Source: Diabrotica undecimpunctata
Lineage: Eukaryota > Arthropoda > Insecta > Coleoptera > Chrysomelidae
Direction: 5' to 3'
Assembly (NCBI RefSeq): GCF_040954645.1
Contig: NC_092807.1
Coordinates: 1 to 64,000, forward strand
DNA: 64,000 nucleotides
Position 1 is the first letter of the stretch. Each line of letters begins with the position of its first letter. A program made the position numbers and the translations under genes. Of this stretch, positions 1 to 64,000 are shown in pieces. Under the pieces are notes generated by a model that was not told where the DNA came from, did no database searches, and saw nothing but the letters and a program-made list of their open reading frames with translations.

Positions 1-185
1 ATGCCATAAAAAACTACTTTCCACCCCCAACCCTAGGGGTGGAAAAAAATTTTTTTCAAACGGTTGATAAACGGCCCTACAATCGGAAATAAAAGATTTA
101 TCGTGTTACCATAGGAAAATTTGGAATAGGGTTTGAAATATGGAGAAATACACTTCAGCAAATAAGCATACACTTCAGCATACAA

Positions 186-3100
186 TTTTCAGCAAATACA
201 GACATTCAGGTGGAAATTTTTCTCACGAACCGTTAGATGTAGGAAAATTCTGAGTATGGCAGAAGAACTAGCAACCAATTTTATGTGGGAAATGTTCATT
301 CGCCTGACTCTCGGACCAAAATTGACGCCAATATAGCCGATTAACCAAATTCGATAAAAATCCAAGGGTACCCCCTTGGAAAAATTTTTCCAAATTTTAG
401 AAAAAAAAATTTTGTTTATTGTTTCGGTACATGCACTTGGTCCAGCTTATTCAAAGCATGTGATTTTTTCTGTTCCCTTAACCCCAGTTTGCCAGAAAAG
501 AGGGAAAATCGATTTAAAAAATCTACATTTTTTCCATTTTCCGGCAAAACGGTGCATAATCTTTAGCCACATGTGTAAATTTTTTTAATCAGCAGGTCAC
601 CCTTAATCGAAAGAATTCAAATTTTAAACAAAATATACACTTTTAATTTTTACGAAATTTTCAGCAAATACCGACATACAAGTGGAAATTTTTCTCACGA
701 ACCGTTAGATGTAGGAAAATTCTGAGTATGGCAGAAGAACGAGCGGCCAATTTTATGTAGGAAATGTGTATTCGCTTGACTCTCGGACCAAAATTGACGC
801 CAATATAGCCGATTAACCAAATTTGATAAAAATCCAAGGGTACCCCCTTGGAATATTTTTTCCAAATTTTCCAAAAAAAAAAATTTTGTTTATTGTTTTG
901 GTACATGCACTTGGCCAAGCTTATTCCAAGCATGTGTTTTTTTATGATCCCTTGACCCTAGTTTGCCGGAAAAGAGGAAAAATCGAATTAAAAAATCTAG
1001 AGTTTTTTCGATTTTCCTGCAAAACGGTGCATAATTTTTAGCCACATGTTTAGATTTTTTAATCAGCATGTCACCCTTAATCGAAATAATTGAAATTTTA
1101 AACAAAATATACACTTTTAATTTTTACGAAATTTTCAGCAAATAGAGACATCCAAGTGGAAATTTTTCTCACGAACCGTTAGATGTAGGAAAATTCTGAG
1201 TATGGCAGAAGAACGAGCGGCCAATTTTATGTAGGAAATGTGTATTCGCTTGACTCTCGGACCAAAATTGACGCCAATATAGCCGATTAACCAAATTCGA
1301 TAAAAATCCAAGGGTACCCCCTTGGAACATTTTTTCAAAATTTTCCAAAAAAAAATTTTGTTTATTGTTTCGGTACATGCACTTGGTCCAGCTTATTCCA
1401 AGCATGTGATTTTTTCTGTTCCCTTAACCCCAGTTTGCCGGAAAGGAGGAAAAATCGAATTAAAAAATCTACAGTTTTTTCCACTTTCCGGCAAAACGGT
1501 GCATAATTTTTAGCCACATGTGTAGATTTTTTTAATCAGCAGGCCACCCTTAATCGAAATAATTAAAATTTTAAACAAAATATACACTTTTAATTTTCAC
1601 GAAATTTTCAGCAAATACAGACATCCAAGTGGAAATTTTTCTCACGAACCGTTAGATGTAGGAAAATTCTGAGTATGGCAGAAGAACGAGCGGCCAATTT
1701 TATGTAAGAAATGTTCATTCGCTTGACTCTCGGACCAAAATTGACGCCAATATAGCCGATTAACGAAATTTGATAAAAATCCAATAATCTACGGTTTTTT
1801 CGATTTTCCGGCTAAACGGTGCATAATTTCTGGCAACGTGTTTAGATTTTTTTATTCAGCAGGCCACCCTTAATCGAAATAATTAAAATTTTAAACAAAA
1901 TATACACTTTTAATTTTCACGAAATTTTCAGCAAATACAGACATTCAAGTGGAAATTTTTCTCACGAACCGTTAGATGTAGGAAAATTCTGAGTATGGCA
2001 GAAGAACTAGCAACCAATTTTATGTAGGAAATGTGTATTCGCTTGACTCTCGGACCAAAATTGACGCCAACATAGCCGATTAACCAAATTCGATAAAAAT
2101 CCAAGGGTACCCCCTTGGAACATTTTTTCCAAATTTTCCAAAAAAAAAAATTTTGTTTATTGTTTCGGTACATGCACTAGGTCCAGCTTATTCCAAGCAT
2201 GTGATTTTTTCTGTTCCCTTAACCCCAGTTTGCCGGAAAAGAGGAAAAATCAAATTAAAAAATCTACAGTTTTTTCCATTTTCCGGCAAAACGGTGCATA
2301 ATTTTTAGCCACATGTGTAGATTTTTTTAATCAGCAGGTCACCCTTAATCGAAAGAATTCAAATTTTAAACAAAATATACACTTTTAATTTTTACGAAAT
2401 TTTCAGCAAATACCGACATACAAGTGGAAATTTTTCTCACGAACCGTTAGATGTAGGAAAATTCTGAGTATGGCAGAAGAACGAGCGGCCAATTTTATGT
2501 AGGAAATGTGTATTCGCTTGACTCTCGGACCAAAATTGACGCCAATATAGCCGATTAACCAAATTTGATAAAAATCCAAGGGTACCCCCTTGGAATATTT
2601 TTTCCAAATTTTCCAAAAAAAAAATTTTGTTTATTGTTTTGGTACATGCACTTGGCCAAGCTTATTCCAAGCATGTGTTTTTTTCTGATCCCTTGACCCT
2701 AGTTTGCCGGAAAAGAGGAAAAATCGAATTAAAAAATCTAGAGTTTTTTCGATTTTCCTGCAAAACGGTGCATAATTTTTAGCCACATGTTTAGATTTTT
2801 TAATCAGCATGTCACCCTTAATCGAAATAATTGAAATTTTAAACAAAATATACACTTTTAATTTTTACGAAATTTTCAGCAAATAGAGACATCCAAGTGG
2901 AAATTTTTCTCACGAACCGTTAGATGTAGGAAAATTCTGAGTATGGCAGAAGAACGAGCGGCCAATTTTATGTAGGAAATGTGTATTCGCTTAACTCTCG
3001 GACCAAAATTGACGCCAATATAGCCGATTAACCAAATTCGATAAAAATCCAAGGGTACCCCCTTGGAACATTTTTTCAAAATTTTCCAAAAAAAAATTTT

Positions 3101-3590
3101 GTTTATTGTTTCGGTACATGCACTTGGTCCAGCTTATTCCAAGCATGTGTTTTTTTCTGATCCCTTGACCCTAGTTTGCCGGAAAAGAGGAAAAATCAAA
3201 TTAAAAAATCTACAGTTTTTTCCATTTTCCGGCAAAACGGTGCATAATTTTTAGCCACATGTGTAGATTTTTTTAATCAGCAGGCCACTCTTTATCGAAA
3301 TAATTAAAATTTTAAACAAAATATACACTTTTAATTTTCACGAAATTTTCAGCAAATACAGACATCCAAGTGGAAATTTTTCTCACGAACAGTTAGATGT
3401 AGGAAAATTCTGAGTATGGCAGAAGATCGAGCTGCCAATTTTATGTAGAAAATGTGTATTCGCTTGACTCTCGGACCAAAATTGACGCCAACATAGCCGA
3501 TTGACGAAATTTGATAAAAATCCAATGGTCTACAGTTTTCTCGATTTTCCGGCAAAAAAATAATTTCTGACCACGGCAATTTGTGACTTT
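186..3590. repeat. Satellite-like tandem array, ~473-bp unit
   Basis: Tandem copies begin with the phrase TTTTCAGCAAATA near 188, 659, 1134, 1608, 1928, 2400, 2875 and 3348, giving a unit of 471-475 bp. The copy starting near 1608 is cut to about 320 bp by an internal deletion. Landmarks in each unit are CTCACGAACCGTTAGATG, GGACCAAAATTGACGCCAA, GGGTACCCCCTTGG and CCGGCAAAACGGTGCATAA. The stretch from about 590 to 1520 recurs almost unchanged at 2331-3260, a shift of 1741 bp, so the array has a higher-order period of four units, one of them shortened. Reading frames of 60-90 codons recur in every copy on both strands but are a by-product of the repeat. No coding gene is supported. Confidence 0.93.
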
Positions 3591-4690
3591 CGGTTTTTTA
3601 TTTGCAAGTGTATCTCTCTATATTTCAAATCTATCGAAGGACATTAAAAATTATTCCCCACCCCCACCCCCAGGGAAGAGGGGGTGTAACTTTGAAATGT
3701 TAAATAGGAACCCACATTTAAGTAACTTCATACGAATTTTTTTTTCAAATCGTTGATTTACGGCGCTACAATCAGAAAAAAAGGTTTATCGTGTTTTTTG
3801 TACGAAACTTTTTTTCAAATTGTTAGTAAATAATGTCTGAATTACCAAAAACAAAGATCGAATTGGAAATAATCTGATATTAGAAATTAGTTTTTAAAAC
3901 CGATATTTCCCGACTGTGATCGGCATTGGAGTTTAAAAATTATGAATAGGGTTTGATCTCTCGAGAAATACACTGCCAAATGAAAAAAACAATAAAACAC
4001 TTGTGATATAAGTTTTAAATTTCTACAGAATGACACCAAAACTACCACCCACCATTACCCCCTGGGTGTGAGGGGGGGTGAAACTTTAAAATTTTTAATA
4101 GGAACCCCTATTTTTTGTAGCAGATTTTCTCTCCTCATAAAAAAATAAGTAACTGTATACGAAAATTTTTTTCAAATCGTTGATAAACAGCCCTATAATC
4201 GAAAATACAAGATTTATCGTGTTACCCTAGGAAAATTATGAATAGGGTTTGAAATCAGGAGACATACACTTTCAAATAAAAAAACAAAAAACACCTCTTT
4301 AATTTTGTTTAAAAGTCTATCGAATGACATTAAAAACTACCCCCTACCCCAAACTCCTGGGGGTAAATGGAGTGCAACTTTGAAATTTTAAATAGCCACC
4401 TCTATTTTTTATTTCAGATTTTAATTTTTCATAAACAATAAGTGACTTTTGTACAAAACTTTTTTTCAAATTGTTAATATATAACGTCTCAATTACAAAA
4501 AACAAACATCGAATTGGAAATAATCTGATATGCCTAAATTAGTTTTTAAAACCGATATTTGCCGAATTTGATCGGCATTGGAGTTTAAAAATTATGAATA
4601 GGGTTTGATATCTCGAGAAATATACTTCCAAATGAAAAAACCAATAAAACACGTGTGTAATAATTTTTAAAGCTCTATCGAATGACACCA
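3590..4690. repeat. Degenerate ~320-bp repeat family, several units
   Basis: This stretch holds successive diverged units with a common order: a CCACCCCC..CCTGGG G/C block, then AACTTTGAAATTTTAAATAG, CAAATCGTTGATAAACGGC, TTATCGTGTTACC and TATGAATAGGGTTTGA. The same family makes up positions 1-185 and 51990-52920. The G/C block contains short palindromes of the form CCCC(T)GGGG. No gene is seen. It may be the flank or core of a larger dispersed element that also carries the 473-bp array, because the two families adjoin at both ends of that array. Confidence 0.8.
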
Positions 4691-4800
4691 AAGTTTTATA
4701 ATAATAATATTATAATTAAATATATATTATTAAATTATTATATAATAAATATATAATAATTTTGTTCTACTCTCTTACTAGTAAATTATATATATATATT
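4690..4800. repeat. AT-only low-complexity stretch
   Basis: Nearly pure A/T sequence built from ATAATA, TATATA and AATTAT runs. No gene or motif is seen. Confidence 0.7.
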
Positions 4801-5035
4801 ACCTACTATTTGGATGCTAAGGAAATACATCAAAACAGATACTGACACGTAATAACTAGCACGTAATAAAAAAAATTACTCTTCAGTTCTATAAAAATGT
4901 GTAATATCACATATGCCTTGTAAGTCAGTTGGTCGAGTTACCATGGAAACGAATTAACAGTCGTTATTTTGACAGATTATAAATTATTAATCTGTCATTG
5001 TAAATATAGTGGTAATTTAAATATAGATAAATAAA

Positions 5036-6213
5036 ATGAGTTCATCGAATAGTGAAGATGAATTTAGTAGCACACCACCCAATATTATGCAGTTAGCTGC
5101 GAACACTACCGATAACCTTATACCAGAAAAATCTAGAGGAAGATAAATGAAAAGGTATATCAGCAATTTATGGATTGGCGTACAACAAATAATGTAAATT
5201 CATTTTCTGAAAACGAACTCTTGGCTTATTTTGGAGAAATCTCAAAGAAATTTAAACTATCCTCTTTATGGGCAATATATTCTATGCTAAGAAGTGTTAT
5301 AACTTTGAAAAATAATGTTAATATTTTAAAATTACTCGAAATTGCGAGCTTATCTAAAACGGCAATCAGAAAGTTTTAAAAACAAAAAATCTAAAATTTT
5401 TCATCCTGATGAAATAAAACTTTTTTTAAATGGAGCTCCTGATGTACAGTACTTGTTAATAAAGGTATGTTATTTAAAAGTATAACATAAATGTGCCTAC
5501 TTATACTACTTTTATTTTAAAATTATTGCAATTATTGGAATATGTGGAACTTGTAGGAAACAAGAGTTAAAAAATCTTAAAATTTGTGACATTGATGATT
5601 TAAGTACCATGTTATTGGTTAAAATTCCTGATACGAAAACTAAAATATGTAGTTCTTTCGTTATTTCCCGAAATTTCTATAAAATCTGCAAACAATATAT
5701 AGAAATTAAACTACATATTAGCGATCCGCAAATAAATCAATTTTTTCTTAATTATCAAAGAGGTAAATGTACGAAACGGGTGGTAGGATTAAACAAAATA
5801 GGCGGTGTTCCTAAACAAATAGCCGAATATTTAAAGTTACCAGATCCCAAAATGTACACCGGTCACTGTTTAAGACGAACTTCTGCCACTATTTTGGTAG
5901 ATGTCGGTGGTGATTTAATGGCTCTTAAATGACATGGCGGATGGAAATCTTCAAAAACGGCCGAAGGATATGTCGATAAGTCAATAAATAATAAGACGTC
6001 AACGGCCAATAGAATTATAAATTCAATTGAAAGTAATTTACAGACCTTTACATACACTGAAAATACGAATATTCAAAAAGAACACAACGTACAGTTTACG
6101 TCATCTCACCATTCACCATGTATTATTGAACAACCGCCAAACTCAGATAAGGGTATAGTAGTTATAAATAAATGCCAAAATTTTGCAATTATTATAAATA
6201 AATGTTTAATTTA
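5036..6213 (+). pseudogene. Crypton-like tyrosine recombinase pseudogene
   Basis: Starting at the ATG at 5036, the reading frame has a Ser/Asp-rich N-terminus, then a core-binding domain like those of insect Crypton-type tyrosine recombinases (FMDWRTTNNVNSFSENELLA, about 5168-5227). The catalytic half follows: CRKQELKNL around 5557-5580 (first Arg region), GHCLRRTSATIL around 5860-5895 (His-x-x-Arg), HGGWKSS near 5933-5953 and EGYVDKS near 5964-5984 with the candidate nucleophilic Tyr. These enzymes cut and rejoin DNA through a phosphotyrosine. The copy is broken by a frameshift near 5136, a stop after the AIRKF segment (5377), a 60-bp AT-rich interruption at 5467-5530 that could be a decayed intron, and a TGA at 5930-5932 immediately before HGGW, where an Arg codon would be expected. 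Assignment is by motif order and recollection of the family. Confidence 0.75.
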
Positions 6214-6288
6214 AATTGTTCCCGAATTTTGTTAAATAAATAAAAATTACTTGTTATACTTTTTATAAATGAAAATAATCGTAGAAAA

Positions 6289-6423
6289 AGTATAGTACAC
6301 AACTTGAGTTGTAAGCTTTTTACATGCTTGTAAAATTACTGCGCTCGCCGCTACGCGGCTAGCGCGCAACTTTGTTTACTTGCATGTAATAAGCTTCTTA
6401 CAACTCTCGTTATGTAATATACT
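6289..6423. repeat. 135-bp inverted repeat with ~40-bp arms
   Basis: The left arm starts AGTATAGTACACAACTTGAG and continues to TTTTTACATGC. The reverse complement of the right arm starts AGTATATTACATAACGAGAG and continues to TTATTACATGC. The arms match over about 40 bp with a few mismatches. The loop holds a second G/C-rich palindrome, CGCCGCTACGCGGC. It lies about 75 bp downstream of the recombinase pseudogene and may be the end of that element or a tiny MITE. Confidence 0.8.
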
Positions 6424-8719
6424 ATATTAACCGACTAAAAACTCGTTTATTAAAGCTCTAAGCATTCTCTATATCTCTCCGGGAAAATACTATTTTTGGA
6501 GAAAGTAGTACTGTTTGATTAGGAACTTACCTTAAATTTATAAATGTGAAACCATCTTTTCTAGGCTACAACCACATCTTCTCCTCAGTGCCCAAAAATA
6601 TCATTTCTCGTAGAATGTAGGTGGTTCAACATCCAGGTCGATTCTTAAACGCGCGAACCATTCCGGACATCTTCTGAACCCGGCGGCGACCAACTTATTC
6701 TGACATAATATCCACCCCATCACAAAACAGTTCCTATGGGCGTTCCCTTTAGTCATTTAAAAATTTAGATTTTGATGATGGAAATATGGATTATTGGTCA
6801 CTTTAAGTCAAAGTACTTTACCAGAGGTGAAAATGGACAGTCTGGTGAAGATTGTATGAAAAAAGCAATAAAACATGGTATAATTTGTTCAATTTCAGTC
6901 ATTTTCCTCTTGTTTCCTTTTATAATTTTCCTCTTTTTTTTCTTCTAGCCTCTTCTTTTTTCTTTCTTCATTTTAAAATTCATATTTTAGACAACTATAG
7001 AGTTATTACCTGGATCAGCCTCGAACAACTTATCCAGAGTCCTAAAAGACTCGTAGATTAGTCATCCTTATTGACCCAGAAACTGTTTGTGATCTCATTT
7101 AAAAATCACATACCACATGTACTCTCACTCTTACTCCGTGGAGTTCCTAAGAATTCTAAATATTTAATATTTCATTTTAATACGAAATAACAACAATTTT
7201 TGAATTTGACATAAATAAATATTATTATTAAGTGAATTGAAATCATTGGTGCAAAAAGTGTTAACTTTTTTTAATTCAATAATGTCTTGTTTAATTTTAA
7301 TAAAATTGTAACATGGTGCAGGGTAATACTATTACTGTGCAGTTTGCTTGCAGTGGTAGGATATTTGCTAAACCGTGCGGTGGATGATGATAGAAAAGAT
7401 ATTTATGCATCAAATACCAAGAAATATTTTTAGAAAATTACAATAAGAAACCTCAGATATAACAAATATTTCACTGAAAAAGTACTATTCCTTGAGATAA
7501 AATATTACGAAAGCAAACTGAGCTTACAGGTAAACTGAGTCTAGATAAATGTATGCAATTGATAACGCATATAAAGAAAAGCAAATTCTAGATGCATAAA
7601 AATGACGAAAGACGAAACAACTAGGTGAAATGGAGAGAGAAGTAATACTAGGTATGAACTTCGGATTACTGCTGATTGGAGAATAAAATAGAACATAGAG
7701 GAAGTAAGAATATCAGTAAAATTTTAACTTGATAAGGAAGAGTTTTATATTTTGTATATTTAGCTACAAATGTATTAATAGTCATCAGAATAACTAAAAA
7801 GCCACAAGCCAAAAAAAAACAGGAAGCCAAAGCAGTCGAACCAGAGGATGTTCCTGGAGAAGTATGAACAGCATTAAAAAAGATTTTGGATAAATAGAAA
7901 AAAAGTAACTGAATATTAATGCACAAAACCAATGTAGATATGACAATGCAAAAATTGATGGCAATAATTAATACCAAAATGAATGAATATATTCAACGTC
8001 AAGATGCTAATCACCCAATACAATGAATTGCTATACTACAAGCTCCTGGAAGAAGTAGGAGATTGCAGATGTGAATCAATTGAGAATGGAACAATATTGG
8101 TATCATCTAAAGGGATGCACCCACTCTTCATGATTAATAATGCAAAGAAAGTAATGACTATATAAATAAATATCTGCCTTAGTTAAAATCAAATATAAAA
8201 CTTTTCGTTTATATTTTTAGAAAAAAATGTTATTTTTCATAAGAATTTTGCATGATTCAAACACCAATACTTTAACATCAAATATGAATGTCCTTGCAGT
8301 AGTAAATCACTTTTCTTAAATTGAACTAAATTGAATATAAAGTATTCTCTTACAATTAATTTACTATACCATATTGCACTATTTTGTTGAATCTAAAACG
8401 TTTAACTTCTCGTTAGTTAGGGCAGTTAGTTCATAAAATTATTGACCTGATTTTGTAAAAATTGTAAATAAAGGTCGATTTTCATAAATTGGTAAAAAAT
8501 ATTATTTATGCTTTAATATTATCCTTTATGGTTATTTTCTTTATTGTAAAATTAGAATTTTTCCATAGTTTATCAGGAGTATATATTTAAGAAAAGGCAG
8601 TGTATATGTAATAAAATGATACTTTATGGGTAAAGATCATACGTTTTATAAAAAAGATTCTGATTACCTTTTCTTGGAGGTAAAAAAAGTGTTTTTCATA
8701 CTCTCTTTCTTCTTCTTAT
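6424..8719. other. No gene recognised
   Basis: AT-rich intergenic sequence. Short reading frames at 6852-7061, 7666-7977 and 7983-8165 have no recognisable domain. The stretch at about 6560-6720 is less AT-rich than its surroundings, but I cannot assign it. Confidence 0.6.
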
Positions 8720-9330
8720 GATGCCCTATCCAGTTAGTGGATGTTGGCGACAATTCGGGCATACTCCTCTCGATCTTGTGTGGCTCTAGAGAGTGCATGG
8801 GCATCGAGGTTTGTCCAATCCCTTATGTTTTTAAGCCATGAGTATTTCTTTCTTCCGATGCCCCGTTTTCCTTCTATATTCCCTTCCGTAATAAGCTTTA
8901 AGAACTGGTACTTGGAATTTCGAAATGTATGACCCAGATAAGCAGTTGTTCTTCATTTTATTATTGGTAGCAATTCTCGTTCTCTGTCCATTCGATATAA
9001 TACTTTCGACATTTGTTGTGTGATCTGTCCAGGGAATTTTAAGTAGTTTTCTAAATACACACATTTCAAAGGCTTCCAATCGGTTCATCACATTGGCCTT
9101 TATGGTCCAGGTTTCTACACCATATATCAGTATAGAGTAAATGTATTATTTTACAAAGCGATATCGAAGCATTAAGTTAAGCCTGCTGTTGATTAGCAAG
9201 GTTCTCATATCAGTAAATCTGTTCTGGCTTGCTCAATCCTGCTACGTATCTCTATGTCTGGATCTTGATCTTCAGTTATCCAACTACCAAGACATCTGAA
9301 CTTGGGGACCTTTTGAATGTTCTTATTGTT
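8720..9330 (-). pseudogene. RTE-like LINE reverse transcriptase, 3' end fragment
   Basis: Read on the minus strand from about 9330, the sequence gives KFRCLGSWITEDQDPDIEI, then IYGVETWTIKANVMNRLEAF and FRKLLKIPWTDHTTN. This is the characteristic C-terminal region of RTE-like endonuclease/reverse-transcriptase proteins of insects, after the catalytic core. The frame is shifted several times (intact stretch 9091-8831), and the core with its YADD-type motif is absent, so this is a 5'-truncated dead copy. Confidence 0.75.
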
Positions 9331-9584
9331 TACTCTTATATTTAATTGTTTTACTCTTATAACGTATTTTTATATTATGTAATTTTACTCGTAAAATACT
9401 CTTATATTTAAGTTTTTTTTTAACGTCAAAGGATAATTATTAATATTGCGTAGTAAATTTGGAAGGTTTCTTTTTATACTATTCAGAATTTTTTTGTACA
9501 AAAACATATGAACAAAGATTCCAATATTTCAAAATATTCATATTATTTCTTTTGATAATAAAAGATATTTGTATTTGTATTTAT
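9331..9584. other. No gene recognised
   Basis: AT-rich spacer between the LINE fragment and the LTR element. Nothing recognisable is present. Confidence 0.6.
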
Positions 9585-9816
9585 GTTATTTCTATTTAGT
9601 TCCTTACCTATTTTTTCCCGAGAAGGAATAATTAAGAGATACTGGAAGCCACGAGAAAATATAAGTAGAACCTAAGCTGATTTATTACTTTTATAAAATG
9701 ACACCCTGAGATTGTTTTTTTTTATGTATGATTTGCGACATTTAGATAATTAATTAAAGTAATAATTAAATAAATAAAAAGTTAATATAAAACTTAGAAA
9801 AAGCAGATCATAATAA
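9585..9816 (+). repeat. 5' LTR of gag-only retroelement
   Basis: About 230 bp that recurs in direct orientation at 11385-11628. Shared landmarks are TTTCTATTTA, TGGAAGCCACGAGAAAATAT, CACCCTGAGATTG, GATTTGCGACATTTAGAT and AGCAGATCATAATAA. The copies differ by scattered substitutions and small indels in an AATTAAATAA run, so the outer edges are approximate and I could not define TG..CA termini. Confidence 0.75.
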
Positions 9817-10212
9817 AAAGCAAACCAACGAGTGGCATGAAAGTGTCTCTAGTTGTGAATTTGAAAGGATAGGAAACGGAAAAACAGGTGAATGAAAATT
9901 TATTTGCCCGTCGGAAAAAGTTGATATATTTGAAAGTTTATGAAACATTTTTTTTTTATTTATTTTTCTCTAGGTACAATTTTCACATATTTATTTTATT
10001 TTTGATTGATTTGAATTTTGATAATTTTAAAAAAAAAATTGTGTGACAAATTTATTGTATTTGGGAAGAGAAAAATTTTCGTGCGCAGCATACAAGGTAT
10101 TTTCGAATTTCTTATCGGGCGGGGTTAAAATTCAACTACATGTCGATCACCAGAAGCAAAAGCAAAGAAAATTTAACAACAAAAATCATGGAAACGGAAA
10201 AACAGGACAGGT

Positions 10213-11306
10213 ATGGAAAAATTGTTACAAATGATGATGCAAAAAATGGATGAAAATCAGCAAGAAAATAACAGAAAAATGGATGAAAATCAGCCAGAAA
10301 ATAACAGAAAAATGGATGAAAATCAGAAAGAAAATAACAGAAAAATGGATGAAAATCAGCGTGACACAAAACAGACAATAGAAGAAAATATCAGGAAAAT
10401 GGAAAAGCGTCTGGACAAATATGAAAAGTAAAATGTTGTTTAGAAAATGTTAGGAAAGAAATGGCAGAGCAAGATAAGAAATTAATGAAGGAATTAGAGA
10501 ATTTAGAAAATAAATTAGAGACAAAATTTGAAAATGCTCTTCAAGAAGACAAGAAAGAGATAGAAGAAAGATGCCGAAATAATGAAAAACTAATTGATGA
10601 TATCTGAAAACAACGAGAGACGGGAGACAGGAGAGAAATACTCATCCAAAGTTCCGGTGATATAAAAATACAGTTTGGCGGGGACGTAAAAATGTTACAC
10701 CCCGTAATATTCATAAATAATTTAAAAAAGAAAATACAATACATCGGTAACTTCGAAACAGCAAAAGAAACGATAAGGAACCATCTTAAAGATGAGGCGA
10801 GTTTATGGTTTGACAGCAAAGAAGAAGAATTTGACAAGTGGCATAAATTCGAACAAAAGTTTTTGAGTTATTTCTGGGGGATAATACAACAGCTAGAAAT
10901 AAACAAAGAGTTGCAAAATGGGAGATACCATGATAGAATGGATATTTCAGAAAAAACATACGCACTACAATTATACAACAATGCAAAACACCTGCAATAC
11001 AATTATTCTTCCGAACAGCTAGTAGAACTGATAGCCAGACATTTTGAAGATACCCAAGAAAATCACATAACTTTACAAAACTACAAAGATATCGACAGTT
11101 TATGCCAATTCCTACAAATACGAGAAGCAAAAATGAGAGAAAGAAAAAAAAGATCACAAGAAAATTATAGACAACACGAAAATCAAGACTATAGAGATAG
11201 AGGACAAAACTTTAGGAGAGATCACATAAAAAGAGAATTTATTCCCAGAAGGGAAAACGAACATAGAGACAACGAAAGAGGAAATTGTGAACAAAGAAAT
11301 TGTTAG
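10213..11306 (+). pseudogene. Gag-like protein of LTR element, interrupted
   Basis: The first part (10213-10431) is a predicted coiled coil built on a ten-residue repeat ENNRKMDENQ, present about four times and encoded by a 30-bp tandem repeat. It ends at a stop at 10429. Coiled-coil sequence continues in another frame to about 10605, where a TGA follows DDI. The second intact block (10692-11306, 204 aa) has capsid-like sequence (LKDEASLWFDSKEEEFDKWH, then FEQKFLSYFWG) that I recognise from insect Gag proteins, followed by a strongly basic Arg/Asn-rich tail suited to RNA binding. No CCHC zinc knuckle is visible. At least two stops make it non-functional as it stands. Confidence 0.65.
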
Positions 11307-11384
11307 TGTATGAAAGAGAGGAGAGAATTTTGAAGTTTGTTGAACGAGTACTGGTAAAAGAGGCCTGCTCGTGTTTTTGAAGAA

Positions 11385-11628
11385 CGAGTTTTTCTATTTA
11401 TTTCCTTTCCTATTTTATCCCAATAAGGAACAATTAAGAGATGCTGGAAGCCACGAGAAAATATAAGTAGAACCTAAGCTGATTTATTATTTTTATAAAA
11501 TGGCACCCTGAGATTGTTTTTTTTATGTATGATTTGCGACATTTAGATAATTAATTAAATAAATAATTAAAGTAATTAAATAAATAAAAGTTAATATAAA
11601 AGTAAGAAAAAGCAGATCATAATAATAC
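11385..11628 (+). repeat. 3' LTR of gag-only retroelement
   Basis: Direct repeat of 9585-9816; see that entry for landmarks. It is slightly longer because of an extra copy of the AATTAAATAA run. Confidence 0.75.
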
Positions 11629-12239
11629 ATAACTATTAATCTGATTTAAAAAACATTGAATTCTCACAAATAAACAAATATTAAGTTAATAACTTGTTGC
11701 ACCATTGAATTCATTTATTTCCAGTATAATAAATTAAAAACCTATCTAATATCTCCACCAGATTTATACTCTTACCTTTGCCCGTTGATAACAACCCGAT
11801 AACAACGCCCGACGTGACACTGGATGCTGAAATAAAAAGAAATTTTGTTAGTAATTGATAAAATTTCCTTGTACTTGTAGTATTTAAAAAAACCAACTCG
11901 TGAAACAGTCATTTACAAGAAATTTTAATGGAAAGTTATTCTAACAAGATACGTCAAAGACAGACTACCTTAAAAAACGTAAATTCATAGTATACAATAA
12001 TAAAATAAACAAGAAAAAATTTAATTACCGACGAGATAATTCGTATCTGGGATATAGATCAGGGAGGATCTGTGAAAAAACGATATTATTTGGATGTCAG
12101 TGGTGGCATTCTGATTTTTGCAGAAAAAGTTGTGTGATTTCTTCAGTAATAATAATTGATTTATCCTCCCTCTCAAATAGGTCTTAAAAATAATATAATA
12201 ATAATAAAAATAAATTTTTCGTTGGAAATAAGCCACAAT
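11629..12239. other. No gene recognised
   Basis: AT-rich sequence; short frames on the minus strand (11896-11711, 12293-12021) have no recognisable domain. Confidence 0.5.
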
Positions 12240-13190
12240 TGGATTACGACTAATAAACTTAGCAGCAGCACTAAATATGACAGTCGCTCGCACCTATTTT
12301 GAACACAAGAACATACACAAGGTAACATGGACCTCTCCAGATGGAAACACAACGAGTCAGATTGATCACATCTTAATAAAGTCAAGGCATGGAACAGACG
12401 TAATAAACTGCAGAAGTTATAGAGGCGCAAACATAGACTCAGATCAGTGCCTTGCCTAGTGATCTTAACATTGAGGGCTAGAATTTCAAACACCAGTAAA
12501 GAAAATAAAAAAGCTGAGAGATGCGACAATTACAGAACGGTACTCAGAAAACATTACCAACAGACTAAGGAATCAAAATGTAAATGAAAAGGGGTAGACA
12601 TATATAGACTCCTACTGAACCAAAATAAAGGAAGACATTGAATCAGCAGCGAATGATAAGATTGTAACAAAAATTTGTGCCCATAAAAATTATTGGTTTG
12701 ACGATGAATGCAAGAATGCAATAAAAGATAAAAATAAAGCCTACAGAAAGATACTTACTCGATGAACTAGAACAGCTGTAGAGAATTACCAGACAAAGAG
12801 AAGAGAAGAAAAGAGGATACACAAAAGAAAAAAAGAAACCACCTAAATACGGAAGAAGAAAACCTGGAAGACGGAAGAGATGAGGCAAGGGGAACAGACG
12901 AGAGGGAGGAGAAACCACAAACGATTCTTAAAGTTAAAGATGCAGTTAAAAACTAGCCAAAAACAAATCATTCCGAATAGATAATCTCCTAGCTGAGCTA
13001 TATAAAGGAAGTGGCCACAATACCATAAAGGTATTACAGCAGCTTATAAAAGATATATGTACACAGAAACCCCTTCCCAATGATAGGAATATTGAAATAC
13101 TTTGAACCATTCCCAAAAAAGGAGATATCTTTGCGGTAAAAGTGGTAAATTGACAATTCATCAGATTGCAACCCTGAAACAAATTTTAGA
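12240..13190 (+). pseudogene. RTE-like LINE fragment (endonuclease to RT entry)
   Basis: The frame at 12277-12459 contains TSQIDHILIKSRH and INCRSYRGANIDSDQC, matching the C-terminal part of the apurinic-like endonuclease domain of insect RTE-type LINEs. Further on, KNYWFDDECKNAIKDKNKAY (about 12685-12745) and LLAELYKGSGHNTIKVLQQL (about 12985-13045) match the linker and the start of the reverse-transcriptase domain. Several stops and frame changes separate these blocks. The reverse-transcriptase core is missing; Penelope-like sequence starts instead at about 13199. Confidence 0.7.
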
Positions 13191-13198
13191 AAAAACAC

Positions 13199-13337
13199 TG
13201 GAATATTACCTTTCCTAGATGTTTTAATAACGATAACGAATAATTAATTTCAAATAAGGATACTGAATATGAGACTCAGGTGTATAGAAAACGAAGACAC
13301 ACCAACAGATTATCTAAATTACAAATCAAATCATAAT
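13199..13337 (+). pseudogene. Penelope-like RT fragment, left of Polinton
   Basis: GILPFLDVLIT at the start, then VYRKRRHTN and a frame reading LNYKSNH up to the insertion point. These are hallmarks of the C-terminal part of Penelope-like reverse transcriptases. The frame continues across the Polinton at 32280 (IKKEIIKSLYERTKITC), so both pieces belong to one disrupted copy. Small frameshifts show the copy was already decaying or has decayed since. Confidence 0.7.
13332..13337. repeat. Target site duplication CATAAT (left)
   Basis: Six-base direct repeat immediately outside the left Polinton terminus; the same CATAAT stands at 32280-32285. A 6-bp duplication is diagnostic for Polinton integrases. 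Confidence 0.95.
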
Positions 13338-13567
13338 AGTAGAGTGTTTATGCCGGTTCCACCCGGCATAGGGAAATCAATGTGTTAGAGAGAGAGCGTT
13401 CTATCAATGTGTTGGAGAGAGACAGATGACGTCACATTCCCGACGCGCCGTGGAAGGAGTCTACTGACTTATAGTTCAACTTTTATCTGCTAGATGTCAC
13501 TACTAGTCACTTGGCATCCGCCATTGTTGAACAATAATTTATAAATGATTTAGCTACCAAATCTTGT
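13338..13567 (+). repeat. Polinton left terminal inverted repeat
   Basis: 230 bp matching the reverse complement of 32050-32279 with about three substitutions. It contains a terminal hairpin (13349-13370), two 27-bp-spaced copies of ATCAATGTGTTRGAGAGAGA (13376 and 13403) and the palindrome TGACGTCA at 13427-13434, the consensus of CREB/ATF sites. The innermost part ends at AAATCTTGT. Confidence 0.96.
13349..13370. promoter_or_regulatory. Terminal hairpin in left TIR
   Basis: TATGCCGG and CCGGCATA form a perfect 8-bp stem around a six-base loop, 11 bp from the element end. The same hairpin lies at 32247-32268. Its role is unknown; candidates are integrase binding or priming of replication at the terminus. 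Confidence 0.75.
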
Positions 13568-13738
13568 CAAATATCAAATTATGATGCTTTTTTTACAACA
13601 AAATCCAATTAAGATGTACATACTATTTAACACATAAATATTTTATTATTAGACACAGGTCAGGACTAAGGAAAATTTAAAACAAATATAAAATTAATAT
13701 ATATTTATTCTTTACGCCAAACGTGCTTCATTTCATCA
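13568..13738. other. Polinton left leader, non-coding
   Basis: AT-rich spacer between the left TIR and the first small reading frame. It is the likely promoter region for the rightward genes at 13739 and 13918. No clear TATA box was assigned. Confidence 0.5.
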
Positions 13739-13930
13739 ATGTCTTCCATACGGTGTAGATCAGAAGAGTTTTACGAAAAAATACAAAAGTTAAAAGCCGA
13801 TATACAGTGGTACGAAGATAGAACTGCAATTGAAAAACGATTTGCAGACTTTCATTTGTCAGAAAGAAAATTACCGAAAACAACACAATACCCGTTAAAA
13901 AGAATTCAGCCAACAAGATGTCTCAACTAA
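13739..13930 (+). CDS. Small charged Polinton protein (63 aa)
   Basis: Unrecognised small frame just inside the left terminus. The product is rich in Lys, Glu and Arg with a helical pattern in residues 9-40 (EEFYEKIQKLKADIQWYEDR), possibly a short coiled coil. It overlaps the start of the next frame (13918) by 13 bases in a different frame. It could be a real early gene or chance; no homologue is recognised. Confidence 0.4.
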   Translation: MSSIRCRSEEFYEKIQKLKADIQWYEDRTAIEKRFADFHLSERKLPKTTQYPLKRIQPTRCLN

Positions 13931-14343
13931 CAACCTCGTTCATCATTCTCACAGCTATTGTTAATAATGTCCTTTATACAAACGTTCCAAATAATGTTAA
14001 GAACATAGCGATATGTTTTAACGATGTAAAAACTGATTGTAATCGAACTGAATGGGCTATAATGGATCATGATGTTGTGAATTATGGCCAGCTTCCAGTA
14101 TTTTTCAAAAAGATACCAAAGTCAGGAGGAGCATTCTACAAGATCATGCTAATATCCCCAAATAACACCGAAAGTGATTCAAAATGGTACAAAACTAATA
14201 ATGATGCCATCGGACATTATGGTTCATCGATTATACTTTTAACTATCGTATTAGTAATAAATGTATTTCTAACGATTAATATTATTATAAAATTTTTTGT
14301 AAATCGCAAATGTGAATCCTCTTGCATTAAAGTAAATATGTAA
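13918..14343 (+). CDS. Single-pass membrane protein of Polinton (141 aa)
   Basis: Unrecognised protein with a type I membrane layout. A hydrophobic N-terminus (SFIILTAIVNNVLY, residues 7-20) looks like a signal peptide. A short ectodomain of about 75 residues carries Cys at the CFND and DCNRT positions and an NNTE glycosylation sequon. A strong membrane span follows (IILLTIVLVINVFLTINIII, about residues 104-123), then a short Cys- and Lys-containing tail. Convergent with the minus-strand gene at 14416, 73 bp away. It could be an envelope or host-interaction protein, but no fusion-protein features are visible and the function is unknown. Confidence 0.65.
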   Translation: MSQLTTSFIILTAIVNNVLYTNVPNNVKNIAICFNDVKTDCNRTEWAIMDHDVVNYGQLPVFFKKIPKSGGAFYKIMLISPNNTESDSKWYKTNNDAIGHYGSSIILLTIVLVINVFLTINIIIKFFVNRKCESSCIKVNM

Positions 14344-14367
14344 AAAAGGAAGACTGTGTTTTTTTTT

Positions 14368-14401
14368 AATAAAACTAAAATAATACGTTTAATATTTTAT
14401 T
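14368..14401. terminator. Opposed polyadenylation signals
   Basis: AATAAA on the plus strand at 14368-14373 serves the membrane-protein gene, and TTTATT at 14396-14401 gives AATAAA on the minus strand, 15 bases after the stop of the gene ending at 14416. The convergent transcripts are thus closed within about 35 bp. Confidence 0.65.
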
Positions 14402-14415
14402 TAAAAAAGTCTAAT

Positions 14416-14907
14416 TTACATAGGTAATATCTTTTCACAAAACCATTGGCGGAGGTGATCCACATTTCTCTCGGTGCAGGAAAATAATCCAGTGGTGTGA
14501 CATGGATTGGCATTATGAATAAAGTTTCCAGTAGCACAAGGTGTACCATCAAACTTGCAAACATCAATAATGACGGGAAAAACTCCAAAAATATGACATT
14601 TCTTTTGTAAAAAGTCTGCTTTTTGTTCTCCGCGAACGTAAATGTAGTCAGCTGCGTACAACAGCTTGGATTCTAGTATTTCATTTATTTTGGAATATTC
14701 AACATCCCCATTAGAATACCGAAGACCATGAACGTTTTTCTCCAAGTACGCAGCAGTCTTCTTATCTTGATTACTTAATGTAGCAAACGGTTGTGGAGAC
14801 GTAAATATATAATGACATCGTTTATTTCCAATTTCAATGCTAAGCTCTTTGGGTACAAACCACCCATCTACGGTGAATCCCTGAATGTCTACGAACGCTA
14901 TTCTCAT
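14416..14907 (-). CDS. Putative RNase H-fold (DnaQ-like) Polinton protein
   Basis: 163 aa. The N-terminus MRIAFVDIQGF, followed by FVPKELSIEI, looks like the first strand and acidic residue of an RNase H/DEDD exonuclease fold. Later blocks (YIYVRGEQKADFL, then CHTTGLFSCTERNVDHLRQW) sit where the second and third exonuclease motifs would be. I recall similar proteins in arthropod genomes near Polinton genes. Without a structure comparison the nuclease reading is inference, and several canonical acidic residues cannot be placed with certainty. It is last in the leftward late block, 49 bp after the capsid gene. Confidence 0.5.
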   Translation of the reverse strand: MRIAFVDIQGFTVDGWFVPKELSIEIGNKRCHYIFTSPQPFATLSNQDKKTAAYLEKNVHGLRYSNGDVEYSKINEILESKLLYAADYIYVRGEQKADFLQKKCHIFGVFPVIIDVCKFDGTPCATGNFIHNANPCHTTGLFSCTERNVDHLRQWFCEKILPM

Positions 14908-14956
14908 GATGACTGCTTGTCTGCTACTAACACTTTATTCAACTTATTTAATCTTT

Positions 14957-16210
14957 TTAAATGATATTTTTGACAACTTCAGTTAGAGGAAAGTATTCGA
15001 GTAGGCTGTCGTGAACAATTAAACAGTACGCTCGAGTGCCTGCCGGAAAACCTTCATCTGCTTCGATTTCCAACTTAACATCAACAGTTCCTGATCTAAA
15101 TGACGTATCATCCTGTTTGGAGCAGTCGAACGTAAACAAGGTATATTTTTTAAATGCCTGATAATCCAAGATGGGATGTTTTGTTGACGAATGAGCATAA
15201 CTGGGAAAGAATTCGGTATAGTTGTAGTGAGCTATAGCATAGTCATTTTTATCAAAATCTAATTGCATTCTCTCGTTAGGCCAATAGTCTCCATTAATAA
15301 CCACTCGTATGCTTGACATTCTAATGTGATCGAATGACGTTGGATTGGCGTGAATATCATCTCGTTTAGAAGTTTGAAAAGCTACAATGACATAGCGTGG
15401 ACGTTCAACAGCTGAAGTTGTCTTTACACTCCATATCTCACGTCGAGATCCTGCCGTAAGTGAAGGTAGTTCATTAAGCTCCCATTTACGGAAAGGTATA
15501 GTTATCGGCGTATTATTCTTAATCGGAGTCATTAATTCAATTTTCACATCATCATTGGGAAAGACATGTTTGACCTTGAGTTCCATGCTAGTAACAGTTA
15601 AAGATACTGTCGTTGTCGTTGTGGCATTAGGTTCTTCCACTAAAATACAATCTCTATCATTACGTGCCCGAACAAATCGAAACACTTGACGACCATAAGT
15701 TAATTTAGTGTAATCGTTGAAAATGTTAAAAATATGTTTTATCGGAATCAGTAAACTAAAGCTGTCTCCTGATAAATGTGGATTATTCGGATAGTTCTAT
15801 CCTGCGGTACTGAGAAACTTGGAATCTTCAGGAGTGTAACATAACAAACTGCGAATAGTGCTAACTACGCCTGGATCTCGAACTATTTCCATATCGTGTG
15901 AACTTTGGGTATATGTACATGTATCAAACAAGAAGGCTCCAGCATTCGGTGCAAGAGAAACAGTTCCATTACCCACTTTCTTTATACTTCCTTTAATTTC
16001 CAAAAGTGTTTCGTGTATAGCAAAAAATGCATCTGATTGATTTATGATAAATTCAACAACATCGCTATTGTTAAATGACTTGATGTAAGGTGTGTACGTA
16101 CGAAATTCTTCTTTTCTAATAGTATCGTCGAACAGAGGTTTTTGGTAAATATCGAAAATAGGTGGCTGAGGTTCCTGAACCTGTCGTCGAATATATTGAC
16201 GTTTTGACAT
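14957..16210 (-). pseudogene. Major capsid protein (double jelly-roll), one in-frame TAG
   Basis: A frame of 417 codons read leftward from the ATG at 16210. The N-terminal part has the block VEFIINQSDAFFAIHETLLE and SLAPNAGAFLFDTCTY, then IVRDPGVVSTIR. The C-terminal part has RYVIVAFQTSKRD, FDHIRMSSIRVVINGDYWP and TRAYCLIVHDSLLEYFPL. These are conserved blocks of the Polinton/adintovirus double jelly-roll capsid protein, which forms the hexon-like shell. The two parts are in the same frame and separated only by a TAG at 15797-15799 (codon 138) plus sense codons up to the ATG at 15685. So there is one nonsense codon and no frameshift. It may be a recent inactivating mutation, an assembly error or a readthrough site. 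Confidence 0.85.
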
Positions 16211-16337
16211 CCTTCAACTTTAATCCAATGGAAACAAGAAAAGCTTTATTGACAGCAGACACGTCACGTCGCTTGCAGGATTTGTGTGAGACTAATGGAT
16301 ATTGGTGTGTAGAGTTTTGTTTTATAATTAAACCCAT

Positions 16338-17057
16338 CTATATCGTTTCCTTAAAATCCAAATGCAGCGTACTTTTCTCTCCTCTAAAGTTAACAGGTCT
16401 TAATTCTTGATCAACTACACTAACGGTAATTTTGGTAATTTCACGTATGCTGTTGCTTACTGGTATGTATATCGGATTATGAGGACGTTCGTCTATAGAA
16501 AAACCAGGATCAACACTTATCGGAAAATGTAGAATCGTGTGCGCAGGTCTGTCCTCGTAGAAGGCTCCTTCGGTAATGTTGCATTCAAAGAGTAGACTCG
16601 ATACTTTTATAATGTTGACAGGTTCATCTGAAGAATGTATTTTTCCTGGGGCCAAAATTCTATTTGAGGAGAATCCCAGTAATTTTCCAAGACTATCGTC
16701 TTTATCGAAAGTAATGGTGTGATCCTGACAAAAAATTTCACATTTAAGCGTATTGTTGTTCGGTCTTAAAGTAAACTCCCGAACCGAATTGTATTTATGC
16801 ATTAATTCATTTCGAATGTACGCTTCGATATCAGTAATTTCATAGCATCCGGATGGAATTTCAATATTACGCAGCTTTGTACGATCATTTTGCTCATAGA
16901 AATAAAACTTTTCACCATCGATGTTTGGAATTGAATTAAATGTATGAAATCCCAACACTGCTACATAATACTGTCGAAACGGATCAAGCATAAGAGGCAC
17001 TTGAGGAGTAAACGAAAACTCGTTTGTAGTACTCGTCAGGGTCAACAATCGAGACAT
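16338..17057 (-). CDS. Penton/minor capsid protein (single jelly-roll)
   Basis: 239 aa, intact. It begins MSRLLTLTSTTNEFSF and contains IEIPSGCYEITDIEAYI, LKCEIFCQDHTITF, LGKLLGFSSNRIL, VSSLLFECNITEGAFY and VDQELRPVNFRGE. This order is characteristic of the small capsid protein that accompanies the major capsid protein in arthropod Polintons and is predicted to be a single jelly-roll penton at the five-fold vertices. It lies 127 bp upstream of the major capsid gene in the same leftward block, as expected for a late structural unit. Confidence 0.8.
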   Translation of the reverse strand: MSRLLTLTSTTNEFSFTPQVPLMLDPFRQYYVAVLGFHTFNSIPNIDGEKFYFYEQNDRTKLRNIEIPSGCYEITDIEAYIRNELMHKYNSVREFTLRPNNNTLKCEIFCQDHTITFDKDDSLGKLLGFSSNRILAPGKIHSSDEPVNIIKVSSLLFECNITEGAFYEDRPAHTILHFPISVDPGFSIDERPHNPIYIPVSNSIREITKITVSVVDQELRPVNFRGEKSTLHLDFKETI

Positions 17058-17126
17058 GACTGATATGTGGTATAAGATGTAGTAAGTTAAATAACAAAAT
17101 ATGTTAAAAAATTCTTTTTATTTTTC

Positions 17127-17372
17127 TTATACTGTTACATGTTTTTTTATTTTATTTTTCTCATAATATGGTACTTCACAAAATACACATTTACTTTCCA
17201 TATACATACCACAAATATCACTCCATTCATGTTTATCATAATCTTTCTTGCAAGGTAAATATTCTTCTAGTGCGTGACGAATATCTTGAGGTAGTTCATA
17301 CCAAACATCGCTCGTTATATTTTCCATAAAAATGTGAATGGCACGTCTCAAGATTTCCTTAGATGGTTGCAT
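17127..17372 (-). CDS. Small Cys-containing Polinton protein (81 aa)
   Basis: Unrecognised. The start codon lies within the end of the protease gene (overlap 17359-17372, different frame), suggesting coupled expression. It is acidic in the middle (DKHEWSDICGMYMESKCVFC) with Cys residues that could bind metal, and has a basic C-terminus (KNKIKKHVTV). No function is assigned. Confidence 0.55.
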   Translation of the reverse strand: MQPSKEILRRAIHIFMENITSDVWYELPQDIRHALEEYLPCKKDYDKHEWSDICGMYMESKCVFCEVPYYEKNKIKKHVTV

Positions 17373-17721
17373 TGTAAAGAAACTTTAAGCACAAATGTCC
17401 ACAGTTTATTTGGTTATAACTTTGATATTGATCGTTATTGTAGAAAATTCTTCCACCGTTCAAATATGATACTAGTTCTCGCGGTGGCTTCAAGCAACCA
17501 TATGAATCAAAGTACTCTATGTTGTTGTTTATCTTCTTGTAAGCTACCCAATGTGTACCGGGGTTCGTTGAAATGTCGAGATTAATTATAGCACATTCAT
17601 GTTTACGAGGGTTACGCGGTAAATTATCTCTCATAAATACACCACGAAAATTTGAAATTTTAAGTAGTTTAGCAAATTTAATCAACTCCACATTAGTCAA
17701 TGGTCTATTAGGTAGCTTCAA
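17359..17721 (-). CDS. Adenain-like cysteine protease (Ad-PRO)
   Basis: 120 aa. The catalytic triad can be read as His57 in GTHWVAY, Asp72 in YFDSYG and Cys107 in NCGHLCLKFL, preceded by a Gln-rich segment (QYQSYNQ) that may supply the oxyanion Gln. This is the adenovirus/ULP1-type protease that matures capsid proteins in adenoviruses and Polintons. It is shorter than adenovirus protease (about 204 aa), as is usual in Polintons. Its ATG overlaps the stop of the phospholipase gene (17718-17721), and the next small gene starts inside its 3' end, a tightly packed leftward unit. Confidence 0.88.
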   Translation of the reverse strand: MKLPNRPLTNVELIKFAKLLKISNFRGVFMRDNLPRNPRKHECAIINLDISTNPGTHWVAYKKINNNIEYFDSYGCLKPPRELVSYLNGGRIFYNNDQYQSYNQINCGHLCLKFLYNATI

Positions 17722-18494
17722 CGGTAGTTTTTTGACTTCTTTAAATATAATCCAAAGCCACCTTTAGCGTTTTTTCGAAGGTATAATCCTTTACCTAGAT
17801 GTTCCATAGCTTTATTGTGACGTTTATCTTCTTCTAGTTTCTTTTGGGCATTCTTTAAATCAATTACACTTTTAGCGATTGCGCTCGCGCCCCCCGCCAA
17901 ACTTCCGAGAGCTGATAAGCCTGCAAAGATGGGGATTAAAGGCAAAATACCACCAGATTTTGGTTCGAATGGAATGATTCGTGGAACTCGTACATTCTTT
18001 TTCCCACCTACATTCTTAACGGCTTTTCTAGCTGCTGCAAGTGCAACTAAGGCTGATTTACGTAGATTTGGTGACTGAGGAGTACGTTTTAACGTTTTAA
18101 TAATTGGTTGTAGTACATGTCGCTTAAATGAACCAACACCTTTACCACGTTTCATACCCATACCCAGTTTTCGTTTAGCTTTCATTGCTGTAGTAGTAAA
18201 CCAGGCAGTAGCTTTTTCACCTAAAGTTGCGTCTTTTGCTTTAACTCGTTCCCACGCTTTGTTTTCCAACACCCAATCTGCTTTATGTCGATCTTTCAAT
18301 GAATTACTTTGGGAATATGCGATATCGTGATCCCTCGCAGCTCGATCTAATGGATTTACTCCAGGATCTCCACGAACTAGACGTTTCTGTAATTTTGTTC
18401 CAGGTCCTAGATATTGGTAACCAGGAGCATGTAATTCAAACGGTAGACTATTGATCAGAGAATTTAAAACTCCTTCACCTTGAACAACCAACAT
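17718..18494 (-). CDS. Phospholipase A2 / virion core fusion protein
   Basis: 258 aa from the ATG at 18494; an ATG 21 codons upstream (18557) is less likely because it crosses the divergent promoter. Residues 24-80 carry a parvovirus-VP1-like phospholipase A2 domain: calcium loop YLGPGT (28-33), GDPGVNPLD, and the catalytic His56-Asp57 pair in ARDHDIAY. This activity hydrolyses membrane phospholipids, in viruses to escape endosomes. The remainder is very basic (KAKRKLGMGMKRGKGVGSFK), resembling a DNA-condensing core protein, then a Gly/Ala-rich hydrophobic stretch (GGILPLIPIFAGLSALGSLA) and repeated GLYLRK/GLYLKK at the C-terminus. It is first gene of the leftward late block. Confidence 0.82.
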   Translation of the reverse strand: MLVVQGEGVLNSLINSLPFELHAPGYQYLGPGTKLQKRLVRGDPGVNPLDRAARDHDIAYSQSNSLKDRHKADWVLENKAWERVKAKDATLGEKATAWFTTTAMKAKRKLGMGMKRGKGVGSFKRHVLQPIIKTLKRTPQSPNLRKSALVALAAARKAVKNVGGKKNVRVPRIIPFEPKSGGILPLIPIFAGLSALGSLAGGASAIAKSVIDLKNAQKKLEEDKRHNKAMEHLGKGLYLRKNAKGGFGLYLKKSKNYR

Positions 18495-18564
18495 TGAAAT
18501 GAATTGTTTCTTACAAAAAATTCCTTTATATAACCAATTGTATAAAATACATCTCAATCACAAG
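18495..18564. promoter_or_regulatory. Bidirectional promoter between PLA2 and ATPase
   Basis: The 70 bp between divergent start codons holds a TATA-like TATAAAAT at 18541-18548 reading right and TATATAAAGG on the minus strand at 18523-18532 reading left. Each lies about 20-30 bases from its ATG, implying very short leaders. This could coordinate the structural and packaging/integration modules. Confidence 0.6.
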
Positions 18565-19251
18565 ATGAATGTCGTTCAACAAGACAAGACACTAGCAGTG
18601 GAAAACTTAGATTTTGTCGATAACGTGACAAGAACCAGTAAACATGGTGCATTGCTACCACATTCTTTTCGTGCTATCATATGTGGTCCAAGTGGATGTG
18701 GCAAAACTAATGTTATGTTGGCATTACTGTTTGACCTGAATGGCGCTAAATTCAAAAATGTTTACGTTTATTCAAAGTCGTTGTTTCAACCCAAGTATCA
18801 ATTTTTGAAGGAAGTGTTGGAGTCTGTGAAAAAAGTAGGCTATTTTCCATTTAAAGACAATGACGATGTAATAAGTCCCAGTAAAGCTAAACCAAATTCT
18901 ATTTTCATTTTTGATGATGTGTCAACTGATCCACAAAAAACAATACGTGAATATTACTGTATGGGTAGACATAAAGATATCGATTGTGCATACCTATGTC
19001 AATCATACAGTCGCGCAGGTAAACAACTTTTGCGTGATAATGCTAACCTTATTGTATTGTTTAAACAGGATGAGCTCAATTTAAAACACGTCTTTGACGA
19101 TCACGTCTCACCTGACATGACATTTGACCAATTTAAACAATTTTGTTCCGAATGTTGGAAAGACAAATACGGTACATTCGTTATTGTTAAGGATTTCGAT
19201 ATTTCTAACGGACGATATCGTAAAGGCTTCGACAAATTTATAAAAATGTAG
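18565..19251 (+). CDS. FtsK/HerA-type genome packaging ATPase
   Basis: 228 aa from the ATG at 18565; the frame is open from 18499, but the internal ATG lies after the TATA box. Walker A is GPSGCGKT (residues 41-48), Walker B is IFIFDDV (113-119), and a conserved Gln follows in YLCQSYSR. This is the A32/FtsK-HerA family ATPase found in Polintons, adenovirus-like and poxvirus lineages, which drives DNA into preformed capsids. It is the first gene of the rightward module and ends three bases before the next start region at 19254. Confidence 0.9.
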   Translation: MNVVQQDKTLAVENLDFVDNVTRTSKHGALLPHSFRAIICGPSGCGKTNVMLALLFDLNGAKFKNVYVYSKSLFQPKYQFLKEVLESVKKVGYFPFKDNDDVISPSKAKPNSIFIFDDVSTDPQKTIREYYCMGRHKDIDCAYLCQSYSRAGKQLLRDNANLIVLFKQDELNLKHVFDDHVSPDMTFDQFKQFCSECWKDKYGTFVIVKDFDISNGRYRKGFDKFIKM

Positions 19252-19253
19252 GT

Positions 19254-20369
19254 ATGATCGAAACACTCGCATTGTATAACAATATGTCAGACAAAGAGGT
19301 AGTTGCACGCAAACGTAAAGTTGCCGAATTAGCTCGGGTCATTCGCAAAAAGTATTTGGCGCTAAAGTTAGGTAGAACAGAACAAGATGAGTCACTAAAT
19401 AAACTATTTAAGCCGATAGCTAAACCTCTAAAAGATATTGCGCAATCTTCAAAAACGTTGCATCATGATATTAATAATAAGCTTAGACACGTCAAAAAAG
19501 AAGAGATCAAAACGGAAGAGGAGGTAAAAACAGAAGATAACGATGACGATGTATTTCCTGCTACAGTATCAACCAGTCAAGTTAAAGAACATGAAATGTT
19601 TGATCCTAATAATGTTTCGAAAGAGGTTATTAATGAATATATCGAGCAATATCCTCCAATGAGCCATAAGTATATAAAAGAGTTTTGGATGAAAGATAAT
19701 AAAATTGATAAAAACTATGGACCTATTTACAATGACGAAATTGGTTGGATGTTAGGTAAACGGCTAATAAACTTTAACAAAAACAAAGGTAGTATACAAG
19801 TCATCAGTGATGGTAGTGGGGAAGGAGGATGGGTGCCGGGAACGCCAGGTCTATACCAACTAATTTTCTATGATAACCCTGAAGATTATAACGATACAGA
19901 TTTAAAGCACTATAAAAGTTTATTAAATAGTACAGAAGTTCATCTGGATTCCAAAGGTCGTCTTAAAGGTGCAACTGGGAAAAAATATCATCATATTATC
20001 AAACCGCTATTTAAACCTACCGATGAAACAACAAAGAAATCGCCACCGAAAACTCGATCTACTGCATTAAAGAGACAACCTTTCGAAGGTCTTGTTCGTT
20101 TAGCAAAAACGACTCGTTCATCATCGTCAACAACGTCTCCTCGAACATCGTTATCTTCACCATCTAGCTACAAGGGGTCAGGACTCGTCGATGATTCTCA
20201 TTTGATCTACAATGATAATCCTATTGAATATGTGTATTGGGATGATCCAAACGAACTATGCGACAGACTCAAACTGTTGATTGCTTCCCAAGAAGCAGGA
20301 AACACATCCCACAATAACGAAATTGTTGCCATTATCAACGAATTACGTGAAGCAGATATTATATATTAA
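19254..20369 (+). CDS. Uncharacterised Polinton protein (371 aa)
   Basis: Recurrent in arthropod Polintons as far as I recall, function unknown. An ATG at 19284 (MSDKEVVARKRK) is a likely alternative start. The N-terminus is basic and helical, followed by an acidic linker (EEEVKTEDNDDDVF). A globular region has NYGPIYNDEIGWMLGK and WVPGTPGLYQLIFYDNPEDY. A Ser/Thr/Pro-rich stretch (about residues 260-310) precedes a conserved C-terminal block, YVYWDDPNELCDRLKLLIAS, then IVAIINELREADII. The Ser/Thr-rich spacer and helical ends suggest a virion or scaffold component. It sits between the ATPase and the coiled-coil genes. Confidence 0.75.
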   Translation: MIETLALYNNMSDKEVVARKRKVAELARVIRKKYLALKLGRTEQDESLNKLFKPIAKPLKDIAQSSKTLHHDINNKLRHVKKEEIKTEEEVKTEDNDDDVFPATVSTSQVKEHEMFDPNNVSKEVINEYIEQYPPMSHKYIKEFWMKDNKIDKNYGPIYNDEIGWMLGKRLINFNKNKGSIQVISDGSGEGGWVPGTPGLYQLIFYDNPEDYNDTDLKHYKSLLNSTEVHLDSKGRLKGATGKKYHHIIKPLFKPTDETTKKSPPKTRSTALKRQPFEGLVRLAKTTRSSSSTTSPRTSLSSPSSYKGSGLVDDSHLIYNDNPIEYVYWDDPNELCDRLKLLIASQEAGNTSHNNEIVAIINELREADIIY

Positions 20370-20403
20370 TGTTAGGTTAGATTATTGGAACATCATTTCC
20401 AAT

Positions 20404-21003
20404 ATGAGTGTTGACAAGTTTGGTCGTCATCATTATCGTTCTAATGAACAAGTTGTTAAAAAGCTACGTGATGGTTTAAAGCAATCCATTTTGGATTTAC
20501 AAAACCAGATACATACAGTCAATAAGGATATTAAACGAGATCCTCCTGTAGCAGGTATACATCTTTCCAACAAGAAATACGTAGATGAAAGCATTGTTCA
20601 CGTCAAAAATTTTGTAAGAAAAGAGTTTAATTTGATACGCAAAGAATATAATGCAAACGATACTCAACTTGAACAAAAAATCTTAAACTCCATCAGCAAG
20701 ATTGAAAGCAATTTTAATAAAAAAACTAATGAGTTATCTGATGACAATAAAATGGTTGGTTTGAAAATATCTGATTTAACAAAACAAGTACATGACTTTA
20801 AAAATAATTTAGATATATATAAAAGTGAAATGAAGAAGAACATTACAGATGCTGCCTACCAAAGTGCACAAAATATGCTGAAAACTTTGGAAATAGAAAA
20901 AAAGATTAAAACAATGGATCTTAATTCACATGAAAATCGTCTTAAGGTAATAGAAGATTACATCCAAAAGAGAAAAAATCATATAAAGACTAGGAAACAA
21001 TGA
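20404..21003 (+). CDS. Long coiled-coil protein, fibre-like
   Basis: 199 aa from the ATG at 20404 (MSVDKFGRHHYRS); the frame extends upstream to 20281 inside the previous gene, but the ATG at 20404 follows that gene's stop. After a short N-terminal motif, nearly the whole chain is heptad-patterned and charged (KKLRDGLKQSILDLQNQIHT, then KIESNFNKKTNELSDDNK) and no enzyme motif is present. Polintons and adintoviruses often carry such rod-like proteins, possibly fibre or tail-spike analogues. It is very Lys-rich. Confidence 0.65.
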   Translation: MSVDKFGRHHYRSNEQVVKKLRDGLKQSILDLQNQIHTVNKDIKRDPPVAGIHLSNKKYVDESIVHVKNFVRKEFNLIRKEYNANDTQLEQKILNSISKIESNFNKKTNELSDDNKMVGLKISDLTKQVHDFKNNLDIYKSEMKKNITDAAYQSAQNMLKTLEIEKKIKTMDLNSHENRLKVIEDYIQKRKNHIKTRKQ

Positions 21004-21043
21004 CTTAAAGCGTTAGAAGATAAAAAGGTTTGGAAGAGTAAAG

Positions 21044-21379
21044 ATGTCTGATGTAAAAAAGATAAAAAGTAAAAAACATAATAAATTACGAAGCGAGTTA
21101 CAGTTAAATATGCAAACAATAAATGCCAATAGAATTCATGATATTGAGCAATGGCAAAAAAGTATTCGAGATGAATCAGATATGAGATCATTATTAGATG
21201 GTAGAGTATCAGATCTGTCAAAGACTTTGTTCGAGCTGGATGAACGTTTATCTGCAGCAGTAAAAGAAATACAAGACTCACTTGCTATATTTAACACATA
21301 TTTACTCCCTTTAGTCCAAAGAGTTAAAGCGTTAGAAGGTAGACATGGCGTATTCCAAAGAGAAGATACAACTAGTTAA
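21044..21379 (+). CDS. Second short coiled-coil protein (111 aa)
   Basis: Basic N-terminus (MSDVKKIKSKKHNKLRSE) followed by heptads through residues 20-100 (LLDGRVSDLSKTLFELDERL, then LLPLVQRVKALEG). It overlaps the integrase start (21345-21379) in a different frame. Possibly a partner of the preceding coiled-coil protein; function unknown. Confidence 0.55.
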   Translation: MSDVKKIKSKKHNKLRSELQLNMQTINANRIHDIEQWQKSIRDESDMRSLLDGRVSDLSKTLFELDERLSAAVKEIQDSLAIFNTYLLPLVQRVKALEGRHGVFQREDTTS

Positions 21380-22277
21380 CGAGCTTCATAAGCAAGCACG
21401 AAAAAATTATCCGAGACGACGTACAATCATTAAAGGCTTAGACGATTTATGGCAGATGGACTTGGCTGAAATGCGATCTCATTCTCATAACAATAGAAAT
21501 TTTAAATTAATTTTAGTTGTTATTGATTGTTTCTCGAAATACCTTTGGACTCGTCCATTAAAGACAAAAACGGGTGAGGAGCTAACTCAAGCATTTTCAG
21601 ATATACTTAAACACAGTAAACGAATACCGAAAAATCTTCAGTCGGATCAGGGAACTGAATTTTACAACAACAAGTTTCAAAATTTAATGAAAAAACATAA
21701 AATAAACCACTACTCTGTTTTTACTACTATGAAAGCAGCCATAGCTGAACGCGTCATTAGAACGTTGAAATCCAAACTATACAAGTATTTCAGCTTACAC
21801 GGTACATACAAGTGGATTGACATATTACCCAAAGTTACGTCTGAATACAATAATACAAAACATTCAAAAACAGGGTACAAACCATCACAAGTGAACAAAA
21901 CCAATGAAAAGGAGATTTTAAAAAACAAGTTTACGCATTTAAAAATCGCAGGTCCACGAAAATTTAAAGTAGGCGACATTGTACGCATCAGCAAAACCAA
22001 AATGTTATTCGACAAGGGTTACGTTCCAAGTTGGACAACAGAATTATTCAAAGTTACTAAAATCAATATTACCAACCCTGCAACGTATATGCTCGAAGAC
22101 ATGCAAGGTGCACCGATCAAAGGGGCCTTTTATGATGAAGAATTGCAGAAAACAGCCAATCCCGATATTTACTTAGTCGAAAAAGTTTTACGTCGTAAAA
22201 ATAACAAAATGTACGTCAAATGGCTTGGCCTTGATGCAAAATATAATAGTTGGATTAATAATGACGCCGTTATCTAA
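21345..22277 (+). CDS. Retroviral-type integrase with chromodomain
   Basis: 310 aa. The catalytic triad is Asp39 (WQMDLAEM), Asp101 (LQSDQGTEF) and Glu135 (AAIAERVIRTLKSK), a DD33E spacing usual for Polintons. The C-terminal SH3-like part (KFKVGDIVRISK) is followed by a chromodomain (YLVEKVLRRKNNKMYVKWLG, residues about 276-310), which in retrotransposons targets methylated histones. It integrates the linear element with a 6-bp duplication, matching the CATAAT repeats at the ends. The start at 21345 overlaps the upstream gene. Confidence 0.95.
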   Translation: MAYSKEKIQLVNELHKQARKNYPRRRTIIKGLDDLWQMDLAEMRSHSHNNRNFKLILVVIDCFSKYLWTRPLKTKTGEELTQAFSDILKHSKRIPKNLQSDQGTEFYNNKFQNLMKKHKINHYSVFTTMKAAIAERVIRTLKSKLYKYFSLHGTYKWIDILPKVTSEYNNTKHSKTGYKPSQVNKTNEKEILKNKFTHLKIAGPRKFKVGDIVRISKTKMLFDKGYVPSWTTELFKVTKINITNPATYMLEDMQGAPIKGAFYDEELQKTANPDIYLVEKVLRRKNNKMYVKWLGLDAKYNSWINNDAVI

Positions 22278-22372
22278 AAGGGTGGGGGGAACAGAAGTAT
22301 GAAAAATTGAGGAGAAACACGTAGAAACACGTTTTTCTTTCTCAGTTTGTTACAGTCAGTTAGCTAGTAAAA

Positions 22373-23101
22373 ATGTATTCCCAAGATGCTGGAGGCTCAA
22401 GCGGCAGCGAGTATGATGTCACTCTTTCACCATCATCCGAAACATCAATCGTATGTGAAGACTATGATCATGAGTTGGATGCTCTTCTAGAAAAGTACGA
22501 AGAAGCAGCCAAGAACGAGACCCATTATCTGCTGTACACACATTTGTTAAATGGATCATACCAACTTGGATGTGGTCTAAGTCCAGCCAGAACATATACT
22601 CCTGCTGTAATTATGTGGAAGTCACCATGGCAGAAAATATCTTTCAGTACATGGGAATGGGAACAATTAATTACCCAACTCAATAAGAATAGTTTTTTCT
22701 ATGAGAACGTGACCGTTCCTGATAATCCTGTTGAAATTCAGTGTGGTGACTATTGTAGAATTCGACAAATAATCTACGACAACATGAAATTCCTCGAAAT
22801 AACCAAGCACGACATTAACGTTTGTCTCTCAGAAATGCAAGTGAACACCCTTTTAGAAGCAAATAACGAACTTTTAACACCGTATATATCCATGCTAGAG
22901 ACTATTGAATTTTCAAATTATTATTATAATACGCTTAATATTGTTCGAAATAGTTTTAGTAATCAAAATTATACGTTTGTAGACGCCATTCAAAAATTGT
23001 ATACATTTACACGGGAAGGATATACTTTACAACATATAGCGTTAGGGCAACTTATATTTTTCTGTAAACATAGGATCGCTAATGATCTTGAAAGAATTTA
23101 A
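22373..23101 (+). CDS. Uncharacterised Polinton protein (242 aa)
   Basis: Not firmly recognised. Ser/Asp/Glu-rich N-terminus (residues 1-45), then a block with VIMWKSPWQKISFSTWEWEQ, VEIQCGDYCRIRQIIYDNMK and FLEITKHDINVCLSEMQVNT. The pattern of strand, strand and 'LSEMQ' helix faintly resembles PC4-type single-stranded-DNA-binding cofactors, but I cannot confirm this. A helical C-terminus follows. An initiator-like TCAGTT stands about 20 bases before the ATG, and AATAAA overlaps the stop region at 23102. Confidence 0.6.
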   Translation: MYSQDAGGSSGSEYDVTLSPSSETSIVCEDYDHELDALLEKYEEAAKNETHYLLYTHLLNGSYQLGCGLSPARTYTPAVIMWKSPWQKISFSTWEWEQLITQLNKNSFFYENVTVPDNPVEIQCGDYCRIRQIIYDNMKFLEITKHDINVCLSEMQVNTLLEANNELLTPYISMLETIEFSNYYYNTLNIVRNSFSNQNYTFVDAIQKLYTFTREGYTLQHIALGQLIFFCKHRIANDLERI

Positions 23102-23242
23102 TAAAGCTTTTAAAAAATATGTATTTGTTGTTTTATTTATTTAAAATTAAAAATAAGATCAATCGGGCTGGTGGGGTCAAAAAGTGTCAAATTTTACTTA
23201 TATCAAACTAATACTTTCTTATTTGAACCAGTATCATTCGAG

Positions 23243-24793
23243 ATGCATATCAATAAAGTTGTTCTGCTCATAGCAACTAGCATCGTAAGTTTTTGCTTAG
23301 GTGAAAATTTTAACGAGACAAATGCGGTGTCATGGTTAGAACAATATGGTTATATCACCACAAGTGAAACTGCACACACTGATATTACTGAAATACTAGA
23401 ACAGTTTCAAGAAAGATATAATTTACCTGTGGATGGAAAATTAAATAGAGAAACAATGACGTTAATGCAGAAACCAAGATGTACACAAGGAGACAATGCT
23501 TACGCTGTAAAATCAGCATGGAAAAAATTTGATTTAAAATGGTATTTTCCGCAATTTACCCCTGAAGCTTTGGCAGTCTCTAAAAGAGTATTTGAAATAT
23601 GGGAAAAAGCATCAAAATTTAAGTTTACTTATCTGAAAGTTCCAATTCCAAATCCAGATATAACAATAACAGTCGTTCCAAAGCAGCACTCTTTTCGATA
23701 TAATTGCCAGGGTAACAGCGACTGTCCTTATAAATTTACAAGTGGTGTATTAGCACATTCTTATTTTCCTCCAGCATCTGGATGCATAGAAATTCATATG
23801 AATAGCAACCTAACATGGGATTTCAGTTTGAATTCTACAGCAGAAGGTCGAACAAATTTCTTTGCTGTCCTTCTTCATGAAGTTGGTCACGCTTTAGGTT
23901 TATCCCATAGTAGCGATAAGAAAGCTGTAATGTATCCGTTTTATCAAACCCTACCTACTAACATATCTGAAGATGACAAAAGGGGCTTAGAAGAGTTATA
24001 TGGACCTAAAAGTAAATCCACATCGATTCCAACTCAAGCTGGTGTTACAAGGAGCAGTTCTCCAACTTTAAAGACAACCACAACAGAAAGATCTAGGAGT
24101 AAGACAACCACAATAGCCAAGAGTAATAAATCGATGCAAAATGTCATAACGAATGTATGTGAATTGGAATACCCAGATTTAATATTTTTAGCATACGCTC
24201 CATCATTTCCAGCATACCGAATGTACATAGTAAGTAAGGATCTGATATGGAAATATGACTTAAATAATGAAAAGATACCCACCGATGCTGAACAATTTAT
24301 AAGATATTTGCCAAGGGGAATTACGAACGTAACACATGTTTTTCAAAGCACCAATGGAGATTTAATTGGTGTAAGTAGGAATCGTATATACGCAGCAGCA
24401 TTTCCTAGCTTAAGAATTCATACAGATAACATGGTACCTGAAGTTAATAACGCAAGAAGTATTGCTGGTTTATTTCAAACAAATTCAGGAAAAAAATTTG
24501 TTTGTTTTGATGGTTCATTTATTGAATTTAATGATAAAGGCATTATCTCAAGAGGACGTATAAGTGACGTTTTTCCAGGAATACCAAATGATATTACATC
24601 AGCATTTAATTACATTGATGGGCATATATATTTCTTAAAGCAAAACATTTATTACAAGTTTAATGAATTTACAAGAAGTGTCGTTGAAAAAGGTAGTTTT
24701 AACTGGAATTTGTTAGGGTTCCCTTGTCCTGATAATGGATTAATAAAACAACTGAAATCCTTATTATCTAAAGTAAATTTATTTTATGAATGA
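23243..24793 (+). CDS. Secreted matrix metalloproteinase, captured cargo
   Basis: 516 aa from the ATG at 23243; an in-frame start at 23171 would bury the signal peptide. Residues 1-20 are a signal peptide (VVLLIATSIVSFCLG). A peptidoglycan-binding-like prodomain (about 28-85) ends in the cysteine switch KPRC (Cys80), which normally ligates the zinc to keep the enzyme latent. The catalytic domain has HEVGHALGLSH (212-222) and the Met-turn AVMYP (Met230). A Ser/Thr-rich linker (about 260-305) leads to a hemopexin-like domain bounded by Cys in TNVCELEYP and GFPCPDN. No RxKR furin site, membrane span or GPI signal is evident. The gene has no introns, unlike host MMP genes, and lies well inside the Polinton between core genes. 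Its presumed role is breaching extracellular matrix or basement membrane. Confidence 0.93.
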   Translation: MHINKVVLLIATSIVSFCLGENFNETNAVSWLEQYGYITTSETAHTDITEILEQFQERYNLPVDGKLNRETMTLMQKPRCTQGDNAYAVKSAWKKFDLKWYFPQFTPEALAVSKRVFEIWEKASKFKFTYLKVPIPNPDITITVVPKQHSFRYNCQGNSDCPYKFTSGVLAHSYFPPASGCIEIHMNSNLTWDFSLNSTAEGRTNFFAVLLHEVGHALGLSHSSDKKAVMYPFYQTLPTNISEDDKRGLEELYGPKSKSTSIPTQAGVTRSSSPTLKTTTTERSRSKTTTIAKSNKSMQNVITNVCELEYPDLIFLAYAPSFPAYRMYIVSKDLIWKYDLNNEKIPTDAEQFIRYLPRGITNVTHVFQSTNGDLIGVSRNRIYAAAFPSLRIHTDNMVPEVNNARSIAGLFQTNSGKKFVCFDGSFIEFNDKGIISRGRISDVFPGIPNDITSAFNYIDGHIYFLKQNIYYKFNEFTRSVVEKGSFNWNLLGFPCPDNGLIKQLKSLLSKVNLFYE

Positions 24794-24836
24794 TTAATGT
24801 CTAAATGGGAATTTGTATTGGGAAAATGTAAATTAA

Positions 24837-24890
24837 AATAAAGAATATTTTATTATAAAGTTTTTTTATTTTGACATTTTTTTTATTTAC
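24837..24890. terminator. Convergent polyadenylation signals after MMP
   Basis: AATAAA at 24837-24842 on the plus strand, 44 bases after the MMP stop, faces TTTATT motifs at 24849-24854 and near 24885 that give AATAAA on the minus strand for the gene ending at 24981. Confidence 0.6.
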
Positions 24891-24980
24891 AATAATATAT
24901 GTACAAAATATAATATAAACATTAACTTAGATAGGAATGAACAATTTTTAATTTTTTTTAAATTTGTTTGTCGAAAAAAG

Positions 24981-25604
24981 TTAATAATTGTTTTCAAATG
25001 AGTCAATATCACAATCTACATCTGAATCATCAAATCTGGTTTTTCTAGGCATTTCATGTAAGTCATCTATACAAGAATCGGTATCTTTTATTTTAAATAA
25101 TACACGTTCAAAACAGTTATGACACCAATAATATTTTTGTTGGTACACATCCTTAATAATATCATGGATATCGTAAACCTCGTGAGAATGGTCATAGCAA
25201 ACAAATATATATTTATTTAAATATTCATGTATTTTTTTAAATTGATAAAAACACCTTTTGCATACTTTAAGACGATATTGTTGAAGGAAATATCCACTTG
25301 ACCATACGCAATAACTAGAATAATTTTCAAAAACATACTCCCAATCGGATTTTCCTAATATAGTATTAATTAAATCTGGATCTATTTCTTTGGAACATGT
25401 AATATAGTTAAGTCTTTCATATGAATGATCAGAATCATTTTTAGCTTTCTTTATCATAAAACGCCATTTAAATTTAGGATAATATACCACTATTGTCTTG
25501 GTTAATTTCCATGGTAGCGGAGATTGTAGCATAAAATCTGCTGCTGATGTTATTGATTCACAAATTTTTTTAACAGATAATGTTAATAATGTTGGAACGT
25601 TCAT
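24981..25604 (-). CDS. Cys-rich protein with possible BC-box N-terminus
   Basis: 207 aa, unrecognised. The N-terminus reads VPTLLTLSVKKICESI and then SPLPWKLTKTI, which resembles the elongin-binding BC-box plus LPxxL helix of SOCS-box and F-box-like adaptors. The middle and C-terminal half have paired cysteines (VCKRCFYQF, WCHNCFERV) suitable for zinc binding, then an Asp-rich tail (DDSDVDCDIDSFEN). If the BC-box reading is right, the protein could recruit a host ubiquitin ligase; this is inference only. It lies 19 bp downstream of the polymerase gene, same strand. Confidence 0.6.
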   Translation of the reverse strand: MNVPTLLTLSVKKICESITSAADFMLQSPLPWKLTKTIVVYYPKFKWRFMIKKAKNDSDHSYERLNYITCSKEIDPDLINTILGKSDWEYVFENYSSYCVWSSGYFLQQYRLKVCKRCFYQFKKIHEYLNKYIFVCYDHSHEVYDIHDIIKDVYQQKYYWCHNCFERVLFKIKDTDSCIDDLHEMPRKTRFDDSDVDCDIDSFENNY

Positions 25605-25623
25605 CTATAACAAAAAAAAAGGC

Positions 25624-28600
25624 TTATTCTAAAATACTGTAATGACCCCACGGAAGCGTGTCAAAACTGTTCGGAATTAAATAGCGTTTATCATCATACG
25701 GACTTAAACCAATTTTTGTTTGTTCGATAGAATAGACGTTATGTGCATATGACCTAATACAGCGTTGTGTAGCTGTTTTTTCTTTAAAATTTTTTAAACA
25801 TTCAACATAATCCTCAAATTTAATTTTATTTTTAACAATATTATATTTAACTCCTTTAGATTTTTTAACGATCTTCCCACTCTGCACCTTGTAACTATAC
25901 ATTTTACTTCGAAGCCCAACAAAATGTGTCATAATTTTACCGTTGTTTTCATCTTTCATTAGACCTGGCACCTTTTTGTTTTTTCTTGGTATTTTATATA
26001 TGTTATTTTCCGAATAATCTGAAGTATCGAATTTATCAGAGTCAGCTTTAATTACCTCCTCATATACATCCTCACACTGTAACTCGTAGACAAAACTATC
26101 GGTGTCCATGTACATAAGCTTACACCTATCTGCTCCCATTTTTGGTAACATATAGTTGTAATGAAAATCATACATGACTGTCTTCGAGAGGTCTAGAATT
26201 GCCTGCCCTACATACAGAGGTTTATTAAACGTTACTTCAAGCTTTTTTAATTCGATAACCACCAGATTTTCCTCTAAAATTGTGCAACTATGGAATCGAA
26301 AATTTGAAATTAAGTTTGCGGCGCCATAACGACCTCCCCAAGATTTGGCAATTTTGCAAATACGGTGTTTTTTTATATTTTCCATGGTTTTGCCGAACAC
26401 AGCGTTGTTCATTAATTTATATAGATTTTTTTCGAAATCTGTTCGAGCTATAGCCCTATTTCGAGTATTTAGCTCGATGTAGGGCTTCAACCAGGCTCCC
26501 TGTTTAAATTGTAAAATTTTATGAATTTTCGTTAACTTTAATCCATTAGCTAGCATTTGTTTTAAATTTTTATAGTGAACAGTATATTCTTTTTTATCGT
26601 TAAGTGTTGTCATTAATTTCGACAATTTTACTCCGCCACTGGGCGGTACGCTGCGTTCGGCTGCAAACGGAAAATCTTTATGTTTATCATGCAATTCTTG
26701 TGGGTATGATAGATCAACTTGTAGCACATATCCTATATCAGAGTTGTCGGGTATTGATGTTACATCAAACGATGTTACATCATCCACCCATTTGAAGCCT
26801 CCGTAGGGTAAGAGCTGCTCCATTGCAAAACCATACAAATTGTTTACATCCAGGTACATAAGGTACTTGGAAGGCTTTTTAGGATCGTATTCAGACATAT
26901 ATTTATTGTTGGCCTCCGAAAATCGGTTACTACACACGGATATTCCACCTCTTATGGCATTTTCGTAAAACAACACCATGTCTGGATCCTTTAGTAGTTC
27001 TAGCCTACACCCAGTATACTTGAGCATACAGTCCCACGTATATCCGGGCATTGTATAGTACCACGCAGGATCCAAACCATAGGTAGAGAAACATTTTTTA
27101 CGTAATTGTTCGAAAACGTCAGCAAGAAGCAGAATATCTGTTTTTAAATAAATATCGGAATATTCCCCTATAGTTTGAATATTAAAATGCTGCCAAACAG
27201 CTTGTGCATGAGCATACTTCTCATCACTTATAGTTTCATCGTTTAATTTATTGTAAAATTTTTCAATTGAGGGCAAATCTTTTTCATTTAATTTTTCTAA
27301 AGAATCAATGTAATCGTAACAGAAAACTCCTTTACGCGTTAGTAGTTTAAATTTATTTTCATCTAAATTTTGAAATTCCCTCTGTAAAATTTTCTTTTCT
27401 GAATCAGATAAAATTGAAACTAATTCATCAAGAGAAGCCCCCATAAATCGAAAAGAGTCTATAAATCGTAATTTAATGTTATTTTCATCTGAGTGCAGCG
27501 TAAAGGAGATATATTTATCTTTGTTGATGGGAAGTACACTCAAGTGACCTTTTTTACATAAATTTGAAATCATAAAGTGTGAGTCATATCCAGAGAGGTT
27601 ATGAAAAATAATAGGCACTACAAACAATTTTCGAAAGTTCAGATTACATGCTTGGTGTGCGAAACCTCTGAATTTCCCACTGAAATGGTCATGATCTTTA
27701 ACGATTATGTCTTTGATCGAAAAACTTTTACTGCAAATATGACACGATGTTGCTGTACTTGCATTTGGTTTTTCAATCATAGGCGTAATTGTTTTTATTT
27801 TTGAGTTTACAAATTTCGCAACATCAGCCATACGATTCGCAAACCAATCCATACAATCTGCACCTCGGTAGCTATCGAAATACGAAAGGTTGTCGTCAAA
27901 GTTGCATTTTACATAAAAACCGGCACTATATGGGACATGTTTTTGATATTTTACGGTTTTAGTTAAATTTACGTTGCTTTGGTTATAATTTTCTAATTGA
28001 CACTCAAAATCTGCATAAACTACAAAAGGAGTAGCTTGCTGATATGTAAAGTTTTTAAATTCGACGTGGCTCTCTTTTGGAAAGTTAATTTTATATTTAT
28101 TAAATTTAGAACACACTTTTTCATGCTCAACTAATTTATTTTGCTGATGAAAATAATTCATACATCTATCGCAAATAAATTTTTTGTGATTGTTCTTATT
28201 TAACTGACTACTAACCAGACGCGAAAGATTTTTAATCCAACAATAATGGTATTTAATATCTTCGTTACAATCATCATCAGCTGGTGGAGCATCATAATCA
28301 TTTAAGCGCGGATAATATTTATTTTGAACTAAAAGTAAATTAACGTGTGTGTCCCGTTTATTTTCCGTTAATCTAGCAGGTAATACTGTGTAAAATAATG
28401 TTTTGTCTGTTTGAACTAATTCTAAAGCGTAAACATTAACTGAAATATTATTTAATTTCTCAAATTTTGAAATTTTTGTTAGCGGCATAGGACTATCTAA
28501 ATTCTCTGTTTGTAAAACTTCTGTAAAGTATGGATATGAAGAGGTTTCTTCTGCATGATTTTTATTAATAGGAGCCCGAAGAGCGCTTACGATGGCCCAG

Positions 28601-29391
28601 TAAAAACAATTGTGATCTGTATTTTTAATGTTTATACAAGCATTTTTTTTTAAAATTGGTTCTGGGAGTCTAATGTAAGATGAAACATTTCCAAGTTGAA
28701 ATTTATTTATATTAACAGCTAAAGAAATAATTTTATTTAATGCAAATCCCGAATCTTTTTCGGCAAATTCCGATAATTCGTTTAAAAGTTTATCTACTAC
28801 ATTTCCCTTGAACCATTCGTCTATTTGAGTTGATATATCAATAACATAGTTTTTAGTATTAAAATATTTAATTTCCAAAATCTCATTATCTCCTGACTTT
28901 CTAATAAACTCCCCACAAAATGCTGTATTTACTTTAAGTGCAGAGTGGTTTTTTAAAATTTTACCGATTTTATTTTTAAAAACAACTACACAATCTCCTA
29001 AAAATTGATTCAAATCCTTATGACGTAAATTAGCTATAATTCCGGTTTTGATTCTACTTTGAAAGCTTGATTGTACATTTTCCCATTTAACCCTCTGACC
29101 CAACTTTAAATGAAGACCCGACCCTATATGCCTATTTAAAATTAGTTTTCTAAAATGTTTAAAATGACCCAAATTTGTTTCTATTTTTCTACAAGTGCCT
29201 ACAGATAATTTGTTTTGTTTCCTACTACGAATTACCTTCTTACATAATTTAATTTGTTTTTGTAATCGTTTAAGCCATACTTCCGCATCTCTGATTGTAA
29301 AATTATCAAATAAAATTTTTCGTAATTTTTTAATTGCTAGTACAACACCGTCCGTTTGTTTGATAATATTATCAATATTATTCGAAGACAT
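25624..29391 (-). CDS. Protein-primed family B DNA polymerase (pPolB)
   Basis: 1255 aa, uninterrupted. Exonuclease motifs: Exo I YADFECQ (Asp461, Glu463), Exo II FHNLSGYD (596-603), Exo III YLKTDILLLAD (748-758). Polymerase motifs: A YLDVNNLYG (Asp848), B NNAVFGKTMEN (995-1005), C YMDTDS (Asp1096, Asp1098). Between Exo I and II a Cys/His segment (CHIC at 550-553, VKDHDHFSGKFRGFAHQAC) resembles an HNH/endonuclease VII zinc site, as in other arthropod Polinton polymerases. The N-terminal 400 residues include DHNCFYWAI (Cys262) and DTHVNLLLV (His349), compatible with an OTU-like cysteine protease, and a zinc-finger-like C-x2-C..H-x4-C at 407-427. It replicates the element from protein-primed termini. 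A TATA-like TTTATAAAAT lies immediately upstream. Confidence 0.96.
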   Translation of the reverse strand: MSSNNIDNIIKQTDGVVLAIKKLRKILFDNFTIRDAEVWLKRLQKQIKLCKKVIRSRKQNKLSVGTCRKIETNLGHFKHFRKLILNRHIGSGLHLKLGQRVKWENVQSSFQSRIKTGIIANLRHKDLNQFLGDCVVVFKNKIGKILKNHSALKVNTAFCGEFIRKSGDNEILEIKYFNTKNYVIDISTQIDEWFKGNVVDKLLNELSEFAEKDSGFALNKIISLAVNINKFQLGNVSSYIRLPEPILKKNACINIKNTDHNCFYWAIVSALRAPINKNHAEETSSYPYFTEVLQTENLDSPMPLTKISKFEKLNNISVNVYALELVQTDKTLFYTVLPARLTENKRDTHVNLLLVQNKYYPRLNDYDAPPADDDCNEDIKYHYCWIKNLSRLVSSQLNKNNHKKFICDRCMNYFHQQNKLVEHEKVCSKFNKYKINFPKESHVEFKNFTYQQATPFVVYADFECQLENYNQSNVNLTKTVKYQKHVPYSAGFYVKCNFDDNLSYFDSYRGADCMDWFANRMADVAKFVNSKIKTITPMIEKPNASTATSCHICSKSFSIKDIIVKDHDHFSGKFRGFAHQACNLNFRKLFVVPIIFHNLSGYDSHFMISNLCKKGHLSVLPINKDKYISFTLHSDENNIKLRFIDSFRFMGASLDELVSILSDSEKKILQREFQNLDENKFKLLTRKGVFCYDYIDSLEKLNEKDLPSIEKFYNKLNDETISDEKYAHAQAVWQHFNIQTIGEYSDIYLKTDILLLADVFEQLRKKCFSTYGLDPAWYYTMPGYTWDCMLKYTGCRLELLKDPDMVLFYENAIRGGISVCSNRFSEANNKYMSEYDPKKPSKYLMYLDVNNLYGFAMEQLLPYGGFKWVDDVTSFDVTSIPDNSDIGYVLQVDLSYPQELHDKHKDFPFAAERSVPPSGGVKLSKLMTTLNDKKEYTVHYKNLKQMLANGLKLTKIHKILQFKQGAWLKPYIELNTRNRAIARTDFEKNLYKLMNNAVFGKTMENIKKHRICKIAKSWGGRYGAANLISNFRFHSCTILEENLVVIELKKLEVTFNKPLYVGQAILDLSKTVMYDFHYNYMLPKMGADRCKLMYMDTDSFVYELQCEDVYEEVIKADSDKFDTSDYSENNIYKIPRKNKKVPGLMKDENNGKIMTHFVGLRSKMYSYKVQSGKIVKKSKGVKYNIVKNKIKFEDYVECLKNFKEKTATQRCIRSYAHNVYSIEQTKIGLSPYDDKRYLIPNSFDTLPWGHYSILE

Positions 29392-29474
29392 TTTATTTTA
29401 TAAAAGAACACTTTACGACAAACAAATTGGAAAAAAATTAAAAAATTGCTCACCCCTATCCTTTTTTCTATACG

Positions 29475-29780
29475 TTAATTTTCGGTTATCCTAAACGATG
29501 ATAGGAGTCTTTTTTTACCAACGTCTACTTCTCCTTCGAACGTAACAGAATATTTGCCTCCACAAAGTGTCCCTATGGCTGGTTCGTACACTTCCGTCAC
29601 CCGCTGAGGCAGAAAAACTACTTCCGCTCCCAAATCTAACAAAACTGCTGGTCCAAAGTTGCCCTTCACCACTTTTGCGGACTCTATTGGAAACGGCTGT
29701 CCAATTGGTAGATCTTTTAATTTCTTTATCGGTTTCCTCTCTGCAACTGAAGACGCAGCGTTAATTTTTGCTAGATCCAT
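29475..29780 (-). CDS. Small OB-fold-like protein (101 aa), possible SSB
   Basis: KKLKDLPIGQPFPIESAKVV, then FGPAVLLDLGAEVVFLPQRV and GGKYSVTFEGEVDV. The alternating strands and length fit an OB-fold single-stranded-DNA-binding protein, and I recall similar small proteins beside polymerase genes in insect Polintons. It lies 83 bp upstream of the polymerase gene on the same strand, consistent with an early replication unit. Function is inferred. Confidence 0.6.
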   Translation of the reverse strand: MDLAKINAASSVAERKPIKKLKDLPIGQPFPIESAKVVKGNFGPAVLLDLGAEVVFLPQRVTEVYEPAIGTLCGGKYSVTFEGEVDVGKKRLLSSFRITEN

Positions 29781-29838
29781 CTGAAAATATTTACTTGCTA
29801 TACAAATCTATATATTTAGAAAATTCACACTAAGACTA

Positions 29839-31150
29839 TTAGGAAATAATAACAAAACGGAAAATCAAAGAAATAATATGTATATTGTTACGAACAAAAC
29901 GTGCTACGAAAATAAAATAGATAGTAGAATAGAATAGATTATAAAAGAATAAATATGTATACTGTATGAATAATATCGAGATTTCTATCGAAGGATGCCA
30001 AAATAACATTTTTATCGAAATCATATGTATACTGCATAACAATAGAAATAATATGTATACTGTACGAATGGTCGGCCCTTTTATCGAAATATGTATACTG
30101 TATAAAAATAGAGAAATAGAAATAATATATATACTGCACGAATGGTTTGTCTTTCAACTTTTTTAGTGGTTTGCATACACAACTGTATATATTTAGAAAT
30201 TCAAACTAAAAACTATTGGCATGAGATAATAATAAAGCGAAAAATCAAAAATACATATGAAAAAAGAAATAGTATATATTGTTAAAAATATACATACCAG
30301 AACGAGATAAAAAGAAAGAATATGTCTAGTGTCGAAATAAAATTGAAATTTCTAGCGAAGAACACTAAAATAACATTTTTTATCGAAATAGTGTGTGTAT
30401 ACAACATGAAAATAGAGAAATAATATGTCTACTGTACGAATAAAACTAAAATTGAGAAATAAAACAAATAAAAACGAAGATCGGGAAAAATAATTAAAAT
30501 TTCTATCTAAGATTACTAAAAATAACATTTTTGTTGAAAAATTATGTATACTGTATAAAAATAGAAATAATATGTATACTGTGCGAATACATACCAGAAC
30601 GATATATTAAAAAAGAAAGAATATGTCTAGTGTCGAAATAAAATTGAAATTTCTATCGAAGAACATTAAAATAACATTTTTTATCGAAATAGTGTGTAAA
30701 CAACATGAAAATAGAGAAATAATATGTCTACTGTACGAATAAAACTAAAATTGAGAAAAAACAAATAAAACGAAGATCGAGAAAAATAATTAAAATTTCT
30801 ATATAAGATTACTAAAAATAACATTTTTGTTGAAAAATTATGTATACTGTATAACAATAGAAATAATATGTATACTGTGCGAATGACCGGTATTTCAATT
30901 TTTCCTTGGTTTGCATACGAAATTCGAACTAAAACTATTGGTATGAGATAATAGCAAAAACGAAAAATTAAAACGAAAATAGAACAAGATATTAGAAAAT
31001 AAAGAATAGGTATGGCAATAAACTTGAAATTTCTATCGAAGAACACTAAAATAACATTTTTTTATCGAAATATAGTGTATACTACCTGAAAATAGAGAAA
31101 TATTATGTATACTGTACGAATAAAACAAATAAGGCGAATATCGAGATGTG
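29839..31150. repeat. Polinton non-coding repeats around TATGTATACTGTA
   Basis: About 1.3 kb with no credible gene, built from diverged repeats of TATGTATACTGTACGAAT, whose core GTATAC is a palindrome, and of ATAACATTTTTTATCGAAAT. Two long tandem copies with a period of 297 bp start at 30292 and 30589 (ACATACCAGAACGA), and a third partial copy runs from about 31000 to 31140. It lies between the replication genes and the right TIR. It may act as promoter, replication or packaging region. Confidence 0.8.
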
Positions 31151-31455
31151 TACTCTTAGAAAGAATTCAAAAATATGTGAATATACAAGTTAAAAAACAA
31201 AATCATACAAAGAGAAAACTTACCTCGGTATATTAGTCACGACACAACTTTTAGACACAAACAACTTTTTCTTATTGCTAAAACAAAAGCACAATAAATG
31301 AAAAACCGGCGTGCATCCTATTTTATATTGTGGCTTAATTGACGTCACATGCATCTAATATTAAACATTTTCCAGTTTATTCTTGAAAGTCGTGTTGGTT
31401 CATGACTAATTATTCAATAGCAAATACTTAGTAACGCAACACATGCAGCATCCGG

Positions 31456-31672
31456 AAATGCCAATTGCATGTAAAATGCATGTGTGTCTAATTCTCGACA
31501 CCAATATTATAGATAAAAATGGGACTCCCTTGGAAAATACCATTATGCAGTAAACTATTTTAAATGTCCAGAAAATACAATTACATGTAAAATGCATATA
31601 TTATATTTTCAGTACCAATATTATAGATAAAAACGGGACTCCTTGTGAAATAACATTTTCCAATGAAGTATT
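31456..31672. repeat. Two ~117-bp direct repeats inside Polinton right end
   Basis: Copies at about 31456-31560 and 31573-31672 share CATGTAAAATGCAT, CCAATATTATAGATAAAAA and GGGACTCC. No coding content. A TGACGTCA palindrome lies upstream at 31340-31347. Confidence 0.7.
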
Positions 31673-31821
31673 TATACATATCTAATTAAACTGTATACCA
31701 AAGAATATGTTTTTTATTAACTAATATATTACAATTCTATAAATTATGTATTTGAATTAAATATTTTTTTACTTCACCAAAAAACTAAGTCGCTTTATCA
31801 AATATATTCTATATACGTGAG

Positions 31822-31903
31822 AGCGAAATAGCTAAATTGATATAGCGTCTGCCACTATAACAGACAATTGTTGGATTGAGTCCCCATATTAGTAGCATTT
31901 TTT
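31822..31903 (+). ncRNA. tRNA-like sequence with Pol III boxes (degenerate)
   Basis: An A-box-like TAGCTAAATTGA at 31829-31840 and a B-box-like GGATTGAGTCC at 31873-31883 are 44 bases apart, exactly the tRNA spacing, and a T6 run at 31898-31903 could end Pol III transcription. The D stem (GCTA/TAGC) and most of the anticodon stem (TCTG/CAGA) pair. The T stem and acceptor stem do not, and position 33 is A rather than T. On tRNA numbering the anticodon would be CTA. Probably a decayed tRNA or tRNA-derived fragment rather than a working tRNA. Confidence 0.35.
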
Positions 31904-31949
31904 ATTTATTTAATAATTGTAATTTGGATTTAAAAAATGGGCGTTGATA

Positions 31950-32152
31950 CAAGATTTGGCAGCTAAATAATTTATAAATTATTGTTGAAAAATGGTTAAT
32001 AACACGTGACTACTACTGACGTCTAGCGGATAAAAGTTGCAGCTAGTCAACAAGATTTGGCAGCTAAATAATTTATAAATTATTGTTCAACAATGGCGGA
32101 TGCCAAGTGACTAGTAGTGACATCTAGCAGATAAAAGTTGAACTATAAGTCA
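31950..32152. repeat. ~100-bp tandem duplication in right Polinton terminus
   Basis: The TIR segment ACAAGATTTGGCAGCTAAAT..AAAGTTG..AGTCA occurs at about 31950-32049 and again at 32050-32152, about 80% identical. The second copy belongs to the 230-bp TIR; the first extends inward. The left end has only one copy. Confidence 0.8.
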
Positions 32153-32279
32153 GTAGACTCCTTCCACGGCGCGTCGGGCATGTGACGTCATCTGTCTCTC
32201 TCCAACACATTGATAGAACGCTCTCTCTCTAACACATTGATTTCCCTATGCCGGGTGGAACCGGCATAAACACTCTACT
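32050..32279 (-). repeat. Polinton right terminal inverted repeat
   Basis: Reverse complement of 13338-13567 with about three differences. It contains the terminal hairpin at 32247-32268 and TGACGTCA at 32183-32190. Confidence 0.96.
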
Positions 32280-32285
32280 CATAAT
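32280..32285. repeat. Target site duplication CATAAT (right)
   Basis: Second copy of the six-base target duplication; see 13332-13337. Confidence 0.95.
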
Positions 32286-32640
32286 ATCAATATAAAAAAG
32301 GAAATCATTAAATCTTTATACGAAAGAACCAAAATTACTTGTTTTAACAAAAATTTGTTCTTGACGAATAAACTAAGAAATTTTAAAGAATCGACCGAAA
32401 GAAATGGAACAACTTAGAACGACATCCTACAACATACACAAGGAATAAAGAGGAAAAAAATTTGGACTATAAGGAAAAAAATACAAAAATGTTCATGTTC
32501 AAAATAGTGTCAAAACTGACTTAAGTACCTGGGTGTAAAATTAGATAAAAAGGAAAATAAGGAACGGAAATTAGAGGCTACAATGGTAATGGGAAACAAA
32601 TAGAATGAATTTGACATTGCTATCGTTAATAAAATCAAAA
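32286..32640 (+). pseudogene. Penelope-like RT fragment, right of Polinton
   Basis: Reads INIKKEIIKSLYERTKITC and NKNLFLTNKLRNFKEST in the same frame as the sequence left of the Polinton. Later a stop-broken YLGVKLDKKENKERK follows. This is the C-terminal region of a Penelope-like reverse transcriptase split by the Polinton. Confidence 0.65.
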
Positions 32641-32706
32641 TATGTCTAAAAAAACAAAAATTATAATTTACAAAACACATATCACGCTTAGAGCTATATA
32701 TGTATG

Positions 32707-32910
32707 CTAAATATGGGTGCTTAATAAATCATAAATAGTGCTTTTAGAAGGATGGAGAAGGAAAATACAAAGAACAATATTTGGAGGTTTTAAAATAGAT
32801 GATCTCTTTGTCAACCATTTTTCCATCCACTCCTGAATGTAGGTCTCTCCCAATTGCCTCCATCTTTCTCTAGCTTGTGCCAATCTAATCCACTGCTTGC
32901 CTGCCACTGC
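32707..32910 (-). pseudogene. LINE 3' tail fragment
   Basis: Minus-strand frame with AGKQWIRLAQARERWRQLGE and TYIQEWMEKW, the tail seen at the C-terminus of several insect LINE proteins. Only about 70 codons remain. Confidence 0.5.
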
Positions 32911-32959
32911 AATTAAATGATCAATGGCGAAGAAGGAATAAGAAAGAACTTAGAGAGTT

Positions 32960-33230
32960 ATATAACGAACATTATAACGACGGCAATCAAAGCACAGAAA
33001 ATACTATATTTAGGACATATTGAAAGAATGTGAAAGGAAAAAATGCTAAAAATGGTACTCTTACAATAACCAATACAAATAAATAGTATAGGTAGACCAA
33101 GAAATAAATAAAAAGCAGCGTATATGAAGACTAACAAAAATGTAATATTGAGAATTGAGAACAAAAAATATTCAACAGATATCAATAGAAGGAAGTGGTT
33201 AAGAAATGTATGAAAAGACTATAAGAAATA
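32960..33230 (+). pseudogene. LINE reverse transcriptase C-terminal remnant
   Basis: TTAIKAQKILYLGHIERM followed by stop-broken sequence with SIGRPRNK and RRKWLRNV, typical of the region after the reverse-transcriptase core in RTE-type LINEs. It may be the continuation of the LINE fragment at 12240-13190. Confidence 0.5.
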
Positions 33231-34928
33231 TTAAATGAGTTGTGTCTAATTAAAACAAAATGTTAATAGTAAAACTAATAAAATATGTCAATTTTTTAGC
33301 CTGCAAAAACAATATCGGGAAAAGCAGACGACGAACAATTTCAAATTCAATTAATTTCTTTTCGGCATTAAAAGAAAGCTATGTACCAAATTTAAATATA
33401 ACTATAACAAGCAACTACATACTTAAAACAAAGAAAAACCAAACTGAATCCAAAATGGACTCCAATGGAAATTCTATAATCAATAAAAATCTATAAATAA
33501 TAGTACAATTTCAAACATATTTACGTACTTTGATAATAAAAATGATATATTATATTAATACTAGTTAAAGTAAATAATTTACCTGATTTAAACTAAAAGT
33601 TTACTTTTTAAACCTAGACACCTCACTCACTTTCTAACAGCGTTATACAACCCACGATTTTCTTTGTACACTAATTGAATGGTGAAAAACTTGCAAAACA
33701 CCTATGCCCTATGCATGGCATATGAGTGCGCGCGCATGATCTACCTTGACGTAACTGGAGCAGTTGAACACTGAAGTTGATTGTTCGATTTTAAATTGAT
33801 TTTTATAGTAAGTATTTATGAACAGGGGTGTGACATAAATTATTTAATATCGGTAGATACTTATTGGCGGCATTAAGTTATAGATAAAAAATAATATGAA
33901 ATACATATAATAATATAAAGTGTTTAATTTTTGGCGTTATTGTCACTTGAAAATAGACTATTATTCAATATCTTTAGATGTGTATTTCGTTAATATAATA
34001 TGATTTTGTATAGATTTTAGTAATAAAATTAAAAATAGGACTGATACATAACATAATTTTAGTTTTAATTTCTAATTGACACATCAACCATAAAAGATTA
34101 TGGTTGATGTTACATTAGAAAATCTTGAATTTGTTTTATAGTCAGGTTTCAAATGTAACACCACAGTATGCGGTGATTTTAATACTGATACAAAATAATA
34201 AGTTTCTGATGTAAACAAACTAAAAAATGTCCTTCCTTCTTTTCATATAAAATTTTTAATCTGATAAAGTGACCCACTATGGTCACGGATACGAGCTTTA
34301 CGGCGATTTAATATTGTTTTGAAATGTTAAATTAAGTTTGATTTGTGACAGGTTAGTCAAAAGTTGTCTACAAAAAAATGTTTATTGGACTAGAGAGGAC
34401 AGGAATCAAATTTCTGGTGTTTTAGATACAAATATGACTTTTAACACTTTTTAACCACGCAGGGTTATTACCATGTTTGAATTGTGATAAAGAGTTAGAA
34501 CTTAACAATAGAATACTAACCATAGCAATACATAATTAGAAATAAACCTAAATATATACAAAGTAAAATATTAGATTTTTGATAACAGGTTGCAGTCTTT
34601 GAGAGAGGCGAAAATATTTTTAGTTTCACTGTCTTTTCCAAGAGCACTATTTAATGTTGATGGTATTTTATATATTTTGCGTTGCACATCATACTTGGGG
34701 CACTGCTATAAACAATGTTTTACCGTTAAGACACTTTTACACAGCTTTATTAGCATTTTTTAGTAGGTAGTCGTGTGTCAACCGAGTATGACTAATCCGG
34801 AGGCGAGTGAAGTTTACTTGTTCTCTTCTATTGTTAAATTTTGTGAGTTTTTGATGATTAATATCAACTTCGTACAGCTTGATTGGGCAGTTCCTCCGTG
34901 TATCCTGCCATACTGAATTAATGTTTTT
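33231..34928. other. No gene recognised
   Basis: AT-rich sequence. A 78-codon frame at 33260-33496 has no recognisable domain. A short inverted repeat ACATCAACCATAA..TTATGGTTGATGT lies at about 34080-34111. Confidence 0.5.
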
Positions 34929-37420
34929 TTAAAGAATGCTTTCATGTCGGTGTGAAGAGATTTCATTACAATGTGTTTGTAACTCTTCAATATTATTAGA
35001 TCCCGTCAAAAGGTCATCTACATAAACATCATTGTGAATAGTCTTAGATGCAATTGGAAATATATTTTTATATTCTATAGCTACTTGATTGAGACATTTT
35101 ATTGCTAGATCGGGTGCAGATTTTGTCCCATATGTAACGGTATTGAGTTGATTAGAGGATAAATCGTCCTCAGGTTTGTTTCTCCAGATTAGGCACTGCA
35201 ATGGTTTGTGAGCACTGTGCATTGGAATTTGTCTGTACATTTTAGATACATCTGCAGAAACAACATATTTGTATAATCTGAATCTAAGTGTAATATCAAA
35301 AATATTATTTAAGACCTTTGGTCTCATGTATTGCAAATTATTTAGAGTCCACCCAGAACTAGTGGCACACAAGCCATCAAAAACAACTCTTATTTTTGAT
35401 GTTATACTTGTTTCCTTCAAAACAGCACGATGTGGTAAATAATAGTGTGAGCTTGTCAAATTATCTACTGAAATTTTAGTCATATGACCTAATTGTATGT
35501 AGTTTTGAATAATTTTTTTGTATAAATTATAAAATATAGTATTTGATTTAAAACATTTTTCTAAAGACAAGAAACGTTGAATTGCTTTCTCCTTTGAGTC
35601 ACCTAGTAGTGTAGGAGATGATCTTAATGGAAATTTTACTATAAATTGTCCATTTTCATGGCGAGAAGTATCATTGTGAAATAACTCTTCACAATGCAGT
35701 TCATCAGTTGACATTTCAATAGAATTATCTAACTCGTTAAGTTCCCAAAATTTTTTTAATTGATCAACTACTGGTATAACAATGTCTTTTGAAAAATTGC
35801 AAATAGAATAATTAACTGAATTATTTATAGCACCAGAAACGATCCACCCTAACTTGGTATTTTGGAAAATTGGTTTATTTTTTCCTATAGTAATTTTTCC
35901 ATCCAATATCAAGTCCCAAAATAGTGTAACTCCTATGAGCATATCAATCTCATTAGGTGAGTTAAATTGTGGATCTGAAAGCTTAATATTGTCTGGAATT
36001 TTAATATTTGTTGCATTAACCTTTTCTGAAGAAATAGATCATGAAATCGTAGGGGTTACATAGCAACACACATTACATGGAAAACTACTGACATTGGAGA
36101 ATATGGTTAATGAAGTCTTTTTTGTCAATGTAGACATTACTTGATTTATGCCAATAATTGATAAATTTGCAGAAGATAATGGCACACCTATTTTCTTACA
36201 GAATGCTTCTGTTACTAGATGTGATTGTGCTCCAGAGTCCAATAAGGCTCTACCTACTTGAAAATTGCCACTACTGTCTCTAACCTTGAATGTTACTGTG
36301 GATAATAGAATTGATGCATTTATTATACCTTCTTCGATATTTATAGAATTTGGATTTGTTTGAAATAACACAGTAGACTGCTGACTTGATTGATTACCTG
36401 TATTATTGTAACTACTACTTGTACTTGGTTGACTACTTAAATTATTGAATACTAAAGATTCATTTGAATTGTTATTTTGTTGATTTGTAACATCATTATG
36501 AAGGAACATATTATGTTTTCGTCCACACTTTTTACAAGACCCTAAATTGCAAGTATTTTGAAAATGTCCAATGCGCAAACAGTTAGAAAAAAGGTTTAAC
36601 AGTTTTATTTTTTCCCATCGTTCATTGACATTTAGTTGCATAAACTTTTGACATGAATAAATAGAATGTTCATCCTTACAAAAATTGCATTTGAACTTAT
36701 TAATAGCCAAATTGACATGAGAATGCATTTGTGCATCTTTTGTTTTATAGAATTGATTTGATGCTTTAGAAAATTGATTAAATTGAGGTTTCACATTCAC
36801 TTCTTGTTGTGACTGCAAAATATCTTGTCTCCCTTTAAAAAAATCTAGAAATTCATTTAATGTAGGAAGCTCTGCTTTTGTATGAAATTCTTGCCATTTA
36901 TGTTGATTAATTTTATCTAATTTTTGATAAATTATATGAATAATTGTCATGTCCTAAAGTGACTCTTTTGTTATTTGCATGCTTTCAAGAGCGGATAAAT
37001 GTATTGAAAATTCATCTAATAAATGCCTGAATCGTAAAAATGTATTTTTATGCAAAGGAGTTTGCAGCTTTGAGAAAATCGTATTTTTGGCTCTGATTAA
37101 GTGTTGTATTTTGATCAATAGTTGACATGAACGATTGTTTAAAGTCTAACTAGGTTTCGTATTCCCCATTAAAAACAGGAAGCTTAAGCTTAGGTAATAA
37201 AATATTTTGAAGTGAATCATGTACTGGAACATTAGATTGAATAGGAGAATTTTTATTTTTATTTAGAATATCTTTTAAAAATGAAATAGCTGTAAAGTAT
37301 TTAGATTCAAAGGCATTCCTTTCTGAAAATTGTAAAATTAAATCTTTTTCCTCGCATTTTTCTTCAATTTCATTTTGTATAGTTTCAAATTGATTAATCA
37401 AATCCTTGCAATTTTCATAC
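34929..37420 (-). pseudogene. BEL/Pao retrotransposon gag-pro-RT, truncated
   Basis: Read leftward. 37401-37150 is a Gag N-terminus ending LPKLKLPVFNGEYET. 36950-36039 has zinc-knuckle-like Cys/His (CNFCKDEHSIYSC, CKKCGRKHNMFLH) and an aspartic protease signature LLDSGAQSHLV. 35942-34929 is the BEL/Pao reverse transcriptase with YLPHRAVLKE, KIRVVFDGLCATSSGWTLNN, VVSADVSKMYRQI, VTYGTKSAPDLAIKCL and the catalytic YVDD. Stops or frameshifts lie between these blocks. The frame ends about 20 codons after YVDD, so the rest of RT, RNase H, integrase and the 3' LTR are missing. Confidence 0.88.
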
Positions 37421-37577
37421 CGCTTTTACCATTTTCAATATTGAATGTTACATATCGCTGCTTTTCATGAATACCCTCACAATCCAAAATAGTTCATTTT
37501 CTAGTTAAGCACACAGCGATATCCAAAAGGGTCTCTACTATCTTGTAAATAAATCTCACATTCGTATCTCGAAAACT

Positions 37578-37592
37578 GGCAACCTGGCGCCA
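37578..37592 (-). promoter_or_regulatory. Primer-binding-site-like TGGCGCC
   Basis: On the minus strand TGGCGCCAGGTTGCC lies about 160 bp upstream of the Gag start. TGGCGCC matches the 3' end complement used by many LTR elements. No second LTR was found to confirm the LTR boundary. Confidence 0.4.
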
Positions 37593-37599
37593 CAAAATG

Positions 37600-38246
37600 T
37601 GATGTGATTGGTTGATTTTCGGCATCATCTTTCATGAACAATCGACGACTACCAGTTGCTATAAGTCCTTACAGGTAACAACATTGTTTGTTTGCAGAAT
37701 AACAACAAATATTTTTTTGTTTTGTGTGTTTGTTCACGAAAAAACTTAATTTAGTTTTAATACATTGTTTTAAAGAAAAGTGCATCATCTAGTGATATTC
37801 TGTTCTTCGTAAAAAAGTAAGTAAAATGACTTCACTTATTTGGACTTACTTGTTTTTTCACGAAAACGATAATAAAATATTCACCTATTATAATGAAATG
37901 AGATGCTATTCGTTAAAAATTCGTATCCAAAACTTATGACCTTAAACATAATACAACACTATTCACAATAATAATTGATTCTGAATTCGGAGTTTTGTAA
38001 AGGTTTTAAAAATCATTATACTAAAATTCGTTGCTTTTATTCTGTAAAATAAAAAATAGTCTTTATTAATTATTATTGGTTTGACTACATCGATTGTGCA
38101 ATAAATAAAACTATCACCTCGTCTTGATAATGTTCATCGTTTTTTGAGATTTTGATGTTGATTGATCATAATAATAAGTTGAGCATCCTCAGAATAAAAA
38201 AGATATTTCGATATTTCACTATTTTTATTGCAAACTTTTTCTTGCA
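37600..38246. other. No gene recognised; possible 5' LTR of BEL/Pao copy
   Basis: AT-rich. It would contain the 5' LTR on the minus strand if the primer-binding site is real, but with only one copy its limits cannot be set. Confidence 0.4.
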
Positions 38247-39690
38247 GTGTCAAATCGCCGTACTATTGAAATGTTCCAAAACATGAACATTAAACTGAAT
38301 ATCAACAAAAATGAAAATAGTAAACCTACTGTCTCATCGACTGACAAGCAAGTTACAAAAAGAAAACACCCTTCCTTATCCCCCATAATATCTACAAACA
38401 ACATAGAAAGTTTTGAGGATTTTTGTTCCGATGATAGTGTCAAAGACCCAGATTACGAGTATTCGAATGGTGATGCAAATAACTGTAGAAGTCGCAAGAA
38501 TAAATTCAAACGTAAAAAATCATTGATACCATCAGAGGACATCACGACAGATTATTTGATAAATGAACCAATTCCTGATTCTGAGCGACAATCTCCAAAA
38601 CAATTGGATTCCAAAGAGAATAACCAAGACTTTAATAATGAAGTAGCAGTTCATCTAGATCGAGCAGTTCAAGCAGCTCAAGTGGTTCTTTTTCGTCATC
38701 TAGCACAAACGAAGATGAAACTCTACGCGATTGTGTTGCTGAGCCAGTAGCTGGAAGGTTTACAAATAATAATTTTAGTAACCCTTCTGATCCCGTAGCT
38801 TCACGGTCTATAATTTCTGCAGATATAGCTTCTCCATGTATTGAAGGTAAAGAAAATGTTAATTCGAGAAAAGAACGGAAACGAAAAGCTACACCCAATA
38901 ACTGGTTACGCGCCAAAGCGAAAATTTTGGTAAGTCTTACTTGTCTAATTCAAAAAAAGAAATGACCATAGTCCCTGCAAAGTCATTAAAAGCACCATGT
39001 TCTGAAAAATGTAAACAAAATTGTGTACAAAAGATTACAGAAACACAACGCCAGCAAATTTTTGATAACTACTGCTGCGGGCAGCAAAAAAATCAGTTTA
39101 TTATAGCGCTTTATGTGTATGCAGTTTACCATCTCGATTTCATCAACTCCATCACTATTAAATACCTAATTAAGGGACATACTCAAAATGAGAGAGACAA
39201 TTTTCACTCCCTCATCGAAAGAAGAATAAAAAAAGCTCTAAAGTCAGGACCTATATATTCACCTGACCAATATGCGCATATAATTAAAAACTCAAAGAAA
39301 ACTGGCAAAGTCTATAAAGTAAATGAGTTGATATACGATAACTTTTATGACATAAAAGAGCTGGCAAATTCCATAGGCAAAAAATTTTCCAAGAACATAG
39401 AACAAGAAACAGTAAAGATGGGAGACATAAAAATTTTGAAAGTGGAAAAGAATGACTCGGACAGTAATTATTGTTACTTATATAAGACATCATACGAAGA
39501 CACGGAATTTAAAATAGTTAAAATAGACAACATTGGGAAAACAAGAAAGACTGCAAATAATAATGTTGTTTTGAAACAAGCATACAGAGAAAAGATACCA
39601 GTATGTGAAAAGAAAGAAAAGGGATTGCTTGATTTAATTACAAAGAACATAGTTCCAAGGTTTTATAAACATTTTTTTGAAAATCTCTAA
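38247..39690 (+). pseudogene. DUF7869-like insect protein pseudogene, copy 1
   Basis: N-terminal block (first ATG at 38271) is Ser/Asp/Lys-rich (FEDFCSDDSVKDPDYEYSNG). A frameshift near 38650 moves to a Ser-rich stretch and KRKATPNNWLRAKAK. Another near 38920 leads to the frame at 38941-39690, with VPAKSLKAPCSEKCKQNC and, abruptly, IKYLIKGHTQNERDNFHSLI. In this family, recognised by recollection, these two blocks are normally separated by several hundred residues including a GQNKN motif, so the middle is deleted. The family looks transposase-derived (RNase H-like) and is often repetitive in insects. Function unknown. Confidence 0.65.
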
Positions 39691-40715
39691 AAGTTTCATT
39701 TTTATAGGTACTTAAGGAAATCTGATAATGAGCTCCCCATTAATTATTTAATACCTACCTAATAAAAAATTACCAATCTACTTTAAATTTTTTAGCCTAA
39801 TTTTCTTCTTGACGTTGATTTATAACTATAATGATGACCTAAGTTTAGTAAATTTTTTTGGAAGAATGTATCAAAATTTAAGTTTTTAGAATTTTTTTTA
39901 CCTTGTAGAAAAGTTTGTTGATTTTCTAGGCGCCTGATATAATTATTGTGTTGATAGGTTGTTACTTACTGAAAAAAATAATTGTGTATCTTTAGGTTAC
40001 GTTTTTGTCTCTTGTTTATTGTTAGTGCAATATTTATCCAAAGATTAGACTATTATTGCTTTGAATTATTGATTAACATAGTGTGTTAAAGGAACTCAAC
40101 ACAAAATTAGATAAATTCACTGTACTTATCTTAACATAAAACCAGAAAATGTATAGTAAATAACAAAATATTTTTCATCAATATTGTCTCTACTGCAATT
40201 GTGTCACTATTTTAGAAAATTCATCACTTAAAGTATTATTACCACTTGTGTCATTTTTCAAGACAACCTGAAAATAGCTCGAGTAACGCATTATCCTTTG
40301 TGATGTTATTCAAAATAATTTTGTTGTACTTACCTACTTTGTCAAAGTCGAAGTGCTGAATGTTTTTCATTATTTTGAAGTTCTTGTCGTGGCCAAGTAA
40401 CAAAAAGTTTATATCACAAGCAAATAATGATTAACGCCCTACTAATGTTTATATTTAATGTGAAAGGATCTGAATTTAATAAAAAGTTATGAGAATAAAT
40501 ATTTTGTTTTGTTTAGTTAAAGTAAGGAATAAGGAAATGAAATTATGAAATAGGACTAACCTGAATTGTAGTTGTCTATTCTAGACGTCTAGTTAAATGT
40601 TTGTGAATACGTCACTTGTTTTTGAAGGTCACTGAATTGGTCGATTGTAATCCTTGGTTTCTTGGCGATGGCTGTGAGTGGCTGGCTGATTATGGATGTC
40701 CAGTTAAATTGTCAC
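39691..40715. other. No gene recognised
   Basis: AT-rich intergenic sequence without recognisable domains or repeats. Confidence 0.5.
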
Positions 40716-41125
40716 TGTAACATCGCCTCTTCTTGATACTCGCTTGGTTGGGCAACTTTACCGGTTCTCTTAGGTGAACGCTGAAACTTGATTTGGAAAC
40801 CACGCTGCTTTTGTAATAGATAGTATTGATGCATGGTATTGATGATTATAACAATCAATAATTGAAATTGTTTTATAGGTATAATTGCTTCTCAGATATA
40901 CGGAACGAAGGAACAAACTTGTTTGAACTTGTGTGTGCTGGTAAATCTTTTTTCAGATTATAATATCTGAGAAGAAATAGATTTATTGGATGGAAGCTTT
41001 ATTACTCTTTACACTTTCATTGGTAATAATTATTGACTGAGAGCCCGTTAAGGGCAAGGGCAACAACTGTTATACACCTTAACCTTTGGCGGCGTTGCCG
41101 GTACAGTGTTGTCAGGTGCATTACA
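40716..41125 (-). repeat. Candidate solo LTR (410 bp)
   Basis: Begins TGTAACATCG and ends GTGCATTACA, so it has TGTAA/TTACA termini. On the minus strand it contains AATAAAGCTTCCATCCAATAAA, a plausible polyadenylation region, after a G/C-richer first third (CCGGCAACGCCGCC), the build of an LTR. The flanks GTCAC and AAAAA are not a target duplication, so support is partial. Confidence 0.35.
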
Positions 41126-41179
41126 AAAAATGAAAAGTAAAAATATACGAACAAAGACCAAAGACCACTTGTGAATGAC

Positions 41180-41650
41180 CATTCTTCAATATAATTTATG
41201 GATTTTTGGACATGGTTATGGATGGTTGTTAGGTTTTTTCCTCTACAAAGAATAACTAAATTATTTGCATATAGCCTAGCTTTTATAGGATGTTTAATTT
41301 TTGCGGTAATAGAATTTATAGCTACAAGAAAAAGAGTAGTGCTAAGGTTTTTAATAATTTTGATATGTATTTTAGTATATTAGGTACCTCTTATTTTCCA
41401 TTCGCTGAGGATTTTTAAAATTGATTATTTCCATACTGAATCGTAGGCTTTACTAATGTCGAAAAATATTCCAATACAGTGTTGTTTAATTGCGAAAGCC
41501 TCATGTATTTCCGATTCTACAGCAATAAGGTTGTCTACAATAGAACGACGCTTTCAGAAGCCACTTTGTTCTGGTATAATTAGTTTCTTTGATTCCAGAT
41601 ACCACATGGCAGTTTCTTTTCCATACGAGAAGGCTCGTTCGTCTTCTTAA
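41180..41650 (-). pseudogene. Jockey-like LINE RT fragment
   Basis: From about 41650 leftward: ETAMWYLESKKLIIPEQSGF, then after a stop KRRSIVDNLIAVESEIHEAF and HCIGIFFDISKAYDSVWK. These are reverse-transcriptase motifs of Jockey/CR1-type LINEs, including the first catalytic Asp (FFDISKAYD). Sequence beyond is degenerate. Confidence 0.75.
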
Positions 41651-41989
41651 AAATGTTCTTTCGTATGTCTGTTTCTTATTCTTTTTTTATGATTTTATCT
41701 TGTTTTAATGCGTTATTTTCACTACATCTTTCTTTTTATTGGCAACGAAGATTTTGACTTACCTATCTTTCTATCAAAAAAATGCTTGATAAGTTTTTAG
41801 TGTTAATTCGTTATCTTTAAATCCTTATCAAAATACATTATAAAGGCTGGTTTTTTATTTACAAGATTGGTTTAAACAAGTATTTTGAATTAGCAAAAGA
41901 ACTCACCAAGTTTAATTCGTATAATTTAAAAAACAAATGGTATATTAATATTTTGTTATTTTGTGTCAAATGATGAGTAGGATATATGA
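41651..41989. other. No gene recognised
   Basis: AT-rich spacer between two LINE fragments. Confidence 0.5.
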
Positions 41990-42455
41990 GGAAGAAAGGA
42001 TGACCAATGCATGGAGAAAGAGAGAGAGAGAGATAGAGAGAGAGTGTGATGGTGGAAGGGGATATTCAGGACTGTAAGAACTATAGAAGGATGAATATAA
42101 TGTCGCACACAATGAAAATTTGGGAGAGAACTGTACAGCGTAGGTTAAGGAGATAGACATCGATAGGAAAACAACAGGTTGGGTTTATGCCAGGTAGGAG
42201 GACAATTGATGCCTTGTTGGCTGTCAGGCAGTTGATAAAAAAATACTTCGAGAAGAAAAGACAGCTTTATTTGATATTTAGACCAAGATATATAGATCTT
42301 GAGAAGGCGTACGAAACAGTTCCTAGACAAGAGCAATGAATATGTATGAGATACAAAAAGGATTCCTGAGAAGTACGTAAGGCTCGTATACGCTTATATA
42401 AAATCAACACAAACACAAAAATACACAACACACGTTTTGAGATCAACGTGCAGTA
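41990..42455 (+). pseudogene. Second LINE RT fragment, different family
   Basis: Plus-strand frame: DIQDCKNYRRMNIMSHTMKI, then KQQVGFMPGRRTIDALLAVR and RYIDLEKAYETVPR, a reverse-transcriptase core of an RTE/BovB-like lineage with stops and a small insertion before DLEKAYE. An AG-rich microsatellite (GAGAGAGAG) lies at about 42018-42050. Confidence 0.75.
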
Positions 42456-42456
42456 C

Positions 42457-42604
42457 AAAAAGCCTAATAAATATATATCTGCATCTTTTCATCGCTTTTT
42501 GGCCATCCATCGTCACTCTCATAATCCTTCATAAAATCATCTTCAAAATCACTTTCTTCTAGCATACGCGCGAGATCTGCATCGGTAAGATATTTCCGAC
42601 TCAT
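42457..42604 (-). pseudogene. piggyBac transposase N-terminus, truncated
   Basis: 49 codons starting MSRKYLTDADLARMLEESDF, continuing EDDFMKDYESDDGWPKSDE. This is the usual acidic N-terminus of piggyBac-type transposases. Nothing of the DDE core follows; the element is truncated where LINE sequence adjoins. Confidence 0.65.
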
Positions 42605-42752
42605 TTACGCGAGTCGCGACGGGTAAAACAATACTGATTCGAGTTCAAATTGCAACCAAGCAAATATTTTGTATAGTACCTTATGCGAGTTAATTGTCTA
42701 GAGCAGTCAGCCTATAAGCGAGTATACTCGTCAAGAGCAGTGAAAGGGTTAC
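42605..42752 (-). mobile_element. piggyBac left end with TIR and TTAA-like target
   Basis: On the minus strand the element begins CCCTTTCACTGCTCTTGACG directly after GTAA, plus-strand TTAC at 42749-42752, a one-base variant of the piggyBac target TTAA. The subterminal palindrome CGAGTATACTCG is at 42719-42730. The transposase ATG follows at 42604. The other end was not found. Confidence 0.65.
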
Positions 42753-42754
42753 AT

Positions 42755-43709
42755 GGTCTATGTTTTACACAGCACATAATAGTAAGGCTGCAATATGCTG
42801 ATTACGATTCTGTCCTCAGCAGGTATCAGAAAATAAACTTATTTCACTTACATATTTTGAAACACATTTTGATAAGTAGCGGAGTATAATGCTTTCTATT
42901 TCAGAACTTCCTCGTCTGCCGTTAATTTCAGACCAGACAAAACAGTAAGCTACATTTGGTAATGCGGCTTCATATACACACAAATTATAGACGCATAATT
43001 TTCGAGAATAATATATTTGTCCAGTCAATCCATTTGGAATCTGTAGTACCTACGGTCTGTAGATTGAAGGTAATTGAAACAAAATTCCGTTGTTCATTAG
43101 ATCTTTTCTTCTGTCTTCTAAATCCGATTTGTCAGTTGGATTAGCCTTATTATATTTATTACAACCTAAACATTAATCTTTGTTAAGAACACAAAAGCTT
43201 AAATTATAGTCGTTAGAACATATTCTTCGATATGTAATTTCGCTAACACCTTCCAGTTTCTTCTGCTCAAAGTCATTTATATAAAGTTGATATATTTTTC
43301 TTATACTTAAATTTTTGTCCAAATATCTACGCTTTGAACTTTGGCAATTATAATATGGGCCCATGGTTGGAAAAGACTCAATATGAGCCTTCACGATTTT
43401 TCGGGTTTTACTTCTTGTTTTATTTGGCGATGTATGCTTGCCTCTTTTATCCGTATCTGCATAATAGCCTAGAATATCAGTTTTTCTTACAACATCTTGT
43501 ATTAAAGAAGCTGATATACAAAGTGTCTTACAAAAAAATTTCTCACATACCTGTATGTCTTGACCATTTAAAGAAAAGTAACACTTTTTGAAAAATGCAC
43601 GTGGTTTTTTCAAACTTGGACGAACTGCAACGACTCTCTTTGGTGGCTCCTTTTTAATATGTGCAATAAGAAAAATTTTCTGGGCTGTATATTCTATTCT
43701 AAGTTCCAA
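42755..43709 (-). pseudogene. DUF7869-like pseudogene, copy 2 (N-terminal half)
   Basis: Leftward from 43709: FKKCYFSLNGQDIQVCEKFF, then DILGYYADTDKRGKHTS, IESFPTMGPYYNC, KRRYLDKNLSIRKIYQLYIN and YRRICSNDYNLSFCVLNKD, ending at a stop at 43173. The same frame continues after it with CLGCNKYNKANP, then a TAG near 43052, YYSRKLCVYNLCVYEAAL, YCFVWSEINGRRGSSEIESI and FSDTC, a TGA, GQNRN. This is the N-terminal and central part of the family. It is cut off at 42753 exactly where the piggyBac end begins. Confidence 0.7.
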
Positions 43710-45970
43710 TAATCACGACATAGTCTGAAATAACTGTCACATTTGTAAAAGCACTCAACAACAATTAACTGGTTTTGGCAATTTTGCTGAACTATTCTTT
43801 TTTTTTTATCTCATAAGGCAAACCCTCAGCACGCCTCCTTTTTGCAACATTTATTACCCAATCTTTGGTGCTTTTCTCCAACGTTTTAGCGGATGTACGT
43901 CTTTCCATACTTTGCCAAGAAGTAGATTTAATATCTAACTAGCTATTTCACTTGACACTAAATTGCTCGTGGGTGCACCTATTTCAGTATTTTCTTTCTC
44001 ATCATGTACGCTATCAAGGTCAGCTATTTGTAATTCATATAGACTTCCTAGAGAGTTAACCAATAAGGTACGGATAGCCGTGATGATAGCCAACCTCCGA
44101 TAGGAGAAAGAACTACAAGAAGAAGAAGAAGAAAATAAATCTGCACAGCAGATAAATTAGATCATAAACGCCATTAATATCATTTATGGTTTTAGCTTAG
44201 TAATCATTTCTAAATTTTAACTCAACCCGTTTTCAGGTAGAACGAAGTAAGTGTACTTAAATGTTTTTACTAGTCGATGAAAGAGAAATTTTAATAAACC
44301 ATACACGTAAAATCTATTTTTGACACTTAACACCTTTTTACTGAGTGTGGTATGCAGTAGAAGAAATATATTGTTGTCCGGTATAATATAATGTGGGCTT
44401 ACTTTGTTTTATATGCAGCAGACCTTTTTTTATGGAAGTAAGTAGCGATATACTTACTGTTTTATTTGAAAATGAAAAGTTGGTGAGGTGTAACTTATTT
44501 GTTTATTACACAAATTATCTGCTGAATGATAAGTCGTATCATTTATTGAGTTTTACCTGTATGTAGAGCGGAAAAAGCTGATAATTTTGGTATATTCAAT
44601 ATTTTTAAATTTGTCATTTACCTGTTTTTCACAGTATACCGACGATATAAGCGTCTATATTCTTTGTTATTAACTTTGCTCCGCCCTGGTGGTAAGGTGC
44701 ACAGCACTAGGCGATTGGCCGTCAAAGTGAAGGTACCGGCGCAGTTGATTTACTGCGCTGAAAGGGGACATTCTCACCAATGAAATAAGTTAGGCATGGA
44801 CTGGCGCAATACTGTGTAAAGAAGAACTTTAAAGTCTTTGAATTGTTTTAAAAAGCGATGTAAAATGTGTAGTGTTCTATTCAAAGTATATGGGTTATTA
44901 ATTTGTTGGTGGGATGGGATGTACAATAATAGTAATTTGAACATTTAAATCAACCTAACAATTTAGGTTATTTAGGTTAGTTAGGTTACAAATAACCTAA
45001 GTTTATTCATTAAAAGATATTATGAATTATGAATGTATAAGTATGGTCTTGACCCACGATTAGTTCTGTGGCTAGAAGGCAAAAGGGGATAACTCTCATT
45101 TGGAATTTTTTCAGTACAGACATTTTTAGTTCATATGGTGTTTTTGTTACCTTATAGACGTAATATTAGTAACGTTTGTATATTTCTAGATCCGACTTAC
45201 ATTCTGTTAGATATATTTAAGTCTTTTTTCTTAAATTAATATCTATTTGTCCAATATTTTGATAAATTAAAAAAAATATTTTAGGATATTTATTATTTTT
45301 AATTATTTCAAGAAAGCATAAGGACATAAGTCAAGTTATAGTTAAAATTGACATAAAATCATCTTGGTAAAGGGGTTATGTAGATTTATACCCTTATGCT
45401 CGGTAGTAACTCGGCTAACATTATATGTGCACTGTAGTGTGAACTGCAGTTATTTCTACTTACAACGGGCAACCACAATAAAGCAAAGAAAATATTTTGT
45501 TCTGGATATAGCATTGACAGAATAAGAAATAAAACGTAAATTTTTTTAAAAAGTTTATTAAACATGGAGGTTTCTATTCTCCGTTCATAAATTGTTGAGA
45601 GCACGAAATGTGCCTCAAACTCATAAATCGGTCGTAAAGCATAGGCGTTCCTGAGGTGTTTATTCATTTAATAATAATATAATATTTTTTAATACTGTTA
45701 TATATATATAATATTAATAATATTTTATTACTAATATATTTAGCAAAAAAACAATTAAAACTTTCACGGCTAATGTTATGTAATTATATTATATTAATAA
45801 AAATAAGAATTTAACCATTAACAATTTTGTAAATAAGAATACCTTATCTCTTTGGATATTTCAATACTAATCTTCGCGTTTAATCACTTTACTAGAAAAC
45901 CTGGAATTCATATCCGAAGGTACTATTCGTTGCAAGATAATTAGGATGGAATTCCCCAGATTTTTAATAA
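43710..45970. other. Intergenic, with a LINE tail near 44060-44140
   Basis: Mostly unassigned AT-rich sequence. At 44074-44140, IAVMIANLR, a stop, then ERTTRRRRRK with an AGAAGAAGA run looks like the 3' end of an RTE-type LINE. A short palindrome of GGTTA/TAACC units lies at about 44955-45000. A G/C-richer patch at about 44680-44770 is unassigned. Confidence 0.5.
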
Positions 45971-46253
45971 TATAATGGGTATGCTTTGGCCACGTGCCTC
46001 GTTTGTTCAGTTTATATTCGAAACTAAACTTAAAAGGGTGAAGTTATTACGAACGAAAACAATTTTTTTGTTTAGTACGTTTTTGATGGCATGTAATTTA
46101 CGGCTCGTCGGTGTGTCCGCGTCTACGGCAGTAATTAGCGTCTCGAATATTTCTTTTGCGAATTATATGCAGTGCGTGAGTGATTTTTTATTCCATATAC
46201 CTACGAACATATACGTACCTTTCGCTCGTGCTCGTTTTGTTGGATTGTTTGTG

Positions 46254-47641
46254 ATGGCTTCATCATCAACATCATCAAGTTTTACACGGGTACTGTTGCG
46301 TACAGTCAGTAAGTCTGTCTATTCACCAAGAGAGAAGACTATTGTCCTGAATGTTCACGATGCTCTGGTTTCTCAGAATCCCATAAACAATGTTCGCAAC
46401 ATAGTGGAAAGTTGTGTCAACATGACTGGCGTAGGAGAGTCAACTATATATAGGTTCCTATCAGAAAGAAAAAACACGGTATAGCTAACCCAAACACACA
46501 CGAACACTTAAAGAGAGGGAAAAAGCCTATTGAAATTGATGAATTTGCCAAAAATGGTATTCGAAGGAAAATTCATGGATTTTTTTTCAAAAAAGAAATA
46601 CCAAACCTAAACAAAATTTTACAAGAAGTTAGAGACGACCCGGATTTGCCTCATATCGGACGAACTAAATTGTGGCAAGTTTTAAAAGAATTAAATTTCC
46701 GGTGGGAGAAATCAGACCGAAAATCACTTTTGATTGACCGGGAGGAGATAAAATGTTGGAGAAGAAATTATCTAAGATCCATACGAAAATTCCGGGCTGA
46801 AGGAAGGCCCATCTTCTACCAGGATGAAACGTGGGTAAACTCAGCTCATACTCTAAAAAAAATTTGGTCAGATAAAAATATATTAAGCTCCAGGCAAGCC
46901 TTTATGGAAGGTTGGTCTACTGGTATCTCCCCACCTTCTGGTAAAGGCAGTAGATTAATAATTTCTCACATTGGCAGTGAAAAAGGATTTGTTAAGCATG
47001 GTTTGTTGGAATTTCAGTCCAAAAGCACAAAAGACTATCACGAGGAGATGACAGCTGATGTTTTCGAAGAGTATTTTGAGCAGATGATTGAACACATACC
47101 ACCAAATTCAATTATAGTATTAGATAATGCACCTTATCATTCACGACTAGTAGAAAGACTTCCAACGACTGCGTGGAAGAAACAGGATATTCTTGACTGG
47201 CTGCGGAATAAGTATCTGCCTTACGAAGATGGAATGGTAAAAGCAGAACTTCTAAAAATTACCCGGCAACACAAATCTAAGTTCAAGGAATACGTAGTTG
47301 ACAAAATGGCGGAAAGGCGAAACATTACAGTCCTTAGACTTACACCCTACCACTGCGAAATAAATCCAATTGAACTCATTTGGGCACAAATGAAAAGTTA
47401 TGTGGCTAGAAAAAATACGTTATATAAAATACAAGCTGTACGAGAATTGTTATACGAGTCTTTACAACATATTACAGAACAAAACTGGAAAGATGCAGTA
47501 AGGCATGTAATAGAAGAAGAACAAAAAATGTGGGATCTTGATAACATAATTGATGCGACCGTAGAGACACAACCGCTAATTATTAACCCTCAAGATGACT
47601 CGGATTCCGAAGTTGATCCTATTTATTTTGAATTTGAATAG
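46254..47641 (+). pseudogene. IS630/Tc1-superfamily transposase, one frameshift
   Basis: Start at the ATG at 46254 (MASSSTSSSF). The N-terminal helix-turn-helix region (VVESCVNMTGVGESTIYRFL-like) runs to about 46475, where an A-run (GAAAGAAAAAACACGG) has lost or gained a base. The second block, open from about 46480, has HIGRTKLWQVLKELNFRWEK, the first Asp in YQDETWVNS, the second in IVLDNAPYHS and the Glu in NPIELIWAQMK, the complete DDE triad of the Tc1/mariner-IS630 superfamily. The acidic C-terminus ends DSDSEVDPIYFEFE. Apart from the single frameshift the gene looks intact, about 460 codons. No terminal inverted repeats were identified. Confidence 0.8.
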
Positions 47642-47752
47642 TTTTCTAATCGTAATTATATAAGGTAAGTAATAATAGTTGTAATCGTAAGGTATTAAAG
47701 GGGAAAGGCGCAAAATGTCGCCTGTCAAAATGTTCAATGTGTTTTAAATGTA

Positions 47753-50414
47753 GTGGAAGCCGGGGCATAATGAGCACCCTAAGGACATTGGATAATTTTG
47801 ATATTGTTCGTGGTAATATGGAAATTATTTTAGTTCTATATAGTTACATATTTATTATTTTTTATTACCAAATACAATTTTAACCTAAAACTCACTTAAC
47901 AATAAAAAAAATAATAAAAAATGTTAAGTTAACAAAAAACCATTATGCCCCGGGTATGGGGCACAATGAGCACAGCATTTAAGAAAAGTTTTGCTTATTT
48001 CTGGCACTGTTCACAAATATATTTACACTCATCGTCATCGTCCTCTTCTCCAGCACAGGAGCAATGAGCCCATTTTTCGCATACACAACAACTTACCCAC
48101 CCTTCAGTTGATTGCAAGTATGAGTATCCACAGTATAGACAATCTACATCGGAAACGTCACTTTCCGAGTCATCTTCAACAGTTTTTTGTTTTTTCACAT
48201 TGGTTTTAGACCTTTTGGCTTCTTTTTTTGTGTTTACGTTTTCTGTTTTGTTTTCTTTTTCATCCTCATCATTCTTAAACACTTTTCGTTTTTTAGATTC
48301 AGTGTTAGAATTTCTAGCCTCTTTAATTTGAGTTGACTCCATGAGCTCGTTCTTGTAGGGCGATTCTGTTAAAATAGCTGTCTTTCCCCGATTTCTTGTC
48401 TGCCTTTGTTTCTTTGTAGTCTTTGGAATGGGTAAAATTTGCTGTGGAGGAGCAAACACAAATTTAGTTGGCTTATCGTTTTGATAAGGTAAATCGTGAA
48501 AAGGCAATCTGTTTGACATCCCAGGCTGTGGGAAGTGCCGTATGTTTTGGGAAGGTAAGTCTGAAGAAGGTGATCTGTTTGACGGTCCAGGTTGTGGAGA
48601 GTGCCTTATGCTTTGTGAAGGTGGCGTGTTCTGCCGAGGCTCCATAATTCCAGCATTTTGCGACTGTTCTATATTTGTAGTATCCGCTGCCACAAAATCA
48701 GCATCCACAAAAATATTTGGGTTAGGTGGCCATATCCCGGTAGCTTTAAAACCATTTATAGCTATTGACATTGTTCCCGCTCGAATAAACGCCTTTCCAA
48801 AAAGTTCAGTCACTTGGTAGTGAGTAACTACTCGACCTGGATTCAACCTTAACCCATTTTTTATTTCGTCAGCGTAATAGACACTTAATGGTTTCATGAA
48901 GCTTACATCTAGTGGCTGGAGTTTATGGGTACAATGAGGTGGAAAACACAACAGAACTACACCATGCTGTCTTGCAAGGTCAATAAGTTTTAAATTTTTT
49001 GTGTGCGTAAAATGGCCATCTAACAATAACAACACAATATTTTCTTTTGAAGCTCTTGACCATGCTACGAATTTTTTAAACCATTTAACAAACAAATCAC
49101 CTTGCATCCAGCCTGAATCATTACACTCAGCCCAAGACCCTGGTGGTGCGCCATCTAACAGTTCCGGCTTCATTCGTTTTCTTGGAAAAATAAAAAGTGG
49201 AGGCATGAATGAACCATCTGCACCCAAACATATTTCCACAGTAAGCATCTTCCCTCTCTCTCTGCGGACGACAAAGACCCAACTTGCTTTTTCCCTTTGG
49301 TTGCGATAATTTTATTGAGACTTTTGGCAACAGTGGTTATGCCAGTCTCATCAACATTAAATAATCGATCTGCCGTTATCTGGTATTTCTCAATAGTCGT
49401 AGTTAGAAGTTCAAAGAACCTATTTACTGAAATTTTGTTAAACCCCATAGCGCGTGCTGCAGAAGTTGCCTCTGCTTTTCTCAAAGATAGAACATCATGC
49501 CTTTTAAGGAAAGCAGACAACCAATCTTCTCCCGCCATTTTGGTGGTATGATTAAAGTTATGGGAAATTTCGTTTCGTTCTGATAACTGATATGCAACTT
49601 TTCGAAGGTCTCTTGATGTAAGCCCAAAAAGGCGATTTTCCATATCTTGAATATAGCCAACCAACTCCAATTCCTGCTCTGGTGTAAATACCGGTGTGAA
49701 GAATCCCATGCCTTTTTTAACGGCACAAGACATGTCTTGATGGGCTTGGTATTTACGTATGCGACGTTGTAAAGTAGCACGAGGAACAGCACAATTTGTA
49801 GCAGCAGTTTGACACGCCATGTTTCGATTTATAACAGCATCAATTGCTTGTGCCATTCCATTCTCTGTCCAAGATTGTCTGTTGGTCTGTTTTATATAAT
49901 TACGCACCATATTTGCTTAACTGAAATAGAAACAAACGTTGGTTTAAGAGTGTATCTAACAGCTTGATAACGAGGGGCAATACGGACAGGGGCATTATGG
50001 GCACCCTATTATTGCTCATTTTGCCCCGCTCATTATGCCCCACGCTTCATATTTAACTATTTTTGCCTCCTTAAAAGAAACCACAACATTTCTTTTGATT
50101 TAAGTTACATTAACGTAATAACTAAACTCACCTTTTGATCGTAGAGCTGTAACAATTTTAAAAACTAATCACTGATTGCCGTAGTATACTAAACAATATC
50201 ATACAAAATTATATCACGTGTACAAAGAGATATCTATTACAAATAACGACCGCAGCGAACGGTTGATTCGTCTAAACTGAGTTGCCTCGTTGCCTGTTAC
50301 GGGCACGCGCCTTTTACATTATGCTAGAGAGGTGTTGCCAAACTGCATTGGAAATTTTCTAAATTTAAGGAATTGTTCATCATGCCCCGGTGCTCATTTT
50401 GCCCCGGCTTCCCC
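47753..50414 (-). mobile_element. Pogo/Tigger-like DNA transposon with TA target
   Basis: Terminal inverted repeats start GTGGAAGCCGGGGCATAATG at the left and GGGGAAGCCGGGGCAAAATG as reverse complement at the right. TA at 47751-47752 and 50415-50416 is the target duplication. Further copies of a GGGGCA..ATGAGCAC motif recur inside both ends (near 47960 and 49990-50045), so the ends carry subterminal repeats. It contains one transposase gene on the minus strand. Confidence 0.85.
47995..49910 (-). pseudogene. Pogo-like transposase with C-terminal PHD finger
   Basis: From the ATG at 49910: an N-terminal psq/CENP-B-like helix-turn-helix (MAQAIDAVINRNMACQTAAT), then FNVDETGI with the first catalytic Asp. 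A frameshift at about 49245 within a GAGAGAGGG run separates this from the frame at 49248-47995, with LLLDGHFTH (second Asp) and KLQPLDVSFMKPL (third). A long low-complexity region leads to a PHD-type zinc finger at the very C-terminus (CLYCGYSY, CCVCEKWAHCSC, YICEQCQ). About 640 codons in total. One frameshift inactivates an otherwise complete gene. Confidence 0.85.
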
Positions 50415-50764
50415 TATCCATTTTTTTTTCAAATCCTGAGAAAACTAAACAGCATTTTTGAAAAATTTAAAGGCAGAATGAAATATTTTTTAGAATAAAT
50501 AAAAAGTTCCTTTTGCATGCAATATTTTCAATTAAAAATTATACTATATTTTCTCTTTTATTTTCACCCCTGTTACATAACATATTAAAATAAACATTGT
50601 AGAAGTTTTCAGGGACTTTCTGCCCTGAGTAATAATGTAATCTTTCATTCTGTGTTTAAATTTTTCAAAAATATTTATTAGTTTTCTCCGGATTCGAAAA
50701 TAATGGATACATTTAAAACACATTGAAAATTTTGCCAGGCGACATTTGGCGCCTTTTTCCTTAA

Positions 50765-51361
50765 TTAAATAAATGTATTTTTTACAAATGGCAAGAAAAT
50801 TTTTATTTTTGAATAAAATAAATAAGTTTTATTAAAAAATACAATTTACATAAGTACAATTTAAAAAATATATTTATTTAGTTCAAATAAATGTTTTAAT
50901 CATATACTCTACGACACTGGTCGTTCATCTCTAACCATTCAAAATACCCCCGTAATAGGATTATAAGGTATTTTATTCCTTCAGATATAAGGTGGGTTAG
51001 TCGGAAACGTCTTAAACCGTCAGTTTTAGGTTGGATTTTACTATTATATCGTATTACCTATCCTCTCTGTATTTCAGTTTTCTAATTAGGGTTAAACTTG
51101 TAGTGAGCTATCAACAAATTGTGAACCGACTGTACAGCAATCTAACGATACGTTCACAAATTAACAATTGATCAAGATGATTCTTAGAAAGAGAATTAAA
51201 GGCGCATTCTAAACACAAAATAAAAACATATATTCTATGTAATACGAACAGAATAGCTTTCGCAGGAAGAAAAAAAAATATGATGAACACAATATTTTTC
51301 GGAAGCTGTTTCTTTAAAATAATAAATTACACAAATATTTTTTTTTAGAATATTTTATTAA
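50765..51361. other. No gene recognised
   Basis: AT-rich sequence right of the nested transposons; nothing assigned. Confidence 0.5.
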
Positions 51362-51960
51362 AAGTCGTCATCACTAAAATAATAATCTATGTCTGGATCT
51401 GTGTCAGCAGTATTATCCAGATCCTGTGAATTTCGTGTGATTTGGGCAAGTCCACGATAAAATTCTTTTGCACTGTTATCAACTAACTTAATAAGGTCTA
51501 AAAGATCGCTTACTTTTTTTTTCACTTATTTGTCTTGGCTTATCATACAAATTATCCAAAGTAATGTTCTTGATATCGAAAAGTGTATCTTTTTTTTGTC
51601 TTCTAAAATTTATTTTTTGAAATGGCTCATATTCCTGAAGCGATGTTTTAAAATTAATGATACCAAAATCCTTGGTGCATCTTAGCTATTTCATATTTCC
51701 CCAGCAAATTTCAGTCTTATTGTCTGTCTTCTTTCTCTTTATTAACATTCCTGTTGTAAGTTAAATAAAAATATTTTTTGACTTTTGCTGTTTATACATT
51801 TTAATTCGTCTAATCTCTTTGACTCGTGAACAGTTTCAGCTTCTGTATGATGATCTGCTAATAAATTCTCATACTTTTTCCTTTCATCAGATGTTTTACT
51901 GATATAATATGATTGTGAAAAATATCACAATTGTTACAGGTATCGTTGCTTGGTTTTTTA
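51362..51960 (-). pseudogene. DUF7869-like pseudogene, copy 3 (fragment)
   Basis: Minus-strand blocks in shifting frames: KYENLLADHHTEAETVHESK with LDELKCINSKSQKIFLF, and at the C-terminus KVSDLLDLIKLVDNSAKEFY then DTDPDIDYYFSDDDF with a stop at 51362. These match the linker and C-terminus of the same family as 38247-39690 and 43709-42755. The catalytic centre is missing. Confidence 0.5.
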
Positions 51961-51989
51961 AACTTTAAGCCTATAATTTATCGATTGTT

Positions 51990-52920
51990 TGAAAGTAAAC
52001 TTTATAACTAAAAGCTATTCCCCACCCTCACCCCCTAGGGGTGAAATGGGGTACAACTTTGAAATTTTAAATAGCAACCCCTATTTTTTATTGCAGATTT
52101 TAATTCCTCATCAAAAAATAAGCGACTTTTGTACGAAACTTTTTTTCAAATTGTTAATAAATAACGTTTCAATTACAAAAAACAAACATCGAATTGGAAA
52201 TAATCTTATATTATAAATTAGTTTTTAAAACCGATATTTGCCGAATGTGATCGGCATTGGAGTTTAAAAATTATGAACAGGGTTTGATATCTCGAGAAAT
52301 ACACTTCCAAATGAAAAAACCAATAAAACACTTGTGTGATAATTTTTAAAGCTCTATCGAATGACATCAAAAACTACCACCCGTCATCACCCCCTGGGGG
52401 GTGTGAGGGGGTGCAACTTTGTAATTTTAAATAGGAACACCTATTTTGTGTTGCAGATTTTCTTTCCTCATAAAAAAATAAGCAACTTCATACCAAATTT
52501 TTTTTAAAATCGTTGATAAACGGCGCTACAATCGGAAAAAAATTTATCGTGTTACCATAGGAAAATTATGAATAGGGTTTGAAATATGTAGAAATACACT
52601 TCCCAATAAAAAAACAAAAAATACGTATTTAATATTGTTTAAAAATCTATCGAATGACATCAAAAACTATTCCCCACCCCCACCCCTTGGGGGTGAAATG
52701 AGGTACAACTTTGAAATTTTAAATAGCTACCCCTTTTTTTTATTGCAGATTTTAATTCCTCATCAAAAAATAATTGACTTTTGTACGAAACTTTTTTTCA
52801 AATTGTTAATAAATAACGTCTCAATTACAAAAAACAAACATCGAATTGGAAATAATCTGATATTATAAATTAGTTTTTAAAACCGATATTTGCCGAATGT
52901 GATCGGCACTGGAGTTTAAC
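51990..52920. repeat. Second block of the ~320-bp repeat family
   Basis: Three units starting near 52013, 52370 and 52660, each with CCCCACC..CCCC, AACTTTGAAATTTTAAATAG, AAATAACGT and TGCCGAATGTGATCGGCA. The last motif is a hairpin-forming sequence shared with 3900-4000 and 4550. Same family as 3590-4690. Confidence 0.8.
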
Positions 52921-53644
52921 TATGTCAAACTGAACTGGATGTTAACTGAAATGTTTTTGTCTCCGGCTTCTTCAAGTAATGTATCCTTTCTTAAATAATT
53001 TTAAAGTGTTTGTTTGTCCATTTGTAGTGTAGTGTAATGTACATTTATATGTTTATGACATCTTGTTCTTGCCGGATAGGCCACAATTGACGAAATGCCC
53101 CTGAAGATGATCTAGGGATCGAAAGTACTTGGGCAAGATTAAATTAAACTGTGCTCGATATATGCCTTTTATCTGATCAAAGTTGAAATGTTTTTGTTAC
53201 TAAGAACATTTGTAACATTTGCATAATTCGATAAAAATAATATTTTAATGATCAATTTATCTGGAGTACAACAGAGTTTCATTCGGCAAATAATTTTAAA
53301 AAATGAAATATTCAAATATTTTGAATAAATCTTTGTGCAGTTTGATTACCTTGTAATTTAACAGCATCCTTACTCATCTAATAATATTAACTTTTAAAGA
53401 ACATTAAATTTATCATATGTATTTCAGAAAAACTTACCAACGCATTAGCTGATGGAACAAGTTGAAAACTTTGACTATCCATAATAATAAAATTCAAAGT
53501 AGAACTAACTAATTAACTAAATAGAACTAACAAAGAATTAAACAAAAATAATAGAAAAATAAAATTATATTAACTAAAATAAACAACTCGAATAAGACAA
53601 ATATTTAAATACTACAATATATAAATTGTATCAACTCAGATATT
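52921..53644. other. No gene recognised
   Basis: Contains GCCCCTGAAGATGATCTAGG near 53097, a phrase that looks repeat-derived but was not assigned. Otherwise AT-rich. Confidence 0.4.
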
Positions 53645-53781
53645 ATATTTTAAATATACAGGGAAAATTTTATGGGTTTACTATACACTTCCACTATTTA
53701 TAATAATTCTTCTTTTTTCAATGGAAGAAGTCTGCATAAGTCACAAGGAAAGAGAGATAGTAAGTATATTTGAGCTATTAA

Positions 53782-54354
53782 GGCTGTTTTATCGGTGCAT
53801 CAAAACCTAGGGACAGTGTTTTCTCTGTTATTTACTGACAAAATATCTCGAAATTTGGACACGTTATTCGAAATTATGTTGCCTTTAAACTGATGGTTTT
53901 ACTTTTTTTATTTTTTTGAAACTTCTGTTGAAAAATTGGAATATACTGTTTAACGTTCTATTATAACCAAACTTTTTACGCCCATCACTCGAAAGAGTTT
54001 TTTTTTCTGTAATCGTTGATTTTTGTTTCACCTTTCTGTGTCCAGTAATAATCGAGAAAAGCGTGTTCCAAATTTAAAGAAAATTGCTAAAAAATACTGA
54101 AATCTAATAGTGAAACGTGTTACTCATCATTGGGCTTAGTTTCATCGTTATCGCCTTCGTGACGTCAAATCTCATGAACGTACGGTCAGTTAGTTCGTGT
54201 TAAAACTAATTTGAATGGAGAATAATGTATTTGTTGTCATTAAACTACCCGTCGGCCGGCGGCACTGAGTAAAGATGGTCTCGCGTAAGCAGTGTGGAAA
54301 AGTAAGTGATACGCCCATTTCAAATCGCAGTTGGCTTGAACTGCTAAAACAGCC
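53782..54354. mobile_element. 573-bp MITE with TTAA target duplication
   Basis: Ends GGCTGTTTTA and TAAAACAGCC are perfect 10-bp inverted repeats, flanked by TTAA at 53778-53781 and 54355-54358. The uninterrupted opposite arm of the host element reads GAGCTATTAATACTGAG, showing the empty site directly. No coding capacity was recognised. Confidence 0.88.
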
Positions 54355-54659
54355 TTAATACTGAGAGGTAGGAATTTTTGTGTTGTAGGTCATTGTAGGT
54401 TTCCAACAATGAATCTGTGAATGGACCAGAGGAATGGACCTTATTATTCACGAGGAACCGCAAAGTGGGCGACGCCTGGTGGTAGATTTCAAAAGCATCC
54501 ACTTCGGGAAAACCTTGAAATTGTCATTAATTTGTATACATATTAGCGACCGGTTTATATTGTAATTAGCAATGACTTTGACTTCAAAAAACTATTGCAG
54601 TGTTCCTCAAGGTTCATCCTATAATAATTCACAAAAAAAATGCCATACATAAGTTTCCG

Positions 54660-54716
54660 CTGGACGAGATATAAAGAAAAATTTGGCAAAGAATTTGGCA
54701 AAGAATTTGGCAAAAT
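54660..54716. repeat. Short tandem repeat AATTTGGCAAAG
   Basis: AATTTGGCAAAG repeated about four times in tandem. Confidence 0.7.
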
Positions 54717-55394
54717 TTTGATTAAAATATTATTTATATTTTAATATATTTATATCTAATTTACTTTATACTAACACCTGAAACTAAATTGAGAAGAGAA
54801 AAATGTTGTTCCATCAGCTAAATTGCCCCAAAGGTCTCATGAAGTTATTAGTAGAAAACGTAAGGCGTAATTTACAAAATATAACGTGGCCAGCTCCAAA
54901 AACTGCCTCACCCTCAACTAAAGATCTCTGGCGACCTTGTAACCACAAAGATAATTGAGATATACTCCATTCGCTTAGCTCGGGCATATTTTGACAGATT
55001 CATTGTCGGAAACCTACAACACAACAATTCCTACTTCTCAGTATTAATAGCTCAAGTATCCTACTATTGCAGACTTCATTCTTTAAAAAAAGAAGAATTA
55101 TTCTACACTCGCGATCATAAAATCCGGGTCACCTTGAAAATCACCGATATTTCAATTTTAACGAGCTTTATCGTAAATAATAATAACGCAAATACAAACT
55201 AATGCATGTTTCTGAGAATTGTTGCGGTTTCCTTTGTAACAAAGAATTCCAATAGTGCCGATTTCGCGGTAAAGTGCACACTTCCCAAAATGAACGCTAC
55301 CTGTAACTCCGCTTGTTTTAAATGTCTCGTTTGTACTTCGACTTTCTGTTGAAATGCAACGGACAAACGTTTATTATTTCCACCATTAGTGTTT

Positions 55395-55620
55395 ATTAGT
55401 GCCATTATTAGTGTTTATCATCATCATATAACGGGGGTCGTACGGCGATTGTCGCTTCCCGCATTTCAGCCTCCATCTTTTCCTATCTCTCCAATCTCCC
55501 TCTTCTAAGCCTCTAGATTGCATTGTTTTTGTAATTTCTCTTCTCCAGGAATTTGGTGGTCTTCCCCTTTTCCTTATTTCTGGCGGAACATACATTAAGG
55601 CTTTCTTAGTGTTTATTTTT
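55395..55620 (-). mobile_element. LINE 3' tail inserted in Tc1 element
   Basis: Minus-strand frame KRGRPPNSWRREITKTMQSR, then DRKRWRLKCGKRQSPYDPRY, is the C-terminal tail of an RTE-type LINE protein, ending in a (ATG)n run typical of such tails. TTAGTGTTTAT occurs on both sides (about 55386-55421, with an extra local copy, and about 55606), a likely target duplication. Confidence 0.65.
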
Positions 55621-55628
55621 TGACAAAA

Positions 55629-56672
55629 ATGCCTTTGACTGTTGTTGAAACGGCACAAACTGTTGCACTTGTGGAAGACGGTCACAGGGTCACACTCAAC
55701 GGCAAGTCGCAAGAACTGTTGGCATAAGCCTTTCTACGGTTCAACGAGTGCTTCAACGCTTTTAGGAGGCAAGTTTGCTAACCAGGCGACCTGGCTCTGG
55801 ACGAAGAAGAACGACCAAGGCACTAGATGACCGTTTCCTTGTGTTTCAGGCTTTACCAAATCGGACCTCAACTGCGGTTATGCATCAAAATCGTCTAGAG
55901 GAAGTACGAAATCGCAATTTTAGTATTGCAACAGTCAGAAGAAGACTTCGTTCTTCTTGACTATCTTCTCCGGTAATGGCTAGAGGACCGCCACTTCGCC
56001 GGGTGCCTCGAGTTGCACGACTAGCTTTTGCTCGACAATACGCGCATTGGGGAATTAACGATTGTAGCAAAGTGTTATTCTCAGATGAATCCCTTTTCTG
56101 CCTAATTGGATCCGATGGACGTGTAAGAGTTTGGAGGAGAACAGGTGAACGATTTTCACAAGCTTGCATTGCTCCAAGAATGCCATTTGGTGGAGGCTCG
56201 GTCATGGCTTGAGGAGGTATATCTTCCGACTTCCACACAGAATTACCCTTCATCGAAAATGAGTCCCTAACTGCACGAAGGTACATTACGGAGATTCCGG
56301 AAGAACATGTTATGCCCAACATGGCATGGCTTGGAGAAAACGCCGTTTTTATGCAGGACAACGTGCGACCGCACGTTGCCAGGATCAGTATGTAATACTT
56401 GGACGAAGTTGGAATTACGAGGGTACCCTAGCCAGCTAGGTCTCCGGACCTGAATCCCATCGAACATCTCTTGGACGATTTGAAAAAACGTATTCAAACC
56501 CATACACCTTCTCCTAACACCTCACAGGAGCTTAAGGATCTGTTAGTGAGAGAGTGGAATAACATACCACAACATGTAATCCGGTGAAAAATTAATAAGA
56601 GTTTGCCCCGTCGTCTGCAAGAGGTTATTAGAGCAAGGGGAGGCAATACACGATATTGGTCATTGAAATTTC
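55629..56672 (+). pseudogene. Tc1-like transposase pseudogene
   Basis: MPLTVVETAQTVALVEDGHR starts the N-terminal paired-like domain; LTRRPGSGRRRTTKALDD is the GRRR hook. The catalytic domain has FSDES (first Asp), QDNVRPHVA (second Asp) and LNPIEHLLDDLKKR, where the usual WDEL is LDDL. At least five stops or frameshifts interrupt it (for example at 55724, 55958, 56210 and 56395), so the copy is dead. Confidence 0.88.
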
Positions 56673-57000
56673 ACTGATTTTTTACCACGTTCTGTATTTT
56701 CCATTTTTTTTTTTTTTCGTATGTCTGTTTTTTGTTTTATCAACAATTTGATTTGTTTTCTGTTTTTTTTTCAACAAAAACAATAAAAAACCATTTTTTT
56801 TCTTTCAAAACAAACATTGATGACAAATAAAAAATACATTAGCCAAAAAAAAAGGTTATTACTGCACCAGAGGCAAAAATATTTAAGAAACTGGAAATTT
56901 TCAAGATGACCCGGATTTTATGATCGCGAGTGTAAATAGTGGAAGTGTATACTAAACCCATCAAATTTTGGGTAGTATATATTTAAAAAATATATTTTAG

Positions 57001-57754
57001 TTGTTATAATTTAACATAACTATTTATTATATGGTGCAAATAAATAAATATTGATTGTCGGTAATTCGCAAAGTTCTATTTTATTTACTATTTAGTTTGT
57101 TTACTATTAATATTGGCTATGAGTATGTGTGCTTGGTTGTATAGTAATTTCCAGCCACTTTTAGTCTGTCAAAAAGTAACTAACTTCGCAAAAAAATAAT
57201 TACTAAATTCACTAGACAGTTCGGACTGGGAATAGCGAACCGAGTATAATGTAAATTTTACTTTACGTGTTTTAGACATACGGTAAAAAAACAAACATTT
57301 AATTTTATTTTTATTCAGGTTTGGGAGTCAATTACCGAATTACCGCATGTATAAACTCGAATCACAAACAAATAAACTTTGAAGAATGTACTCCAACTTT
57401 TACTTTGGCAAAACACACGTGTAAATGATTTATATTAAACGTTTTATAGCTTCGAGATCAAATGACAAAATAATTTGTTTTTCTGAAGTTATCGTCCATC
57501 TTTGAAATCATCATTGGTCATTGGTTTGTGGTGTGGTCATAACCTTGACATAACCACAGAATACACAAACACACACATAACTCATCTGTCTATTGTCAGT
57601 CTGTCACTGTTCACTGTCAACTGTCACTAGTCTGGTCTGGAGCCTGAAGTAAAAAAATATTGAAAGGCTATTACGTTACGATAAATTTGTTAATGATTCA
57701 TTATAAAGCAGGTATTAACAACTGTTAATTACTTTCTTATTTAAACATTGTAAA
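57001..57754. promoter_or_regulatory. Upstream region and 5' UTR of sdhB
   Basis: AT-rich sequence before the sdhB start codon. It contains GTCTGTCACTGTTCACTGTCAACTGTCAC-like short repeats at about 57590-57630. No TATA box was assigned, as expected for a housekeeping gene. Confidence 0.45.
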
Positions 57755-57805
57755 ATGTCTAGAGAAATGCAGTTGTTTCGATTATGGAAAGGGACGTTAG
57801 GACAA
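57755..57805 (+). CDS. SdhB: Succinate dehydrogenase iron-sulfur subunit, exon 1
   Basis: Seventeen codons, MSREMQLFRLWKGTLGQ, forming the start of the mitochondrial targeting peptide. The donor site is CAA|GTAAGT at 57806 and the intron is 61 bp, phase 0. The exon joins in frame to the unmistakable SdhB sequence at 57867. This is the only clear host gene in the window. Confidence 0.85.
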
Positions 57806-57866
57806 GTAAGTCAAGGGAAATATTTTTATTATATAATATTAGTCATTAACCAATAATTAATTTCAG

Positions 57867-58171
57867 GTTCGTCTTGTTCACGTCGCCGCCACTTCAAACG
57901 CTGCAGCAGCTGAAGCAAAAAGAGCTGAGAAGCCAGCTAGACTAAAAACTTTTTCAATTTATCGCTGGAATCCAGACAAACCTGACACTAAACCTTATAT
58001 GCAAGAGTACACAGTTGATTTGAATTCCTGTGGACCCATGGTTTTAGATGCTCTTATTAAAATTAAAAACGAGGTTGACCCCACTTTAACCTTTAGACGA
58101 TCTTGTCGTGAAGGCATTTGTGGCTCTTGTGCTATGAATATTGGTGGAGTAAATACCTTAGCATGTATCAG
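57867..58171 (+). CDS. SdhB: Succinate dehydrogenase iron-sulfur subunit, exon 2
   Basis: Follows the acceptor TTTCAG at 57861-57866. The rest of the targeting peptide is Ala/Lys-rich ([19 protein letters not shown]). The mature protein then starts with [20 protein letters not shown] and contains the plant-type 2Fe-2S ligands in [12 protein letters not shown]. SdhB passes electrons from succinate through three iron-sulfur clusters to ubiquinone in complex II of the inner mitochondrial membrane. The exon ends in phase 2 at AG|GTTTGT (58171). The 4Fe-4S and 3Fe-4S half of the gene was not found up to 64000, so the next intron is at least 5.8 kb or the gene continues outside the window. Confidence 0.95.
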
Positions 58172-58230
58172 GTTTGTTATCATTCAATTCTTAGTCATAA
58201 GCATCAAGGTTAATATTAACATTATTGCCT

Positions 58231-58310
58231 TTTAATTATGTTTTATATATATACCATGGTAATCGGTGCTTTTAATTATGTTTTATATATATACCATGGT
58301 AATTGGTGCT
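58231..58310. repeat. 40-bp tandem duplication in sdhB intron
   Basis: TTTAATTATGTTTTATATAT..ATGGTAATCGGTGCT occurs twice in tandem (58231-58270, 58271-58310) with one difference. Confidence 0.9.
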
Positions 58311-58659
58311 CGTCTAGGAATGCAGTATATATGAGGTACTTAAAAGCTAAGTGCCTTAAGGCCAGATATAACTTTTGAGAAAATGGCAAAAAACGATGTT
58401 CACTTCATATTAAGATATTTTATCAAAACATTTAATATATATTTAGATGTTTGAGTAAATTATTGTGTGGAAATCTTGAGTTGTCAAAAAATTTCTGATT
58501 TCTATCAAAAGTTAGATTTTTTTTAGTTAGTTTTACATCGCTATTAATGCCACTAATTACTTCCCGAATATTCTCAATGACTACTGCGCTTAAAGTTGGT
58601 GACTGATTATACTTTCATAACCATTTCATATATTATTTTATAAATATGTATTTTATGGC

Positions 58660-58997
58660 AGCCCAAACTATTTCAATTGGATTATAACTGCAATAGTATG
58701 GGGGTAATCACAAAAGGGTATGATTGTGTCACAAATGGTGTCAATGACATATTCGTTTTTAAAATCCTTACTTTTCATCATTCTAATTAATTCCTTCTTT
58801 ACTGGAACATTTTTAAGAACAGTGATATTTTTATTTTCCATAAATTTTAAAATTTCATCCTTTTTCATGTTATTATTACATATTTTATTTAATGTGTGGG
58901 AGTGATACCACACATTGTCCAAAACCATTGCTGAATTTGGTGGAAAATTAGGCAAGTGCTGTTTGACAAACCACTTTTCAATTAAATCTGCTGTCAT
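58660..58997 (-). pseudogene. IS630/Tc1-type transposase fragment
   Basis: MTADLIEKWFVKQHLPNFPP and SAMVLDNVWYHSHTLNK, with the second catalytic Asp, then KKELIRMMKSKDFKNEYVID. Similar in layout to the transposase at 46254-47641 (MTADVFEEYF..VLDNAPYHS) but clearly diverged. The region of the catalytic Glu is stop-broken. It is cut off at 58997 by the LINE tail that follows. Confidence 0.7.
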
Positions 58998-59004
58998 CTC
59001 TTAT

Positions 59005-59379
59005 TTTATTTTATTTATTTAATACACAGCATAACCCCATTAATAGTTTAAATTACAATATATAATATCACAGTTAGGATTCAATTACTTATAATATAAA
59101 ATCAATATTAAAAAGTTTTAAAAAATAAGACTAAAAATCTTACATACTTATCACAAAGCAAGAGATCTTTTTAACTGAGTTACAGTTATATTGAAAATAT
59201 CAAAATCGTGAACATTTAATACGTCATTACGAACATTTAACATGTATCCATCCAATGGGTTGTGAATACCATAGGTTGTTCCGTGGAAAGCAATATTAAA
59301 AACATTGTGGTAGAGCTTGATGGGGAACATTAAAGCTAATCTGGCTAACAGGTTTGGACAATCTATAAATCCATGTATT

Positions 59380-59443
<64 letters not shown>

Positions 59444-60640
59444 TATCTCTTGACATATCACTACGGTTCTTGGGTGAGGGTAAAGATAATTGTTGTTCCA
59501 TACAGGAATAATCATGATTTTCAATAGTAGTGTGGATGTGGTAAGCACAATACCTCAAAAATTTATTCTTTACTCTTTCTATGGTATCAATATTGTTCTA
59601 AAAATAGGGTGACCAAATAACTGAACAGTATTCCAAAATAGTTCTAACTAAGCAATGGAGAAATACTTGCAATTCCTAGTAACAAGAAGTTTAGATGCCT
59701 TTATTGAAATAGAGTTTATGTGGTGACAGAAAGTAAGCTTCTCATTGAAAATTACACCCAAATCCCAAATAGAAGAAACATAATTCAATGTTCAGTTTGA
59801 TTAATACTATGTAGTATAGCTTGTTCCAATGCTATTGACTTTACGAGAAAAACTTATAAAACAACATTTTTTTATATTTATGTGGAGTTTGTTCTGATTG
59901 CACCAATTTTGTAGTTGGTCTAAGTCATCTTGTAGCAAGGCTTGATCTTTTAACCCATCTATTACTTTCTAAAATTTCAAGTCATCTGCCAACATTAGAC
60001 ATTTGCTATTTAGGAAACAGGAAGTGATGTCTTTAATGAAGATATTAAAAAGAAGTGGAGAAGTGTGGCCTCCTTGAGGAACTCTAGATGTTACTGTAAT
60101 ACTATCAGACAGATGACAACCTATCTTCACTCTTTGACTTCTCTCAGATGTAGAGTTTTTAATTCATCCAACAAACCTAAGATGAAACCCTAGATTAATT
60201 AATTTGCTCAAAATTATTTGGTAATCTACATGATCAAATGCTTTGGAAAAATCTGTGTATATTGCAACTACCTGTTAACAGTCTTCCATATGAGGTAATA
60301 TATCAGATTGATAGCAAACGAAGTTTGTTGCAGTGAATTTGTTGCTGTGAAAACCATGTGATTGAGATATTAAGCCTTTACATAACCAAAGAAGCTGCTT
60401 TGCTATAAAACTGTCGAAGAGCTTAGGGATTGCAGATTGTTTACAAATGCTATGATAATTTTATAATATTATCTTTCTGACCATTTTTAAATATAGGAAC
60501 AACATAACTTTCTTTCCATGAAGAAGGAAACACAGAGGTTTCCGTAGATCTATTAAACAATATAACAAGGGTACAGATGGCATTTCGAACATTTAATTTA
60601 AAATAATTGTTATGCATAATTTGGTTACCTTAAAGTACAT
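59005..60640 (-). pseudogene. Jockey-like LINE, RT to 3' end, decayed
   Basis: Read leftward from about 60640: SWKESYVVPIFKNGQKDNI, IYTDFSKAFDHVDYQI (first catalytic Asp), VPQGGHTSPLLFNIFI, MLADDLKF (ADD catalytic pair) and WDLGVIFNEKLTFCHHI, then a tail domain ending KRSLALCDKY near 59151 and an AT-rich 3' end with TTTATTTTATTT at 59000-59020. Many stops; nonfunctional. Confidence 0.8.
59381..59438. repeat. (AT)n microsatellite
   Basis: About 29 AT dinucleotides within the LINE remnant. Confidence 0.95.
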
Positions 60641-61369
60641 TATGAATTAAATCATTAGTTGTAATTTAGTTGAATTTAAATAAAAAAAAAATTATTTTTG
60701 TAACCTTAAAAAAATATTTTAGTCAAAAATATAATGTCATTAAATAGAGAATTAAATTCTCCTTTTCTTCTTTACATGTCTGATCAATAAGGGTACCTAA
60801 TTCTATAACTGATCAATTCTCCACCTCTAATTTAAAGGAGCCCCTGGTATTGATTCCTTTTTTGCTCGAGATTTCGATGTACATTGTGAATAGCTTAGGT
60901 GCCTTTAAAGATGCGGTTTGCCGAGGATCAGTTGCTTGTTTTATTTTTTCTGAAAGTCACAGGCACATCGAATAGGTCACCTCACATGGGTCTAAGGCAT
61001 GGTGGAAATTCGTTGGAATCTGTGTGTGGCGTACTTTACCCGTTTTGGTCTTTAAGCAGGTGGGACTTTATCTCTTTTGCTTCCAAGGTAACTTTTATTT
61101 GATTAAAATGTATTGGAATTAATTTGTTTTGACAGTAAATAAATTGTTGTATTGCCTATGGACTCTGAGGAAGCTCAATATCTCATTTTTAATTTATTTT
61201 TTAATATGTTTATTTCATATTTTAATTTTAATAATTTCTATAATAGTATAATAAATGATATATTTAAAGATTTCTGCTGGTTTAAACCGCTAATTTGTTA
61301 TTCAATATGTTATTGATATTCTGTGTTTTAGGAGGATTTTTATTGTACAGTAGAAATATGCCGAAAATT
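60641..61369. other. No gene recognised
   Basis: AT-rich sequence between two LINE copies. A 67-codon frame at 60899-61102 has no recognisable domain. Confidence 0.5.
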
Positions 61370-62320
61370 GTACAATTTTATGGACAGAGCTTACAAAAAG
61401 TCAAAAAAATTACAATAACTAATAAAGAAAAATATGTTACTTTGGAAGAGGTAAAATTGATTTTCTTCGAAACAGATCTTATTGCATAGCAGGCTGAGGC
61501 TAGCTTCTTACTTAACAAATCGATATAAAGGGACCATTTAATGCTGTTGTCTATAAAAATACCAAGAAATTTTACAGAATCAACGATACTGATTTGGCTG
61601 TTATTAAGAAGCAAGGGTTGAAGAGCTCCTGTTTATAGGATAATACTATGGTTTAATCCACGTTAAAAGAGAGTAAATTAGAGTCGGACCAGGGTTCATT
61701 TTAAGTAGATCAGAAGTTACAGTTGCAATATTAGAATACCTCCAAGTAATACTGGTATCAAAAAGTCTCAGTAATACAGGAAGATTTGCTTTTGATATTA
61801 CTGATTGTTTGGATCAGTTCATATTTATCAACTAGTCTTATAAAGAATGAAATTCGAGACCTTTTTTGAATTGGGGAGATAGGAAATAGGATCTTGTTGT
61901 GGCAAAATAGTTGATGTTATATTTTTACTTACATTAACGAAGTATTCATTTCGATTTTCAGGGTTTGGAAGGGAAAATGTTTGAGCTGTGTTAGTTTTAT
62001 TTCGAAGATCGTTTATTATGGACCAAGTTTCTCTTGCTACATTTTTAGAGCTTCCCAGACGATTCTGATAGTACATTTTTTAGCTGTTTTTATAAGTTTT
62101 AAATAGGTTTCTTTGTACTTGGAGATATATTCAGTGACAAAGATGTTGGTAGTAAATTTCTTGATGTACAGTAGTGAACGCATATTCTTGGCCAATATGC
62201 AGGTACCTTTGATAGTCCAATTTTTGTGATGTTTTGACTGAATTGTAATTAAAGGAAATGCCTTATCTGTAATACAAAAATGAATCGCAAAATGTGTTGG
62301 TAAGCGCATAACTCAACAAG
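61370..62320 (-). pseudogene. Second Jockey-like LINE copy, internally deleted
   Basis: From 62309: CITDKAFPLITIQ, WTIKGTCILAKNMRSLLYIK and YKETYLKLIKTAKK, the endonuclease-RT linker. Then RETWSIINDLRNKTNTAQTF and YELIQTISNIKSKSSC, the RT entry. The RT core is missing and the sequence jumps to ISIVDSVKFLGIFIDNSIKW and LASACYAIRSVSK, the region after the core, ending at 61378. Confidence 0.75.
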
Positions 62321-62445
62321 GCATGGTACAATCTTAACAATTCTTTTTTTTTAATGTTCCTTGAAGTCTAAGGATGGTTTTTACAGCAAGAAAAATTTGA
62401 ATAATTTCCGGGAAAACCCTAAAACAGCCCTTTTCTTTTTCCCAT

Positions 62446-62838
62446 ACAAATATTTTCTAACTAAATGTAGAGTCAATTTTAACTTTATTGCTATTCAATA
62501 AAGTTTTTATCAAATTACAAGCACTCTCTGTTGTCCAAACAATGTAGGTGTGTTCCTTTTAATAAATTCGACAGGTGGTTGCAAAATAAGACGAAAAAAC
62601 AACTTTAATTTTACACTCCATGTATGGGTAAAACATTGACATTTCCCAGAAAACATTAATACAGTTATTACTTAGAAATAGATCTGAAATGATCTTTTTT
62701 CCATAAATAAATAAAATCTTTTATAAATAAATAAAAATAAAGTTTTTCCATAAATATTTTTCCCATACAATTGTTTTCTAACTAAATGTAGAGTCAATTT
62801 GAACTTTATTGCTATTCAATAAAGTTTTTATTAAATTA
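62446..62838. repeat. ~80-bp direct repeats, 313 bp apart
   Basis: TTTTCCCATACAA..TAACTAAATGTAGAGTCAATT..ACTTTATTGCTATTCAATAA occurs at about 62446-62524 and 62757-62837. The second copy abuts the palindromic element at 62839. Confidence 0.85.
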
Positions 62839-63701
62839 CTAGCGCACCCGACAGACTTCGTTCTGTCAAATAGATCAGGAATGTGGCAGTTTATTTCTTT
62901 AATTCTCCTGAACAGAACCCTCACCATGATGATAGGGCGGTGTGTGAGGGTCAGCTCGGGTGACCTAAGTATCTTCGCTTCCACGAATTTTGGACCCACT
63001 AAAAACCCCGACTGAGATGTCTGCCAGATGGCTTCAAACTAAGAGGGGAACTTACGGTTTAAATCTGATTGAAAAATAATCTAAAGGGATAGTGGGAACC
63101 TAAAGGTGACAAATATTTATAAAGTGACGCGTATATCAACCAACCGCGTCATTGCAACGGCATACGGTTAGCGATAAAAAAAATTATTGAACAACGTGAT
63201 AGAAGCAACTATACTGAAAGGAAAGTATACAGGAGAGAAAACAGATTTTTGTTAATAATTATGATTCACTTGATTTACAATAAAGCGATTACTGAAAATA
63301 CTTATATATGTCTTATTTCATTATTATTTATTACATCGGTTATTAACCCTATGTTAATAATAATAATAAATAATTAATTATCTCTATGTTTTGTCATTGA
63401 AAGACCCACTTTATAAATATTTGTCACCTTTAGGTTCCCACTATCCCTTCAGATTATTTTTCAATCAGGTTTGAACCTTAAGTTCCCCTCTTAGTTTGAA
63501 GCCCTCTGGTAGATATCCCAGTCCGGGTTTTTAGTCCAAAAGGGTGGCCAAAGTTCTGGAAGCTAAAATACTTAGGTCACCCAAGCTGACCGTCACACAC
63601 CGCCCTACCATCATGGTGACGGTTCTGTTCGGGAGAATTAAAGAAATAAACTGCCATATTCCAAATCTATTTGACAGAACGAAGTCTGTCGGGTCCGCTA
63701 G
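62839..63701. mobile_element. 863-bp palindromic element with ~290-bp TIRs
   Basis: Ends CTAGCGCACCCGACAGACTT and, as reverse complement, CTAGCGGACCCGACAGACTT. The arms match for about 290 bp, through GGTCACCTTTAGGTTCCCAC-like sequence, to about 63124 and 63410. The centre is AT-rich (TTAATAATAATAATAAATAA). No coding frame survives comparison of the arms. The same end sequence suggests a non-autonomous dispersed family. Confidence 0.85.
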
Positions 63702-63711
63702 TTGCAAATAT

Positions 63712-63995
63712 AGACAAGCCTATCTAAAAAATCACTGAAACAATAGTCCACATCCACAGAGGGAAAGCGCCACCTAGAAGTAAAGCACAAATTTTGGAGT
63801 TTACGAAAGTTCTGAGCCGAAAAAACCCTACCTAAACTTTGGGTTTTCGAGGATTGTTTGTTAAGAGTGTTAAACTTGGTATATACTGCTTCATGATTGG
63901 ATAGTCCAGCATTAATAATTGTAGAGCGTATATCAAGGAATGAGAAATCTGAGACAATATAATTATGGTAGATGTTGTTTTAGTAATTCTTGTAG
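63712..63995 (-). pseudogene. Jockey-like LINE endonuclease C-terminus
   Basis: Minus strand: IVSDFSFLDIRSTIINAGLS, NHEAVYTKFNT, RVFSAQNFRKLQNLCFTSRW and VDYCFSDFLDRLVYICN. This is the end of the endonuclease domain and the linker. It would continue into 62309-61800 if the intervening 1.4 kb, including the palindromic element, were absent, so it is probably the same copy. Confidence 0.65.
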
Positions 63996-64000
63996 GAGAA

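What the first reader, a model, noticed from the sequence alone, without database searches (positions are those of the whole stretch)
23243..24793. Full-length secreted matrix metalloproteinase carried by a Polinton
The sequence shows an intronless 516-aa MMP with signal peptide, cysteine switch (Cys80), HEVGHALGLSH, Met-turn and hemopexin domain between clear Polinton genes, with the element bounded by TIRs and a target duplication. Viral MMPs are established in some insect granuloviruses, where they are thought to help break basement membrane. I know of no described Polinton carrying one. This would be a captured host gene in a virus-like transposon and argues for an infectious stage that spreads between tissues.
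Basis: partly seen in the sequence, partly recalled or inferred. Interest (0 to 1): 0.93.

Follow-up and report, generated by a model that had tools for sequence, protein, structure and literature searches.

The report
Polinton viruses carrying tissue-cutting enzyme
In the genome of a cucumber beetle, an integrated virus-like element called a Polinton carries an intact gene for a matrix metalloproteinase, a tissue-dissolving type of enzyme, and many related copies are scattered through the same genome; the enzyme is predicted to be secreted and would likely help virus particles cross tissue barriers.

Summary
Confirmed, and larger than claimed. The 516-aa intronless MMP (23243-24793) lies in an 18.9-kb Polinton (13338-32279) with 230-bp TIRs (3 mismatches) and a CATAAT target duplication, in Diabrotica undecimpunctata. 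The genome has at least 166 matrixin places; 65 of 84 rows of one search are near full length without a stop. Thirty-six of 36 MMP loci fetched with flanks have Polinton genes beside the MMP; 76 of 166 places have an integrase match within 20 kb (mean 0.9 in shifted controls). dN/dS between lineages is 0.21-0.37, and MMP and polymerase have different histories, so the gene probably moves between Polinton lineages. In a 48-row tree these MMPs group (100/100) with MMPs of other insects and a 'collagenase [Ladona dragonfly adintovirus]', apart from insect Mmp2 and deuterostome MMPs. So it is no fresh capture of the beetle's own gene, and not the first on record: besides the Ladona entry, ten 'probably virus-derived' Tribolium MMPs were reported in 2009, with no vehicle. 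New is the extent: an old, constrained, transposing MMP cargo. Secretion, matrix cutting and spread are inferred. This copy's capsid gene is split by a stop; some relatives have open capsid frames.

The parts
13332..13337 (.). Target site duplication CATAAT, left copy
   Evidence: Read; matched with the right copy
13338..13567 (+). Left terminal inverted repeat, 230 bp
   Evidence: 227 of 230 identical
13918..14343 (+). 141-aa ORF with N- and C-terminal hydrophobic stretches, possible membrane protein
   Evidence: no Pfam match; hydrophobic stretches read by eye
14416..14907 (-). 163-aa ORF of unknown role; relatives near two other MMPs (L091, L092) at 73-74% identity
14957..15586 (-). C-terminal piece of the major capsid protein (double jelly roll)
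   Evidence: Pfam DJR-like_dom 5.2e-48 (ORF taken from its upstream GTG)
15797..16210 (-). N-terminal piece of the major capsid protein; separated from the C-terminal piece by an in-frame stop in this copy
   Evidence: DJR-like_dom 0.011, below cut-off; interruption seen
16338..17057 (-). 239-aa ORF in the place where a penton protein might be expected (placement only)
   Evidence: no family match
17359..17634 (-). Possible adenain-like cysteine protease piece
   Evidence: Pfam Peptidase_C5 E 0.015, below cut-off
17718..18494 (-). Protein with phospholipase A2-like domain
   Evidence: Pfam Phospholip_A2_4 7.3e-11
18499..19251 (+). Genome-packaging ATPase (A32/FtsK type)
   Evidence: Pfam Pox_A32 7.2e-8
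20404..21003 (+). Coiled-coil protein, possibly fibre-like
   Evidence: weak kinship to the tail of P0021 (E 0.013)
21345..22277 (+). Retrovirus-type integrase, hint of C-terminal chromodomain
   Evidence: Pfam rve 1.6e-13; Chromo 0.0061, below cut-off
22373..23101 (+). 242-aa ORF directly before the MMP in 19 of 19 fetched family A and B loci; fused to the MMP in a D. balteata protein
23243..24793 (+). Matrix metalloproteinase: signal-peptide-like start, propeptide with PRC switch, catalytic domain, hemopexin-like propeller
24981..25604 (-). 207-aa ORF with weak match to densovirus NS3
   Evidence: Pfam NS3 7.8e-4, below cut-off
25624..29391 (-). [quoted passage not shown]
   Evidence: Motifs YADFEC, NLSGYDS, DVNNLYG, YMDTDS read (motif meaning recalled); homologues beside most fetched MMPs; no polymerase match in Pfam, PHROGs or PDB
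29475..29780 (-). 101-aa conserved ORF next to PolB
32050..32279 (-). Right terminal inverted repeat, 230 bp
32280..32285 (.). Target site duplication CATAAT, right copy

Best explanation
An intact, intronless matrix metalloproteinase gene is part of an integrated virus-like Polinton in the beetle Diabrotica undecimpunctata, and its product is predicted to be secreted from infected cells and likely cuts basement membrane so that the element's particles would reach further tissues, possibly the germ line. Steps shown here: position inside the element, many copies with open frames, several insertions with their own target duplications, constraint on the protein, different histories of the MMP and polymerase parts, and a grouping with MMPs of other insects and of an annotated adintovirus. 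Steps inferred: exchange of the gene between Polinton lineages, secretion (N-terminal hydrophobic stretch), activation by the cysteine switch, cutting of matrix, a benefit for spread, and an infectious stage.
For: Element anatomy with TIR and TSD. Five of nine family A copies examined have both ends with perfect 6-bp duplications, each different (CATAAT, TATATA, ACTATT, ATGGTC, GTTCTG). Element genes lie beside the MMP in 33 of 33 loci and in 3 of 3 intronless loci. Integrase match within 20 kb of 76 of 166 MMP places (75 same strand), versus a mean of 0.9 in 16 shifted controls; 73 of 77 pairs are upstream at 2-3 or 7-9 kb. 31 of 37 PolB places have an MMP. 65 of 84 rows near full length without stop. 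dN/dS 0.33-0.37 for A against B and 0.21-0.29 between C, D, F and G, neutral expectation rejected at p 4.4e-5 or smaller in each. Catalytic H, E, H, H in 37 of 38 clade rows (one gapped), C306 and C495 in 38 of 38. Fold matches to proMMPs, hemopexin domains and several insect-virus MMPs. In one group with the Ladona adintovirus collagenase, 100/100.
Against: No activity, secretion, expression or virion was shown. Constraint is milder on MMP (0.33-0.37) than on the integrase (0.11-0.12) and like that on the neighbouring ORF242 (0.27-0.33) in the same comparison. Within families, pairs with few changes give ratios from 0.12 to 1.05, so recent genomic copies may be under little constraint. 53 of 128 scored integrases and 6 of 37 PolBs had no listed MMP nearby, so the gene may be dispensable, or the capped lists are cut short. 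The capsid gene of this very copy is split. RNAi of one virus-derived MMP of Tribolium gave no developmental defect and no change in susceptibility to a fungus (PMC2649432); no virus was tested there. Direct cell-to-cell or vertical passage would need no matrix cutting.
Confidence: 0.55

Rival explanations
1. The MMP is a virulence or immune-modulating enzyme rather than a barrier cutter: it would act on haemocytes, signalling proteins or on the element's own surface proteins.
For: MMPs have many substrates (recalled); knock-down of Tribolium's own MMP-1 shortens survival of fungal infection (PMC2649432, passages); one homologue (P0021) joins the catalytic domain to a coiled coil, which could place the enzyme on the particle.
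Against: The hemopexin-flanking disulphide pair is kept in 38 of 38 clade rows of the tree set, and this is the usual substrate-binding part. P0021 is a single short contig and its coiled-coil kinship is weak.
Confidence: 0.2
2. The MMP serves the beetle: the many copies are kept because the host uses the enzyme, for example in tissue remodelling.
For: Knorr et al. suggested co-option of virus-derived Tribolium MMPs; one Tribolium copy is transcribed.
Against: Copies sit in mobile elements with target duplications and near-identical siblings, not at a fixed locus; the beetle keeps separate exons that look like its own Mmp genes.
Confidence: 0.1
3. Passenger gene: it is copied with the element and has no role of its own.
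For: Some integrases and PolBs lack a listed MMP; the short element L091 keeps a damaged MMP.
Against: dN/dS well under 1 between lineages, conserved active site in insects of different orders, and MMP and PolB histories that differ as if the MMP were exchanged.
Confidence: 0.1
4. Recent processed pseudogene that landed in one element copy.
For: The gene has no introns while exons that look like the beetle's own Mmp genes are split.
Against: Scores of copies in several element lineages, kin in other genera, and separation from host MMPs.
Confidence: 0.01

Closest known systems
Ladona dragonfly adintovirus collagenase (database entry P0089, TPA_asm)
   Same: Full-length MMP of 508 aa in an entry named as an adintovirus; same MMP group at 100/100
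   Different: Only 29% identical to the window MMP; Odonata; its gene neighbourhood was not available to me
[quoted passage not shown] 2009, PMC2649432)
   Same: Extra beetle MMPs apart from MMP-1 to MMP-3, likened by the authors to an MMP of Heliothis zea virus 1 (section read)
   Different: No vehicle was named: 0 occurrences of Polinton, transpos- or horizontal in its main text; sequences not compared here
MMPs of insect DNA viruses: granuloviruses, Helicoverpa zea nudivirus 2, ascoviruses, entomopoxviruses, iridescent viruses
   Same: Best viral fold matches; the HzNV-2 MMP has signal peptide and hemopexin (PMC3280521, passages)
   Different: Large DNA viruses; whether they share the Polinton MMP ancestor is untested
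Polintons/Mavericks (Eupolintoviridae), adintoviruses
   Same: Integrase, predicted PolB, DJR capsid, ATPase, TIR and 6-bp TSD
   Different: MMP is not among the conserved Polinton proteins named in PMC4028283 (passages)
Insect Mmp1 and Mmp2
   Same: Catalytic site and hemopexin plan
   Different: The beetle's own Mmp-like exons are split by introns; insect Mmp2 lacks Cys161 and has Asp where the group has Glu183; other side of the tree (Mmp2; two host exons on a short stretch)

Membership tests
Polinton/Maverick | Terminal inverted repeats and 6-bp target duplication (6 bp recalled) | tested here: met
   four more copies
Polinton/Maverick | RVE integrase | tested here: met
   Pfam rve 1.6e-13
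[quoted passage not shown]
   Polymerase and exonuclease motifs are visible in the ORF, but Pfam, PHROGs and PDB gave no polymerase match for it; the ORF beside another MMP, L114, hits DNA_pol_B_2 at 1.7e-29
Polinton/Maverick | DJR major capsid protein | tested here: met
   5.2e-48; gene split in this copy; 112 of 150 listed capsid rows have open frames of 400 aa or more
Polinton/Maverick | FtsK/A32-type packaging ATPase | tested here: met
   7.2e-8
Polinton/Maverick | Adenain-like cysteine protease and penton | tested here: inconclusive
   Peptidase_C5 0.015, below cut-off; no penton match
Adintovirus (definition in PMC11071296, passages) | Integrase with C-terminal chromodomain | tested here: inconclusive
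   Chromo 0.0061, below cut-off
[quoted passage not shown]
   No reference adintovirus sequences were at hand
Matrix metalloproteinase (M10A) | Zinc-binding HExGHxxGxxH with Met-turn | tested here: met
Matrix metalloproteinase (M10A) | Propeptide with cysteine switch | tested here: met
   PRC with Cys80; C in 35 of 38 clade rows, 2 gapped, 1 Tyr. The usual PRCGxPD (recalled) is here PRCTQGD
Matrix metalloproteinase (M10A) | Hemopexin domain | tested here: met
   Fold matches and C306/C495 pair; Pfam missed it in this copy
Matrix metalloproteinase (M10A) | Secretion and proteolytic activity | not testable with these tools
   Bench work
Granulovirus/nudivirus MMP | Shared ancestry within one viral MMP group | not testable with these tools
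   Only folds could be compared; no sequences of these viruses came up in my searches

The most novel reading that the evidence does not exclude
A secreted MMP is an ancient, near-core gene of insect Polintons, passed as a cassette between polymerase lineages and between insect orders, and it lets their particles cross the basal lamina of the gonad. This would be how these virus-transposons enter germ lines again and again, and would explain the unplaced 'virus-derived' MMPs of Tribolium.
Probability: 0.3. Interest if true: 0.88.

Novelty: new variant of a known kind. Interest (0 to 1): 0.74.

Why it matters
Whether animal Polintons still leave cells as viruses is an open question. A conserved, secreted-type matrix-cutting enzyme makes sense for something that must pass tissue barriers, so its conservation is indirect evidence for an extracellular stage and gives a concrete handle to test it. 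It also offers a vehicle for the unexplained virus-derived MMPs of beetles, and warns that many genes named 'matrix metalloproteinase-14-like' or 'stromelysin-like' in beetle and ant annotations may be mobile-element genes.

Tried and rejected
Processed pseudogene: rejected. Descent from the beetle's own Mmp genes: not supported; rests on 98 columns, has long branches and an arbitrary root, and one search has insect Mmp2 but no Mmp1 or Mmp3. Viral contigs (IMG/VR): no close MMP relative; with a profile, 60 loci with distant matrixins, not followed; no PolB relative. Phage records: no MMP match. Profile comparison of the two PolB types was weak. Kinship of the P0021 tail to the window coiled coil is weak (E 0.013) and there is none of note to the next ORF. 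Starrett et al. 2021, the adintovirus paper, is not held, so I could not see what it says of the Ladona gene. Library searches for Polinton with matrix metalloproteinase, adintovirus with metalloprotease and adintovirus with collagenase found 0 papers; the listings showed no title or abstract start that joins them. That library lacks most subscription papers.

Full report
What is there. The ORF at 23243-24793 (+) is open, 516 aa, without introns. It reads as a complete secreted-type MMP: hydrophobic start, propeptide with PRC (Cys80), matrixin domain (Pfam 3e-27) with HEVGHALGLSH and M230, a Thr/Ser-rich linker, and a C-terminal domain that Pfam does not recognise but that a predicted model (pLDDT 76.6) shows as a propeller matching solved hemopexin domains. 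The best sequence match in the PDB is stromelysin-2 (9csx, 4.5e-24).

The element. TIRs at 13338-13567 and 32050-32279 differ at 3 of 230 bases and are flanked by CATAAT on both sides, which gives an 18,942-bp element. Inside are an integrase, a DJR capsid gene, a packaging ATPase, a PLA2-domain protein, a possible protease piece and a 1255-aa polymerase-like ORF. The polymerase call rests on visible motifs; family searches gave no polymerase match for this ORF. The capsid gene of this copy is split by an in-frame stop; of 150 listed capsid matches in the genome, 112 have open frames of 400 aa or more, some of them in the same element family.

The genome. The window is G000:C5:1-64000 of a 1.74-Gb assembly. 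The MMP search gave 84 rows; 65 of 84 cover at least residues 15-515 with no stop inside. There are about ten full copies at 97-100%, about a dozen at about 91%, and some fifty at 45-50%. The matrixin family search reported 151 matches. Merged (82 of 84 rows, two second pieces dropped, and 150 of 151), they are 166 distinct places; three of these look like exons of the beetle's own Mmp genes (Mmp1-like and Mmp2-like by resemblance, recalled).

Association with Polinton genes. I fetched 33 MMP loci with flanks (the 19 best hits after the window and 14 chosen from the diverged classes): 33 of 33 have Polinton genes beside the MMP. Three more from further classes have them too, one beside a different polymerase type (DNA_pol_B_2, 1.7e-29); two host-like exon stretches tested with them (0.9 and 1.7 kb) have none. 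Over the whole list, 76 of 166 places have an integrase match within 20 kb, although only the 128 best of 10,671 integrase candidates were scored; 16 shifted controls gave 0 to 3, mean 0.9. Seventy-five of the 76 are on the same strand, and 73 of 77 pairs lie upstream at 2-3 kb or 7-9 kb. Conversely, 75 of 128 integrases and 31 of 37 PolB places have a listed MMP; 53 and 6 have none. Adding the loci checked directly gives 88 of 166 places with shown context, plus those on the three loci; the rest were not examined.

Mobility. Of nine family A copies (the window and eight others; a tenth not examined), five show both ends with a perfect 6-bp duplication, each different; in four only one end was found in the fetched stretches. 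L006 shares its left flank with L005 and is probably the same insertion assembled twice. L091 is a 4.9-kb short element with about 780-bp TIRs and AAGTTT duplications that carries a 163-aa ORF homologue, a capsid piece and a damaged MMP.

Selection and exchange. Family A against B: dS is 0.24 in integrase, 0.17-0.20 in ORF242 and 0.12-0.13 in MMP, but synonymous sites of PolB are saturated, so the left part including MMP and the PolB part have different histories. Lineages C and F against D and G (three of four cross pairs): MMP dS 0.20-0.37, PolB dS 1.5-2.1. MMP dN/dS is 0.33-0.37 (A against B) and 0.21-0.29 (others), with p 4.4e-5 or smaller against neutrality. For comparison, integrase gives 0.11-0.12, ORF242 0.27-0.33 and PolB 0.14-0.21. 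Within families few changes are seen and ratios run from 0.12 to 1.05. Exchange by recombination is the simplest reading; gene conversion in the beetle genome would look similar.

Origin. A protein search with a homologue found relatives in other leaf beetles, in ants, a planthopper, a kissing bug, and an entry 'TPA_asm: collagenase [Ladona dragonfly adintovirus]'. In a 48-row tree (6 sequences from this genome and 42 of the 164 database proteins held; fragments, a doubtful ant model and most vertebrate rows left out) the 38 rows of this kind form one side of a branch at 100/100 against insect Mmp2 and deuterostome MMPs; order inside the group is partly unresolved, so Ladona's place in it is open, and five rows have unusual composition. 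The group has its own marks: Cys at the position of C161 in 38 of 38 rows (3 of 10 others) and Glu at E183 in 37 of 38 (0 of 10 others); the catalytic residues are kept in 37 of 38, the other row having a gap. On a shorter stretch two exons that look like the beetle's own Mmp genes fall with the vertebrate MMPs (100/98). For most named insect members the Polinton context is unseen here; a D. balteata protein that fuses ORF242 to this MMP shows the same neighbourhood in another Diabrotica species.

What it does. By family knowledge, an MMP with this plan is secreted as a zymogen and cuts extracellular matrix. Insect DNA viruses of several families carry such genes. Authors of the HzNV-2 genome thought of matrix proteolysis in infected tissue (PMC3280521, passages). 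I therefore take spread across basal lamina as the most likely role, with access to the germ line as an attractive but untested part.

Known or new. Ten 'probably virus-derived' MMPs of Tribolium were reported in 2009, one of them transcribed (PMC2649432, section 5 read), with no mention of Polintons or transposons. The Ladona entry shows that an adintovirus MMP has been deposited. No paper in the held library joins Polinton or adintovirus with the MMP or collagenase terms searched, but the founding adintovirus paper is not held. The new part is the extent: an old, constrained, multi-lineage, transposing MMP cargo.

Noticed in passing
L091:1753-6637: A 4.9-kb non-autonomous element with about 780-bp TIRs and AAGTTT duplications, holding one ORF, a capsid piece and a damaged MMP.
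   Followed up: partly
window 24981-25604: 207-aa ORF with a weak match to densovirus non-structural protein NS3 (Pfam 7.8e-4, below cut-off), a hint of exchange with parvoviruses.
   Followed up: no
P0021 (database protein, 3.5-kb contig): MMP pro- and catalytic domains followed by a long coiled coil that weakly resembles the window coiled-coil ORF 20404-21003: perhaps an enzyme fixed to the particle.
   Followed up: partly
L115:1-6712: Head-to-head inverted duplication of 2.6 kb at 99.8% identity, each arm with an MMP; PolB-like sequence follows.
   Followed up: no
G000 whole genome: 10,671 first-look integrase candidates (which may include other elements) and at least 150 capsid matches, 112 of the 150 listed with open frames of 400 aa or more: a large Polinton load.
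   Followed up: no
P0062, P0058, P0015, P0018, P0060: Acanthoscelides MMP groups with Diabrotica ones, with Psylliodes outside (97/80; 65-68% identity), against the expected beetle relationships (recalled): a lead for horizontal transfer.
   Followed up: partly
L005 and L006: Same 12 bases of left flank beside the element, so contig C25 is probably an alternative assembly of the C9 site.
   Followed up: no
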